DNA of 64,000 nucleotides. It comes from Antedon mediterranea (lineage: Eukaryota; Echinodermata; Crinoidea; Comatulida; Antedonidae). Below, in pieces: positions 1 to 64,000 of this stretch (positions within the stretch are counted from its first letter, which is position 1; each line of letters begins with the position of its first letter). Location of the stretch: contig NC_092672.1 in the NCBI RefSeq assembly GCF_964355755.1, forward strand, positions 10,846,501 through 10,910,500. The letters run 5' to 3'. The notes beneath the pieces were generated by a model. It was not told where the DNA came from. It saw only the letters and a list, made by a program, of their open reading frames with translations, and ran no database searches. The translations under genes were made by a program, and so were the position numbers.

Positions 1-119
1 CTATCGTATTTATGACATTGTGTCACTTACTTCGTTTTATTATTAGCTAAATAATTATGTAAATGTTGTTCTAGATGTATTTATTTTTTATTTGAAAAAG
101 AAATACACCCTGTATTTAC

Positions 120-440
120 TCTAATCAATATTCTTAGTGTAGGTCCAATGTCGTCGCATTACCTTTTTTAACCAGGGGTTAATCACAAGATTAACGTGCA
201 TTCATCGGCGTAATTTCGCTGGATTCATTTCTTCATGTATCACTGAAGTTGAGCAAAAAGTACAACTGCGCAAGCGCATATTCGCAGAGTTACCGATGAC
301 CAATGAGTATTGCCGATGACTCAGCAAAATGCTTGCATAACAAAGATGCACATGTAAAAACTGTCGGCAAGTGCGACACAAATTATTACCAATCTCTATT
401 AATTTTTGTCTCATCTACTATAACGGCTTACTATTTCTAA
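120..440. repeat. Diverged block repeated at 10610-10930
   Basis: Shares long runs with 10610-10930 (for example GCATTCATCGGCGTAATTTC). In both places it sits next to the intron flank of an LRR exon, so it is part of a larger duplicated unit about 10.4 kb apart. I see no supported coding sequence in it. Confidence 0.8.
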
Positions 441-492
441 ATAATATTTATACTTAAGTGCAATGATTAGGCTTTCGTAAAGCAATTCTCAC

Positions 493-564
493 AGATATTG
501 CAATGATGTTAAACCAGCAAATGCATTAGCTGACAATGTACTTATTTGATTTCTTGACAAAGAC
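493..564 (-). CDS. LRR exon, repeat 12 (last visible)
   Basis: 72 bp, phase 2. Face S-L-S-R-N, scaffold QISTLSANAFAGLTSLQY. Donor GTGAGA. Its flank matches the flank of the exon at 10966, so both derive from one unit, but this copy lacks the 42-bp insertion. Later repeats and the C-terminal cap must lie left of base 1. Confidence 0.88.
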
Positions 565-3500
565 CTTTAATAGTAAAAACAATACAGAGTAAATATAAAT
601 GAACATGTCAACTTACATTTTCATATACTGTAAATTTATTCTTACGTCTATGTTCGTTGGTAGTGAATATTCAATAAAAATACACTACAGAGTATGAATA
701 TTCATAAGTCATTGTAATGTAATCAGCGTTATAATTAATTTCAATAATTTCAGGATTGCCTGATTAGTAACATATTTCATTTTAGGAATGTCGTGAATAA
801 TAATTATTTTGCAGGTAGCGCAATTCGAAACATTATACAATATAAGTTCACACAATGTTTCAGATTTGTTTGTAATCATAAATATTTTACAAGTAGGTTA
901 ACATAAACAATCCTTACAGTATGTTCAATGATGTTAAATCAGCAAATACGTTTTCTGGCAATGTTCTTATTTGGTTTCCGTTCAAAGACCTTAAAAGTAA
1001 AAACAATAAGTACATTAATACATGTCAACTTACATTTTCTTATACATGTATTCTTTTTGTTTTGACTTGATTAGTAACAAGGAAAGTAGGGAATATTAAA
1101 TATTTTGTCAATAAATTGTTTAAAAGTTTTCAAAAAGTGGAGCATTTAGAAACATTAAACATTAGTGCATTCCATGCAATGTGTTCAATGACTTTAAACA
1201 GCAAATAAATTGGCTGACAATGTACTTAAATGTTTTTCGTACATATATCATGTTCGTTGGTAGTATAAATAATTCAATAATAATACACTACAAAGTATCG
1301 TAATCAGCGTTATAATTGTATGTTTTTTTTTATGTATAGGTTGGCAAATAATTGTTTTTCTATAAATTAATTTGTTATTTCTATGTTCCCCGGTAGACTG
1401 AATATTCATAAATTATTATAAATAAACAATGAAATTAACTTCACTAGAATTACAGTTAAAGACATACCACTGTCTGTAGATGACTCGACAATCACAGAAT
1501 CCCTTCGTATGGTTGTAAACCCAATATTAAACCACAGGACAACTTACTAATTGTTGTAATAGAGATAGAATCTTTTTTTTCACTGCCATTCCAAGAAACA
1601 TTAAAGCAAAGATTTGTTTTTATATTAAAGATGTATTGTCCCTTTGACTAATTCCCAAAATTTTTTTTTTATATTTCGAAAAAAATTGAGTCATTTTGAA
1701 GTATTATAATAGTTATTAACTTTCACCCAAAATTAGTTGAAAAAAAAATAATTTAACCGAAATACGGACGTTTTTTTGTTTAAAAACTAACTTTGACTTC
1801 CAGTCAAAGTTTTCGATCAAAACATATCTCATAATGCAACGCGCTTGTTTGGCTACTCTGTATGCATAATCATAAAACTTCCTCGCGATCTGTGTGAAAA
1901 CACCTTCTCAACCGCGACGAGTTGTAAACAATCCTAATTAGCATCATGCATAATGCATACTCGTCGCTTGAAATCTTTGTTTACTCGTGACGATTTTCAA
2001 GACGAAATGTAATCAAATTAATTTACCTGTTAATTACGTAAACTTGTTGTTTTTGCCTCAAATTTTCGACTTAAAGTGAATAACTTTAATATTACTTTGA
2101 TATGGCCAATTTAAATGTAGAATATTTTGACCTTCATTTTTTGTGTTTCAATGTACAATACATCTTTAATTGACAAGAAAATAAAACAAAATATATTTCT
2201 CTTTTGGAAGTAATTTCCAGGGTGCTAATTTTAGTTGAGTCACATGTTTTGAATATAAAACAATTCTTACAGTAGTAAACTATTTTACTGTGTTGAAGTC
2301 TTTGTTTTGTTATAATCACCAATATAAATAATGTATAGGCCTAAGTATTTGAAAATAAAACAATGCTTACAGTTTTTTCAATAATGTTAAATCAGCAAAT
2401 ACGTTGTCTGGCAATGTACTTATTTGGTTTTCGTACAACCACCTTAAAAGTAAAAAAAATGCCGAGTAAGTACATTAACATGTCAACTTACATTTTCTTA
2501 TAAATGTATTCTTATGTCTATGTTTGTTGGTAGTGAATATTCAATAAAAATACTCTACGGAGTATCTTAGTCTGAATATTCCTAAATTATTATAATGTAA
2601 TCAGCGTTATAATTAATTTCAATAATTTAAGCATTGCCTGATTAGTAAAATATTTCATTTTAGGAAAGTCGTGAATAATATTTATTTTGTCAATATATTT
2701 TGAATAGTTTTCAAAAAGTAGCGTAATTCGAAACATTCTACAATATAAGCGCACACAATGTTTCTCATTTTTTGTAATCATAAATATTTTACAAGTAGGT
2801 TAACATAAAACAATTCTCACAGTGTGTTCAATGATGTTAAACCAGCAAATACGTTGTCTGGCAATGTACTTATTTGGTTTTGGCGCAAAGACCTTGAAAG
2901 TAAAAACAATGCAGAGTAAGTATACATTAATACATGTCAACTTACATTTTCATATAAATGTATTCTTATGTCTATGTTCGTTGGTAGTCTGAATATTCAA
3001 TAAAAATACACTACGGAGTATCTTAGTCTGAATATTCCTAAATTATTATAATGTAATCAGCGTTATAATTAATTTCAATAATTTAAGCATTGCCTGATTA
3101 GTAAAATATTTCATTTTAGGAAAGTCGTGAATAATATTTATTTTGTCAATATATTTTGAATAGTTTTCAAAAAGTAGCGTAATTCGAAACATTCTACAGT
3201 ATAAGTGCACACAATGTTTCTCATTTTTTGTAATCATAAATATTTTACAAGTAGGTTAACATAAAACAATTCTTACAGTTTGTTCAATGATGTTAAATCA
3301 GCAAATACGTTGTCTGGCAATGTACTTATTTGGTTATTGTACAACCACCTTAACAGTAAAAACAATGCAGAGTAAGTACATTAACATGTCAACTTACATT
3401 TTCCTATAAATGTATTCTTATGTCTATGTTCGTTGGTAGTCTGAATATTCAATAAAAATACTCTACGGAGTATCTTAGTCTGAATATTCATAAATTATTA

Positions 3501-6500
3501 TAATGTAATCAGCGTTATAATTAATTTCAATAATTTAAGCATTGCCTGATTAGTAAAATATTTCATTTTAGGAAAGTCGTGAATAATATTTATTTTGTCA
3601 ATATATTTTGAATAGTTTTCAAAAAGTAGCGTAATTCGAAACATTCTACAATATAAGTGCACACAATGTTTATCATTTTTTGTAATCATAAATATTTTAC
3701 AAGTAGGTTAACATAAAACAATTCTCACAGTGTGTTCAATGATGTTAAACCAGCAAATACGTTTTCTGGCAATGTTCTTATTTGGTTTCCGTACAAATAC
3801 CTTAAAAGTAAAAACAATGCAGAGTAAACATTGATACATGTCAAATTACATTTTCCTATAAATGTATTCTTATGTCTATGTTTGTTGGTAGTCTGAATAT
3901 TCGATAAAAATACACTACACTACAGAGTATTTTAGTCTGAATATTCATAAATTATTATAATGTAAACAGCGTTATAATTAATTTCAATAAATTCAGGATT
4001 GTCTGATTAGTAAAATATTTCATTTTAGGAAAGTCGTGAATAGCAATTATTTTGTCAATATATTTTGAATAGTTTTCAAAAAGTAGCGTAATTCGAAACA
4101 TTCTACAATATAAGTGCACACAATGTTTCTCATTTTTTGTAATCATAAATATTTTACAAGTAGGTTAACATAAAACAATTCTTACAGTTCGTTCAATGAT
4201 GTTAAATTAGCAAATACGTTGTCTGGCAATGTACTTATTTGGTTTTTGTGCAAAGCCCTTGAAAGTAAAAACAATGCAGAGTACGTACATTAACATGTCG
4301 ACTTACATTACATTCTTATGTACAATATATGTTCGTTGGTAGTGAATATTTAATAAAAATACACTACAGACTTAGTCTGAATATTCATAAATTTTTATAA
4401 TGTAATCAGCGTTAAAATTAATTTCACTAATTTCAGCCTGGCCTGTTAGTAACATATTTCATTTTAGGAAAATCGTGAATAATAATTATTTTGCAAGTAG
4501 CGCAATTCGAAACATTGTACAATATAATTTATATATGATTATATATGATTACTGCATGCCTTGGTTTATGACTGAATCTGGTTCTTTTGGCATTTAAAAA
4601 AATTTTAACGGTTTTTAATGATTTGATTTACTGTGTACTTGTATTTACAATATTGTTGTTAGAGTCTGTTGAATTTTTACTTTGTCGGTTGTTTGCAGAA
4701 TTATTCAGCCGGTGGCTGCCTTCTGTTTGTACTATTTATGTGTTTTTTATGAATAAATACCTACATACTTACTTACTATAACTGCACACAATGTTTCAGA
4801 TTTGTTTGTAATCATAAATATTTTACAAGTAGGTTAACATAAAACAATTCTCACAGTATGTTCAATGATGTTAAGCCAGCAAATACGTTGTCTGGCAATG
4901 TACTTATTTGGTTTTCGTACAAATACCTTAAAAGTAAAAACAATGCAGAGTAAGTACATTAACATGTCAACTTACATTGCATTCGTATGTCATATTCGTT
5001 GGTAGTCTGAATATTCAATAAAAATACACTACAGAGTAGTAGTAAACAGTGGTTATTGTGTAAATTGTATCTTTAGACAAGATGCTTTACTGACATTGCC
5101 TCGTCTTTCGGATGGAACGTAAAGGCGTTGGTCCCGTGTACATAATAGTGCACGATAAAGAACTTTTCGAAAAGAGTAAGGGGATCTTCTCCCGGTGTTT
5201 TTATCTTGTAAGATACGTAGCAATAAAGTGAAAAATTAAAGAGCAAAATTCCACAATAAAAATGCATACAATGTCTCCGCTAATTTCAAAAGAAATTAAA
5301 CAATTCTTACAGTTTTTTCAATGATCTTAAATCAGAAAATACGTTTTCTGGCAATGTTCTTATTTGGTTTCCGTCCAAAGTCCTTAAAAGTAAAAACAAT
5401 GCAGGGTAAGTACATTAACATGTCAACTTACATTTTCTTATAAATGTATTCTTTTTGTTTTGACTTGATTAGTAACAAGGAAAGTAGGGAATATTAAATA
5501 TTTTGTCAATAAATTGTTTAAAAGTTTTCAAAAAGTGGAGCATTTAGAAACATTAAACATTAGTGCATTCCATACAATGTGTCTAATGATCTTAAACAGC
5601 AAATAAATTGGCTGGCAATGTACTTAAATGTTTTTCGTACATATATCAAGTTCGTTGGTAGTATAAATATTTAATAAGAATACACTACAAAGTATCGTAA
5701 TCAGCGTTATAATTGTATGGTTTTTTTATGTATAGGTTGGGAAAATAATTGTTTTTCTATAAATTAATTTGTTATGTCTATGTTCCCCGGTAGACTGAAT
5801 ATTCATAAATTATTATAAATAAACAATGAAATTAACTTCACTAGAATTTACAGTTAAAGACATACCACTGTCTGTAGATGACTCGACAATCACAGTCTCC
5901 CTTCGTAAGTATGGTTGTAAACCCAATATTAAACCACAGGACAACTTACTAATTGTTGTAATAGAGATAGAATCCTTTTTTTTCACTGCCATTCCAAGAA
6001 ACATTAAAGCAAAGATTTGTTTTTATATTAAAGATGTATTGTCCCTTTTACTAATTCCAAACACATTTTTTTTTATATTTCGAAAAAAAGTGAGTCATTC
6101 TGAAGTATCATAATAGTTATTAACTTTCACCAACAATTAGTTGAAAAAAAAAAAATTTAACCGAAATACGGACGTTTTTTTGTTTATAAAATAACTTTGA
6201 CTTCCAGTCAAAGTTTTCGATCAAAACATATCTCATAATGCAACGCGCTTGTTTGGCTACTCTGTATGCATAATCATAAAACTTCCTCGCGATCTGTTTG
6301 AAAACACCTTCTCAACCGCGACGAGTTGTAAACAATCCTAATTAGCATCATGCATAATGCATACTCGTGGTTTGAAATCTTTGTTTACTTTCACTCGTGA
6401 CGATTTTCCAGACGAAATGTAATCAAATTAATTTACCTGTTAATTACGTAAACTTATTGTTTTTGCCTCAAATTTTCGACTTAAAGTGAATAACTTTAAT

Positions 6501-9500
6501 ATTACTTTGATAAGGCCAATTTAAATTTAGAATATTTTGACCTTCATTTTTTCTGTTTCAATGGACAATACATCTTTAATTGACAAGAAAATAAAACAAA
6601 ATATATTCCTCTTTTGGAAGTAATTTCCAGGGTGCTAATTTTAGTTGAGTCATAGGTTTTGAATATAAAACAATTCTTACAGTAATAAACTATTTTACTG
6701 TGTTGAAGTCTATGTTTTGTTGTAATCACCATTATAAATAATGTATAGGCCTAAGTATTTGAAAATAAAACAATGCTTACAGTTTGTTCAATGATGTTAA
6801 ACCAGCAAATACGTTGTCTGGCAATGTCCTTATTGTGTTATTGGACAACCGCCTTAAAAGTAAAAACAATGCAGAGTAAGTATACATTAATACATGTCAA
6901 CTTACATTTTCATTAAAATGTATTCTTATGTCTATGTTCGTTGGTAGTCTGAATATTCAATAAAAATAAACTACAAAGTATCGTATTGAGCGTTAATTTC
7001 ACTAATTTCAGGATTACCTGATTAGTAAAATAATAATAATTATGTTGTCAATAAATGTTTTAATAGTTTTCAAAAAGTGGCGCAAAAATTCTACAATTTA
7101 AGTGAATATAATGTTTCTCCTTTGTTATAATCATCAATATAAATATTTCACAAGAATTAATACATGTAAAAAACATTTTCTTGTAAATGTATTGTTATGT
7201 CTATGTAAGTTGGTAGTTTGAATATTGTAATCAGCGTTATAATTGCATCGCCTTGTTGGTAAAATACACTAACAATAATAATATTGAGAATTATTTGAGA
7301 ACTTTGTTGTCTCCCTATTTAACGTCATGCTGAGAGTTGTCTCTGTTGTCAAGATTTCCAGAAAATAAAGACTACTAGTTCTATATAACGCAATATTGAA
7401 AAGATTTTTGTTGAGATCGTTGTTGAACCGAACGTAATGGTAAAATTCCGAATAGAAAAGCACCGAATGCTAAAGGAGCCGAATGGATTAATGATAAAAA
7501 GGCATTACAAAATAACATTTTGATAATATATATTTCGACTTACTATAGGCCTTACTATGCTATATAAAATACTATATTTGTTATGTCTGAATTTCGATTA
7601 AGAGATATGCAACAAATTTAAGTTCTTTTGATCTTCGATGATTCGCCTCTTGGTGGTGAATTCATTGTTGCAAATCACATGTTCGCTCGAGAATCGTCCG
7701 ATTCGGTGACCGCGTCGCGAAATCAACAATATGGACGGGAAGGCACAGGACGGTGCTCAAGAATAATTTATGCAAGAGCTTTAACAAAGTGAGCGGAGCT
7801 TTAGCCTGAAATTCCGTCGTCTTAACTTTTTGAAGACGCGCACGATAAAGTTGCCATTTTCCCGTTTACGGAGAACGACTAGAAATAATGTACATATACC
7901 TTATATATACAGCTCAAATTACACTTAAATGTGGAATTTTAAAAACTCTAACTAATATTTGAACTTTACTAATTTCAATGTTTACGTAGAAGATCGTCGA
8001 TTATTGTTAAGGATAGCGTCGACAGGAAAACAGGTTTAATTTTTCAGATGTAGTGTGTCATTTTGTAACGGCTAACTAGCTAAAAACACCAGTATCTTAG
8101 AACTTCGCAATTTCACTAAAAGACGCTCCAGTTCGGTTAATAGAAGACCTGCTTTATTATACAGAGTGTAATGATATCGAAGGGGCAATAATTACCGTAG
8201 ATTTTAAGAAGGCTTTTGACTCTATTAGTAGAGATTTTATGTTCAATGTTCTAGAAAAGTTTAACTTTGGAATGTTCTTTTGTAACTGGGTAAAAGTATT
8301 ATACAATAACGTTGAATGTGTCACAGTTAACAATGGTTTGGTTTCAAACAATTTTAAAATGGAAAGAGGTATTAGACAAGGTTGTCCTCTATCTGCTCTG
8401 TTATTCATTTTAGTGGTTGAAGTAATGGCATCTAGAATAAGAAACAAAGATGACTATAAGGGTATTAAACTTCCAAATAATGAAAATAACATAGAAGCTA
8501 GAATAAGCCAATTAGCCGATGATACTGTTTTGTATGTTGGTCAGTCAGTGTAATTGAACGTTTTTCTGAAGTATCTGGAATGACACTAAATAAAAAAAAA
8601 ACCAATGCTTTTTGGATTGGTAAATGGAAGAACAGAATAGATAGACCTTTAGAATTAAATTGGGTAAAACACCCGATCAAAATTTTAGGCATATATGTAG
8701 GGTATAATACAGAAGAATGTACCAGAAAAAACTGGGATGTTAAATTAATAGAGCTAGAAAAGACTTTAAAACAATGGAATGCTAGAAATCTCTCAATTTT
8801 TGGTAGAATATTAATCCTGAAAAGTCTTGCACTATCTAAATTAACATATGCTGCAAATATCACTGATGTTCCAAAATATGTATATACACAAGTTACAAAT
8901 CTAATATATAATTTTATTTGGAACAATAAAAGGGAAAAGATAAAAAGAAAAACTCTAATTGGTGAGGTTGAGATGGGAGGCATTAAAATGCCTGATTTTA
9001 CTCTTCATGTTAACGCACTCATGTGTGGCTGGTTAAAAAGAATTATGAATGATGATGGTGCTAAATGGAAAAATATTCCAATGTATTATATTAAAAAAAT
9101 ATGTGATGTTAATGTTTTACTTAATATGTCATGTTATAACACTATTGATGTTAATTCTGATAAAATTCCACTGTTTTACAAAAATATGATAAAAGCCTAC
9201 ATAAATTATAACAGGATCTCTAAAAAAAAACCTGAAACTTATAACGATATAATGAATGAGCAACTGTGGGGAAACCACTACGTTAAACTAAAGCATTGGA
9301 TTGACAGTGGCATTATCAGTATTAAAGACATTGTTAATAAGAACACTTTTTTAACATCAAACGAAATACTGGTGAAACTACAATGTAAAACAAACTGGTT
9401 AAATGAGTATTTGTGCATTATTAAGGCAATATCAATTCAATGGAAACGTATTATTAAGGAGGTAGATATTTTCAATTGTGATGATAATGATGAATTAGTT

Positions 9501-12500
9501 GGGACCAAGTATGAGATTAATACTACCAAACTAATATACTCATGGTTTGTGAAAGAATATTTCATTATTCCAATGTCACAACTAAAATGGGAAGAGTACT
9601 TCAATGATAACAACATTGATTGGAAAACTTCTTGGTTACGGAAAGTATGTAAAATGAAAGATAAGAAACTAGCACAATTCAATTATAAGATGTTACATAG
9701 AATACTGCCTACCAACAAACGGCTGTATCAGTGGAAAGTTAAGGAAACACAAACGTGTGACAAATGTGGAGAAATTGAAAATGAAAATCATTTGTTTTTT
9801 AGTTGTAGATTTATTCAGAAATATTGGAGGAAAATGCTTAGTATCTTTGTAAGTTTAAATCACAATAATATATCATTTAAACAATTAATACTAGGAACGG
9901 GAGATAAGCTAATAGATTATATTTACACTTTTGCAGCATTTACTATTTATATAATAAAAATGTTATCTGCACTAAATAAGCCAGTGGGTAAATCTTTATG
10001 GAATTCATTTAAAAGCAATATGTTATATAACATTGAATGTGAAACATATAACAATAAAGAAACAAGTATAGAAAAATGGGTAGCTTTAAGAAATAAGATT
10101 ATGATAATATAATTTCTAATTTGATACGATTAACCGAAAAAGAATTACAGTGATACGGGTTACTGGTGCTACTGAGCTATTATTGTTTTTTTATCATGTA
10201 TATAAATATATTGTATAATCCGGGTTGTAAAATGAAAACAAACAAATGAAAATGTGTGAACTATTTTAAAACGGGATAGATGATAATGATGATCCTGTCA
10301 AGTGTATAACAAAATATAAGAAAATTAATGAAAAAAGGAGTAATACAGAATTCATATATGTTAAAATGTTACAAGTTAAATAATACGATTTTATGTAATA
10401 TGAGATAATATGAATGTGAATAAAAGTGGTGTTTGCGCCACAAAAGAGAGAAAAAAAAAAAAAAAAGCTCCAGTGTATTGATGAATTTTATTATGATTGA
10501 ATAACTATTTTCTGTATTTTGATGTACAATTTATGTTAAAAAGTAATTTATTTTTAATATGTGAGATGATTATTTTACTTATTTTATAGATACACTATGT
10601 ACTTACTCATTTTTCTTAGTGTAGGCGCAATGTCGTCGAATTACCTTTTTTAAAACCCCAGGGATTCACGTGCATTCATCGGCGTAATTTCGCTGGATTA
10701 TTTTCTTCATGTATCACTGAAGTTGAGTAAAAAATACAACTGTGGAAGCGCAAATTCGCAGAGTCACCGATGACCAATGAGTTTAAGCATATTGCCGATG
10801 ATTACTCAGCAAATATTTGCATAACAAAGATGGACACGACCTGAAAACTGTCGGCAAGTGCGACACAAAATGACGTAGGCCTACTATGTCGAAATTCGGC
10901 TTACTATTTCTAAATAACATTTATACATATGTGCAATGATTAAGCTTCCGTAAAACAAATCTTACAGATTTTGCAATGATGTTAAACCACGGAGGTAAAA
11001 ATTGTTCTTTACCTCCATGGTTATAGCAGCATCAAATACGTTGGCTGACAATGTACTTATTTGGTTTCTGGACAAAGACCTTAACAATAGAAACAATATA
11101 AAAATGTCAATAACTGTCTGTCTGTTGGTAGTCTGAATATTAAAAAATAAATACACTTAAAAGTATTTAATCAGCGTTGTAATTAATTTAACTCATTCCA
11201 GGATTGCCCCTTCAATAATAAACTTGTTATTGTAGTAAAGTCAGAAATAATAACTATTTTGTCAAATAAATTTATAAATATTCAAAGTAAAGCATTTAGA
11301 AACATTACATTAGTGCACAAAATTTCACACGTATATAAAACTATTCTTACAGATATTCCAATGATGTTAAACCACGGAGGTAAAAATTGTTCTTTACCTC
11401 CATGGTTATAGCAGCATCAAATACGTTGGCTGACAATGTACTTATTGTGTTATTGTACAAATACCTTAAATGTAACAAGGCCATTATATGGCTGCAGTCG
11501 CGTGCTCAAATTTGAGTTCGTGTTTACCGACCGACAAACCGACCGACCAACCGACCGAAATATTTATTAATTTGTTATTTGTATTGACCAATCACAAACA
11601 GCCTTTCGTCGCGTCTATAGAGGGCGAACAACAAATGAGGGCGCTATGTAGGCCTATGCATAGTTTAAATAGTTGTTTTATTTCGTCAAGCAACTTACGT
11701 GACGTGGCGTGTAAAACGTAGTCTCGTGATGATGTGGATTAATCTACGTGAGTTCAATTCCCAGTAGATGACTTTTGTTTATTTTTTGCCACACGCAAAT
11801 TACACAGTCAATATCAAACTCCTCGAGAATTTACTGGATTTTATATGTTATATGGTACACGATAATCACGCGAAAATATCATCGTACTTGAGGAAATATA
11901 CGATTTACGATCGTCGCAGCAGTAGTCATGTGATGCAGTTTCAACCAATCACGTTCACATATTTATTATATGTAATATAATAAAATACTGTACCGTAATC
12001 AGCGTTATAGTTAATTTACTAATTTCAGGATTGCCTGTTTAGTAAAGTACTTTATGGCGCAATTGGAAAATTCTACAATATATATGCACAAAAATATTTC
12101 TGATTTCACAAGTACATGTATTTGAAAAAAAACTAAATTCTTACAGTCGTTCAGTGATTTTAAACCAACAAATACATTGGCTGACAAGAACTTATTATAG
12201 TAGAGTAATACAAGTCGAGGAGTTTATATTCAAAAACCGATAGGCTAAATGGCATTAAACAAAATCTAGATGTGCAAATTGCCAGAATGTTGCAAAAATC
12301 TGTTGATCAATGTTTATATTGCGAATCAATTTCACGTTTTGTTGCCAAGATAAGTACCATGCCAATGATTCTTTATTCCTTAGTCACGTCTAAGAAATAA
12401 CGACAGTGCCCTTTGACGTCATTTTAGTAAAGCTGGTGTTTACATATTATTGGTATTGCAATTCTTTAAATAATTTCATATTCCAGTCAATTGTAACTAT

Positions 12501-13931
12501 TACATGCAATAACATGATAAGAATTCTTAGAGATATTCCAATTCTAACCAATTAGGTTTAGGCCTATAGCCAATTTCAATGTTACTCAATAACAGAAAGC
12601 TAATTATTTCTTCTTTTCGTGTTTTAATTGTTGTTTGTATGGTTACGGTCAGATACCTAAATGAAGACTTATCAAAGTAGTATCACACTTACAAACGTTT
12701 TATTGGATAATATCGATTGTACTGAGTGATTTCAGCAGCTGTTTGATTACTCCATGAAGAGCACCATACACGGTCGTTATAACAGTCACAAGCACTTGGA
12801 CATGCTGCGTCTGTAACATGTAAACAATAATAAAACATCTAAAAATAATCCAAACCACTCAGGAATAATAGTTTAAATAAATTGATAAATAAATAAAATT
12901 AAATTTTGATTTTCAGTCAATTTTATTTGTTATTACTTGTTCTTACTCACTAATAAATTATATGAGTAGTTTTTAAAAACATATAATAATTACGATAGGC
13001 ATTTTAAATTACAAATTTCTTTATGATGTAGTTTGTATTGAAGATTATAAAAAAATGATAGTATGCTCCCAAAAAATGAGAAAAAAAATATTATAAACTG
13101 AAAATAATAACAGAGATAATAGTACATTGATGTGATTTCGCGCCGTTCAGCGGAAATCGCCTGGAAATACCGTACAAATAATTGTAATATTTGAAACCAC
13201 TTAAAATAAAATTAAAGATGAAAAATAAGATTTTTTTTTATAATGAAGAATATTATGGAAACATAGAAAAAGATATAAATATGGACCGACACATTATTGT
13301 ACGGTGGTATTGCAAATGGAAATGATAACCTTATGAAGTTAAATTAATAGCTATCATAATTATTATGAAAGTTAAATTAATTTATTAACAATGATGGCTT
13401 GAATTGTTGTTATGTAGCCTGGTTTTGTATACATTGTACTTTGTACATTTTCTAAAAATGACTGTGTTCTAAATCAAATTAACGGAGAATAATAATAATA
13501 ATAATAATAATAATAGGTGAAGGGGTCTAATAAGAATAAGAACTAAAGCGTCCTCATATATTGTTAAAGAATGAATTGTTTAGTTTGTACAATTTAATGT
13601 CCTTAATGTTAGGACCCAATTGGTCAAATTATTTGCGTTGTGTTTAGAGTAGGAGCCAAGCTTTGGTATTTCATCATAAAAATGCACTTTATAAAGGATA
13701 AAAATGGAAAAGGACCCGTGTGGCCTAAATATGAGCATGAAACTATTTTTACACGTTACGTTATCATTTTATTTAACAGAGGTGCTTAACAGACCATTAT
13801 TATTAATTGTGATGTTACTATAAGACATATCATAATATAACTAACTGAAAAATAAACTCAATCCTACCTTTAGAACTTGTACAGTATAACGGAAAGACTA
13901 CCAAAATTAGGATGATTTTAAAGATGGCCAT
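493..13931 (-). CDS. Secreted LRR protein gene with one repeat per exon (VLR-like), 3' end outside window
   Basis: Seen: coding exons 13931-13868, 12810-12693, 11464-11351, 11079-10966, 6852-6781, 5382-5311, 4926-4855, 4257-4186, 3800-3729, 3348-3277, 2892-2821, 2442-2371, 989-918 and 564-493. Each lies between an AG acceptor and a GTAAG/GTGAG donor, and the phases match throughout. The protein starts with a hydrophobic signal peptide, then an LRRNT cap, then 12 LRRs of 24 residues (pattern LxLxxNQIxTLPxNVFAxLTSLN). Family knowledge: such repeats build a curved solenoid that binds ligand on its concave face, as in agnathan VLRs, Toll receptors and GPIb. No LRRCT cap or membrane anchor is visible, so secreted or membrane-bound cannot be decided. 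ATG context is good (G at -3 and +4). What else: an expressed receptor, or a partly decayed member of an expanded family; at least three extra exons are dead. Confidence 0.9.
918..989 (-). CDS. LRR exon, repeat 11
   Basis: 72 bp, phase 2. Face S-L-N-G-N, scaffold QIRTLPENVFADLTSLNI. Donor GTAAGG. Confidence 0.9.
1180..1249 (-). pseudogene. Dead LRR exon (copy b)
   Basis: Reads about YEKHLSTLSANLFA, then a frameshift stop; both splice sites are lost. Paralogue of the relic at 5580-5649, sharing its lesions. Confidence 0.75.
1625..2169. mobile_element. TTAA-flanked MITE, copy 1
   Basis: Begins TTAAAGATGTATTGTCC and ends with the inverted form GTACAATACATCTTTAA. TTAA at both edges fits piggyBac- or Kolobok-type insertion (family knowledge). 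The interior of about 0.5 kb is non-coding. Confidence 0.75.
2371..2442 (-). CDS. LRR exon, repeat 10
   Basis: 72 bp, phase 2. Face W-L-Y-E-N, scaffold QISTLPDNVFADLTLLKK. Donor GTAAGC. Counterpart of the exon at 6781 in the 4.4-kb duplication, but with a different face. Confidence 0.9.
2821..2892 (-). CDS. LRR exon, repeat 9
   Basis: 72 bp, phase 2. Face S-L-R-Q-N, scaffold QISTLPDNVFAGLTSLNT. Donor GTGAGA. Confidence 0.9.
3277..3348 (-). CDS. LRR exon, repeat 8
   Basis: 72 bp, phase 2. Face W-L-Y-N-N, scaffold QISTLPDNVFADLTSLNK. Donor GTAAGA, acceptor TGTTAAG. A clean reference copy of the exon/intron unit of about 455 bp. Confidence 0.92.
3729..3800 (-). CDS. LRR exon, repeat 7
   Basis: 72 bp, phase 2. 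Face Y-L-Y-G-N, scaffold QIRTLPENVFAGLTSLNT. Donor GTGAGA. Confidence 0.9.
4186..4257 (-). CDS. LRR exon, repeat 6
   Basis: 72 bp, phase 2. Face A-L-H-K-N, scaffold QISTLPDNVFANLTSLNE. Donor GTAAGA, acceptor TTTCAAG. Polar basic face residues differ from its neighbours while the scaffold is unchanged. Confidence 0.9.
4528..4776 (+). mobile_element. Retroelement 3' fragment with TATAA target duplication
   Basis: Interrupts one intron unit. TATAA lies at 4523-4527 and again at 4777-4781. The insert ends in AATAAATACCTACATACTTA-type repeats typical of LINE/SINE tails. The source family was not identified. Confidence 0.6.
4855..4926 (-). CDS. LRR exon, repeat 5
   Basis: 72 bp, phase 2. Face Y-L-Y-E-N, scaffold QISTLPDNVFAGLTSLNI. 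Donor GTGAGA. The spacing to the next exon (669 bp) is enlarged by a 249-bp retroelement tail inserted at 4528-4776. Confidence 0.9.
5085..5210. mobile_element. SINE core fragment
   Basis: Contains TCTTTCGGATGGAACGT, GGTCCCGTGTACA, TAAAGAACTTTTCGAAA and TCTCCCGGTGT. Blocks in the same order occur in the tRNA-derived SINE at 47893-48250. It looks like a central domain shared by several invertebrate SINEs; its named family needs a database comparison. Confidence 0.6.
5311..5382 (-). CDS. LRR exon, repeat 4
   Basis: 72 bp, phase 2. Face T-L-D-G-N, scaffold QIRTLPENVFSDLRSLKK. Donor GTAAGA. Within the 4.4-kb segmental duplication it corresponds to the exon at 918-989, whose face reads S-L-N-G-N. 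Confidence 0.9.
5580..5649 (-). pseudogene. Dead LRR exon (copy a)
   Basis: Recognisable LRR exon sequence (STL.AN.F) with a 1-bp deletion that makes a stop after the conserved Phe, no AG acceptor and no GT donor. The same relic occurs at 1180-1249, so the decay predates the 4.4-kb duplication. Confidence 0.75.
6028..6579. mobile_element. TTAA-flanked MITE, copy 2
   Basis: Same terminal inverted repeats as copy 1 and a closely related interior. It was copied here as part of the 4.4-kb duplication rather than inserted independently. Confidence 0.75.
6781..6852 (-). CDS. LRR exon, repeat 3
   Basis: 72 bp, phase 2. Face R-L-S-N-N, scaffold TIRTLPDNVFAGLTSLNK. Donor GTAAGC, acceptor TTTTAAG. 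It is separated from repeat 2 by a 4.1-kb intron that contains the LINE at 8133-10466. Confidence 0.9.
7264..8132. other. Intronic stretch without recognised feature
   Basis: Lies between LRR repeats 3 and 2. The LRR unit similarity ends near 7260. The rest shows no convincing exon, tandem repeat or terminal inverted repeat to me. Confidence 0.5.
8133..10466 (+). mobile_element. 5'-truncated non-LTR retrotransposon (L1/Tx1-like) with poly(A) and 8-bp TSD
   Basis: GCTCCAGT occurs at 8125-8132 and again at 10467-10474, directly after a run of 16 A. The insert starts abruptly inside the reverse transcriptase, the signature of 5'-truncated target-primed insertion. It sits antisense to the LRR gene in the intron between repeats 2 and 3. 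Confidence 0.93.
8134..10112 (+). pseudogene. Retrotransposon ORF2 remnant (reverse transcriptase and C-terminal region)
   Basis: Frame 1 (8134-8553) carries RT motifs VDFKKAFDS, RGIRQGCPLSALLF and the catalytic LADDT. A short deletion with frameshift near 8545-8553 ends it at a TAA. Frame 2 (8553-10112) resumes with IERFSEVSGMTLNKKKT (thumb side) and runs to a C-terminal CxxC-H-C motif (CDKCGEIENENHLFFSC). Motif wording fits the L1/Tx1 group. The endonuclease part is absent through 5' truncation. Not functional as it stands. Confidence 0.92.
10610..10930. repeat. Diverged block repeated at 120-440
   Basis: Second copy of the block described at 120-440, directly downstream (in minus-strand sense) of LRR repeat 2. 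Confidence 0.8.
10966..11079 (-). CDS. LRR exon, repeat 2, with the same 14-residue insertion
   Basis: Variable face S-L-S-R-N; scaffold QISTLSANVF, the same 42-bp insertion as the neighbouring exon, then GLTSLQN. Donor GTAAGA. Sharing of one insertion by two adjacent exons means the exon was duplicated after the insertion happened. Confidence 0.85.
10987..11018. mobile_element. Micro-palindrome inserted in LRR exon (repeat 2)
   Basis: Arms CACGGAGGTAAA and TTTACCTCCATG (one mismatch) around an 8-base loop, 32 bp. Flanked by GTTAAAC on the left and GTTATAG on the right, a probable degenerate 7-bp duplication. It accounts for most of the exon's extra 42 bp. Confidence 0.7.
11351..11464 (-). 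CDS. LRR exon, repeat 1, with 14-residue in-frame insertion
   Basis: Variable face reads Y-L-Y-N-N; scaffold TISTLSANVF, then an extra hairpin-encoded peptide (about DAAITMEVKNNFYLR), then GLTSLEY. The exon is 114 bp instead of 72; the extra 42 bp keep frame. Acceptor ...TTTAAG, donor GTAAGA. The insertion should loop out of the convex side of the repeat, after the conserved Phe. Confidence 0.85.
11372..11403. mobile_element. Micro-palindrome inserted in LRR exon (repeat 1)
   Basis: Same palindrome and same flanks as in the exon at 10966-11079. Inherited by exon duplication, not an independent event. Confidence 0.7.
11480..11990. other. Unclassified insertion with CCGA repeats
   Basis: Interrupts the LRR intron unit. 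Contains a degenerate run of CCGACCGACC type at about 11527-11560 and ends where intron-like sequence (TAATCAGCGTTATAGTTAAT) resumes at 11997. No supported gene. Probably an old mobile element. Confidence 0.45.
12145..12216 (-). pseudogene. Damaged LRR exon next to the LRRNT exon
   Basis: The second half (FLSANVFVGLKSLND) and the donor GTAAGA survive. The first half is rearranged, about two codons are missing in the LxxN region, and no AG acceptor sits at the expected place. Probably the original first repeat, now skipped. A shorter trace of the same kind lies near 12530-12560. Confidence 0.7.
12693..12810 (-). CDS. LRR gene exon 2: LRRNT cysteine cap
   Basis: Acceptor TTACAG, donor GTAAGT. 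Reads DAACPSACDCYNDRVWC and on to YYPIKR. The four cysteines have LRRNT spacing C-x3-C-x-C-x6-C, the N-terminal cap of extracellular LRR domains. The exon starts by completing a phase-1 codon and ends phase 2, the phase used by every LRR exon downstream. In the unspliced DNA the next codon is a stop, so splicing here is required. Confidence 0.9.
13488..13515. repeat. (AAT)n microsatellite
   Basis: About nine AAT units in LRR gene intron 1. Confidence 0.95.
13868..13931 (-). CDS. LRR gene exon 1: signal peptide
   Basis: Encodes Met-Ala followed by a hydrophobic run (IFKIILILVVFPLYC) and small residues TSSK, a textbook signal peptide of about 19-21 residues. It ends phase 1 at G|GTAGGA and joins exactly to the LRRNT exon. 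The ATG at 13931-13929 has G at -3 and G at +4. No TATA box is convincing upstream. Confidence 0.88.
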
Positions 13932-14289
13932 CTCGTCTGCATCACACGAACTGCTCTTCACAATAGAACTAAACAAACATAGTCGCGAGGTAGAATGTAA
14001 AAGAAACTTACAATTGTTTAATGCTTCTTTGTGAATCCTTAAAGATATAAGTTAGGGGAAATTATAAAACTTCACTTGTCAGATTATTTAATGGTTGTGA
14101 AGTGGATGTATAATGTAGGCCTATATTGAATGAATTAATATTTTATTTGAAATTAATAATTATTAAAAACAGATGCTATATTCAACGTATCCAATGAGAT
14201 TACCATAAGTTGTTATTATTTCTCTCTTTCTCGATGGTTTTGGGATCGATGATAGATCAATATACTAAGGTTGTATGTATAATTTATTG

Positions 14290-15440
14290 TAAATAATGGT
14301 TACGAAAATAAAAAAGGCAGCTGTAAAATGTTTCATTTAAAATACGCTTCCGATTATTGAGTTTAATATTTAGTTAGTACTTCAGATCACGTATATATGT
14401 AATTCTTCTTTTTATTCTTTTTAAAGTCAGTTAATATTTGCATCAGACTGCATTGATAATATTAATAAGACAACGGCACATGACACAATGATTTGTGTCG
14501 ATAAAAATTCATTTTAATTCAATATAATTTCCTATAACTCCTCTGTAATACTTTGTTTAAAGATGTATTCTCCCTAAACCCCCCACCCCACTCCATGAAG
14601 ATTAATAAAATGAGACTAGGATAGGCCATTAATAGTTTTAACCAAATTGATCACTTCCATAGAAAAAAAAAAACACGAAACAAATCATGTTTTCAGGGGG
14701 ACAAATACATCTTTGTGGTTTCAGATTCAGACAAAATCATGTAGGCCTACATTTAAACATTACAATAAGAATTATTGGTGATACGGTGTCTAATTGCTGT
14801 TCTACCGATTATACGTTTGGAATACTCATAACAAAGTAAATGAAAAATAAATAAAAATTTAAAAAATGAAAAGATTATTGCCTACTAATTTGACGTTTTT
14901 AAAACATGCAATACATTTCAAAATGATATTGATAGTAATAAATCTTTACTTGATGTCAAATTGTGTTGTCGTGAGATGAATTATAATATGAACAATATCT
15001 TTGAATTGACGTTTACTTTCCAAAAATTTGAGTAATAATTGATGGTTTGGGTGGATGACGCTAACTTTGTATTTTACCGTTATTGTATATAGAACTAATG
15101 GTTATGAAAATCACAAAAACAGAGGTAAAATGTTTTATTTAAGATACGCTTCCGATGATTGAGTTTATTATTTATTTAGTATTGACGTATATGTAATTTC
15201 CCTTTATTCTTATGTAGGCCTAAGTCAGTTAATATTTTATCAATGTATTGAGGTGGATGATTCAAAAGACAACGACACATGACACAATCATTGTGACGTG
15301 TCGATAACAATTTAATAATTTCTTTATACTCTATACTGTAATACTTTGTTTATACCATGTTTTGTTCTACAGATACGTTTTGGAATACTCATAAATAAAA
15401 CAGAAAAGCCTAATAATTTGACGTTTTGCAATACATTTAA
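14290..15440. repeat. Two diverged direct repeats upstream of the LRR gene
   Basis: 14296-14556 matches 15095-15350 (shared landmarks: ATACGCTTCCGAT, GACACAATGA/GACACAATCA, TAATACTTTGTTTA). 14815-14930 matches 15371-15440 (GGAATACTCATAA, TTTGACGTTTT). No coding sequence seen. Confidence 0.75.
14557..14714. mobile_element. TTAA-type MITE, short copy 3
   Basis: Left end TTAAAGATGTATTCTCCC, right end GGGGGACAAATACATCTTT. The right TTAA has decayed to TTGT. Internally deleted compared with the 0.5-kb copies. Confidence 0.65.
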
Positions 15441-16065
15441 TTCAAGGCATAAATTAATAGCTGTTTTAAATACACGATACAATCTCCCGGTTGAATCTAT
15501 CTCACAACGGCATCGGATACAAAAACTATAAAGTAACGCTTGATCACGCTGCTATGAATATCGCTTAGACTTCTGATAATGCATAATTTTGAAATACATT
15601 TTGTAAAAATATACCGTATATAATATCAACATTTTTGAAACATAATCACAATAATCAAGAAGTTTGCATGGAGGCCAATAACTGCAGAGGATAGGATTGG
15701 CTTATATTTATAGTTTATACTTATTTTATTTTCAACATGTTATTGGTGTTATACACAGATGGCTTGAAATAAAAAATAAAGAATAAAGAATTATTAAAAG
15801 ATGTTTTAGTGGATTTTCTGAAACAAAAGTGGACGAGTAGTGTTATAAGAAATGAGCTTGGCGCGCCGGTGTAAGATTGAAATGTGTCCATCATTCAAAA
15901 GTGTCCAGTTGCATGTTCCAACAATTTAATGCTGTCCGGCCCGTTTAATAATGTCTGAGATTTGAGATTCAGGTTTTGATCGTGGTTGCGCATGCACTTG
16001 TCTTTTTTAACGACCACTATTGTTAATAATGCCAAACTAGTTTTTATTTTTCAAAGATCTCTTTG

Positions 16066-16453
16066 TTTAAAACACCTCCAATTAGCGACCATTATATTAT
16101 TTGGTATCAATAAAGACAAGAATAATAAATAATAATATGATAATAATAATCATGTGATAAAAACAAGTAATTATACTGGTCCTCTTCCAATTAAAAATCA
16201 CTTTAGTTTAAACACTTTCAATTAGCGACCATTTTATTATTTTTTATGAATAAAGACAAGGAGAGTAAATAGTTTATAATCATGTGACAAAAAACAAGTA
16301 ACTGTACTGGTCCTCTTCCAGTTATAGGTCACTTTAGTTTAAGACACTTCCGATTAGCGACCGTTATATTATTTTGTATGAGTAAACCAAGAAGAATAAA
16401 TAGTTTTTAAAATCATGTGATAAAAACAAGTAATTGTATTGGTCCTCTTCCAA
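16066..16453. repeat. Triple tandem repeat, about 135 bp
   Basis: ATTAGCGACC recurs at 16081, 16221 and about 16353. Each unit ends in TGGTCCTCTTCCA. A TTAA MITE abuts the third unit. Confidence 0.88.
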
Positions 16454-16769
16454 TTAAAGATATATTGTCCCCCAAAAACATGAAAAATGTTTGAATATGT
16501 TATTTTGTAGTTTTAATCAAGCTAATCACTTCTATAGAAAAAAAAATCATGTTTTCACATATAAAAAATGACAAAATAAATGGTAAATTCAACCAAAAAT
16601 CCATTGGCTGGCAGCCAATTTGATAATTTTTGGCTTTAGGCCTAAATTACATTTTTTTCAGGTAAATACATTTTTTTCGATCCAGTTTTTTGTCAAAGTG
16701 GATAACTATTATGTTACATTAAAATGGAATATTCAACACACATTTTTTAAAGAATTTTTACATCTTTAA
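16454..16769. mobile_element. TTAA-type MITE, copy 4
   Basis: Left end TTAAAGATATATTGTCCCCC, right end TTTACATCTTTAA. Interior matches the copy at 54338-54634 (for example TTTTTTTCAGGTAAATACAT). Confidence 0.7.
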
Positions 16770-17032
16770 AGATCGCTTTAAACTATTTGATTAATTATAG
16801 TTGCATGCATGACACTTCCAATATCTATCTTGCGCCCAGTAGCGGCGCTATACAATCTTTGGTTTTTGACGACGACATGATTTTTGATCTCTGATTTATA
16901 GTCCAGATCCCTATGTCAAAAAAAGTGCCTTCGTGTGCAGATCATGGGGAAAGTGTAAACATTGTGTTTTATGAATATTTGAATCATGCTGGTTATAAAA
17001 ACCCATGTTGTCAAATTTCTAAAATTCATCTT

Positions 17033-17365
17033 TGACCTCTGACCTCAATTTGAATGTTTTGACCCACTGAAAACAAAATGATCATATCTTTGCAACGCTA
17101 AGATTAAATGAAATAATTTTAGTGTCAAATTATTTGGGAGATGCATATTAATATTCGTTCTAATGGAAAAGTTTGTCCAAAAATGGCTGGAAGTATGATT
17201 TTTGGCATATTTGACCTTTGACCTACATATCATATAACTCCGTAACTAATAGTTGGACAAACTTTAAATAGGACTCAAATTAATCTGAAGGTATATGTTT
17301 CTATTCAGTCTAATAAGAACTTTTACAAGAAAATGACCCGAAATATTTTTATTGACCTTTGACCT
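17033..17365. promoter_or_regulatory. Three DR1 nuclear-receptor-type sites, left arm
   Basis: TGACCTCTGACCT at 17033-17045 and TGACCTTTGACCT at 17212-17224 and 17353-17365. These match the direct-repeat-1 consensus (AGGTCA-n-AGGTCA on the other strand) bound by RXR/HNF4/COUP-type receptors in animals. Function here is not shown. Confidence 0.6.
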
Positions 17366-18754
17366 GTACTGGTAGTACATATTTCTATAATCTCAAAAAC
17401 TATTGGCCGTAAAATGGTTGTTTTTGTGAAATGGTTCGAACAATTTACATTTATATGTTGTATAATAACAACATTTTATAGAAATGTAAAAGAATTCTAT
17501 TTATGATCACTAATATAATTTATTAACATCACTAGCATTTGTTATAATATTAAAATGTTATATTTGCTGATTTTAAGCACTTCACATGAATTTATCAGAA
17601 TTATGTGTATTTAATATAAAGTTTATTTTTTTTTTAATATAAAGAAAATTTAATTGTCTATCAAATAAGACTATTTTCAAATTATTATGGCTAAAACTTA
17701 ATTAGATACAGGCAAAAAAGTGTATTTTTACTTGTGTGAACAGCGCCCTCAATCTTCATTTTTCCCAAAAAATACCACATTTTTATGTGTTTTCCTGAAC
17801 TAAACAGGTTATAACTTTGTTTTAAATACTTTTTACAGTAACCTGTAATTTACATACCTCTTTTATAACGTACTAGGTCAGTTTCTGAAAAAATTGAGAA
17901 AAATATTCCGATAGCTTGATATTTTTGTTGAGGTTATTACATGATACACACAAAAAACTATTTTTAATTTTCAGCTAAAAGTCCATCTTTTTGGTTTAAT
18001 AAAAGCTATCTAGCAGATATTAATACAAAAAATTCATATTTTATTGGATAGATATTATGATTATCTTTCCAATAAAATATGCTGTTTGTGTAAGAATGGC
18101 TGTGCAAGATTGTTTGTACTGGACCAAAAAGATGGATTTTTAGCACAAAATCAAAATATTTTTAGCATGCACCATGTAATAACCTCACGAAAAATATCAA
18201 GCTATAAAAATATTGTTTTCATTTTATCTCAGAAACTTACTTAGTATATGGTAGAAGGTGTATGTAAGTTACACGTCACTGACAACAAATCTTTTAAAAA
18301 GTTACAACCAGCTATAGTTTATGAAACCACATAAAAATGTGGTATTTTTTGGGAAAAAATGAAGATTGAGGGCGCTGTTCACATAAGTAAAAATACACTT
18401 TTTTGCCTGTATCTAATTAAGTTTTAGCCATAATAATTTGAAAATAGTCTTATTTGATAGATAATTAAATTGTCTTTATATAAAAAAAAACAACATTATA
18501 TTAAATACACATATTTTCTGATAAATTCATGTGAAGTGCGTAAAATCAGCAAATATGACACATTTTAATATTATAACAAATGCTAGTGATGTTAATAAAT
18601 TACAAAGTTAGTGATCATAAATAAATTTTTTTACATTTCTATAAAATGTTGTTATTATAAAACATATAAATGTAAATTGTTCGAACCATTTCACAAAAAC
18701 AACCATTTTACGGCCAATAGTTTTTGAGATTATAGAAATATGTACTACCAGTAC

Positions 18755-19087
18755 AGGTCAAAGGTCAATAAAAATATTTCGGGTCATTTTCTTGTAAAAG
18801 TTCTTATTAGACTGAATAGAAACATATACCTTCAGATTAATTTGAGCCCTATTTAAAGTTTGTCCAACTATTAGTTGCGGAGTTATATGATATGTAGGTC
18901 AAAGGTCAAATATGCCAAAAATCATACTTCCAGCCATTTTTGGACAAACTTTTCCATTAGAACGAATATTAATATGCATCTCCCAAATAATTTGACACTA
19001 AAATTATTTCATTTAATCTAAGCGTTGCAAAGATATGATCATTTTGTTTACAATGGGTCAAAACATTCAAATTGAGGTCAGAGGTCA
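18755..19087. promoter_or_regulatory. Three DR1 sites, right arm
   Basis: AGGTCAAAGGTCA at 18755-18767 and 18896-18908, and AGGTCAGAGGTCA at 19075-19087. Mirror images of the left-arm sites and fully retained despite arm divergence. Confidence 0.6.
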
Positions 19088-19204
19088 AAGATGAATTTTA
19101 GAAATTTGACAACATGGGTTTTTATAACCAGCATGATTCAAATATTCATAAAACACAATGTTTACACTTTCCCCATGATCTATGGGGCGCCATAAGCAGC
19201 AAAA

Positions 19205-19446
19205 GTATATTTGTGTTAAACACAAATGTGTAGCTAAAAAATGTGTGTGTATGTGTGTTCTAGGTGAAAAATGTATGTGTACATTTGAAATGTGTGTGTG
19301 TGTAATTGCAAAATGTATTTGTAAACCTAAAAATGTGTTTGTATTTGTAAAATGCATGTTTGTAATTGTAAAACGTAGTTGTACACTTTTAAAATGTAGT
19401 TGTACACTTTAAAATGTAGTTGTACACTTTTAAAATGTAGTTGTAA
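19205..19446. repeat. TG-rich low-complexity tract grading into a 21-22-bp minisatellite
   Basis: Starts with AAATGTGTGTGT-like units and ends in about three units of AAAATGTAGTTGTACACTTT. The apparent cysteine-rich reading frame over it is a by-product. Confidence 0.85.
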
Positions 19447-19466
19447 CAAGGAATGTATACTTGTAA

Positions 19467-19564
19467 CGCTTGGTTAGAGATCTCTAATCAAGCGTGAAGA
19501 CCATACCATTTCTCGAGAGGGGTATACCATGGAAAAAGGCTATCTGTCCGGCGGCCGGCCGCCG
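19467..19564. repeat. Two palindromes
   Basis: 19467-19494 is a 28-bp near-perfect palindrome centred on TTAGAGATCTCTAA. 19549-19564 is a perfect 16-bp palindrome CGGCGGCCGGCCGCCG in otherwise AT-rich DNA. They may mark an element end; no partner was found. Confidence 0.7.
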
Positions 19565-19739
19565 ATGGTATATTTATTTCCTTTTTATCGTTATAGCATT
19601 GGCGTTTTGGGAGTTTTGATTATTATATTGAAAAGCGACGGCGAAACACTGTTGTCGGTCGTCTACTAAATTATATAATAACTAGGCCGGACTATACTAA
19701 GTCACTAAGAGTGGTAGGTATGTATTACAATACAATATT

Positions 19740-20320
19740 TAGCCTAGGCCTCGCGCCTATAAATAAAGACCCAATTCCGTTATTAAAAGAAAAGAATGAA
19801 ACAGCTAGCCTACTACTACTAGTTAGAGGCTATACTAGTTAGGCCTACCTAGGCTAGCCTGTGTAGTTTAGTAGAAGTAGGGGCCTAGACCTAGCCTAGG
19901 CTAGGCCTAGGCCTCTTAGCCTACTAGCCAGTAGGACTTCCTAAGCCCTGGGCCTAAATAGGGCTAGGCCTATATAGGCTAGCTCTCAAGCAAGAAGCCT
20001 ACTAAACTAACCAAAGACCTAGCTAGGCTTTATGCCCACTATTCTGCTAGGCTAGGCCTACCTCTTGCCTACCTAGCAGGCCTATAGGCTAGGTCTTTAC
20101 TAGCTAGGCCTAGTTAGCTATAGTAGGCAGGCCTAGACTACTATAGTACTAGGCCCTAGGCCTAGTCCTTCTACTACTAGCCTTCTAGGCCTATAGGCCC
20201 TAGTAGGCTAGTACTAGCTTATAATAAATATAGCCTCCCTGAAGACCATAAACATACATAGACTCGGCCGTAGTAGTAGTACTAGTAGGCCTACTAAAGG
20301 CCCTAGGCTAGCTAGCTAAT
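19740..20320. repeat. GGCCTAG-rich low-complexity block upstream of the integrase gene
   Basis: Dense TAGGCC, GGCCTAG and CTAGCTAG words with no fixed period. Similar blocks lie at 30330-31320, 33020-33610, 43770-44060 and, less dense, 46470-46700. Confidence 0.9.
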
Positions 20321-20392
20321 AATAATTCTTATTTCAAATCAAATTTTAAGAATTAATTTGTACATATTTTTATTTCAGAACAGGCATTTACC

Positions 20393-22126
20393 ATGGATTT
20401 GCTGCAAATTATCAGAGAATTACCAGGAACTTTATGCCAGGCGCAAAGAGGTCTTATATCTGACAATATTAATGTGCTTGAAAACTGGCATCTTAGGATT
20501 GAGAATTTAAACATTTTATTTAATATTGTTTTAAGAAGGTTACAAGAAAGTGATGTTCCTCTAGATACCATTGAACAATTTGTTATACTTTCTACTGAAT
20601 TAAACTCTATTTTTGCCTCATATGATGAAAGAATAAACGGAAATCATGATCATCATAGGTGGTTTGCATCGCAACAAACTGAACAAACATCTAATGGGCG
20701 ACCAAGGATTATAGTTAATAAAGAGAATATTGAAGAACTATTTGAAATATTTCATAGTTGGAAAATTGTTGCACATCAATTAGGGATTTCTGTTGATACA
20801 CTTCGAAGAAGAAGAAGATTATATGGTTTGCCCGTTTCCCAGCCTAACTCTACTAGAAACTACTATTCAAATATTTCAAGAGATCAGCTTTTAAATGAAG
20901 TAAGAAGAATATTGATTTTATTGCCTGATGCTGGAGAAACATTAATTATTGGTGGATTAAGAAGAAGGCGTATACATGTTCAGAGAAGTCTAATTCGGGA
21001 TGCTATAATGGAGGTTGACCCAATCAATAGATCATTAAGGCGAACCAGATCTGTTATAAGAAGAGTTTACAATGTTGCAAGTCCAAATAGTTTATGGTAA
21101 GGATTACAGTATACGGTAGATGTTTTTACTAACAATAATAAATACAGTATATTTAGCAGATTTAAAAAAAGTATGAACTTTTTTAAGATGTGAATAATAA
21201 GTTGCCCATAATACTTATTTGCATGAATTATTGTTGAGGTACTGTACATATAATTGATAAGAAAATATACACATGTAACATTAACAATGTATGTCAGTAC
21301 AAAAAGTTTATTATGCATGATTCAAGAGAGTAGCCAATTTGTTTTGTTTTACAGGCACATCGATGGCCATCATAAGTTAATTCGCTGGAACTTTGTCATA
21401 TTAGGAGGCATTGATGGATATTCACGCAAGATTGTTTATCTTAGATGTTGCACAAATAACAAAGCAGAGAGTGTTCTTCAGCTATTTCAAGAAGCTGTTG
21501 GACAGCATGGTTTACCATCACGAGTCAGATCTGATAAAGGAGGCGAGAATGTATTGGTCGCTCGCTTTATGTTAAGCAATAGAGGCTTAAATCGTGGCAG
21601 CCATATAACAGGTTCATCAGTTCACAATCAAAGAATTGAAAGGCTGTGGCTGGATGTCAAACAAACTGTTGTTAAACAATTTCAAGGTATATTTAACTAC
21701 ATGGAAAATTTGGGAATTCTTGATCCCTTAAACCAGATTCATATTTATTGCCTTCATTCTGTATTTTTAAGTCTCATTAATGATTCATTAAGAGAGATGG
21801 AAGGCAATTGGAATGACCATCCCATGAGTAGCGAACATAATCTTTCACCGAATCAACTTTGGCATATGGGATTAAATGCTTATGCATTTACCAATCCTGA
21901 AGAATATCAAGATCTAATTCACAATTATGGAATTGATGAAGATGGGCCACAAGCTGTTGATGACAACAATAATGAACAGATTGTTGTTCCATATATACAA
22001 TTGCCATTAACCAACAACCAAGAACAATTTATTAAATCATATGCACTAGGTGCTAATAAAGCAGATGTTGACCAGTGTATAGACATTTATGTCAATTTAG
22101 TTCATATAGTGGAAGGCATGATGTAA
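20393..22126 (+). CDS. Integrase-like DDE transposase (rve superfamily), two coding exons
   Basis: Exons 20393-21096 and 21355-22126 (258-bp intron, GTAAGG donor, TTTTACAG acceptor) give 491 residues. Residues about 108-147 form a helix-turn-helix-like segment ([20 protein letters not shown]). The core has Asp238 (HIDGHHKL), Asp295 ([10 protein letters not shown]) and Glu330 (HNQRIERLW), a D,D34,E triad like IS3 and retroviral integrases. The ATG at 20393 is in a strong context (ACCATGG), just after an acceptor TTTTATTTCAG, so an upstream non-coding exon is likely. Family knowledge: such genes occur in many copies in fish and marine invertebrates as transposon genes, also under integrase-core names. 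No gag, protease or RT is nearby, so a retrovirus or LTR origin is unlikely. All three catalytic residues are present, so the gene looks intact. Confidence 0.87.
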
Positions 22127-22204
22127 ACCCCTAAACAACCATTTAGTAACTATCTCTGATCAGTGATAGTAAACAACCCTAGAAATTAACAAACATTGAT
22201 TCTA

Positions 22205-22450
22205 ATGAGACTTTTCACCGGTTTCCGTAGGACCACTAGAGTCTGGTTTTCTTTTTTGAAAAAATATAATACTACTGTAGCACAAATACAACTTTGTGCA
22301 ATGGGTAATTTAAATTTACTTTCTATGGACGAGAGAGTTAGTTTTTCTAATATTTATTATAATAATTGTCTCTGTGTATGGCAAGATATTCCAAAAGAAC
22401 ATTCTTATTATTTTCAACATATTTGCGACAGCTCTCCAATGTTATATTAA
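22205..22450 (+). CDS. Small ORF of unknown function downstream of the integrase
   Basis: 81 residues from the ATG at 22205, not repeat-like in composition. It could be the end of a longer 3' exon or a chance ORF. An AATAAA follows at 22489. Confidence 0.25.
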   Translation: MRLFTGFRRTTRVWFSFLKKYNTTVAQIQLCAMGNLNLLSMDERVSFSNIYYNNCLCVWQDIPKEHSYYFQHICDSSPMLY

Positions 22451-22488
22451 GCAGCTTTTTTCTGTACACATGAAACATTTGAACTGTA

Positions 22489-22494
22489 AATAAA
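22489..22494 (+). promoter_or_regulatory. Polyadenylation signal candidate
   Basis: AATAAA 363 bp after the integrase stop codon and 39 bp after the small ORF, followed by a T/G-rich stretch. Confidence 0.5.
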
Positions 22495-22939
22495 TTTTTG
22501 TTGTTGCTTTAATCTATTGTTTAGTTTTATTTTATATTATAATTTATATTGTTTGAGGTGTAGCATACGATTGGATAGTGCTTTGCACTCATAACAATCC
22601 TCCGGTGTTTATTTAAATAAATACAGTAACATGATTTTTAACAGTTTTTTGGTGTAAAAACTCTAATTTTTATGATAGCTATATTAATAACGTACAGTGA
22701 ACACAGAGCCTTCAAACAAAAGGTAGAGCTGAGCTCATCTAAACTCAATTGTACTGTGGCTAGAAACTTATCCATAAATAAATTTATATTAACAAAATGT
22801 GAATGACATGATTTTTTTTATAGTAAAATCTATATTTGTTGTGAATGTTACAGATTTCCCAATGCAAAACAAATACAGAGCTGATCCAAGCTATTTAAAA
22901 TCAATTGTATTTTGGCTAGATTTGCAACATGCAATTTTA

Positions 22940-23075
22940 ACAGGGGTGGTCGCAGAGGACTATTTTAAGGGTGTTGGCCAAGAAGAGTCCAGCCGCAAAA
23001 CCACATATTTGGCCCATAGAGGAGCGATGCAAATTGTTTTTAATTACACCACTAGATGGCCGGAAATTAATTAAT
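22940..23075. repeat. Interspersed repeat, also at 50762-50905
   Basis: Both contain GGTCGC..GGACTATTTTAAG, GTTG.CCAA and a terminal TAGATGGCxxGAAAT motif. A dispersed element of unknown class. Confidence 0.6.
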
Positions 23076-23204
23076 TAGCAATTATAATGAGTACAAATTA
23101 TTTATTATCAAATCATAATTTTAAAAAGCTAAACAAAAAATAAGAGGCTGCTGCTATAAATATATTGAGCAAAACGTTTACAGTAATTGTATTATTTTGA
23201 AATA

Positions 23205-23268
23205 AATGCTAAATAAGTCAGTAAAACCACAATTAGCAAAATTTATTTTCATTTATCCACTATAAACT
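23205..23268. repeat. 64-bp perfect inverted repeat, left arm
   Basis: Exact reverse complement of 24400-24463. Exact identity contrasts with the diverged surroundings. Confidence 0.9.
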
Positions 23269-24386
23269 GTATAAACAGTGTTGCCTAAACAACACTCCAG
23301 AAAAAAATATTGAAATTTGCAGAAAGAAGGAATTGCCCAGGCAACACCCCTGCGTCTGCCCCTATTACCCACAAATTGATTTTTATTGCTTCTAAACAAA
23401 TTTTCAATATAGATGTAAAAAAAACTAGAAATTAATTTAACTTTGACGAATTATTGTTGATCATTTTTATAATTTTATTGACATTAATATTTTTTAAACA
23501 TGCACGTACATGTTAACATACGATCGGAACATGTTGATGTATGCCTTCCTATTATACGCTTATATAGTGCTGAGTTGTGTCTATTATATGCCATATACAT
23601 TAAGTACAGTATATACTGTATATCTATATACCGTGTAGCATTGGTGAAATTACGGACACACATCATGTTCTAATTTTTTGGCATTGATAACATTATCAAA
23701 AAAAACTTGTGGATAACAATATCGAAAGATAATGAATTGAGCAATAAAATATAACAATTGGAAGAAAATTTGTCACGTAGAAGCGTGGTGCACGCTCTTT
23801 AAAATTTGTATAACTTTGACGAAAGAGATAAAAAAACTACTTTTTAACTTCAACTGGCCATATGATAACGTTACAACATCCGATAGACCTAATTTTTAAA
23901 TAAATTCATATCTACATTTTACAAGCTCTCATAATAAGTTATAACAAGAATATTTCTTACAAAAAACGCTGCTCACTTATTGTTATTGCTAAGGTCAAGT
24001 CTGGGGGTCACTTCATCATGCCTAGATACTTCAAGTATCCTATTACAAACAAAAACTTCAATGGACTGTTTTGATAATAATTCAATGATTATCTGACAGC
24101 GAATTATAGTATATCATGGGACTCATAAATACCAGAATGCTTTGGGATTTGTCGTTCAGACTCTTTTCCCAGCCGTTTTTTGATTCAACAGGTGGTACCA
24201 ATAAATTATAGTGGAGTTTCCATTTTAACAAAAATGTCAAAGTGTAGTACTATAAAGCTGCTTGATTTCATCTAATGAATGAGTCAACTCGTGTGACGTA
24301 GCGGGCTAGAGCAGCAGCGTGAAAATCAAGGTCAACTTATTTCAAAAGAGCTGCAAGGTATTCAAATATCCATTGTAGGTGAAATT

Positions 24387-24652
24387 GCATTGCATTATAA
24401 GTTTATAGTGGATAAATGAAAATAAATTTTGCTAATTGTGGTTTTACTGACTTATTTAGCATTGTTTGTATCCGTAGGCAAGATACTCTTAGACACAACT
24501 GCGCTGGTTACCGGCTGCATTATGGGAGTATGTTTCCATACGTGTTTGATCCCAAAAAATACTGGGGTAATAATGCTTGTAAAGCGCCTTTGAGCATGAT
24601 TACTCATGAAAAGGGCGCTATATAAATCTGGTATTATTATATTATTATTATT
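24387..24652 (+). mobile_element. Chimeric SINE insertion with AAATT target duplication
   Basis: AAATT at 24382-24386 and 24653-24657. The copy at 59540-61095 gives the empty site. The 3' part has TGTAAAGCGCC, TTTGAGCAT, GGGCGCTATATAAAT and an ATT-repeat tail, typical of L2-mobilised SINEs. The first part contains the 64-bp inverted copy of local sequence (24400-24463). Confidence 0.8.
24400..24463. repeat. 64-bp perfect inverted repeat, right arm
   Basis: Lies inside the SINE insertion; exact reverse complement of 23205-23268. Confidence 0.9.
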
Positions 24653-25425
24653 AAATTACGTAATCAGCGTTATTTAAATTTTTAGACATGATGAAATCAT
24701 CTAAATGGAAATGTTGGCAACTCATGAGTAACATAATTGGTTGAGGTAGAATATTAAAAATTTAAAGAAAATCGATCACAGATAAGCGAGATGCCCCCTG
24801 TTCAATATGATTGTCTAAGATGAAACGAAAAAAATCAAATTTTTGTTATTCTTGTGGCCAAATGATGACATCATATAATTTTGTACGTCTAATATGTACA
24901 TGATGCATTCATAACTCCAACTCATTGGCTTCCATAATCAGTTTAAAAAAATGGGGGTAAGCGTCCATTCTGAAGAGTTATATTTATATATTATAAGGCC
25001 TTATTTTTTACCGTTTTTGACACTTTTGTGCAATTAATGTGCGCATTTTGTCATTTTTTAACCTGCTCGTATAGCGTTATTTAAAGTCGGAATAGACTCA
25101 AATTTGGTGAATGTAATCTTGAGCTTTTTTAATTTTTAACGCGCGATTTCACTATTAATTTTTATTTTATTTGCTATTCTTTTTACCCTTGACATGCAGT
25201 TTATGTATAGTAAATTTTATTGACATGTGATTACAAGTAATATAGAGATATGATCGATAATGTGATTTCACAAAATTGCGTATAAATTACGTCACAGATG
25301 AGTGAACTTTTTGAGATAATTGTTACACAAAATAGTGTACAGAAACAATAAAAAGAAAAAAAATAACAATAAAGATTTCATACAATAATAATAGATGATC
25401 ATTTTATTCTAAATGATCACCTAAA

Positions 25426-26525
25426 AATATAATTACACACGTACATGATTCGTATAGTATACTAATATTATTTGTCGCATCAACTTCCAAAATTAACCTT
25501 TGTGACCTTGTTTTTGCAGTGGTATACTTTCAATAAGTTCAAACAAACAACAAAATAAGAGACTCAAAAATACTTTTAATGCAGTGTTTAATTGTTTCAA
25601 ATACAATCACAAACTTTAAAAAGTATGCCAAACTCCATGAAGGTACCATACTATAAATACGTTATAAAATCAGTTTTTAATCTAATAACAAGAAGCATGT
25701 TAAGTAAAATTTCTGTGGAATTATTTAACATACCCATAAGTGCAAAGAAATAGATTATTATAGAGGCTGTTCTTTTATTCTAAACCAAATTTTTTTTTTT
25801 CAATAGAAATGCCTCCTTTGGTTTATAAGTAACCCAAACATTACCAAAGTATAGTTTATATGCATTTCAAGTATAAAAGTACCAGGAAAAAAAATGTGGT
25901 ACATGGTATTAAATGAATGAAAGTAACAAGCATTGAAGATATTTAACATGAAATTATCTTTATACATTTAAGATGCAGTAGAAAATCAATTTCTATACAT
26001 AAAAATCAAGTATTGAAGTCTGACATAAATGAGCAATTCATAATATGATTTTTAGGGAAAAAAACTCTCAATATTATATAATTATTTAAATGTGATTTAA
26101 GAATAAAACCCTCCATCATTAAAACATACATGTAACTATGTTAAAACTGGTGTTCAAAATATAACTACCACTGTATGTGATAAAATTAACTTTATGATTG
26201 TGTTTCCCAACAAATCTATTAAACAAAAATTGTTTAAAAAAATGTAGCCACTAATTGCAAAATATTTTTTTTTTAAATTGGAATTAAGACTTTGAATTAA
26301 GCTTGATTAAAACAATAAAAACATATTAACAATAACAAAACTGAATGTCATTATTGTATTAAACATGTTAGCACTTAATTACTAAACATTTTAAAGCTAT
26401 TATTGCTACAGTAAAAACTAAATTGTCTAAAGCCTTAATGCTCAAGCATTCAAAGAAACATAACAATTGAATAAGATCAGCTATCAACAACATTTTTGGT
26501 TTGAGAAAACAATGCTATAATTCTG
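25426..26525. other. AT-rich stretch, probable 3' UTR of the HECT gene
   Basis: No ORF, tandem repeat or terminal inverted repeat recognised. It lies directly downstream of the HECT stop codon on the minus strand. Confidence 0.4.
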
Positions 26526-27884
26526 TTATAATCTTCCAAAGCCTTCATGCCCATATTTAAAAGCACTTTTTATGCAAGATTTGAACTCATCTTTGTTGGT
26601 ATACCCTAAAGGTAAAAATAAAGTCGACGTACAAACAGATGATTCTGGCCACATCCTGTCATCTTTCTTTTCCAGGTATATTCTTGGCTTATTAATATTG
26701 TCGAACTGTGTAAAGCTGGTACAAAATTTTAGCATACATGTTAATTCTTGGCATGACATCTCATTAATTGCTTCCCGTAACCACTCTTTCTCTTTATGAA
26801 CATTCTCCAGAGTATCCCACTCTACTATGTCTACCATCAACTGGGGTGTCATATCCACATGTTTCATTAGGAAAATAGAACACATTTCATCGCATCTTTC
26901 AATGAATGGCATAAGTTCTGTATACTGAAGGCCATCTCTTATGCTTCGTAGTTGCTTCTCTCGTTTGCCAACTACTTCATCTCTGATTAGCATACTTTTT
27001 AATGTTTCAACATTTTCAATTGAAATTTTACATTCAACTGGCCATTGACTTGAATTGATTAACTGCTCATAGGCTGGCCCCTCTGCTGATTCATCCATAA
27101 GGTTATCTATCTCTTCTGTGCTCTTACAATTATCCAATCCATTCAAAAAAGCCAACAAATTGGCAGTTGCTGCATTTAATGGGATTATTTCTTTGGGTTG
27201 ATGCCCTGACAATATAGAATCTATTTCCTCTTCTGGTTTTCCTGCAATATATAAATAGGCCCACATAGGTAGATTTGGAAATGGTGGCCCACCATGTAAC
27301 AAACTATGCGAAATTGCCAACCCCAGAATCTTAAAGGGAACTAGATTGTTTCCTGAACGATTTGGAATAAAACCAACGTCAGTCTTGTCAAACAAACGAT
27401 TAATGGACTCTTTGAAAAATGTGTCAAAAAAATCTATACTAAGGGCCCCACCATCTACGCCCTCTTCTCCTGTGAACTCAATGCACAGTTTTTTTGTTAA
27501 CATTGATTTTTCGGCCAAACTTTTTTTGTAGAACAGGACTCCATCACGCCACAGTTCATTCCTTCTAATTTGAAGATGTTCTGTTTCTTCCAAACACTTT
27601 TTTTTAAAGCTCTTTATGCATTCCTCCTTCGAGATGTTGTTTGTGAGAAGGTCGATGGCATCATTAACGTCAGCCAAGTTAAGTGCGTCTTCAATACTCT
27701 TAGTCGACTGGTTTGGGAACATTTCATATATATATGATCTCACACTCTGCTTATTAGACAAATCTAAAGTTTGCCTTGAACACTCATTTGCACCTCTAGG
27801 CTGTGAACTTCCACCGTTACAGTGGTGTTTTTCAGTACTGGAAATCATTTTGTAACAGTTTACACACTGTATTGAGTCTACAAC
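26526..27884 (-). CDS. HECT gene exon 4 (zinc site, CUE-like, complete HECT domain)
   Basis: One long exon of 453 codons plus stop (TAA at 26526). Acceptor TATGTAG. All catalytic parts lie in this single exon, so the ligase domain could move as a unit. Confidence 0.9.
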   Translation of the reverse strand, partial: VVDSIQCVNCYKMISSTEKHHCNGGSSQPRGANECSRQTLDLSNKQSVRSYIYEMFPNQSTKSIEDALNLADVNDAIDLLTNNISKEECIKSFKKKCLEETEHLQIRRNELWRDGVLFYKKSLAEKSMLTKKLCIEFTGEEGVDGGALSIDFFDTFFKESINRLFDKTDVGFIPNRSGNNLVPFKILGLAISHSLLHGGPPFPNLPMWAYLYIAGKPEEEIDSILSGHQPKEIIPLNAATANLLAFLNGLDNCKSTEEIDNLMDESAEGPAYEQLINSSQWPVECKISIENVETLKSMLIRDEVVGKREKQLRSIRDGLQYTELMPFIERCDEMCSIFLMKHVDMTPQLMVDIVEWDTLENVHKEKEWLREAINEMSCQELTCMLKFCTSFTQFDNINKPRIYLEKKDDRMWPESSVCTSTLFLPLGYTNKDEFKSCIKSAFKYGHEGFGRL

Positions 27885-30113
27885 CTACATATGAATAATA
27901 AAATTAAATAATAAATACATTCATCATTCATGTTGTACATGTAATACTATTGTATATTACTCTAACAGATTGTAGATACCATATACTGATAACTGCAAAT
28001 AACTTGTTTGCATACAGTATGTTCCATACATTATAAATATTTCTAGCTTTTTTTGCCGCTTTCATTAACATTTTTTAGACATTTCTTATATTTTTATTCT
28101 TTTATAATTTCACAAATAATTTGAAAATAAAAAGAAATGTTTTTTTAATTTTACTTGGAAAAAATAAATCTTTATTTGAATTGAATTGACAATTCAGATT
28201 TATAATACAACTTTTGAATCTTGAAAAAAAAAAAAAATCTCATATCATAATACCACAATACAATTAATTCATTTACAATTGCACTGAAAAGATTTAGACA
28301 AAACCGGTTATAAACAAAAATGTTATGTTATGTATCTTACTTCAGTATCACTTTCTTTTGCATCAGATGTAGGACTAAGAGGTAATAAATAGTCACTAAT
28401 GTTACTGTTAGTTGTACTAACAATATCTCGGGAAGGCAACAAGTACACCCTCTTGTTTCCATATAAACGATGCAAAAGCTGTGCATTCCTTTCTTGATCA
28501 TCAGTTAAACGTAGTTTAGTTAATCGTGAACCCATTCCAATCATAAACTCAAACCTAAAAGATATAATTTATAAAATGTAGATGACAAAATGTTATACTT
28601 AAAACATTTACTGAAGGGAGGTGAAAGCTGTACACAAGGCATTCTTTTTTTTCTGACTTAGAACGCTCAGCACCAAAATATCAAGGTACAGTTCATTTAT
28701 TATTATAGTTATTTATTAAAAACATTCAGAATATGTACTGGTATGTATATTGTAATGACCAATGATTGCTTGTAGAAATGGAAAATTGTTCTAGTCTTGC
28801 AATAAGAAATCAACTACTATGCGCCTTGAGCACTCTTGAGTGGTATGTGCGCTATAAAAATGGTGTTATTATTATTAGTCAACAGTGAGTATGTAAATGC
28901 TTCAAAAATTATTCTGATCTTAACTGTACATCATATCATTGCACACAGGTTAACAAACTTCTTATGTTGGTACTATCACATTATATTGAAAGCTCAAAGT
29001 TAAGATTTTGCAAGGCATTTTGTTTAATCTTTTGAAGATGAAAAGGAAGCTGGAATGTTGTTTCCATGAATCAGTCATGCTTGTAACCAAAAATAAAGAA
29101 TCAGAATCCCACTTTCGCTGAGCAAAAATATGTACTTATTCAAAATATTTTTTTGCAAATCCAACATTGCTTGTAAACTAAATTTAACATTTTAGTTTTC
29201 ACTACAGTTACAGTACTTTATTTTAAATTTAAATAAATCAAAAGAACTTACTTAATTGGATCACTTTCAATTTCCAATATATCTGAAAACATATTTTCCA
29301 ATTTTTTGTAAACTTCTTTTGCTGTCATGCATTGTTCTAGTTCAACATGATGATAAACATGACCTGTAGTGTTAAAAGCAAATTTAATGATACATAATCA
29401 GTAAATATGATTTCTCATGCAGACAAAAATAAATAGGCCATGTTGAACCTTGAAAATGTTTATCAACTTTCAAAAGATTGAAAAAAAAATAAATTGATTT
29501 TTTACTCAAGACACTGTTCTATACTTTTTTTTATATATTTATTCATGAATCCCAATTGACTTTTAGGAAGGAATTTTGTTTAAAAAAGTTCATTACCTAA
29601 AATGTTTAGACTATAAATACATTTTTTTAAATGAATGTGCCAAAAAAGAAAAGATTTCTTTTCTGAAACAAGAATTTGTAAGAAACAATATTTTTTTTTA
29701 GTATTGAATAAAAAACTGAAATACATAGTAGATTAGGATAATAATCATATAATTAACTAACCTTTTTCATCTAGTTTACCATAGTAATTTGCCCTGGGTA
29801 TTTGATCGCTTTGTGATGTATCCAATAAAATGACTTCTTTTAAGTAGAAGTAATTTTGGTTTTGCCTAGAATTAGAGCATGAACGAGACCTTGAATTATC
29901 TTGTGTTCTTCTTCTGGTGGTATTTCTTGATCTTGGTGTGGTAAATAAACTATTCATTTCACTATTTAGATCTTGGTGTGGTCTTCTTGTAGTATTTCTA
30001 TGTGTTTGAGGTTGAGCATTTGGAGTTACATTCTGAATGATTGTTAAAAAATTGTCATTTGATAGTAGGGATTTGGTTAAATTATCTATATCAGTTGTTG
30101 AAAGCGATGCCAT
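26526..30113 (-). CDS. HECT-type E3 ubiquitin ligase with zinc-ribbon-like and CUE-like segments
   Basis: Four coding exons: 30113-29762, 29363-29252, 28554-28341 and 27884-26526. All have GT-AG borders and matching phases, giving 678 residues. The N-terminus is Ser/Arg-rich, followed by a conserved-looking strand region (NYFYLKEVILLD). Residues 233-248 hold C-x2-C and HHC, likely a zinc site. Residues about 273-310 resemble a ubiquitin-binding CUE helix set. HECT runs from about 336 to 678, with FTGEEGVDGGAL at 363-374 and catalytic Cys644 in SSVCTSTLFLPLGY. It ends GFGRL. Family knowledge: HECT ligases form a thioester with ubiquitin at this Cys. G2E3-like HECT genes of this kind are often multicopy in fish and invertebrates, which suggests transposon association. 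ATG at 30113 has a strong Kozak context (GCCATGG) after an acceptor, so a 5' non-coding exon is likely. Confidence 0.9.
28341..28554 (-). CDS. HECT gene exon 3
   Basis: Begins FEFMIGMGSRLTKLRL after acceptor TTTTAG and ends GAA|GTAAGA. 214 bp, entering with two codon bases from exon 2. Confidence 0.85.
28800..28882 (+). mobile_element. SINE/L2-type 3' tail fragment in a HECT intron
   Basis: TGCGCCTTGAGCACTC, GTGCGCTATAAAAAT and an ATT-repeat end, a diverged version of the tail at 24560-24652. Confidence 0.6.
29252..29363 (-). CDS. HECT gene exon 2
   Basis: Short 112-bp exon reading HVYHHVELEQCMTAKEVYKK and on. Acceptor CACTACAG, donor GTAAGT. Found by matching phases on both sides. Confidence 0.8.
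29762..30113 (-). CDS. HECT gene exon 1
   Basis: Starts MASLSTTDID, includes a run of Arg/Ser/Asn/Thr-rich sequence (likely disordered), ends GAAAAAG|GTTAGT. The acceptor TTTGTTTCAG just upstream shows that transcription starts farther out. Confidence 0.85.
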
Positions 30114-30329
30114 GGCTTTATTTTTTACAGTAGTTATCTGAAACAAAACAAATTATTATTAATAATTAAATTCATCAATACAGATACAGTACTGAATTAA
30201 CTATCTTACTACAGTACTAGTGGTGAAGCCCATATTTTGTTTAGATATATTTTAAAGGATTATTCTACATTACAAGAAGAATAGAATATCGCATTTTGTT
30301 ATTTTAGTAGTAAAATATTGATTGTTTTA

Positions 30330-31320
30330 CCCAGGTCTAGTAGGGCTAGCTGGGCTACTACTAGGCTAGGCCATACCCTGCAGGTTTGGCTAGCCTAACA
30401 CCAGCCCTACTGCTGTTTCAACTCCAAATGTGTTAACTAACTATATCATGAATAGCAAATCTTGGATTTAGGCTTTAAGTAGGCCTCATAAGTAGGCTCA
30501 CGTCTGACCCTTATAAAATGTATAAACAAATAAATCCTTTAAATTGATGACATGTACAGTAAACGCTGACACTCAACAGTAACATATTTATTTTAGTCTG
30601 TTCAAATAGCGAAACGTTGTCATGCCCAATTTCAAATTGTGCATAACATAACAAAAGCATGACAATAACTTTATATAGGCCTAGGCCTATATATATATAG
30701 CCTATATAGCCTATATATGGATACCCTACATTTATAAACAATCAATGTACAAATGAAATGTCATTAATAAAGAATAAAACAATTTTGGCTAAATTGAACA
30801 GCAAATTCGGTCTACTAATTACTATAGCCAGCTAGCTCTGCGTGATGTAGCAGGGGAAAATTTCATTTTTAAATTTTGTTTAGCAATATTGCTAATCAAA
30901 CTGATGTTGAAGTCGAGAAACATAGTTTTGTATTGTATTTTTTGCTACACAATTTTAAAAATCTGTAGCAAAAAGGTTGTTTTGTAATACTAATAGGCCT
31001 AGGCTAGTATAGCTTTTTGCTATGCTACACTGGCGAAATTATTCTGTGTGTAGGCATTTAAGCTGCGTGATGTAGGCATTTAGCTAGTTTATGCGGCCTG
31101 CCTAGTTAGGCCCAGTAGGCCTAGGCTAAGCCTATGCCCCTTGGCCTAGCCCTAGTAGACTAGCTAGGCGCTAGCTAGGCCCTGTACTGTAGCTGTGAAC
31201 CAGTAGGCCTAGCTAGGCTAGGATACTATTTATTATGCCTCCCTAGCTAGGCTAGGCCTATACTGGTTTACAGTACAGCTCTAAGGAATGGGCTACTTTA
31301 CATACTGTACTGTAGGCCTA
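30330..31320. repeat. GGCCTAG-rich block upstream of the HECT gene
   Basis: Patches of TAGGCCTAGGCC-like words at 30335-30400, 30660-30720 and 31080-31320, with ordinary AT-rich DNA between. Mirrors the block upstream of the integrase gene. Confidence 0.85.
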
Positions 31321-31369
31321 CCTCAACAATAGGATGATACTGACAGTTGTGGGTATGTGTTATGCGCGA

Positions 31370-31650
31370 TTTGAACGATTTGCGCAATTTGAAATTGCGC
31401 AAAAAAATCCTTGCGCAATTTGAAATTGCGCAAAGAATTCTTGCGCAATTTAAAATTGCGCAAGGATTTTTTTGCGCAATTTCAAATTGCGCAATCAACT
31501 TGCGCAATTTCAAATTGCGCAAGAAAATCTTTGCGCAATTTTAAATTGCGCTGCACAATTTGTAAATTGCGCAAGATAGTTCTTGCGCAAAATGACACCT
31601 TTGCGCAATTTGAAAACGAACTGTAAATTTTCAAATTGCGCAACAAAATT
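31370..31650. repeat. Tandem array of 23-bp GCGC palindromes
   Basis: About eight units built on TTGCGCAATTT and AAATTGCGCAA, each self-complementary and separated by about 4-16 bp. Later units decay. Either strand can form a row of hairpins. Reading frames across it are shadows. Confidence 0.92.
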
Positions 31651-31859
31651 CTACCAGACAATCGCGGTATTATAATATCTTTGGCCTAGGGTGGGCCTAG
31701 GTTTCAGGCAGAAAAGAACATCTTGAGTTTGTGTAATTATATATCTATTTATAGTTATTTTAAAATATATCCCTAACATTTAAAAAGTTATATATATTAC
31801 TGATAATTAATTGTAAGAAGGATACTCTACCTAATGATATTATCAATTAAATGTATTTC

Positions 31860-31940
31860 CGTACGAAATTAATTATATACGAGGATGGCATAAGTGATAG
31901 CTCTCTGTTATCAAAAAACAACTACATACAAATTCATGTT
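31860..31940. repeat. Isolated relic of the 97-bp satellite
   Basis: TGATAGCTCTCTGTTATCAAA followed by AACAACTACA resembles the satellite core and also 43540-43605. It shows that the satellite once extended or was seeded here. Confidence 0.5.
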
Positions 31941-32248
31941 GCCTTTTCATTCTTTTGGGTTTTTTTACTTGTTTTATTTACTTCGTGGCGCTATAGTATC
32001 TTTGCCCTAGGCCTCCTCCTCTGTGCTCTCACTTCGTTCGTTTTGCTACCTGATCCGTGCAGGCCTAGGCCTAGGCTAGACTGGATATTATGATTGCAAG
32101 CCAAAAAGGTAGATTTAGAAGCATATTTTATTGATTACCCATCATCAGTGTCACCCTTAACAGATAGTTAAGCTATATTTGTAGGTCATAGCTTATTTCA
32201 GACAATATTTTAGCCTCCAAAAAGGGCAGATTAGGCCTAGCCTAGGCC

Positions 32249-33011
32249 GGATGCTAGTCAAGTCGCCCCATCGCAAAGTCGCCCCATACAAAGTCGCCCC
32301 TTACACAGTCGCCCCATCGCAAAGTCGCCCCAAAACAAAGTCGCCCCGACACAGTCGCCCCATCGCAAAGTCGCCCCATCGCAAAGTCGCCCCAACGCAA
32401 AGTCGCCCCATCGCAAAGTCGCCCCATCACAAAGTCGCCCTATCGCAAAGTCAAAAATGAGCTGGTATCCAGGCGTAGGTTGAAGAAAGATTCGTAATTG
32501 TGGCTCTGGTAACTAATTTAACATTTTCGAAACTATAAATCAGGGATAATCTTTTTAGAACTTTCAAACAAGGGACTATTTTTTTAATGATTTTTAAAAA
32601 GCACTTCATTAAAACCTGTAAAATAAAAATTAAAACACAAATTATGTATATAATAGGATAAACATTGTAATGTAGGCCTAGGCCTACTATACGACATTTA
32701 GCGCGACCAAAGTAACAACGCAATCGATATCAAACGCAACCGATATGATTAAAACAGCGTACTACTACGGCGGCGCTTCATAATCATACCGAAATAAAAC
32801 CGTGGGCGACTTTGCGATGGGGCGCCTTTGCGATGGGGCGACTTTGCGTTGGGGCGACTTTGCGCTGGGGCGACTTTGTAATGGGGCGACTTTGCGATGG
32901 GGCGACTGTGCCTGGGCGACTTTGTTTTGGGGCGACTTTGCGATGGGGCGACTTTGTATTGGGCGACTTTGTATGGGGCGACTTTGCGATGGGGCGACTT
33001 GACTGGATCCC
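32249..33011. mobile_element. DNA transposon copy A with tandem-unit terminal inverted repeats
   Basis: TSD CCTAGGCC at 32241-32248 and 33012-33019. Each end is about 200 bp of 12-13 tandem units of about 16 bp (AAGTCGCCCCATCGCA), with variant units in the same order inward from both tips, so the ends are true inverted repeats. The interior (32460-32800) is non-coding. 763 bp, a deletion derivative of copy B. The GG start and 8-bp TSD would suit Merlin-like elements; hAT is the other 8-bp option. Confidence 0.93.
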
Positions 33012-33019
33012 CCTAGGCC

Positions 33020-33610
33020 TAGCCTATTATAGCCTATAGGCCTAGCTAGAAAGAGGCTAGGCCTAGGCTAGCTAGGGCCTAGGCCTAGTTAGGCTAGCAT
33101 CTCGCTACTCTAGCTAGTAGTTTAGGCCTAGGTAGGCCTAGTACTACTAGGCCTATAGCCTAGCTGGCCTACTAGTACTAGGGCTAGCCTAGTCTTGCTA
33201 GGCCTAGAAAGAAGTAGTAGGCCTAGCTAGGCTACTACGGATCCGCTACTACTACTAGCTAGGCTAGGCTACTAGGCCCACCTGGTTAGGGATCCCCTGG
33301 TTAGGCCCTACTAGGGAACTGGTAGGCTAGCTAGCTAGGCCTACTTACTAGCTAATAAATAAGTCTAGGCCTAGGCTGCCTAACTAGCTAGCTCTATGTA
33401 TTCTAGTTAGGGCCTAGACTAGTTTATTAGGCCTTTGTTTAGGCTGATTAGGCCTGCCTAGTCCTAGTTAAATAAATAGGCATATAACCAGGCTCAGTCT
33501 AAACACTCTAGGCCTATCTATATGAGACCTGTGCTATTAATTATAGGACTAGACCTAGGGCCTTGCTAGCTAGCCAGCAGAATGGTCTAGAGAGGCATAG
33601 GCCTAGCTAG
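33020..33610. repeat. GGCCTAG-rich low-complexity block
   Basis: Dense CTAGGCC/TAGTAG words directly beside transposon copy A. Confidence 0.9.
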
Positions 33611-33959
33611 GGATAGGCTGGGGAGTCATAGACAGCCTATCTATATAAAATATTATTATTTCATTGCTAATGCCAAGGTATTATTTAGGCCTGTTTATTT
33701 TCAGGTTGAAAGCAATGGATAAAGAGAGATTCAATTCTACAACAAAAGTCAAACTCAAACTGATAATTAACAATGTTTCCAGTTAATTAATGTTAATTAT
33801 TTTAATAGATTGTAGTGACCCTAACTACCTTACTGTTTGTGTATGGCTGTAATATTATATTAAATGTCATCACAATTAGTAAGGTTGTGAGGCTTCACAA
33901 TTTCAAACAACTCTTCTTGTGTCTCTTCTTCATGTGGATGGATTAAAAAATACTGTGAG

Positions 33960-36330
33960 TATTGTACACTCTTTATATGAATATATCATCAATCACAATA
34001 TCAAATATGATCAGTGTAGTCAAAATTTGATAACTTAGCATGAATCTTTTAATATCTACATCATCAATAATTAATATTAATATAAATCTACATCACAATG
34101 TTGGATATGATCTTTGTAGTCAAAATTTGATAACTGAGCACGCATCTTTTAATAACTACCTTATCAATAACTATTAATAATGTCCTATATCACAATGTAC
34201 AGTAGGATATGATCAGTGTTAGTCATAATTTGATAACTGAGCACGCATCTTTTAATATCTACCTCATCAATAATTAATATTAATATCATATATCACATTG
34301 TTCGATATGATCAGTGAAGTCAGAATTTGATAACTGAGCACGCATCTTTTAATATATACCTTATCAATGACTATTAATAATATCCTATATCACAATGTTG
34401 GATATGATTAGTGATTAGATAAATGAGCACGCATCTTTCAATATCTATTTCATCAATAATTATTTGTATTTTGTATTTGTATTTTTGTATTTGTATTATA
34501 ATAATTATTATTAATAATTTATATCACATTGTTCGATATGATCAGTGTAGTCATATTTGATAACTGAGCACGCCTCTTTCAATATCTATTTCATCAATAA
34601 TTATTTGTATTTTGTATTTGTATTTTTGTATTTGTACTGTATTATAATAATTATTATTAATAATTTATATCACATTGTTCGATATGATCAGTGTAGTCAT
34701 AATTTGATAACTGAGCACGCATCTTTCAATATCTATTTCATCAATAATTATTTGTATTTTGTATTTGTATTTTTGTATTTGTATTATAATAATTAATATT
34801 AATAATTTATATCACATTGTTTGATATGATCAGTGTAGTCATAATTTGATAACTGAGCACGCATCTTTCAATATCTATTTCATCAATAATTATTTGTATT
34901 TTGTATTTGTATTTTTGTATTTGTATTATAATAATTATTATTAATCATTTATATCACATTGTTCAATATGATCAGTGTAGTCATAATTTGATAACTGAGC
35001 ACGCATCTTTCAATATCTATTTCATCAATAATTATTTGTATTTTGTATTTGTATTTTGGTATTTGTATTATAATAATTATTATTAATAATTTATATCACA
35101 TTGTTGGATATGATCAGTGTAGTCATAATTTGATAACTGAGCACGCATCTTTCAATATCTATTTCATCAATAATTATTTGTATTTTGTATTTGTATTTTT
35201 GTATTTGTATTATAATAATTATTATTAATAATTTATATCACATTGTTCGATATGATCAGTGTAGTCATAATTTGATAACTGAGCACGCATCTTTCAATAT
35301 CTATTTCATCAATAATTATTATTAATAATTTATATCACATTGCTGGATATGATCAGTGTAGTCATAATTTGATAACTGAGCATACATCTTTAAAAATCTA
35401 CCTCATTAATAATTAATATTAATAATCTATATCACACTGTTGGATATGATCTGTTTAGTTTTTTAATATCTACCTTATCAATAACTATTAATAATATCCT
35501 ATATCACAATGTTGGATATTATCAGTGTAGTCATAGTTTGATAACTGTGAGCATACATATTTTAATATCTACCTCATCAATAATTATTATTAATAATCTA
35601 TATCACAATGTTGGATATGATTAGTGTAGTCATAATTTGATAACTGAGCACGCATCTTTCAATATCTATTTCATCAATAATTATTATTAATAATTTATAT
35701 CACATTGTTGGATATGATCAGTGTAGTCATACAGTAATTTGATAACTGAGCAAAAATCTTTTAATATCTACCTCATCAATAATTAATATTAATAATCTAT
35801 ATCACATTGTTCGATATGATCAGTGTAGTCATAATTTGATAACTGAGCACGCATCTTTCAATATCTACCTCATCAATAATTAATATTAATATCATATATC
35901 ACATTGTTCGATATGATCAGTGTAGTCATAATTTGATAACTGAGCACGCATCTTTTAAAATCTACCTCATCAATAATTAATATTAATAATCATATCGCAT
36001 TGTTCAATATGATCAGTGTAGTCATAAATTGATAACTGAGCAAAAATCTTTTAATATCTGCATCATCAATTAATATTAATAATCTATATCAAACTGTTGG
36101 ATATGATCTGTTTAGTTTTTTAATATCTACCTTTTCCAAAATAATATTCTATATCACAATGTTGGATATGATCAGTGTAATCATAGTTTGAACTACCTCA
36201 ACAATAATTAATATTAATTGTCTATATACCAATATCAAATATCAGTGTAGGCCTAGTCATTTGATAACTGAGCATGCATCATTTTATATCTGCTTCAAAT
36301 ATTAATATTGTCCTAATATAATAAGTGGTT
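33960..36330. repeat. Satellite array 1 (97-bp family, inverted relative to array 2)
   Basis: Core GATAACTGAGCACGCATCTT plus CACATTGTTGGATATGATCA. Between about 34440 and 35240 the unit is lengthened to about 142 bp by a TTTGTATTTTGTATTTG insertion, repeated about six times. Elsewhere units are near 97 bp and more diverged than in array 2. Confidence 0.93.
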
Positions 36331-37850
36331 TGAAGGATTTTTGCAGATGGCCTTTTTTGCATTGTAAAGTTTACACTTTAAAATCTGTCAATTTATCCAA
36401 AAAGGTCAAACTTTGACCTATTTCAATAAAATCATTTCATAAGTTGTCTTCTTTTATAGTTTTAGTGATAATCAATATTAAGTGGTTTTTTACCCCAAAA
36501 AAGTCAAACCTAGAGCTATTTTAATAAAATTATTTCATAAATTGTCTTCTTTTATAGTTCTAGTAGTGATATAATCAATATTAAGTGGTTTGGATGATGT
36601 TTGTGGGGTGTTTTTTAAAAGTTTGCACAGTTTACATGGTAAAATGTGTCAATTTATTCCTAGAGCTATTTCAATAAAATTATTTCATAATCACCCCAAA
36701 AATGTCAAACCTAGAACTATTTTAATAAAATGATTTCATAAATTGTCTTCTTTTATAGTTCTAGTAGTGGTATAATCAGTATTCAATTGTTTGAATGATG
36801 TTTGTGGGGTATTTTTTAAAGTTTGCATTAAGTTTACGCAGTTTACATGGTAAAATCTATCAATTATCCAAAATTGACATTTTTCACCCTAAAAAATCAA
36901 ACCTAGAGCTATTTCAATAAAATGATTTCATAAATTGTCCTCTTTTATAGTTCTAATAATGATATAATCAATATTAAGTGGTTTGAATGATGTTTGTGGG
37001 TGTTTTTTTAAAGTTTGCATTAAGTTTACGCAGTTGAAATGGTGAAATCTGTAAATTTATCCAAAATTGGCATTTTCACCCTAAAAAATCAAACTTAGAG
37101 CTATTTCTATTAAATTATTTTATAAATTGTCCTCTTTTATAGTTCTTGTAGTGCTATAATCAGTATTAAGTGGTTTGAATAATGTTTGTGGGGTGTTTTT
37201 TTTAAGTTTGCATTAAGTTTACGCAGTTTACGTGGTAAAATCTGTAAATTTATCCAAAATTGACATTTTTTACCCAAAAAATTCAAACCTAGAGCTATTT
37301 CAATAAAATTATTTCATAAATTGTCCTCTTTTATAGTTCTTGTAGTGGTATAATCAATATTAAGTGGTTTAGATGATGTTTGTGGGGTGTTTTTTTTTAA
37401 AGTTTGCACAGTTCACATGGTAAAATCTGTCAATTTATCCAATATTGACGTTTTCACTCCAAAAAAGTCAAACCTAGAGCTATTTCAATAACATTATTTC
37501 ATAAATTGTCTTCTTTTATAGTTCTAGTAGTGCTATAATCAGTATTCAATTGTTTGAATGATGTTTGTGGGGTATTTTTTAAAGTTTGCATTAAGTTTAC
37601 GCAGTTTAAATGGTAAAATCTGTCAATTTATCCAAAAATTGATATTTTTCACCCGAAAAAATCAAACCTAGAGCTATTTCAATAAAATGATTTCATAAAT
37701 TGTCCTCTTTTATAGTTCTTGTAGTGGTATAATCAATATTAAGTTGTTTGGATGATGTTTGTGGGTGTTTTTTTAAAGTTTGCATTACGTTTACGCAGTT
37801 TAAATGGTAAAATCTGTAAATTTATCCAAAATTGACATTTTAAAACACGA
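36330..37850. repeat. Tandem array of about 195-bp units
   Basis: About eight units. ATAGTTCTxGTAGTG recurs at about 36555, 36757, 36948, 37140, 37335, 37517 and 37712 (spacing 182-202). Other marks are ACCTAGAGCTATTTCAATAA and AAGTTTACGCAGTTTA. Unrelated to the 97-bp satellite. Confidence 0.9.
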
Positions 37851-37916
37851 ACTAGGTTGTAAAAAGTGAAGGAAGTCATTATATTTTATTATTGTTTGGT
37901 CTACCCATAGTTATAG

Positions 37917-37946
37917 CAGGGAAGAGTTAAATTTAACTCTTCCCTG
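37917..37946. mobile_element. 30-bp perfect palindrome with 7-bp target duplication
   Basis: Arm CAGGGAAGAGTTAAA followed directly by its reverse complement. GTTATAG stands exactly on both sides (37910-37916 and 37947-37953). CA...TG ends. Confidence 0.85.
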
Positions 37947-37953
37947 GTTATAG

Positions 37954-38590
37954 GTAATAAAGGATGCCTATCATAGTCAAATGGCAATAACTGATTAGCC
38001 GAGACCAATGACATTTAAAACAACTCCTACTTAAAATTCCCTACTTATACAGTACAGCAGCTTTTTGATTGGCTGCAAGTTTAGTTTTCTGTTCGTTCAT
38101 CAGAAATGGTATACATAATTATTAATCAATAAGATTACTGGATTTCTTTAGTATTTCTGACACATTTCCAATCTTAATTGAATTATTAATGTAATGGAAA
38201 TTGGTCATAGGCCTATTATAGCAACATATCATTTCTGGAAGAGTATTACGGTCTGTATAGATCGATGTTAAAACACACGTCCTCATTTATCAAATAATTC
38301 ATTCACTGCCCATTTATTCTGTTAAGAAGAACTGGGACCCTCAATAGAAGCCAAAGCATGTCTCATGATGGCCTCTACAATACATATCAAACATAAAAAG
38401 ATATGGAATATTTTTATTTTTACAGCGGCACACGTTCATCATAAACGATGCGTTCTTAAAAGTATAAATTTAAACAGCAAACGGATACAAATCAATAGGG
38501 TAATTAGGAACAAAAGAATAACACATTTTCAAAACCCATCGACTCGATCTCTTGTATACAGTAAATCTAACAAAATCACACTGATCATAT
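37954..38590. other. Spacer between the inverted satellite blocks
   Basis: AT-rich DNA between the 195-bp array and satellite array 2. A reading frame at 38365-38607 has no family resemblance and runs into the satellite, so I do not call it. Confidence 0.4.
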
Positions 38591-41500
38591 CCAACATTAA
38601 GTATTAATAATTATTATTGATTAGGTAGATAATAAAAGATGCGTTATATCAATTTATGAATACACAGATCATATCCAACAATGTGATATAGATTATTAAT
38701 AATAATTTTTAATGAGGTAGATATTTAAAGATGCGTGCTCAGTTATCAAATTATGACTACACTGATCATATCCAACAATGTGATATAAGACATTAATAAT
38801 AATTATTGATGAAATAGATATTTAAAGATGCGTGCTCAGTTATCAAATGACGACTACACTGATCATATCCAACAATGTGATATATGATATTAATATGAAT
38901 TATTGATGCGGTAGATATTGAAAGATGCGTGCTCAGTTATCAAATTCTGACTACACTGATCATATCCAACAATGTGATATATGATATTAATATAAATTAT
39001 TAATGAGGTAGATATTTAAAGATACGTGATCAGTTATCAAATTCTGACTACACTGATCATATCCAACAATGTGATATATGATATTAATATAAATTATTAA
39101 TGAGGTAGATATTGAAAGATACGTGATCAGTTATCAAATGACGACTACACTGATCATATCCAACAATGTGATATAGATTATTAATATTAATTAATGATGT
39201 GGTAGATATTAAAAGATGCGTGCTCAGTTATCAAATTCTGACTATACTGATCATATCCAACAATGTGATATACGATATTAATATAAATTATTAATGAGGT
39301 AGATATTGACAGATACGTGATCAGTTATCAAATGACGACTACACTGATCATATCCAACAATGTGATATATGATATTAATATGAATTATTGATGCGGTAGA
39401 TATTGAAAGACGCGTGCTCAGTTATCAAATTCTGACTACACAGATCATATCCAACAATGTGATATATGATATTAATATAAATTATTATTGAGGTAGATAT
39501 TAAAAAATACGTGCTCAGTTATCAAATTATGACTACACTGATCATATCCAACAATGTGATATATGATATTAATATTAATTAATGATAAGGTAGATATTGA
39601 AAAATACGTGATCAGTTATCAAATGACGACTACACTGATCTTATCCAACAATGTGATATATGATATTAATATAAATTATTGATGACGTAGATATTAAAAG
39701 ATGCGTGCTCAGTTATCAAATTCTGACTACACTGATCATATCCAACAATGTGATATATGATATTAATATAAATTATTAATGAGGTAGATATTAAAAGATG
39801 CGTGCTCAGTTATCAAATTCTGACTACACTGATCATATCCAACAATGTGATATATGATATTAATATAAATTATTAATGAGGTAGATATTGAAAGATGCGT
39901 GCTCAGTTATCAAATTCTGACTACACTGATCATATCCAACAATGTGATATATGATATTAATATAAATTATTATTGAGGTAGATATTAAAAGATACGTGCT
40001 CAGTTATCAAATTCTGACTACACTGATCATATCCAACAATGTGATATATGATATTAATATAAATTATTAATGAGGTAGATATTGACAGATACGTGATCAG
40101 TTATCAAATGACGACTACACTGATCATATCCAACAATGTGATATATGATATTAATATGAATTATTGATGCGGTAGATATTGAAAGACGCGTGCTCAGTTA
40201 TCAAATTCTGACTACAGAGATCATATCCAACAATGTGATATATGATATTAATATAAATTATTATTGAGGTAGATATTAAAAAATACGTGCTCAGTTATCA
40301 AATTATGACTACACTGATCATATCCAACAATGTGATATATGATATTAATATTAATTAATGATGAGGTAGATATTGAAAGATACGTGATCAGTTATCAAAT
40401 GACGACTACACTGATCATATCCAACAATGTGATATATGATATTAATATAAATTATTATTGAGGTAGATATTAAAAGATACGTGCTCAGTTATCAAATTCT
40501 GACTACACTGATCATATCCAACAATGTGATATATGATATTAATATAAATTATTAATGAGGTAGATATTAAAAGATACGTGCTCAGTTATCAAATTCTGAC
40601 TACACTGATCATATCCAACAATGTGATATATGATATTAATATAAATTATTAATGAGGTAGATATTTAAAGATGCGTGCTCAGTTATCAAATTACGACTAC
40701 ACTGATCATATCCAACAATGTGATATATGATATTAATATAAATTATTAATGAGTTAGATATTGAAAGATGCGTGCTCAGTTATCAAATTCTGACTACACT
40801 GATCATATCCAACAATGTGATATATGATATTAATATAAATTATTATTGAGGTAGATATTAAAAGATACGTGCTCAGTTATCAAATTCTGACTACACTGAT
40901 CATATCCAACAATGTGATATATGATATTAATATAAATTATTAATGAGGTAGATATTTAAAGATGCGTGCTCAGTTATCAAATTACGACTACACTGATCAT
41001 ATCCAACAATGTGATATATGATATTAATATAAATTATTATTGAGGTAGATATTAAAAGATACGTGCTCAGTTATCAATTTCTGACTACACTGATCATATC
41101 CAACAATGTGATATATGATATTAATATAAATTATTAATGAGGTAGATATTTAAAGATGCGTGCTCAGTTATCAAATTACGACTACACTGATCATATCCAA
41201 CAATGTGATATATGATATTAATATAAATTATTATTGAGGTAGATATTGAAAGATGCGTGCTCAGTTATCAAATTATGACTGCACTCATCATATTCAACAA
41301 TGTGATATAGGATATTAATAATAATTCTTAATGAGGTAGATATTGAAAGATACGTCCTCAGTTATCAAATTCTGACTACACGGATCATATCCAACAATGT
41401 GATATATGATATTAATATAAATTATTAATGAGGTAGATATTGAAAGATGCGTGCTCAGTTATCAAATTCTGACTACACTGATCATATCCAACAATGTGAT

Positions 41501-43325
41501 ATATGATATTAATATAAATTATTAATGAGGTAGATATTGACAGATACGTGATCAGTTATCAAATGACGACTACACTGATCATATCCAACAATGTGATATA
41601 TGATATTAATATAAATTATTAATGAGGTAGATATTGACAGATACGTGATCAGTTATCAAATGACGACTACACTGATCCTATCCAACAATGTGATATATGA
41701 TATTAATATGAATTATTGATGCGGTAGATATTGAAAGATGCGTGCTCAGTTATCAAATTCTGACTACACTGATCATATCCAACAATGTGATATATGATAT
41801 TAATATAAATTATTATTGAGGTAGATATTAAAAGATACGTGCTCAGTTATCAAATTATGACTACACTGATCATATCCAACAATGTGATATATGATATTAA
41901 TATTAATTAATGATGTGGTAGATATTGAAAGATACGTGATCAGTTATCAAATGACGACTACACTGATCATATCCAACAATGTGATATATGATATTAATAT
42001 AAATTATTATTGAGGTAGATATTAAAAGATACGTGCTCAGTTATCAAATTCTGACTACACTGATCATATCCAACAATGTGATATATGATATTAATATAAA
42101 TTATTAATGAGGTAGATATTAAAAGATACGTGCTCAGTTATCAAATTCTGACTACACTGATCATATCCAACAATGTGATATATGATATTAATATAAATTA
42201 TTAATGAGGTAGATATTTAAAGATGCGTGCTCAGTTATCAAATTACGACTACACTGATCATATCCAACAATGTGATATATGATATTAATATAAATTATTA
42301 ATGAGGTAGATATTGAAAGATGCGTGCTCAGTTATCAAATTCTGACTACACTGATCATATCCAACAATGTGATATATGATATTAATATAAATTATTATTG
42401 AGGTAGATATTAAAAGATACGTGCTCAGTTATCAAATTCTGACTACACTGATCATATCCAACAATGTGATATATGATATTAATATAAATTATTAATGAGG
42501 TAGATATTTAAAGATGCGTGCTCAGTTATCAAATTACGACTACACTGATCATATCCAACAATGTGATATATGATATTAATATAAATTATTATTGAGGTAG
42601 ATATTAAAAGATACGTGCTCAGTTATCAATTTCTGACTACACTGATCATATCCAACAATGTGATATATGATATTAATATAAATTATTAATGAGGTAGATA
42701 TTAAAAGATGCGTGCTCAGTTATCAAATTCTGACTACACTGATCATATCCAACAATGTGATATATGATATTAATATAAATTATTATTGAGGTAGATATTA
42801 AAGGATACGTGCTCAGTTATCAAATTCTGACTACACTGATCATATCCAACAATGTGATATATGATATTAATATAAATTATTAATGAGGTAGATATTTAAA
42901 GATGCGTGCTCAGTTATCAAATTACGACTACACTGATCATATCCAACAATGTGATATAGATTATTTATATTAATTTTGATGCGGTAGATATTTAAAGATG
43001 CGTGCTCAGTTATCAAATGACGACTACACTGATCATATCCAACAATGTGATATAGATTATTAATAATAATTATTGATGATGTAGATATTAAAAGATACGT
43101 GCTCAGTTATCAAATTATGACTACACTGATCATATCCAACAATGTGATATATGATATTAATATTAAAATTGATGACGTAGATTCTAAAAGATGCGTGCTC
43201 AGTTATCAAATTATGACTACACTCATCATATTCAACAACGTGATATAGATTATTAATAATAATTATTGATGAGGTAGATGTGAGATGCGTGCTCAGTTAT
43301 CAAATTGTAACTACACTGATCATAA
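38590..43325. repeat. Satellite array 2, 97-bp monomers with higher-order structure
   Basis: About 49 monomers. Marks: GTGCTCAGTTATCAAATT, GACTACACTGATCATATCCA and ACAATGTGATATATGATATT. Variant TTAATATTAATTAATG starts at 39181, 39569, 40345 and 41897; intervals 388, 776 and 1552 equal 4, 8 and 16 times 97. Variant GATGCGGTAG starts at 38905, 39390, 40166 and 41718; intervals 485, 776 and 1552 equal 5, 8 and 16 times 97. Confidence 0.95.
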
Positions 43326-43769
43326 TACTGTACACACATAGTCCTTATGCAATTAGACATTGATTTAGTAGTACTACATATCATTTGTTAAATTAAGAAT
43401 GTTGTTTCTGTGTTATTAAAAAACTTATTGAAATTTTTTAAAGTAAAAATATCAGTATTGATACCTATAAATTTGTATATCATAATAACATGCTTGATAT
43501 TATAATAATGTGTTCTTTATTACAACTAAGAAACAATTATGTACGAGGATTATACACACTGATAGCTCTCAGTTATCAAAAAACGACTACACAATATAGC
43601 TCAAAATACATAGGGATCTGGACTATTACTGTGAAGCGTATAAACACAATACAGTACTGTATATTATTATTATTAAGCCTACCATACCGGTGGTTGAAAA
43701 GTAATCTAAATCTTCTTATTAGCTAATTTTATTAATTTAACATACTGTAGTAAATGCAAACTCTAGCCA
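43326..43769. other. Unique-looking flank with one satellite relic
   Basis: Holds a diverged monomer at about 43540-43605 (TACGAGGATTATACACACTG and CTCTCAGTTATCAAAAAACG). No gene recognised. Confidence 0.45.
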
Positions 43770-44060
43770 GCCTACTACTATCACTACTATCTAGGCCTAG
43801 GCCTAGCTAGTTAGGGCCAGCCAGGCCTCTCTAGCTACTAGCTAGGCCTCGCCTACTACTACTAGGCTACTAGCTAGGCCTAGGCTAGTACTAGACTAGG
43901 CTAGGCCTAACTAGGCCCTAGGCCTACTTACTGCAAACTAGTCTAGCTTAGCTAGGCGTAGGTGTAGTAGTAGGCTAAGTTAGGTAGGCTAGCTAGTACA
44001 GTAGTGCTAGTCTAGGCCAGAAGACAGATAGAAGCGCACACAGCAGCTAGTCTAGTAGTA
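43770..44060. repeat. GGCCTAG-rich low-complexity block
   Basis: CTAGGCCTAGGCC, TACTACTAGG words. Mirrors 33020-33610 on the other side of the satellites. Confidence 0.88.
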
Positions 44061-44486
44061 GTAGGTCTATTATTAGTTTTATGATATAAAATGTTAATAT
44101 TATTGTGATATTTAATAATTATTTAATTGTACGTTTTATATATTTGTATATAAAAAATACTAATTATGTTTTTTCCGAAACTGAAGAGGGATCCAGTCAA
44201 GTCGCCCCATCGCAAAGTCGCCCCATACAAAGTCGCCCAATACAAAGTCGCCCCATCGCAAAGTCGCCCCAAAACAAAGTCGCCCCGGCACAGTCGCCCC
44301 ATCGCAAAGTCGCCCCATTACAAAGTCGCCCCATCGCAAATTCGCCCCATCGCAAAGTCGCCCCAACGCAAAGTCGCCCCATCGCAAAGTCGCCCACGGT
44401 TTTAATCATATTGGTTGCGTTTGATATCGATTGCGTTGTTACTTTGGTCGCGCTAAATGTCGTATACAGTATAATGTTTATCCTAT

Positions 44487-44507
44487 CATGGATTAAAGAA
44501 ATCCATG
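44487..44507. mobile_element. 21-bp micro-palindrome with 7-bp target duplication inside copy B
   Basis: 8-bp arms CATGGATT and AATCCATG around AAAGA. ATCCTAT on both sides (44480-44486, 44508-44514). Copy A lacks it at the matching place (32640-32665), giving a clean empty site. Confidence 0.85.
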
Positions 44508-44886
44508 ATCCTATATACATAATTTGTGTTTTAATTTTTATTTTACAGGTTTTAATGGAGTGATGTGCTTTTTAAAAATCATTAAAAAAATAGTCCCTTG
44601 TTTGAAAGTTCTAAAAAGATTATCCCTGATTTATAGTTTCGAAAATGTTAATTTAATATGATTTTAAAATTAGTTACCAGAGCCACAATTACGAATCTTT
44701 CTTCAACCTACGCGTGGATACCAGCTATTTTTTTAGGATAAGCTAATTAGGATAATATAATAAATGTATAAATGTGTAGTAGCCTAGGCCTTCGTATAGA
44801 TTTACAGTAGTTAAAACAATAACAGTGTTGTAAGACAATGAGTGCTATAGGCTACTTATTGATCATTTTGCATTTATTGACAAGTT

Positions 44887-45231
44887 ATGTGTCTTAATTT
44901 TATAATGACTTTTCAAAATAAAGAAATAAAAAAAAAGGATTTCATTGCCGATATGATTGTTTTACATGCAGGTATTTTAGTAAAATTAAAACGCTACATT
45001 TTGACCATGGAAAAACCATCGTACAGTATCGTGTGCGTGTTTTTTAAAAAGGGGAATCCCCGACGGTCAGCAGAAAGACGTAGCAGCTGTGAGGAAACAG
45101 ATACCAGAAGGCGCAGCTCCGATTGGTTTCAGAGAATGTTTCAGATGGCGAGTCCTTTTATTCAACAGCACAATGATCATTTTACTGAAGAATTCTTTTC
45201 AACCCCTTTGGTTAGGCCTAGAACATTCTAA
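44887..45231 (+). CDS. Hypothetical ORF inside transposon copy B
   Basis: 114 codons including an Arg/Ser-rich stretch (RRSAERRSSCEETDTRRRSS) and a C-terminus rich in Phe/Gln. No catalytic motif and no similarity that I recognise. It could be a captured exon or a remnant of the lost transposase. Only one copy is present, so coding status is open. Confidence 0.3.
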   Translation: MCLNFIMTFQNKEIKKKDFIADMIVLHAGILVKLKRYILTMEKPSYSIVCVFFKKGNPRRSAERRSSCEETDTRRRSSDWFQRMFQMASPFIQQHNDHFTEEFFSTPLVRPRTF

Positions 45232-45709
45232 TTATCATGCCTAATAAATATCCTCATATCGGGTATTTATTTAATTTTAAATTAAACAAGACAGTGAAGA
45301 GGCACGGAATAATACGTACACGGACGTACGACGAATACACACACGCACGTCATTACGACATATAGTGGTGATATGATGCAATTTTATAATGGATATAATG
45401 ATGGGATTGCCTTTCCAGGCTTACAATCAATGTTCATTACGTAATACTATGTATATAATAGTAAACTGAATGTTTATAAATAAATTGTTTTACTTAATTT
45501 GTTGCATATAAAATAAAAGACACAGACGTAGCCTACGTTTCCTATAAAATATTTCACATTTAAATAATTATGTACTGTTAAATGACATTATGCTGGATAA
45601 TATTATAATCTTAAACTACTGTATGTTTACAAATTATTAATATAGGCCTAATAATAATAATACATATTCATCGACCAAAGTAAAAATAATCTAGATCTTA
45701 TAACATCAT

Positions 45710-45995
45710 TTTATCGCGACCAAATTTAAACGCGACCGATTTCGAACGCGACTGATATCATCGTAAAACTCCGGCGGGGTTTCCCCATCTTCAGATGTTG
45801 CGTTGTAGTTGTAGTACGACGACAACGGCGGAGTAATTACGGGGGTTTCCCTCTGGTAAGCTAGCACGTTAGTGCGACCGCGGAGTGATTAGTCGGGGGC
45901 TTCCTCTCTGATGATGGGGGTGCGTGCCGATCGTGTGACCTGAGACTACATGGCGGGGCTTCCCCTTTTTATGCCTACACGTTCCGTGTTATTTT
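45710..45995. repeat. GC-rich short repeats inside copy B
   Basis: Three ACGCGACxGAT-like units at 45714-45758, then about four degenerate CGGxGGGGxTTTCC units. Much more GC-rich than the surroundings. Confidence 0.55.
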
Positions 45996-46262
45996 GTGTA
46001 TCATTGCGACATTTTACGCACTTGTAAACTATTTTTTAACGTTTTGGGGCGACTTTGCGATAGGGCGACTTTGTGATGGGGCGACTTTGCGATGGGGCGA
46101 CTTTGCGTTGGGGCGACTTTGCGATGGGGCGACTTTGCGATGGGGCGACTGTGTCGGGGCGACTTTGTTTTGGGGCGACTTTGCAATGGGGCGACTGTGT
46201 AAGGGGCGACTTTGTATGGGGCGACTTTGCGATGGGGCGACTTGACTAGCATCCACTGAAGA

Positions 46263-46450
46263 CACTCCTCTGTGATAAGTGATGTTTTGTTGTTGCTGAC
46301 GAGTTCATGAAAGTTTAACAATATTTTAACTATTTTCTGGAACGTGAAATATATAAAGAAATCTTAACTAAAGAATCTTAACATGTACTTGGCATCATTT
46401 TACATCATAAAACCCTACCAGGCGATACCGGGCGAAAAGTAGTACGACCG
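46263..46450. repeat. Diverged repeat, partner at 48293-48500
   Basis: Shares TGATGTTTTGT, GTTTAACAATATTTTAACT, AACATGTACTTG and ATCATTTTA with 48293-48500 in order. Transposon copy B inserted into this repeat. Confidence 0.75.
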
Positions 46451-46469
46451 TGTAGAGGGAGGCCATTCT

Positions 46470-46700
46470 ATCTTGGCCTAGGCTCTATAATATAATATAG
46501 ATAGGCCTCTCTAGTACGGGGCGCCGTATGGGACAATGCTAGTAGTAGTAAGCTAGTCCTACGAATATCCAACTACACTACTAACTTGAATAACTACTCT
46601 AGCCTACTTGCTTCTTTTGTGAATCCCTTCTAGCTAGCTAGTTAGTAGGCTGTAGACCTGCTAGACTAGCTAGTGGCATCAAGCTAGGCTACCTCGATCA
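46470..46700. repeat. CTAG/GGCC-rich block upstream of the ATPase gene
   Basis: CTAGCTAG and TAGTAG words, less dense than the other blocks, ending about 130 bp before the first coding exon. Confidence 0.7.
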
Positions 46701-46832
46701 TCAATCTGTGTTCCTTATTTAAATCCGCGTAAGAAAACTTAATTAAAGACCACAGTCATGACCTGTCATTGATATTACAAGGAATTTGTTGCATAATTAT
46801 TCTTTTTATATTTATTATTTTCCCCAGGTATT

Positions 46833-46913
46833 ATGAATTCCCACAATTACACAGTTGCTGGCATGGCACATAAGTCATCATGCACTCTAAATCTAGAAAC
46901 GGATGAGGAAATG
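46833..46913 (+). CDS. ATP13A3: ATP13A3-like exon 1
   Basis: 27 codons starting [16 protein letters not shown]. Preceded by acceptor TTTCCCCAG at 46827, so an upstream 5'-UTR exon is expected. ATG context is weak (TTATTATGA). Phase 0 joins exon 2 at GTAAGA. Confidence 0.78.
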
Positions 46914-49900
46914 GTAAGAAAACTGGCATCAAAATAAATGGTTAATGAATAGTGATTGTTGAGTATTTTAGTGGTAAGAAGCTTAATAGTTGACTTTGTT
47001 GTTGTATGCATACATGCCAACACCGGGAGACTACTCCTCGTCTCCCAGCAATATTGTGCTCCTGTTTTTCCACATTTTCTCCCGATTAAAAAGATAACTA
47101 AATTTTGACGCATATGTGTGGTTTTCTGCATTAAATTATAGCAAAAAGGCTTAACACACAAGCAAAATTATGATATTTAAATATGTACGACCATCTGCAG
47201 TCATAATTTTCTGATTTTGTTCTCAACGGAAAGAGGATTCCCCTCGCGATACTGCTTGTTCAATTCAATTCAATTCAAAAGACATTTATTTTCCTCCATA
47301 GCAATACAATAAAAAATAAAAAACATACTGCACTCCTTACCTCTCGATAATAGATAGAGGGTGCTGTTGACCAAAAAATACCAGAGCCAAAAAGATAAAG
47401 AGTTACAACATTGAAGATTAGAAGCCATTTTTGTGTAAAAGAATTCGAATTGTTGCTCTTATTCTTTACATGCATTAATGGAGACAAGTTTGACACAATT
47501 TGATCTGCATATCACATGACTATAATCCAATGCCGTAACTCTTTATATATATGGCTCTGAAAAATACCACCTTGTTTTTTAACTTCAGATGTTGGCATGC
47601 ATGTGTATGTCAGCCACACCTGTGTACAATTCAGGTCATACTATATTTACACCCCGGTAGGATTTTATTCTATAAAATGTTATTGCAGTGGCAGATACAG
47701 GATATATTGAAATAGCGGAGGCCCAGGGCCTAAAAGTAGTGAAATGAGTGCTGAAATTAATTTGATGTCCCCTATCTTTTGCATTACAATTTGCGAAATT
47801 TAGAGGGGGCCCAAGCCAGCTGGCACCCCCCTCCCCCTTGAATGTGGTATTAAATTTAATGTAACTGTGATATTTAACAGTTTAATTCTACAGCGAGTGA
47901 GTGGCCGAGCGGTTAAGACAGTGGAACCGTAATTACGTAGCCATAACATCGGCAAGGGTTCGAGGCTCACTCGCTCCATGGTTCTGGTGGTAGAACGAGT
48001 CTTCTCGGATAAGGACTATCAACCGTAGGTCCAGTGTACACATAGCTCATGCGCACTTTAAAGAACCTAGTACATCTTTCGAGACGAGTAGGGGGTTACC
48101 CCGGTGTACTAGTCCACACAAACACAGCCACTGTGCAAATTGGGACTGGACCGTTTTAGAGGTGTTTACCACCTGTTGGTCCAGATCCTTCACTAACTGA
48201 GTTAGTGAGAAGTCGAATAAATAAAAAAATAAATAAAATAAAAAATAAATACATTTTTAATGTGAAAGACTGTCAAAATACTGATTTTATTCCGAAACTG
48301 AAGACAGCCATCTTTGACGGTGATGTTTTGTGACGATTGAAAAGTTTTAACAATATTTTAACTGATATTAACTTGTTTTATGTTAAATTTATCACTTAGA
48401 GTATGTCAATAACATGTACTTGATATCATTTTATATCATAGAAGCCTACCGCCGCAATATTGGGTCTCCTGGGCGTAAATTAGTATGGCTGTGGAATTCG
48501 GCCTGATAAGCTGTAAGAAATTGGTTATTCCCCAGCATTTATTTACATTTGAACTTTTATTCTTTTTGACTGTTATGCAGAAAAAATTCAGTATAATTTA
48601 GTAGGTCTTGTGTTAATTATGGAGAGACTGTGTGTGTGTTTATTTACTCTATTACTGTACCTGTATGCGCGCCACCCCCAAGATTTTGTGTAGAGGATAA
48701 GCAGGGGTCATTGCAATTTATTAATAATATAATTATAATAGAAATGCACCATAATGACCAAATTGCAAGTGGTACACCCCATGTCTATTATTGGTGCTCC
48801 CCGTTTCTGAAATCTTGGATCCGCCACAGAATTGAGAAATTCATTCATTCTGCTTTTATTCAATATTTCTCTTTGCAGTATATATAAAATAAAACTGAAT
48901 TGCGAGAGATTTACATATAAAATTGGTACAAGCTTTCAAACATCAAAATTTACAACATTAAAAAGTTAAAAAGTTAAAAAAAACTGGAAGAAACTGATGA
49001 AAGTACTTATTACTTATTATTATTATTATTGTTGTGTTTATTTTGGTTTATTAATTAGTCTACACAGTGCTGGGAAACATGAGTTGTTGAATCTTTTAGT
49101 ATTGCCATATATTTCACTTTGCTTCTTAGCATTCCTAAGTATCCTGCCACACGTTTCGCCTCTCAATTTAGAAAGTGCGTTAGGGACGATTTTGTTAAGA
49201 GTTTTAGCAAAATCAAGAAGAATATCTTCTCTTCTTTGATCTAAAAATTTAAGATTAAGTAGTTTAATTGCTTGATCATAGGATGCATATTTTTGTCCGA
49301 GAATTATTCTACATGCGCGTTTCTGTATAGATTCAAGCTCCATGGATTGTGCTATGGTTAAGGCAGAGTGCCATACCGGACACGCATATTCAGTTACAGG
49401 TCTTATGTGGCTAATATACATTTGACGCAGATGATTACAAGGCATTCCAAATCTTTTTAAACATGTCAACATATGTAATCTCTTACTGGCTCTATTAACA
49501 ACATCGTGGATATGCATATTCCATTTCAGAAATATTGTAAATAGACGATTATTGTAAAGATCAGATTCAGATTAAATTTATTTTTCCAATTAAAATGGAA
49601 ATAATATAAGTACATTTTCAAAATTTTAAAATGTATATTAATAAAATTAATTAAAATTATTACAACTATCTATTATACAATATTTATGTTCATTAAACCA
49701 ATCAATATATTAAAAACAGACATGATTACTACAAGGATACAAATTTTAAAAGCAACGTATAAGAACATAAAAAATACGATAAACATTACATATTATATAC
49801 AGGATCCAATAATTTAACATTTTCTATCTGATTCTATGCCTACATAAAAAAAACTTATTTACCTCCGCCAAGGAGGTATATGTAATCGGTAGCGTGTGTT

Positions 49901-52900
49901 TGTTTGTTTGTTTGTTTGCTAGCAGGATTACTCAAAAAGTAATTACAAGATCTTTACCAAAATGAAGTACAGATAGATATGTGGTCAAGGACCATTCCAT
50001 TAAATTTTGGACCATTTTGGGACCATGGTCCCAATTCTGGACCCCTTTTTAGTATACTTTTTTAGACCTGCTAGTGTTAAAAGATAGGACAGAATTTTTC
50101 AAAAGCCGGCGAGCAGTCTTAAAGTAACAAGTAAACTGAACTACTTGTCCAAAAAACTTCATTTTTTAACAAGAGGCAAGAGTTATAATTTGTGATTTGT
50201 AATTTTAAAACATAATTTGATTTAATGTGCACGTTTTTTGATGCGAGTAGTTTGAAAAAACTATTTCTTTTCAAATTCACTCGTTTGATTTTCGCGTTGC
50301 TGTTCTATTGTTAGTCAACTGAAGCTATTGTTAATTGAAAGGCTTGTTACATAACCATTACACCAAACTCGCATACACATGCTTGTAATGAAATTAGCCT
50401 AAATCACAAACAGCATTAAGACACACACAAATATATATATATTTTTTTTTTACCGGAGAAATCTTATGTAGGAGAATTTTACAGTAGGCGGAGGTATGTA
50501 CTCTCGGAGTGGCTTTCTAGTTCAAAATTTGATAGTATTGCATTGTTTTTTTACAATTTTTTCATAGGTGTGTACAGGTTATCTTTTAAACAAAACAAAG
50601 AAGATTTGTGTTACATTCTTTACTTTCTTGTCATTGGGAATTCTACAACTTGTATTTCATTGGAAGAAAGACTGGCGTATTTACTGCACATGCTCAATGT
50701 GTCCTCTACAAAAAGCTGAAATATTACTGATAAAAGTATGTGTGTTCCATTGTATATGGGTTATCAGGGGCGGTCGCTGGACTATTTTAAGAGGGTTGCC
50801 CAAAGTGTCGAGGGCTGTAGACATTTAGTATTTGAGCCACAGGTCCCACCGATAGAAGAAAATGTTGTTAAATGACACCCATAGATGGCGAGAAATGGTA
50901 CTAGCGCACGACAAACGCATGATAAATGGCACCTCTAATAAATTTATTTGTTTTATTTCACAGAACAAGTTTGGAGAATTTTTTATAGAAAATATTAAGA
51001 TAGTTAGGCTCTCAACAAGTGTCGATACACTCCTAAGAAAACCAAGGTAAAAATAATTGTGCTTATATTTTTTTAAATTTTTATTTTATAAACAAATCAT
51101 TTTTAGTTTCACCGGCCCCAAGAAGTTATAGAATTTAATCCCTGAAAACTTAACTAATTCATCCACTAAACACATTTTGTTTCTAATTTAAACGATTATT
51201 TATTTAACTATGTTTAAAAATTAGATAAAAAAGTTGTTTTTTTATTTATCTGTAGTTTTTTGTTATTTTTATTCATGTAATTTATTTTGTTTTTAAATTG
51301 TATTTTTTGAGTATTATATATTCTCTTTCCACTTTCAGCACAAGCTTTGCTTTTTTAAATCAGTTCCTCCTTCATGTTGTATATTGTTGTATACACAAAG
51401 AATTTTTTTAAAAGGCATTTTATAATAGTGCTAACATGTTTTTCATGACTAATCCTATCATCGAATATGTTGCCTTTTTACGCTACTTACATTACAGTTA
51501 TATTTGAATATTTAAGTTTCTCTTTTTGATATAATAAAACCACATAAAAGAAAATTACAATTGCCAGGCCAGATTTAATGCAATTTTTACACAAAATATA
51601 ATATATAGATAAATTGTGGAAAAAGATATAAATTTGCAGTTGAAAAAATTAATATTAAACAAAAAATTCAACAAAATCCTAATACAGTAGTAGAAATAAC
51701 AATAAAATATAGATATATTATTATGTTTTAACAATTTTCTGTGAATTTTATTTAGTCTAGAAGCTGATACTGAGGCTGGACCTGGTGGGGATGCTCAATC
51801 AACCATATCTGAAGATGAGATAGATGTTGATGAATCTCAAGTTTTAATACATTCCGAGAACAGTAGTGAAGTAAGTGAAATAATAATTGAACAAAAATAG
51901 AGAATATTAATGAAATAAAGCATTCTTTGTTTCTGCATATTGTAGGTGGTTGAAAAAAGAAAAGTATTATAATAACCTTTCAATTATAATAATGCTACAA
52001 TTTCCTGAAGCCTCTAATCTAAGGCCGTGTTTCCGAAGCCAAAACTAATTTAAAGTGCGCATGATCAGTCATTATCAAACAACCAGATGCCCAATCATGA
52101 CACAACAATTTGTCTTGCAGGTCATAGGTTAAATATTATTTTTATTTATCAGATAATTATCCAATTTGAATGAGATAATTAGTGGTTAATTTTTGTGAAA
52201 TTGGTTAAACCATGTTTCCACAGGCAGTTTATTGGTTAATTTTTATCGGTTAATTTTTGGCTGCGGAAACATGGTAACACATTTTTTATAGAGAGGGCAG
52301 TAAGTAAACGCTCTTTATTGTAAAATTGTTGGCGTCCAATCAGCGCCACCGAGCCATCTTTTTAATGTGTAGTATTCCTGGATAATTTTCGAAATTATTC
52401 TTGTTGAATAAACTGTAAAAATGAATAATAAATTATTTACTTGTCTTTCTTATCCAAAAAAAGTCATTAGTCGTTTTTATATAGTTACTGCCGGAATATC
52501 AACACTGCAGACACGCAAGCCATTGACCTTTTTTTTAACTCTACACTATTGTTAAAGTACAGTTTAACGTTTTTGCTTATACAGTACCTATATAATGGAA
52601 TTCTGATTTTCTATTTTTTGTTATTTTTTTAGAATTCTTGTAAGCTGGTTTATTTTGAACATCGTAAGGTGAAATATGTTTGGAACAAAGAAAAACAGGC
52701 ATTCCATCCGCTAACCTCATATGATGTTGCTACTTCTCTTTCCACATTCTACACAAAGTTAAAGGGTCTTGCAGAAGATGAACAAAAGAATAAGTAAGAT
52801 ATAAGGTCCTTAAGTTTTTAAAAAGGCATTGCTAACTGAAAATACAGAAACACAACCAATGCTTAGTAATTGGATATTGAAGTAGTGATGCATGAAGTTC

Positions 52901-55900
52901 ATAAACTGTGTAATCTTGAATCACTGTTTGTTTCTTGACAAAAACTTTTCAACTATAGATAATAGGGAGGTTTCGCAACCTTACGATAACGAAAACGGAT
53001 ACGTCACACATTTGTGAAACTTTTGAGCTGATCCCCATTTCATATTCGTAAACCGTATTCGTGTTGATGAATATCACCAGTCATATTCGTAACTACAAAA
53101 CGAGTATAGTTTTTGATCTATTTTGCACAATTTGCATTTGAATCAGGAATGATTCATGATTATAGTATAATTATAGATTTATTGAAAGTAATTTACTAAA
53201 ATAATTTATTAAAATGCCAGGTCAATTTTGATAAATAGCAGTTTTTAAAGTCCTCACTCGCTTTGATGTTACGCTAGGCCTAGGCAGCCAAGCACCAAGC
53301 AACACGTACCTGTAATTCGCTCAAATTTACCGCAGTCATATTTTGGACGCCGCCCTCAATATTTCGTTGCCATGCGAAACAGATTTTTACTGGCTTACGA
53401 AAACGAATACATGTGCATAAAGTATCCGTTTTCGTTATCGTATTCGTAAGATTGCAAAACCTCTCTAATGACTTTAATTTTACTATCCAATTCAACGGGT
53501 TGGACATGCTTAAGAATCGAGTTGCCATGCTACAATCTAGCTTATGAAATAATAATATTTATGTGTTTATTTTTCAGACAACTTATATATGGAGTGAATG
53601 ATATTTATGTTGAAGTTAAAAGTTATAAACAGTTATTTATTGAAGAGGTATAGTATTAATTAACAGTGTTATAAGTTAGATTTATGTGGAATTGTTTAGG
53701 ATGTGTTTCAGCTGAATAACTCAAAATAACCAATATTATTTTAGTCAAATTATAATATTTGTATATATATTAGTATATTTAGTACAGTTACTTAATGAGT
53801 TAAATTCTAGAACTATAGGTTAATCATTTATGCTGTCTTTGATACCAATAATATTTTTAAATTGTAATTAAATGACATGATCAATAAGATTGTTGCATTG
53901 TATAACTAATCATAAAGTCATTTAATTGGACGTGTGAAAATATCCTTTTCATCAAAATAAGGATAGATTGTTATCCTGTAGCTCTAGTATAAAATCTTTT
54001 TTGGATTTCTTTTGTTTTATGTATGAAAAATACATATTTATCGTCGATCATTATCGTCCTAGTGTAAATGGGCCTTAAACAGGAATTAACAGAAATGCCT
54101 TTATTATCAAGCATGTAATCATTATTTTCTTCTCTCTGTCCACAGATATTAAATCCATTTTACATGTTTCAAGTGTTTAGTTGTGGACTGTGGTTTGTTG
54201 AACATTATATTTTCTATGCTGTTTGCATCATAGTTATCTCAGCTGTATCACTCACCATATCATTGTATGAAACTCACAAGGTATGCCATCCCTGTATTTC
54301 CTTCTACCTGTTATGGTTGCTGCAGATATTTTTCCAATTAAAGATGTATTGTCCCCCAAAACATGAAAAATAAAATCAGACTTCGAATATATTATTGTGT
54401 AGTTTTAATAAAGTTAATCACTTCTGTAGGAAAAAAACGGAAAAAAATAATATTTTCACTTATAAAATGACAAATTAAAAGGTTACATTCAACTGTACAG
54501 TTTTTTCAGGTAAATACATTTTTTTTTCGATGCAATTTTTGGTCAAAGTGTATAACTATTATGTGACATTAAATTGCCATATTTAAAAAAAATATTTTAA
54601 GAATTATTTTTTCAGGGGGACAATACATCTTTAAAGCTTGGCGGCTATTTGATGTTCCAAAAATGGCTAAGATACCACATTAAATGGAACAAAATTAAGT
54701 GCTAAATGTCACAGATAATGTAATTTTACTGTAATTTAAATTTACAGTACATCCATTTTGTAATTGCATGGCATGTAATTTGATTTAAATTAGCTTCTTC
54801 TTCACATCACAAACAAGTTAATGCGATTGTATTGATTCCCTTAATTGATTGAATAAATGTGATAAATAATATATATTTATAATAATAAATGGTTTTTTTT
54901 TTATGGTTTATGTTTTCAGCAAGCAGTGACATTGCGAGATATGGTTGCACACACTAGTAAAGTTAAAATTCTAAAATCTAATGGAAGTAAGTTTGAGTAC
55001 AAAGTTCGGTTTCTCTGGCACTGTTCTTAAATATAGCCAAACAACAACATTTCATTAGATTTATCATCCAATGAAGTGTATACCACTGTATAGAAATCAT
55101 TTGTTTTAGGATGTTGGATTGGCTGTAGCGCAAAATGAGCTTAAACTATGTATATGAAATGATTGGGAATAGGTAGTCATCAAATATGTTGTACATTAGG
55201 TACAGTATGATCCGACCAGGGACATGAGCATCGGGACAAAGCTTCAGAAACCTCTTGGTCCGAGAGGAGAGCAGCTACTAAGGTCCCCACCATAGGCTAC
55301 AGGCTAATTTATATATTTGTCTATTTGAATACAATTAATAGATTAATACCGTATATCCTCTGGTATAATCCCACTCCCATTGAACACGAAATTGGGCCGA
55401 CTTTTGGGATGGGACTCTGGTTCAGGAAAAAAAATATTGGTAAACAGTTCTTGTAAAAACTAATCTGAACTGGCTAGAAAGAGGCCTACATCCAGATCAA
55501 AAGTCAATACTGGAACTATACCTGGGGATATGCCTGTTTGTGAAATCAGACATAAAGTAGGGGTTGGGATTAGACTTTAAGTGGGATTATAACCAAGCAT
55601 ATACGGTATATAAAAAAAACTATTATTATTATATGAAACACATACATTTGTGGTCTCTCTAACACAAAGACAATGCATATTTTAATAATTTAAAAATTAG
55701 TAAATGATGGCCTGATGTACTCAATAATACGGCGGTTAGTAAGACAAGTAACACGCATGTTTGTGTCATGATTTCAGATTTTATGAAATCTTTCAGTCTC
55801 GTGTCCAATTTAGCTTTTTTACTGTAGGTTGAAATAGTATTTCTATTTGTGTTTCAGGTGTATGTGAGGTTGACAGTCAGGAGCTTGTTCCTGGTGACTT

Positions 55901-58900
55901 GTTAATCATTCCTTCTAATGGTTGTATGATGAGTTGTGATGCTGTATTAGTGTCTGGTAACTGCATTGTTAATGAAAGCATGCTTACAGGTTAGAAAAAT
56001 ATTTAATTTGAAGATGCTTCTTTTCTCCCCCTGATTTCTTCATTGTGCCTAAAGCAAGTATATTTTCTCACCTGAGAGGTGCTTAACGATTGTTTATACC
56101 TATATAGTTTTGTGGAAAATACTTATCTTTCTTAAGTCTTCATGGAAGAACACCTCGTTTTTACTTTAATATATTTACCATAATACTTATTATCACATGC
56201 TCTAAATTCATTTATTTCAGGGGAGAGTGTACCAGTCACCAAGACACCTCTACCCAACCCACCTGACAGCAACAAAGATGTTGATTATTCACCTGAAATA
56301 CATAAACGACACACTTTATTTTGTGGTACTAAGTTGATACAAACCAGGCATTATGGTAATGAGAAAGTTAAAGCTGTTGTACTCAGAACAGGTAACTATT
56401 TGCAGTTATAACACACTTGCTTGTACCCTTACCATTTGATTGGTTTATAATGCATCACATGTCGTTCAATTAGCCCTACCTAATGGGAAAGTGATATCTA
56501 ATGATGATAATTAATGCGCTCTAATGCATGTTCTCTGCCATTGCCATTGTTTTTAAAACATTTAGGTAATAAGTTTGGTCCACATGTACATGTTCTTAGT
56601 TACAACACAATACAAGATAAAATATACTCAGTTCTTTGCTGTTTATTAAAAACACAGCACAACTTGTCTATAAAATGTTGTGACTTTATCGTCATCTAGA
56701 ATAATGGGAAACCATAGAAATTAAATCATGATCTATTTATGCTAACGAGGTGTCTTGTTTTGGCCAATTATAGTGTGCAATGCTGGAATACTAAATAATT
56801 ATGTTAATTAACATGTTCTTGAAGATCATGTTAGCAAAAATTAATGTGATAAAGAAGATCAGTTAGCAAGAATTAATTTGATAAAGAAGATCAGTTAGCA
56901 AGAATTAATGTGATAAAGAAGATCATGTTAGCACGAATTAATGTGATAAAGAAGATCATGTTAGCACGAATTAATGTGATAAAGAAGATTATGTTAGCAC
57001 GAATTAATGTGATAAAGAAGATTATGTTAGCACGAATTAATGTGATAAAGAAGATCATGTTAGCACGAATTAATGTGATAAAGAAGATCATGTTAGCACG
57101 AATTAATGTGATAAAGAAGATTATGTTAGCAAGAATTAATCTGACTAGATGGTACGCTCGCTTCGCTCGCGTACCATCTAGGTCGTGCCCACAGATGGTT
57201 CTCGAATACATAATAATTTCAGCGTTAAAAAACTGGCGATTTCAAATGTACAATAATGCAGGACAATAATACATGTCGTTTACAGGAACGAATAAATAGA
57301 CACTGTGAATTATGTACTCAACTAAAATTAGCACCCTGGGAATTACTTCCGAAAGAGAAACTTGTCACAAAATGAGACCAATTGTTTAAGTCAAATTTAA
57401 ACAAACTTAATTTGTGTTTTGTATGTAACATTATGGTTGAGGGATGGGAAAGAGGATGGGTGCAAAGAGTAACAATTTTTAAATATATTCTTTATCCATT
57501 TAGTAACGAAATATTAATTGTTTTCATGTTTTACAAATAATATACCACTAAACACAGTAAAACATTACGATGTAATTACTATTATAATGTTAAACAATTT
57601 GTGAAAACCACCTCTATTCGGGGCAAATCATAAATTCGATTTAATCGTTAATAAATATTAAATTTTCTAACTCAACTTAATTAGTAGGCCTAATAGTTTT
57701 CAATTGTTTATAGAGCCAATTCATACTTAAGTTGGTTCCTACCCTACCCACCAAAGTTGTTGTTGATCCTTCGTACCACCGTAGGCCTATCCTCTACTGG
57801 CTTTACAACGCTACTCATGCCAGTGAGGGAAGGGTGATGATGTGGGTGGTTCCCGGGGTGGTTTAACTGCAATAATAAAGATTTGTACATAATATACGGC
57901 GACTGAAAACGCTAGCTCATTATACGTTAAAAAAAATCTATATCCAACCTCTGCAGCACAGATTGAAAAAAAATGGATCGAATTTCTGTTACGAGTATAC
58001 AGTACTTGCCTTTACGACGCCTGAGGGAATAGACACTTGTGGAACAGAGATTGGAATGTTCCATTCATCGCAAATCAATACATTTGTATAAACCTATATT
58101 AAATGTATCAAAATAGAATTTTTTAGAGAAAATCGGCCTGTCTTCAACATTATGACGCTGTACTCTAGCTGTTCAACCGGTTTTCAGCTATTAAAAACAA
58201 TTATCGTAGGAGGAGATACGAAAATGCGAAGTGTCCTCGTATTATTGTATGCGGGTATTTTTCAAATTGACATCCATTAGACAGTGTATACCACGATCAG
58301 AAAACACCCCTATTTGGGGCAAATCGTTGAACCTAAATACGTTTTAATCGTCAATAACTAATTACCGAACTCAATTTAATTAGTAAACAGGGTTACATCA
58401 GGTGGTTAAAATCAGTACCAACAGTAGTATGAACCAACTTGATATACCATCGAGTAAACATTCTAGAAATAACGCTCGATTTATCGAATTTTGCCCTTAC
58501 GTAAATTTATATATAGATAAAGAAGATCATGTTATTTAATTCCTGCAGGTTCACATTGAAGATCACATTTGCGCAGATCATATTAAATTGTGAATGTGAA
58601 ACAAGCTAATGACCCATATCTTGCATTAATACTTTTAATTGAAGATTTTGATTTTTTTTTATCTTTATAGGTTTTAGCAGCACAAAAGGCCAACTAATTC
58701 GTTCAATTCTATTCCCCAAGCCAATTGGTTTCAAGTTTTACAAAGATGCATTGAAGTTTATTGGCGCCCTCTTCGCAATATCGGCCATTGGAATCGTCTA
58801 TACAATATTTGTTCTCATTAAAGATGGTGTAAGTTATTTGTTAGATACTAATTTTTATTGGTGGAATCATTTCAAATTTATTTCTCAATTATTTTGAATA

Positions 58901-61900
58901 TTTTGTACTGCGTAGTAGTAGTACTTATTATTGTCCTGCCTTTTCTCTAAAAAGAAGAGAAATAGATAATGATTAAATTGCAATAATGTTAATTATTTAA
59001 ATAATGCTTCTTGTGTCTATCCCACAGTTAATTTATTTATTTGCTTATGGTATCCCACAATACATTGTTTATTCACTTGTAATATCCCACAATACATTTG
59101 TTTATTGGTTGTTGTGTTCCAGAGTGGAACATACCCATACACATATACATTTGTTGAATTCCTTTTTTCCCTCAAGGTATAATGGAATAGTTTGCAGCAA
59201 TACATTTTACTGGATTTAAAGTTATTTTTCTTTATAAATATTGATGTATTTGCTTATTTTTACAGGCACATGTGTTTGATATAATCGTGAAAGCTTTAGA
59301 TATCATCACCATTGCAGTACCTCCTGCTCTTCCAGCAGCCATGACAGTGGGTACAGTGTATGCTCAGAATCGATTGAAGGCGGCCAAGATCTTCTGTATT
59401 AGTCCTCAGAGAATCAATGTTTGCGGGAAACTCAAATTATTCTGTTTTGACAAAGTATGTATTAATCTCCACATCTATATTATAATATCAGTAATGACGT
59501 ACTGTTTTTTAACTCTATCTCCTCCTATCGCAGGACTGATAATTAGGTGATCATTAAGAATAAAATGATCACCTATTGTTGTTGTATCAAATCTTTATTG
59601 TTGTTTTTATTTGTTTCTGTACACTATTTTGTGTAACAATTATCTCAAAAAGTTTAATGTCAATGATTACCAAAATTTCACAATGTCTTTCAAATACTTT
59701 AACTTAGTCCTAATAAGCTTTTCAGCACGATCACTTATCCGTGACGTCATTTATACGCCATTTTGTGAAATCACATTATCAATCATATCTCCATAATTCA
59801 TTATCACATATTAATGAATTTCACTATAAATAAACTTCAGGTCAAGAGTAAAAATATTAACTAATAAAACGCACGCGCACGTAGGGTCATACGCGTCAAA
59901 TCGCGCGTTAAAAAATTAAAAAGCTCAAAATTAAGTTTTGATCAATTTAGAGCATGAATTAGGCCATTTGCGTGTTTCAAAATCTTAGCAGTAATCTTAA
60001 AAAGTGTAAAAATACGATTTTTTTTAGAAATCGCATTTTACTCACCATCCTTAGTACATTCACCAAATTTGAATCCGTTCCGACTTAAAATAACGCTATA
60101 TGAGCAGGTTCAAAATGACAAAAAGCGCAAATAAATAGCATCAAAGTGCTGAAAATGGTGAAAAATAAGGCATTTATAAAATGAAAATAATTCTTCAGAA
60201 TGCACGATGACCCTCAATTTTTTTTTATTATTCTGGAAGCCATTGAGTTGTAGATATGAATTCATGTACACATTTGACGTACAAAATGTTTTGATGTCAC
60301 CAAATGGCCACTCGAATTTAAAAATTAGGTTTTTTTCGCTTTCGTCATAGATTATCACATTCAACAGACCGCATCTCGGTTATTTTGTGCCCGATTTTTG
60401 CTCAAATTTTAGTATATGATTGCTCAATTAATTATCTTTCTCATGAGTTGTCAACATTTTCATTTTTATGACGTTATCACGCATAAAAACTTGAATAACA
60501 TAGGTCGTGTAATTTCACTTACACCATAATGTTGAATATCTTACAGCTCTTCAGAATAAAATGTGACCTTGATGATTATAATTTATTATGAAAGCTGATG
60601 AAATGTAGATATGAATTCATATAAAAATTAAGCCTATCGGATGTTGTGACATTATGAAATGGCCAGTTGAAGTTAAAAAGTAGTTTTTTTCCTCTCTTTC
60701 GTTAAATTTATACAAATTTCAAAGAGCGCGCAGTGCGTTTCTACGTGCCAAATTTTCTTCCAAATCTTATAATCTTTTGCTCAATTCATTGTCTTTCAAA
60801 ATTTTGATCTTCAAGTTTATTTTGACAACGTCATCATACCAACAAATTAGAACATGATGTGGGTCCCGTAATTTCACCTATGCTACACTGTATATGGATA
60901 TACAGTATACTGTACATATTATATGACACATATTATGTACAACTCAGCACTATAAGCGTGTATGCGTCATGTCGTAGGATGGTGACTTTTTACGATCGTA
61001 TGTTAATGTACATGCATGTTTAAAAATTTTTAATTTCATTAAAATGATAAAAATGATCACCTATAATTCGTCAAAGTGACGAATTAAATTCTAGTTATGT
61101 CTATAACTGCTTCCCACAAAATTTACAAAGGGTTTTCATGGTCCAACCGTTGACATTAGATTCAAGTTGGAAGCAGCTGATTATTGATTAAAAGTATGCC
61201 ATAGAACAATAGCTATGTTTGTTATAAAACAAATAATGAATGTTTGTATTTATTGAATAGGAAGAATATTTTCATTTATGGAAAGCCTAACTTTCCTATT
61301 CAGTTTCACTTCTCTGCTTCAAATATGCTGTGTTTAAATTCTATTTACAATTAATCAAAAAAATACAAATGCATTGATTACAATTGTTGAATATAGACTG
61401 GAACACTTACAGAAGATGGATTGGACATGTTAGGTGTAGTGCCAGTATTAGATGATCACTTCCTCCCATTACTCGAGCATGTCGATGAACTGTCTCATGG
61501 CCCATTCCTTTCTTGCATGGCAACATGCCATTCCCTTACTATCATTGATGGAATCATCAGCGGGGATCCTTTAGATCTCAAAATGTTTGAAGCAACAAAA
61601 TGGGTGAGTAAATTTGATAAAGAAGGACATTGGAACTAAATGTTAATTGTCAAAATTTAGAAGTACCAAGAGAGGTACAGTATCAAACACTGGGCAGTTC
61701 AATTGTATTCAAGTTATAATATAATAGGTGAATGCTGAAAAGACTTCTGGAATTGAGTTGAGTATCAATCATAACAAGCATTTTGGGCACTAATTTCCCT
61801 ATACCTATAGGATAGGTCAGTCCCGTGTTCATACTGAACATAGGGGAATGAGCTGTTAGAAGCTTATTGTACTAAGCCTCGGCATCATGTGGTAGGGTGG

Positions 61901-63604
61901 CCAGTTCCTTTCCACGCCGCCTTTTTTCTTCCTAGTATTTTCAACTTGGTACTTATTTACAGCTGAGCGAACTGGGATTTTGTCTATACCTATACTTACT
62001 GTACAATGTTTATGACACAATTCCTGGTGCAATTATAATTTGAAATAGAGGATTTTCATTGAAAAAAATTCATGTTTAGAGGAGTTTAAAGAAAACAAAC
62101 ATTTGGTTTCAATTGGTAACTGTACATTGATGTGTAGTTCATTGATTGTAACCTTGACGAAACTGACTTGAAGCGTAAAGCCGGTTTTCCACTAGGCGAA
62201 TTTGTTCGCGCAAATCCAACGTTTCAAAGAGAAAAAAATCGCCTACTCTCTTTCCACTACAAGGGAATAGCTGCGACGTTCATGTTCCTCGCGTGGTTGC
62301 TTAGCTTTTGATTTGCATGAGTGCTCATGAAAGCGTCATAACTCATTTCCTGAGCTCTGATTGGTTGCACAATATTTCGCTTCGCAAAAAGTAGAAACAA
62401 TTTGAACTAGTAAATTTTGCTGAAGCGAAAATCAAAGGAACTAGAATTCGTTGAAGAAGGGAGACAGAAACTCGAATACGCATGCGCAGAGCATGACACT
62501 TTCGATTCGCGCGAACAAATTCGCCTAGTGTAAAATCGGCTTAAATTAATTATTACTGGTTTACAATCAATGAACTACATATCAATATGAAGTAATTGGT
62601 GTCTAACGTGAGGACTCGTTAATCTACATCTGTATTCAGTGAATGGTATTGTTTTTTAATTTAGTTATTGCAAGAGCAAGGTAAAGACAAAGTTGATAAC
62701 ATGATGCCAACCATTGTCAAGCCAACCACAGCTGATACTTATATCAATTCAGACAGCCAGGTGAGATCAAGTTTGTTATGTTCAAGTACACTAAAGCTCT
62801 GTCTACATTATCAAACTGTATGTGACAACAAAAATGTGATGTGCCCATATGGACAGGATGATGTCATATCACGGCCATATTTGGGAATATCATTACCATA
62901 TTTGGGCACATCACACTTTGTCAAACTAGTTTGATAGTGTAGACAGAGCTTTAAGGTTACATGCTTACAGTAGGTTATTTTGTTTGAACTATTTATTATA
63001 TATGAAAGGTTGGCCATCTCAAAACCAAAGAACAATGTGTTAAATTATTGACACATAATAACATTAATGATAGATGTAGTTCTTCCACCAATATAATACA
63101 TGATCAAATACACATGTTTTAATTCAATTATTTTATTCCAAGTTTTCAATTGGGCTATGGTTCAACACAAATGTTAGCAGTTGCCTATACACAGTTAATT
63201 CGCAAACCCTCAGAATGAAACCATTTTACTCTATATTGTTTAAATGTTGTTACAATTCCCATTATTATTTCTTCTGAATCGTGTGTGTCCATCACTATAG
63301 GTGAACTTTATTTTACTGTTGTCGTCTGCTACTGTTATACATTCATGAATTTTTCAGTTTTTAAATTTCCATCTTTTTTTTGACAAGTGATATTGTATGA
63401 ATATGTTTTCTCTGTGTAATAGGAAAAGCTAATGTTATTTTTATTTTTAGACACCGTACGAGATTGGTATAGTTCGTCAGTTTCCATTCTCGTCATCATT
63501 ACAACGTATGAGTGTGATAACTCGAACTCTAGGCGCACCCAACATGGATGTGTACATGAAGGGAGCACCAGAAATGGTCGTATCTATGTGCAATAAAACT
63601 ACAG
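46833..63604 (+). CDS. ATP13A3: P5B-type ATPase, ATP13A3-like polyamine transporter; first 15 coding exons, 3' end outside window
   Basis: Coding exons: 46833-46913, 50568-50735, 50964-51046, 51756-51870, 52633-52793, 53578-53647, 54146-54280, 54920-54986, 55858-55989, 56221-56391, 58671-58828, 59266-59454, 61397-61603, 62665-62760, 63451-63604. All borders are GT-AG and phases agree, giving 662 codons plus one base of a protein usually near 1200 residues. Seen: an N-terminal hydrophobic re-entrant region, actuator motif [10 protein letters not shown], the P5B membrane motif [11 protein letters not shown], phosphorylation motif [12 protein letters not shown], and nucleotide-binding KGAPE. Known: P5B ATPases sit in endo-lysosomal membranes and move polyamines to the cytosol. 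[12 protein letters not shown] and KGAPE point to the ATP13A3/4/5 side rather than ATP13A2. Missing: the hinge, the rest of the P domain and the last membrane helices, beyond base 64000. Confidence 0.96.
47690..48835. mobile_element. Possible old DNA element with weak terminal repeats, split by a SINE
   Basis: Left GTGGCAGATACAGGATAT; right end reversed GTGGCGGATCCAAGATTT. Similar ends are frequent in marine invertebrate repeats. The ends could also belong to two unrelated copies. Confidence 0.35.
47893..48250 (+). mobile_element. tRNA-derived SINE
   Basis: Starts with a tRNA-like head (47893-47974): acceptor halves GCGAGTG/CACTCGC, A box TGGCCGAGCGGTTAAG, B box GGGTTCGAGGC, most like tRNA-Ser/Leu. 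Then a core also seen at 5085-5210 (GGTCCAGTGTACA, TAAAGAACC, ACCCCGGTGT) and an AATAAAT-rich tail. Transcription would be by RNA polymerase III from the internal boxes (known for the class). Confidence 0.88.
49010..49545 (-). pseudogene. 3' fragment of a non-LTR retrotransposon (CR1/L2/Jockey type)
   Basis: Minus-strand frame with [38 protein letters not shown] and [13 protein letters not shown], the RT C-terminal region of such elements. Ends in AAT repeats at 49015-49032. 5'-truncated. Confidence 0.88.
49858..50521. mobile_element. Non-autonomous DNA element with ACCTCCGCCAAGGAGGT end
   Basis: Left end TTTACCTCCGCCAAGGAGGT, then GTTTGTTTGTTTG and AGGATTACTCAAAAAGTAAT. Right end GGCGGAGGTATGTACTCTCG then GAGTGGCTTTCTAG. 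I recognise this layout as a widely dispersed repeat of aquatic animals. Lies in ATPase intron 1. Confidence 0.75.
50568..50735 (+). CDS. ATP13A3: ATP13A3-like exon 2 (first hydrophobic region)
   Basis: [12 protein letters not shown], then a membrane-inserting stretch ([17 protein letters not shown]) and the P5B-typical [12 protein letters not shown]. Preceded by a 3.65-kb intron full of repeats. Confidence 0.92.
50762..50905. repeat. Interspersed repeat, partner at 22940-23075
   Basis: GGGCGGTCGCTGGACTATTT and ATAGATGGCGAGAAATGG shared with the other copy. Lies between ATPase exons 2 and 3. Confidence 0.6.
50964..51046 (+). CDS. ATP13A3: ATP13A3-like exon 3
   Basis: [18 protein letters not shown] and on; acceptor TTTCACAG, donor AG|GTAAAA, phase 2. 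Confidence 0.85.
51756..51870 (+). CDS. ATP13A3: ATP13A3-like exon 4
   Basis: Acidic linker ([24 protein letters not shown]), donor GAA|GTAAGT. Variable part of the family, called from phase fit. Confidence 0.8.
52025..52274. mobile_element. MITE in ATPase intron 4
   Basis: Terminal inverted repeat CCGTGTTTCCGAAGCCAAAA against CCATGTTTCCGCAGCCAAAA on the other strand. 250 bp, non-coding. Confidence 0.72.
52633..52793 (+). CDS. ATP13A3: ATP13A3-like exon 5
   Basis: [20 protein letters not shown], the conserved P5B segment before the first core helices. Donor AA|GTAAGA. Confidence 0.93.
52963..53467. mobile_element. MITE in ATPase intron 5
   Basis: Ends TAGGGAGGTTTCGCAACC and, reversed, TAGAGAGGTTTTGCAATC. 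Inside each lies CGAAAACGGATAC. About 505 bp. Confidence 0.8.
53578..53647 (+). CDS. ATP13A3: ATP13A3-like exon 6
   Basis: [20 protein letters not shown], the highly conserved YG-N-I-V-V-S motif. Acceptor TTTTTCAG. Confidence 0.95.
54146..54280 (+). CDS. ATP13A3: ATP13A3-like exon 7 (transmembrane)
   Basis: [20 protein letters not shown], then a hydrophobic helix and SLYETHK. Phase 0 at both ends. Confidence 0.95.
54338..54634. mobile_element. TTAA-type MITE, copy 5, in ATPase intron 7
   Basis: TTAAAGATGTATTGTCCCCC on the left, GGGGGACAATACATCTTTAA on the right: the best-preserved termini of the family. TTAA at both edges. Confidence 0.88.
54920..54986 (+). CDS. ATP13A3: ATP13A3-like exon 8
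   Basis: [20 protein letters not shown]; start of the actuator domain. Ends phase 1 at GTAAGT. Confidence 0.93.
55346..55609. mobile_element. MITE in ATPase intron 8
   Basis: Inverted ends ATACCGTATAT..GGTATAATCCCACT and AGTGGGATTATAACC..ATACGGTAT. 264 bp. Confidence 0.75.
55858..55989 (+). CDS. ATP13A3: ATP13A3-like exon 9 (actuator domain)
   Basis: [16 protein letters not shown] and [11 protein letters not shown]. The TGES motif is split by the next intron. Confidence 0.95.
56221..56391 (+). CDS. ATP13A3: ATP13A3-like exon 10 (TGES motif)
   Basis: Completes [15 protein letters not shown]. The Glu of TGES is the dephosphorylation residue in P-type ATPases. Ends [10 protein letters not shown]. 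Confidence 0.96.
56826..57145. repeat. 33-bp minisatellite in ATPase intron 10
   Basis: About nine units of GATAAAGAAGATCATGTTAG plus CACGAATTAATGT. The unit is a multiple of three with no stop in several frames, so long false ORFs appear on both strands. Confidence 0.95.
57145..57181. repeat. Hairpin next to the minisatellite
   Basis: CTAGATGGTACGC and GCGTACCATCTAG enclose TCGCTTCGCTC. A near-perfect 37-bp inverted repeat marking the end of the array. Confidence 0.85.
57600..58395. repeat. Two diverged direct repeats in ATPase intron 10
   Basis: 57602-57690 and 58299-58390 share CTATT.GGGGCAAATC, TTTTAATCGT-like and AACTCAA.TTAATTAGTA runs. In addition 57316-57350 is the reverse of sequence near 2200-2245. 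Confidence 0.65.
58671..58828 (+). CDS. ATP13A3: ATP13A3-like exon 11
   Basis: [17 protein letters not shown], then a membrane helix ([20 protein letters not shown]). Follows a 2.3-kb repeat-rich intron. Confidence 0.95.
59266..59454 (+). CDS. ATP13A3: ATP13A3-like exon 12 (PPALP helix)
   Basis: [20 protein letters not shown] is the substrate-site helix of P5B pumps. It ends FCFDK, the first two residues of the phosphorylation motif. Confidence 0.97.
59540..61095. mobile_element. Dispersed element, copy 2, in ATPase intron 12
   Basis: Reverse-complement relative of 23425-25425 along its length. Left tip GGTGATCATT..AATGATCACC is itself a hairpin; right tip TGATCACCTATAATTCGTC. Non-coding. 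Confidence 0.8.
61397..61603 (+). CDS. ATP13A3: ATP13A3-like exon 13 (rest of phosphorylation motif)
   Basis: [20 protein letters not shown] through [16 protein letters not shown]. Acceptor ATATAG, donor GTGAGT. Confidence 0.97.
61640..62100. other. Intron 13, no recognised feature
   Basis: AT-rich intron DNA between exon 13 and the nested MITE. I see no repeat structure of note. Confidence 0.4.
62123..62592. repeat. Outer inverted repeat around the nested MITE
   Basis: About 30 bp near 62125-62155 (TGTAGTTCATTGATTGTAA) pair with about 62558-62590 (TTACAATCAATGAACTACA). The MITE at 62179-62541 lies in its loop. Confidence 0.8.
62179..62541. mobile_element. MITE with TAA target duplication (PIF/Harbinger-like)
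   Basis: Ends AGCCGGTTTTCCACTAGGCG and, reversed, AGCCGATTTTACACTAGGCG; both continue into AATTTGTTCGCGC. TAA at 62176-62178 and 62542-62544. The 3-bp T-A-A duplication fits PIF/Harbinger (family knowledge). 363 bp. Confidence 0.88.
62665..62760 (+). CDS. ATP13A3: ATP13A3-like exon 14
   Basis: [20 protein letters not shown] and on, 32 codons, phase 0. MMPTIVKP fits the ATP13A3 loop. Confidence 0.9.
62792..62953. mobile_element. 162-bp MITE next to ATPase exon 14
   Basis: TAAAGCTCTGTCTACA at the left and its reverse complement TGTAGACAGAGCTTTA at the right. Inner parts also pair (TGTGATGTGCCCA with TGGGCACATCACA). Starts 32 bp after the exon's donor. Confidence 0.88.
63451..63604 (+). CDS. 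ATP13A3: ATP13A3-like exon 15 (nucleotide-binding KGAPE)
   Basis: [20 protein letters not shown] and [14 protein letters not shown]. Donor ACAG|GTCAGT, phase 1. Last exon in the window. Confidence 0.96.
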
Positions 63605-64000
63605 GTCAGTGTGTATTAATAAGGACATTTAGATTGAGTAAACGTGCACACGACAGTCACGTCCACATGGGTAATAGTCGACTGTTCCCGTCGACAGATA
63701 TATGAACATTTAGATTAAGTGGACATTTACATTGAAGTGCCGGTGCTCCATAGTAGCACTCGTCTGTGGTGCTATTTCACCTCACTAGGTCGGTGGAAGT
63801 ACACAGGCTTAGATCATGCTAAGTGTGTAGCTTAGGCCTAGCCAAGATCCTTAATTAAAGGCTGGCATCCTAGTGATAAAACCCAGGCCATAACCTGTAT
63901 TATTAAAAGCTTTATTTAAAATAACCAATACAAATCAATAATTCATAGATTGCAGATATAATTTGACTGAAATTAACTTTACTACATTCTCAAAAAAATC

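Follow-up and report, generated by a model that had tools for sequence, protein, structure and literature searches.

The minus strand of the analysed window, a 64,000-nt stretch of the Antedon mediterranea genome, carries at positions 493-13931 an array of 12 LRR exons preceded by one exon for a signal peptide and one LRRNT-like exon. Joined in silico, these 14 exons form a single open frame of 376 codons with 0 stops, and AG/GT is present at all junctions of the chain. Every LRR exon (12/12) is in phase 2-2, and the splice sites are near-identical among the 12. The sequence-only reading had described an array of single-repeat exons, twelve of them intact and each encoding a 24-residue LRR in 72 bp. 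The position of the array and the 12 open exons were confirmed, but the uniform exon size was not: 10/12 measure 72 bp (24 residues), whereas an identical, in-frame 42-bp palindromic insert extends each of the first two to 114 bp (38 residues). Twelve exons all alike at 72 bp are thus ruled out. A chance pattern is likewise ruled out, given the concordance of the single open frame, the Pfam match and the splice sites. The insert in these 2/12 exons may harm the fold.

13868..13931, minus: exon 1, ATG start and signal peptide MAIFKIILILVVFPLYCTSSK; phase-1 donor gtaggatt
12693..12810, minus: exon 2, 118 nt, LRRNT-like cap containing CPSACDCYNDRVWC; phase 1 at its start, phase 2 at its end
11351..11464, minus: LRR exon 1; 114 nt (72 plus 42-nt in-frame palindromic insert), phase 2-2
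10966..11079, minus: LRR exon 2; 114 nt, 42-nt insert identical to that of LRR exon 1, phase 2-2
6781..6852, minus: LRR exon 3; 72 nt, phase 2-2
5311..5382, minus: LRR exon 4; 72 nt, phase 2-2
4855..4926, minus: LRR exon 5; 72 nt, phase 2-2
4186..4257, minus: LRR exon 6; 72 nt, phase 2-2
3729..3800, minus: LRR exon 7; 72 nt, phase 2-2
3277..3348, minus: LRR exon 8; 72 nt, phase 2-2
2821..2892, minus: LRR exon 9; 72 nt, phase 2-2
2371..2442, minus: LRR exon 10; 72 nt, phase 2-2
918..989, minus: LRR exon 11; 72 nt, phase 2-2
493..564, minus: LRR exon 12; 72 nt, phase 2-2; donor gtgagaat, towards an exon outside the window

The signal peptide and LRRNT cap proposed to precede the LRRs were upheld by sequence pattern and hydropathy. 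The signal peptide (MAIFKIILILVVFPLYC...) is a pattern-based call, with a mean Kyte-Doolittle value of 3.1 over residues 2-13, and exon 2 we take to be LRRNT-like from its Cys pattern. Together with the series of 24-residue LxxLxLxxNxL repeats (two of them 38 residues long), this would place the product among extracellular LRR proteins with LRRNT and S/T-type LRRs. A cytosolic ROCO protein is unlikely, given the signal peptide, and no ROC-COR domain was found in the joined product, whose C-terminus lies beyond the window. Neither an LRRCT cap nor a membrane anchor was found within the 64,000 nt, and the array may extend past base 1 to the left. Loci of this sort are readily overlooked, their exons being mostly of 72 bp and set in AT-rich, repeat-like introns.

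A profile search of the joined product, which the sequence-only reading had proposed as a check, matched LRR_8 at E = 6.5e-89, far beyond chance, among 11 Pfam families, a set that leaves LRRNT outside. When solved structures were ranked by score, LGR5 (E 3e-80) and ALS (6e-75) came out best, with LGR4 also among the best and VLRA weaker (6e-37), so that of the suggested VLR-like consensus only a generic LRR likeness was retained. Of the 7991 candidates with the most words in common with the product, 711 gave diffuse LRR matches, and no orthologue was apparent among the 120 listed. The LRRNT part alone (residues 18-76) yielded 3 candidates, 0 with an E of 10 or less. An Rfam search at gathering thresholds gave no match. 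A HECT ORF is 58% identical, over 98%, to a protein of Anneissia japonica, and this one protein points to a crinoid origin.

Duplicated and decayed copies

Scanning the entire window on both strands with a consensus, at a cut-off of 36 or fewer mismatches of 72, recovered 15 minus-strand copies, namely the 12 open exons and three decayed ones; the 3 plus-strand matches, at 35-36 mismatches, lie at the edge of noise. The decayed copies and a LINE-type remnant, which sits in the intron 6853-10965, indicate that the locus also loses parts. A plasmid search with the LINE stretch gave no match.

12144..12215, minus: decayed copy of an LRR exon that has lost its acceptor and its intact frame; recognised by eye from its flanks, its 33/72 mismatches being close to noise in the scan
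5575..5646, minus: decayed LRR exon copy; in-frame stops, no AG/GT at the exon borders
1177..1248, minus: decayed LRR exon copy; 5/72 differences from the copy at 5575
8101..10112, plus: RVT_1 and zf-RVT of a LINE-type reverse transcriptase, in two frames that overlap; intron separating LRR exons 2 and 3
2355..4493, no strand assigned: tandem exon-plus-intron units of ~452 bp; 4.7 copies, 91% matches
1020..2290, no strand assigned: segmental duplicate of ~5418-6700, non-exon part; 40/1268 aligned sites differ; contains the decayed copy at 1177

Evolution by exon duplication, as previously suggested, is directly visible in the ~452-bp tandem units and in the segmental duplication, which is spaced by 4.4 kb. 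No single tree accommodates 31/61 of the informative site pairs. Sequence exchange between units would be expected to produce this, but the count cannot tell recombination from recurrent change.

The segment duplicates further permit a comparison of exons with the sequence between them, where 40/1268 sites differ. The exon pair 2371/6781 differs at 10/72 sites (p = 2e-4) and the pair 918/5311 at 6/72 (p = 0.03), the latter hardly remarkable since the decayed pair 1177/5575 differs at 5/72. Pooled, the two pairs differ at 16/144 sites (p = 7e-5), an excess that rests mostly on the pair 2371/6781, where conversion from another exon is possible. All of these exon differences (16/16) fall in codons whose amino acid differs.

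Variation at the concave positions

Codons 24, 2, 4 and 5 of each repeat are the concave positions of xLxLxxN, and these vary more than the introns, while the remaining exon codons vary less. In the five core tandem units, 10/12 concave nucleotide sites are variable, compared with 92/345 ungapped intron sites (p = 1e-4), and the other exon sites fall below the intron (6/60 variable; p = 0.003). For amino-acid diversity across the ten 72-nt exons, the set of codons 2, 4, 5 and 24 ranks 1 of 8855 four-codon sets; it had been picked from the exon alignment before the rank and intron tests, and its counterpart in the brown algal spacing (below) was learned of only afterwards. The ratio pN/pS is 2.35 inside the four concave codons and 1.35 outside them, both above 1.

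Along the alignment, diversity per 12 nt is highest in an intron stretch lined by gaps (0.456), 38 columns upstream of the concave patch, and the patch itself, at the exon start, is the next distinct peak (0.367). Over all ten units, whose flanks are partly non-homologous, exon diversity averages 0.147 and intron diversity 0.250. Codon 3 (TTG), although flanked by hypervariable codons, retains all three bases unchanged in 10/10 exons, which argues against regional hypermutation; blind hypermutation of this kind is thus an unlikely cause of the variable codons.

Codon site models point the same way. For the ten 72-nt exons, M2a was favoured over M1a, and hence positive selection, on three trees (p = 7e-8, 2e-8 and 2e-12, in a type of test that recombination can inflate), with codons 2, 4, 5 and 24 positively selected on 3/3 trees and codon 18 on 2/3. 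The models were fitted with custom M1a/M2a code and a simplex optimiser, not PAML, and one fit, which stopped at w0 = 0.99, may have an imperfect optimum. A version with all twelve exons gave p = 7e-7, with codons 7, 17, 18 and 23 also above 0.95, codon 17 being influenced by the manner in which the insert was omitted.

A probable recognition gene and its alternatives

We consider that the locus is probably the 5' part of a functional echinoderm gene, encoding a secreted or membrane-anchored LRR recognition protein that has been shaped by duplication of exon units and by diversifying selection. Each LRR is a self-contained phase-2 exon, and copies can therefore be added, lost or joined without breaking the frame or the fold. 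Exon-plus-intron units have multiplied in tandem and again as a block 4.4 kb away. Exon number and face sequence may both change when units cross over unequally or undergo gene conversion, with selection on new binding faces following such exchange. Once spliced, the exons would give an LRR solenoid that binds a varying ligand on its concave sheet, the most plausible ligands being molecules of microbial surfaces or some other fast-changing partner, and an LRRCT cap with a stalk or anchor would be located left of base 1. The likely binding-face positions have changed far faster than the rest, as would be expected of a recognition molecule in an arms race. This fits a recognition protein, for which an immune-type receptor role may be proposed.

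One alternative, which we regard as unlikely, is an ordinary structural gene for matrix or adhesion, kin to Slit or LGR, in which a repeat-per-exon layout is ancestral and a fixed role for each repeat explains the concave differences. LRR exon modularity is known in the NLR and Slit families, whose frame-preserving LRR exons are suited to alternative splicing (passages of PMC6642158). Frame-preserving LRR exons of this kind also occur in animal LGR genes; the consulted part of the LGR review PMC4561518 contains nothing on their layout. The best solved-structure matches, LGR5, ALS and LGR4, would also suit such a gene. Repeats and introns of an old structural gene, however, should no longer be near-identical in nucleotides; in this array, concave codons exceed the introns of their own tandem units in variability, and between the segment duplicates the exons diverge more than the intervening intron. 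To our knowledge, the repeats of Slit, LGR and NLR genes are old and stable, and neither near-identical units of exon and intron nor an excess of concave change is known among them.

It is improbable that the locus is a gene in decay, that is, a pseudogene fragment of a once-active LRR gene with recent exon duplicates not yet broken. The three decayed copies, the intronic LINE remnant, the palindromic insert in two exons and the lack of an LRRCT in the window would all fit such a fragment. Moreover, since the copies are related, their ten open frames cannot be counted as independent observations, and even for independent copies the simulated chance of 10/10 remaining open is 0.02 at 5% neutral divergence and 3e-4 at 10%. 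Yet AG and GT are kept at the borders of 12/12 open LRR exons, and indels are absent from the ten 72-nt exons while frequent in the aligned introns. Neutral decay of all exons, the outcome that the sequence-only reading had named as telling against it, fits poorly in this one genome, with scaffold codons below the introns in variability and concave codons above them.

Finally, there is an outside chance of combinatorial or somatic diversification, in which symmetric exons are alternatively spliced or somatically rearranged and one locus yields many putative receptors. With 12/12 LRR exons in phase 2-2 and near-identical splice sites, any subset would be in frame, and alternative splicing is reported for brown algal genes of equal build (PMC11378527, in part). 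The germline gene, however, is already an ordinary spliced frame, and the analysis, aimed at other features, brought no recombination machinery to notice. By analogy, and with similarly low probability, the locus might be a putative VLR-like anticipatory system that works at the RNA level: interchangeable single-LRR exons, hypervariable in their binding faces, would be kept as a germline library and combined by splicing or rearrangement. Beyond the recognition protein that we favour, combinatorial use of tandem symmetric LRR exons for recognition becomes a testable question in animals.

Comparison with known systems

The VLRs of lampreys and hagfish consist of a signal peptide, LRRNT and 24-residue LRRs with a hypervariable concave face, and owe their diversity to somatic gene conversion of LRRs. 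The Antedon gene shares these parts and the hypervariable concave face, but between the repeats of one gene rather than among somatic variants, and its repeats are germline exons with splice sites, unlike donor cassettes that complete an incomplete gene; neither an LRRCT nor a stalk was seen in the window. VLR membership is ruled out, all 12/12 repeats being ordinary in-frame spliced exons in the given sequence. For the VLRs, our comparison draws on the introduction of PMC10199209. Passages of the same source compare the amphioxus VLR-like proteins FrLRR and Bf66946, both invertebrate extracellular LRR proteins, with VLRs and invoke exon shuffling; FrLRR differs from the Antedon gene in having 9 exons, with the LRR region in exons 5 to 8, and these passages report no single-repeat exon array. 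Among the matches listed in the open-licence PMC literature (titles and abstract starts), there was no animal locus of equal build. In the ciliate Tetrahymena, LRR genes resemble the array in their uniform exon length, their phase-2 introns and an expansion ascribed to exon shuffling, and differ in their 90-bp exons and 30-residue repeats (PMC6564038, in part).

The closest precedent that we found is the LRR-ROCO genes of brown algae. These are reportedly the subject of Zambounis et al. 2012, as cited by Teng et al. 2024. Passages of the latter (PMC11378527) describe tandem, shuffled 72-bp phase-2 exons of one LRR each, with positively selected sites 14, 16, 18 and 19 on the concave side. The Antedon array is alike in exon length (10/12 exons), phase (2-2 in 12/12) and one LRR per exon, and its codons 24, 2, 4 and 5 are spaced as are the selected algal sites; it is unlike in bearing a signal peptide and LRRNT-like cap, where the algal genes have a ROC-COR GTPase. 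If our reading is correct, the locus is the extracellular equivalent, in an animal, of the algal LRR genes that evolve by exon shuffling, and two unrelated lineages, brown algae and an echinoderm, have arrived at one exon length, one intron phase and one spacing of the selected positions.

Gene structure on the minus strand

In the window's first 14 kb, the minus strand carries, as the sequence-only reading had proposed, a signal-peptide exon, an LRRNT-like exon and twelve LRR exons. These form a single stop-free frame: joined in order, the 14 exons give 376 codons, with AG and GT present at every junction. All twelve LRR exons are entered and left in phase 2. A profile search of the joined product against LRR families, the check suggested by that reading, returned Pfam LRR_8 (E = 6.5e-89). 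The further claim that all twelve exons are 72 bp, each encoding one 24-residue LRR, holds for ten but fails for LRR exons 1 and 2, nearest the cap, which are 114 bp each. The LRR gene is real and probably functional, and its signal peptide and cap predict an extracellular protein.

Exons and decayed exon copies of the LRR gene
13868-13931, minus strand, signal-peptide exon, opening the joined frame
12693-12810, minus strand, exon with an LRRNT-like cysteine cap, second in the joined frame
12144, minus strand, decayed LRR exon copy
5575, minus strand, decayed LRR exon copy
1177, minus strand, decayed LRR exon copy
493-564, minus strand, last LRR exon in the window (exon 12), donor gtgagaat present

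A possible further 3' fragment of an LRR exon was spotted by eye near 12530. Of the 492 bases left of exon 12, the inner ~370 are similar to intron sequence that follows LRR exon 2 (about 10600-10965); the outermost align poorly to it. Given the exon 12 donor and this intron-like flank, the array may well extend past base 1; the window yielded no in-frame stop, LRRCT or membrane anchor.

The gene's largest intron holds a LINE-type retrotransposon remnant (8101-10112, plus strand; RVT_1 and zf-RVT, two overlapping frames). Further along the window, two ORFs (20357-22126, plus) likely represent a DNA transposon or domesticated integrase; the second of them matches the integrase core domain rva_4 (PF24764, E = 1e-72). 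A 452-aa HECT-domain ORF (26526-27884, minus) shows 58% identity over 98% of its length to LOC117122592 of Anneissia japonica, a comatulid crinoid (feather star), and has just two further matches, both to unnamed proteins. On this single protein, which is slender support, the DNA is at most probably crinoid. An ORF of 177 aa (49038-49571, minus), without a match in a Pfam search, looks by eye like the C-terminal region of a LINE reverse transcriptase. Repeats include a satellite of 97-bp units (38602-43324; 48.8 copies, 92% matches), seemingly related arrays of 97 to 200 bp (33983-36116), GC-rich 16/46-bp minisatellites (AAGTCGCCCCATCGCA) in both orientations (32260-33000, 44199-44395 and 46045-46243, the arrays at 32260 and 32804 being opposed), and a 33-bp minisatellite (56821-57144; 9.9 copies, 96%) open in one frame as an 11-residue repeat.

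Duplication and possible exchange among exons

Evolution by exon duplication, also proposed from sequence alone, is borne out by tandem units of ~452 bp, each comprising exon plus intron (2355-4493; 4.7 copies, 91% matches), and by a larger duplication whose blocks (918-2442 and 5311-6852) lie 4.4 kb apart. Further, one and the same 42-bp palindrome (arms GGAGGTAAA/TTTACCTCC) is inserted in both 114-bp exons (10966-11079 and 11351-11464, minus), giving each 14 extra residues without a frameshift. Because the insert is common to both, it suggests that one exon was copied from the other after insertion; the two are 93% identical over 134 nt. Searched pieces of the insert occurred nowhere else in the window, except the 9-mer TTTACCTCC at 49858. 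Among informative exon-site pairs, 31 of 61 are incompatible with one tree, as expected from between-unit exchange, though recurrent change would give the same.

Between the duplicated blocks, inter-exon sequence, decayed copy included, differs at 40/1268 sites, and the two exon pairs at 6/72 (p = 0.03) and 10/72 (p = 2e-4), or p = 7e-5 when pooled against inter-exon sequence. The decayed pair (1177/5575) differs at 5/72 sites, so 6/72 in one exon pair is by itself little out of the ordinary, and the pair with 10/72 may owe some of its differences to conversion. All 16 exon differences fall in codons with a differing amino acid.

Variation at the concave codons

In the five core tandem units, 10 of 12 sites at codons 2, 4, 5 and 24, the concave positions of xLxLxxN, are variable, above the 92/345 of ungapped intron columns (p = 1e-4), and the remaining exon, at 6/60, lies below intron (p = 0.003). 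The single most diverse 12-nt window in these units is a gap-lined intron stretch, the concave patch ranking second. Across the ten 72-nt exons, these codons, which were singled out from the exon data before being tested, have the greatest amino-acid diversity of all 8855 four-codon choices and a pN/pS of 2.35, versus 1.35 for the rest. Blind regional hypermutation is unlikely, because the leucine codon 3, flanked by two hypervariable codons, is invariant at all three bases in 10/10 exons. A positive-selection site model, run with purpose-written code, outperformed the nearly neutral model with each of three trees (p = 7e-8, 2e-8 and 2e-12), although recombination can inflate such tests; it flagged codons 2, 4, 5 and 24 whichever tree was used, and codon 18 with two of them.

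Comparison with known systems

The locus is probably a fast-diversifying extracellular LRR gene, and we infer recognition of varying partners as its best-supported function. The best solved-structure matches by score (LGR5, ALS and LGR4) reflect generic LRR similarity. The gene resembles VLR in where variation sits, but its repeats are ordinary spliced exons, and VLR identity is rejected. LRR exon modularity is described for animal NLR and Slit genes in passages of PMC6642158, and uniform phase-2 LRR exons for Tetrahymena in those of PMC6564038. The closest design match found is brown algal LRR-ROCO, for which the relevant passages of PMC11378527 place positive selection at concave-side sites 14, 16, 18 and 19. 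The algal genes are also alternatively spliced. They carry a ROC-COR GTPase, whereas the protein here would be extracellular by signal peptide and cap; the two share exon length, phase and the spacing of selected positions, the algal sites being spaced as codons 24, 2, 4 and 5 are here.
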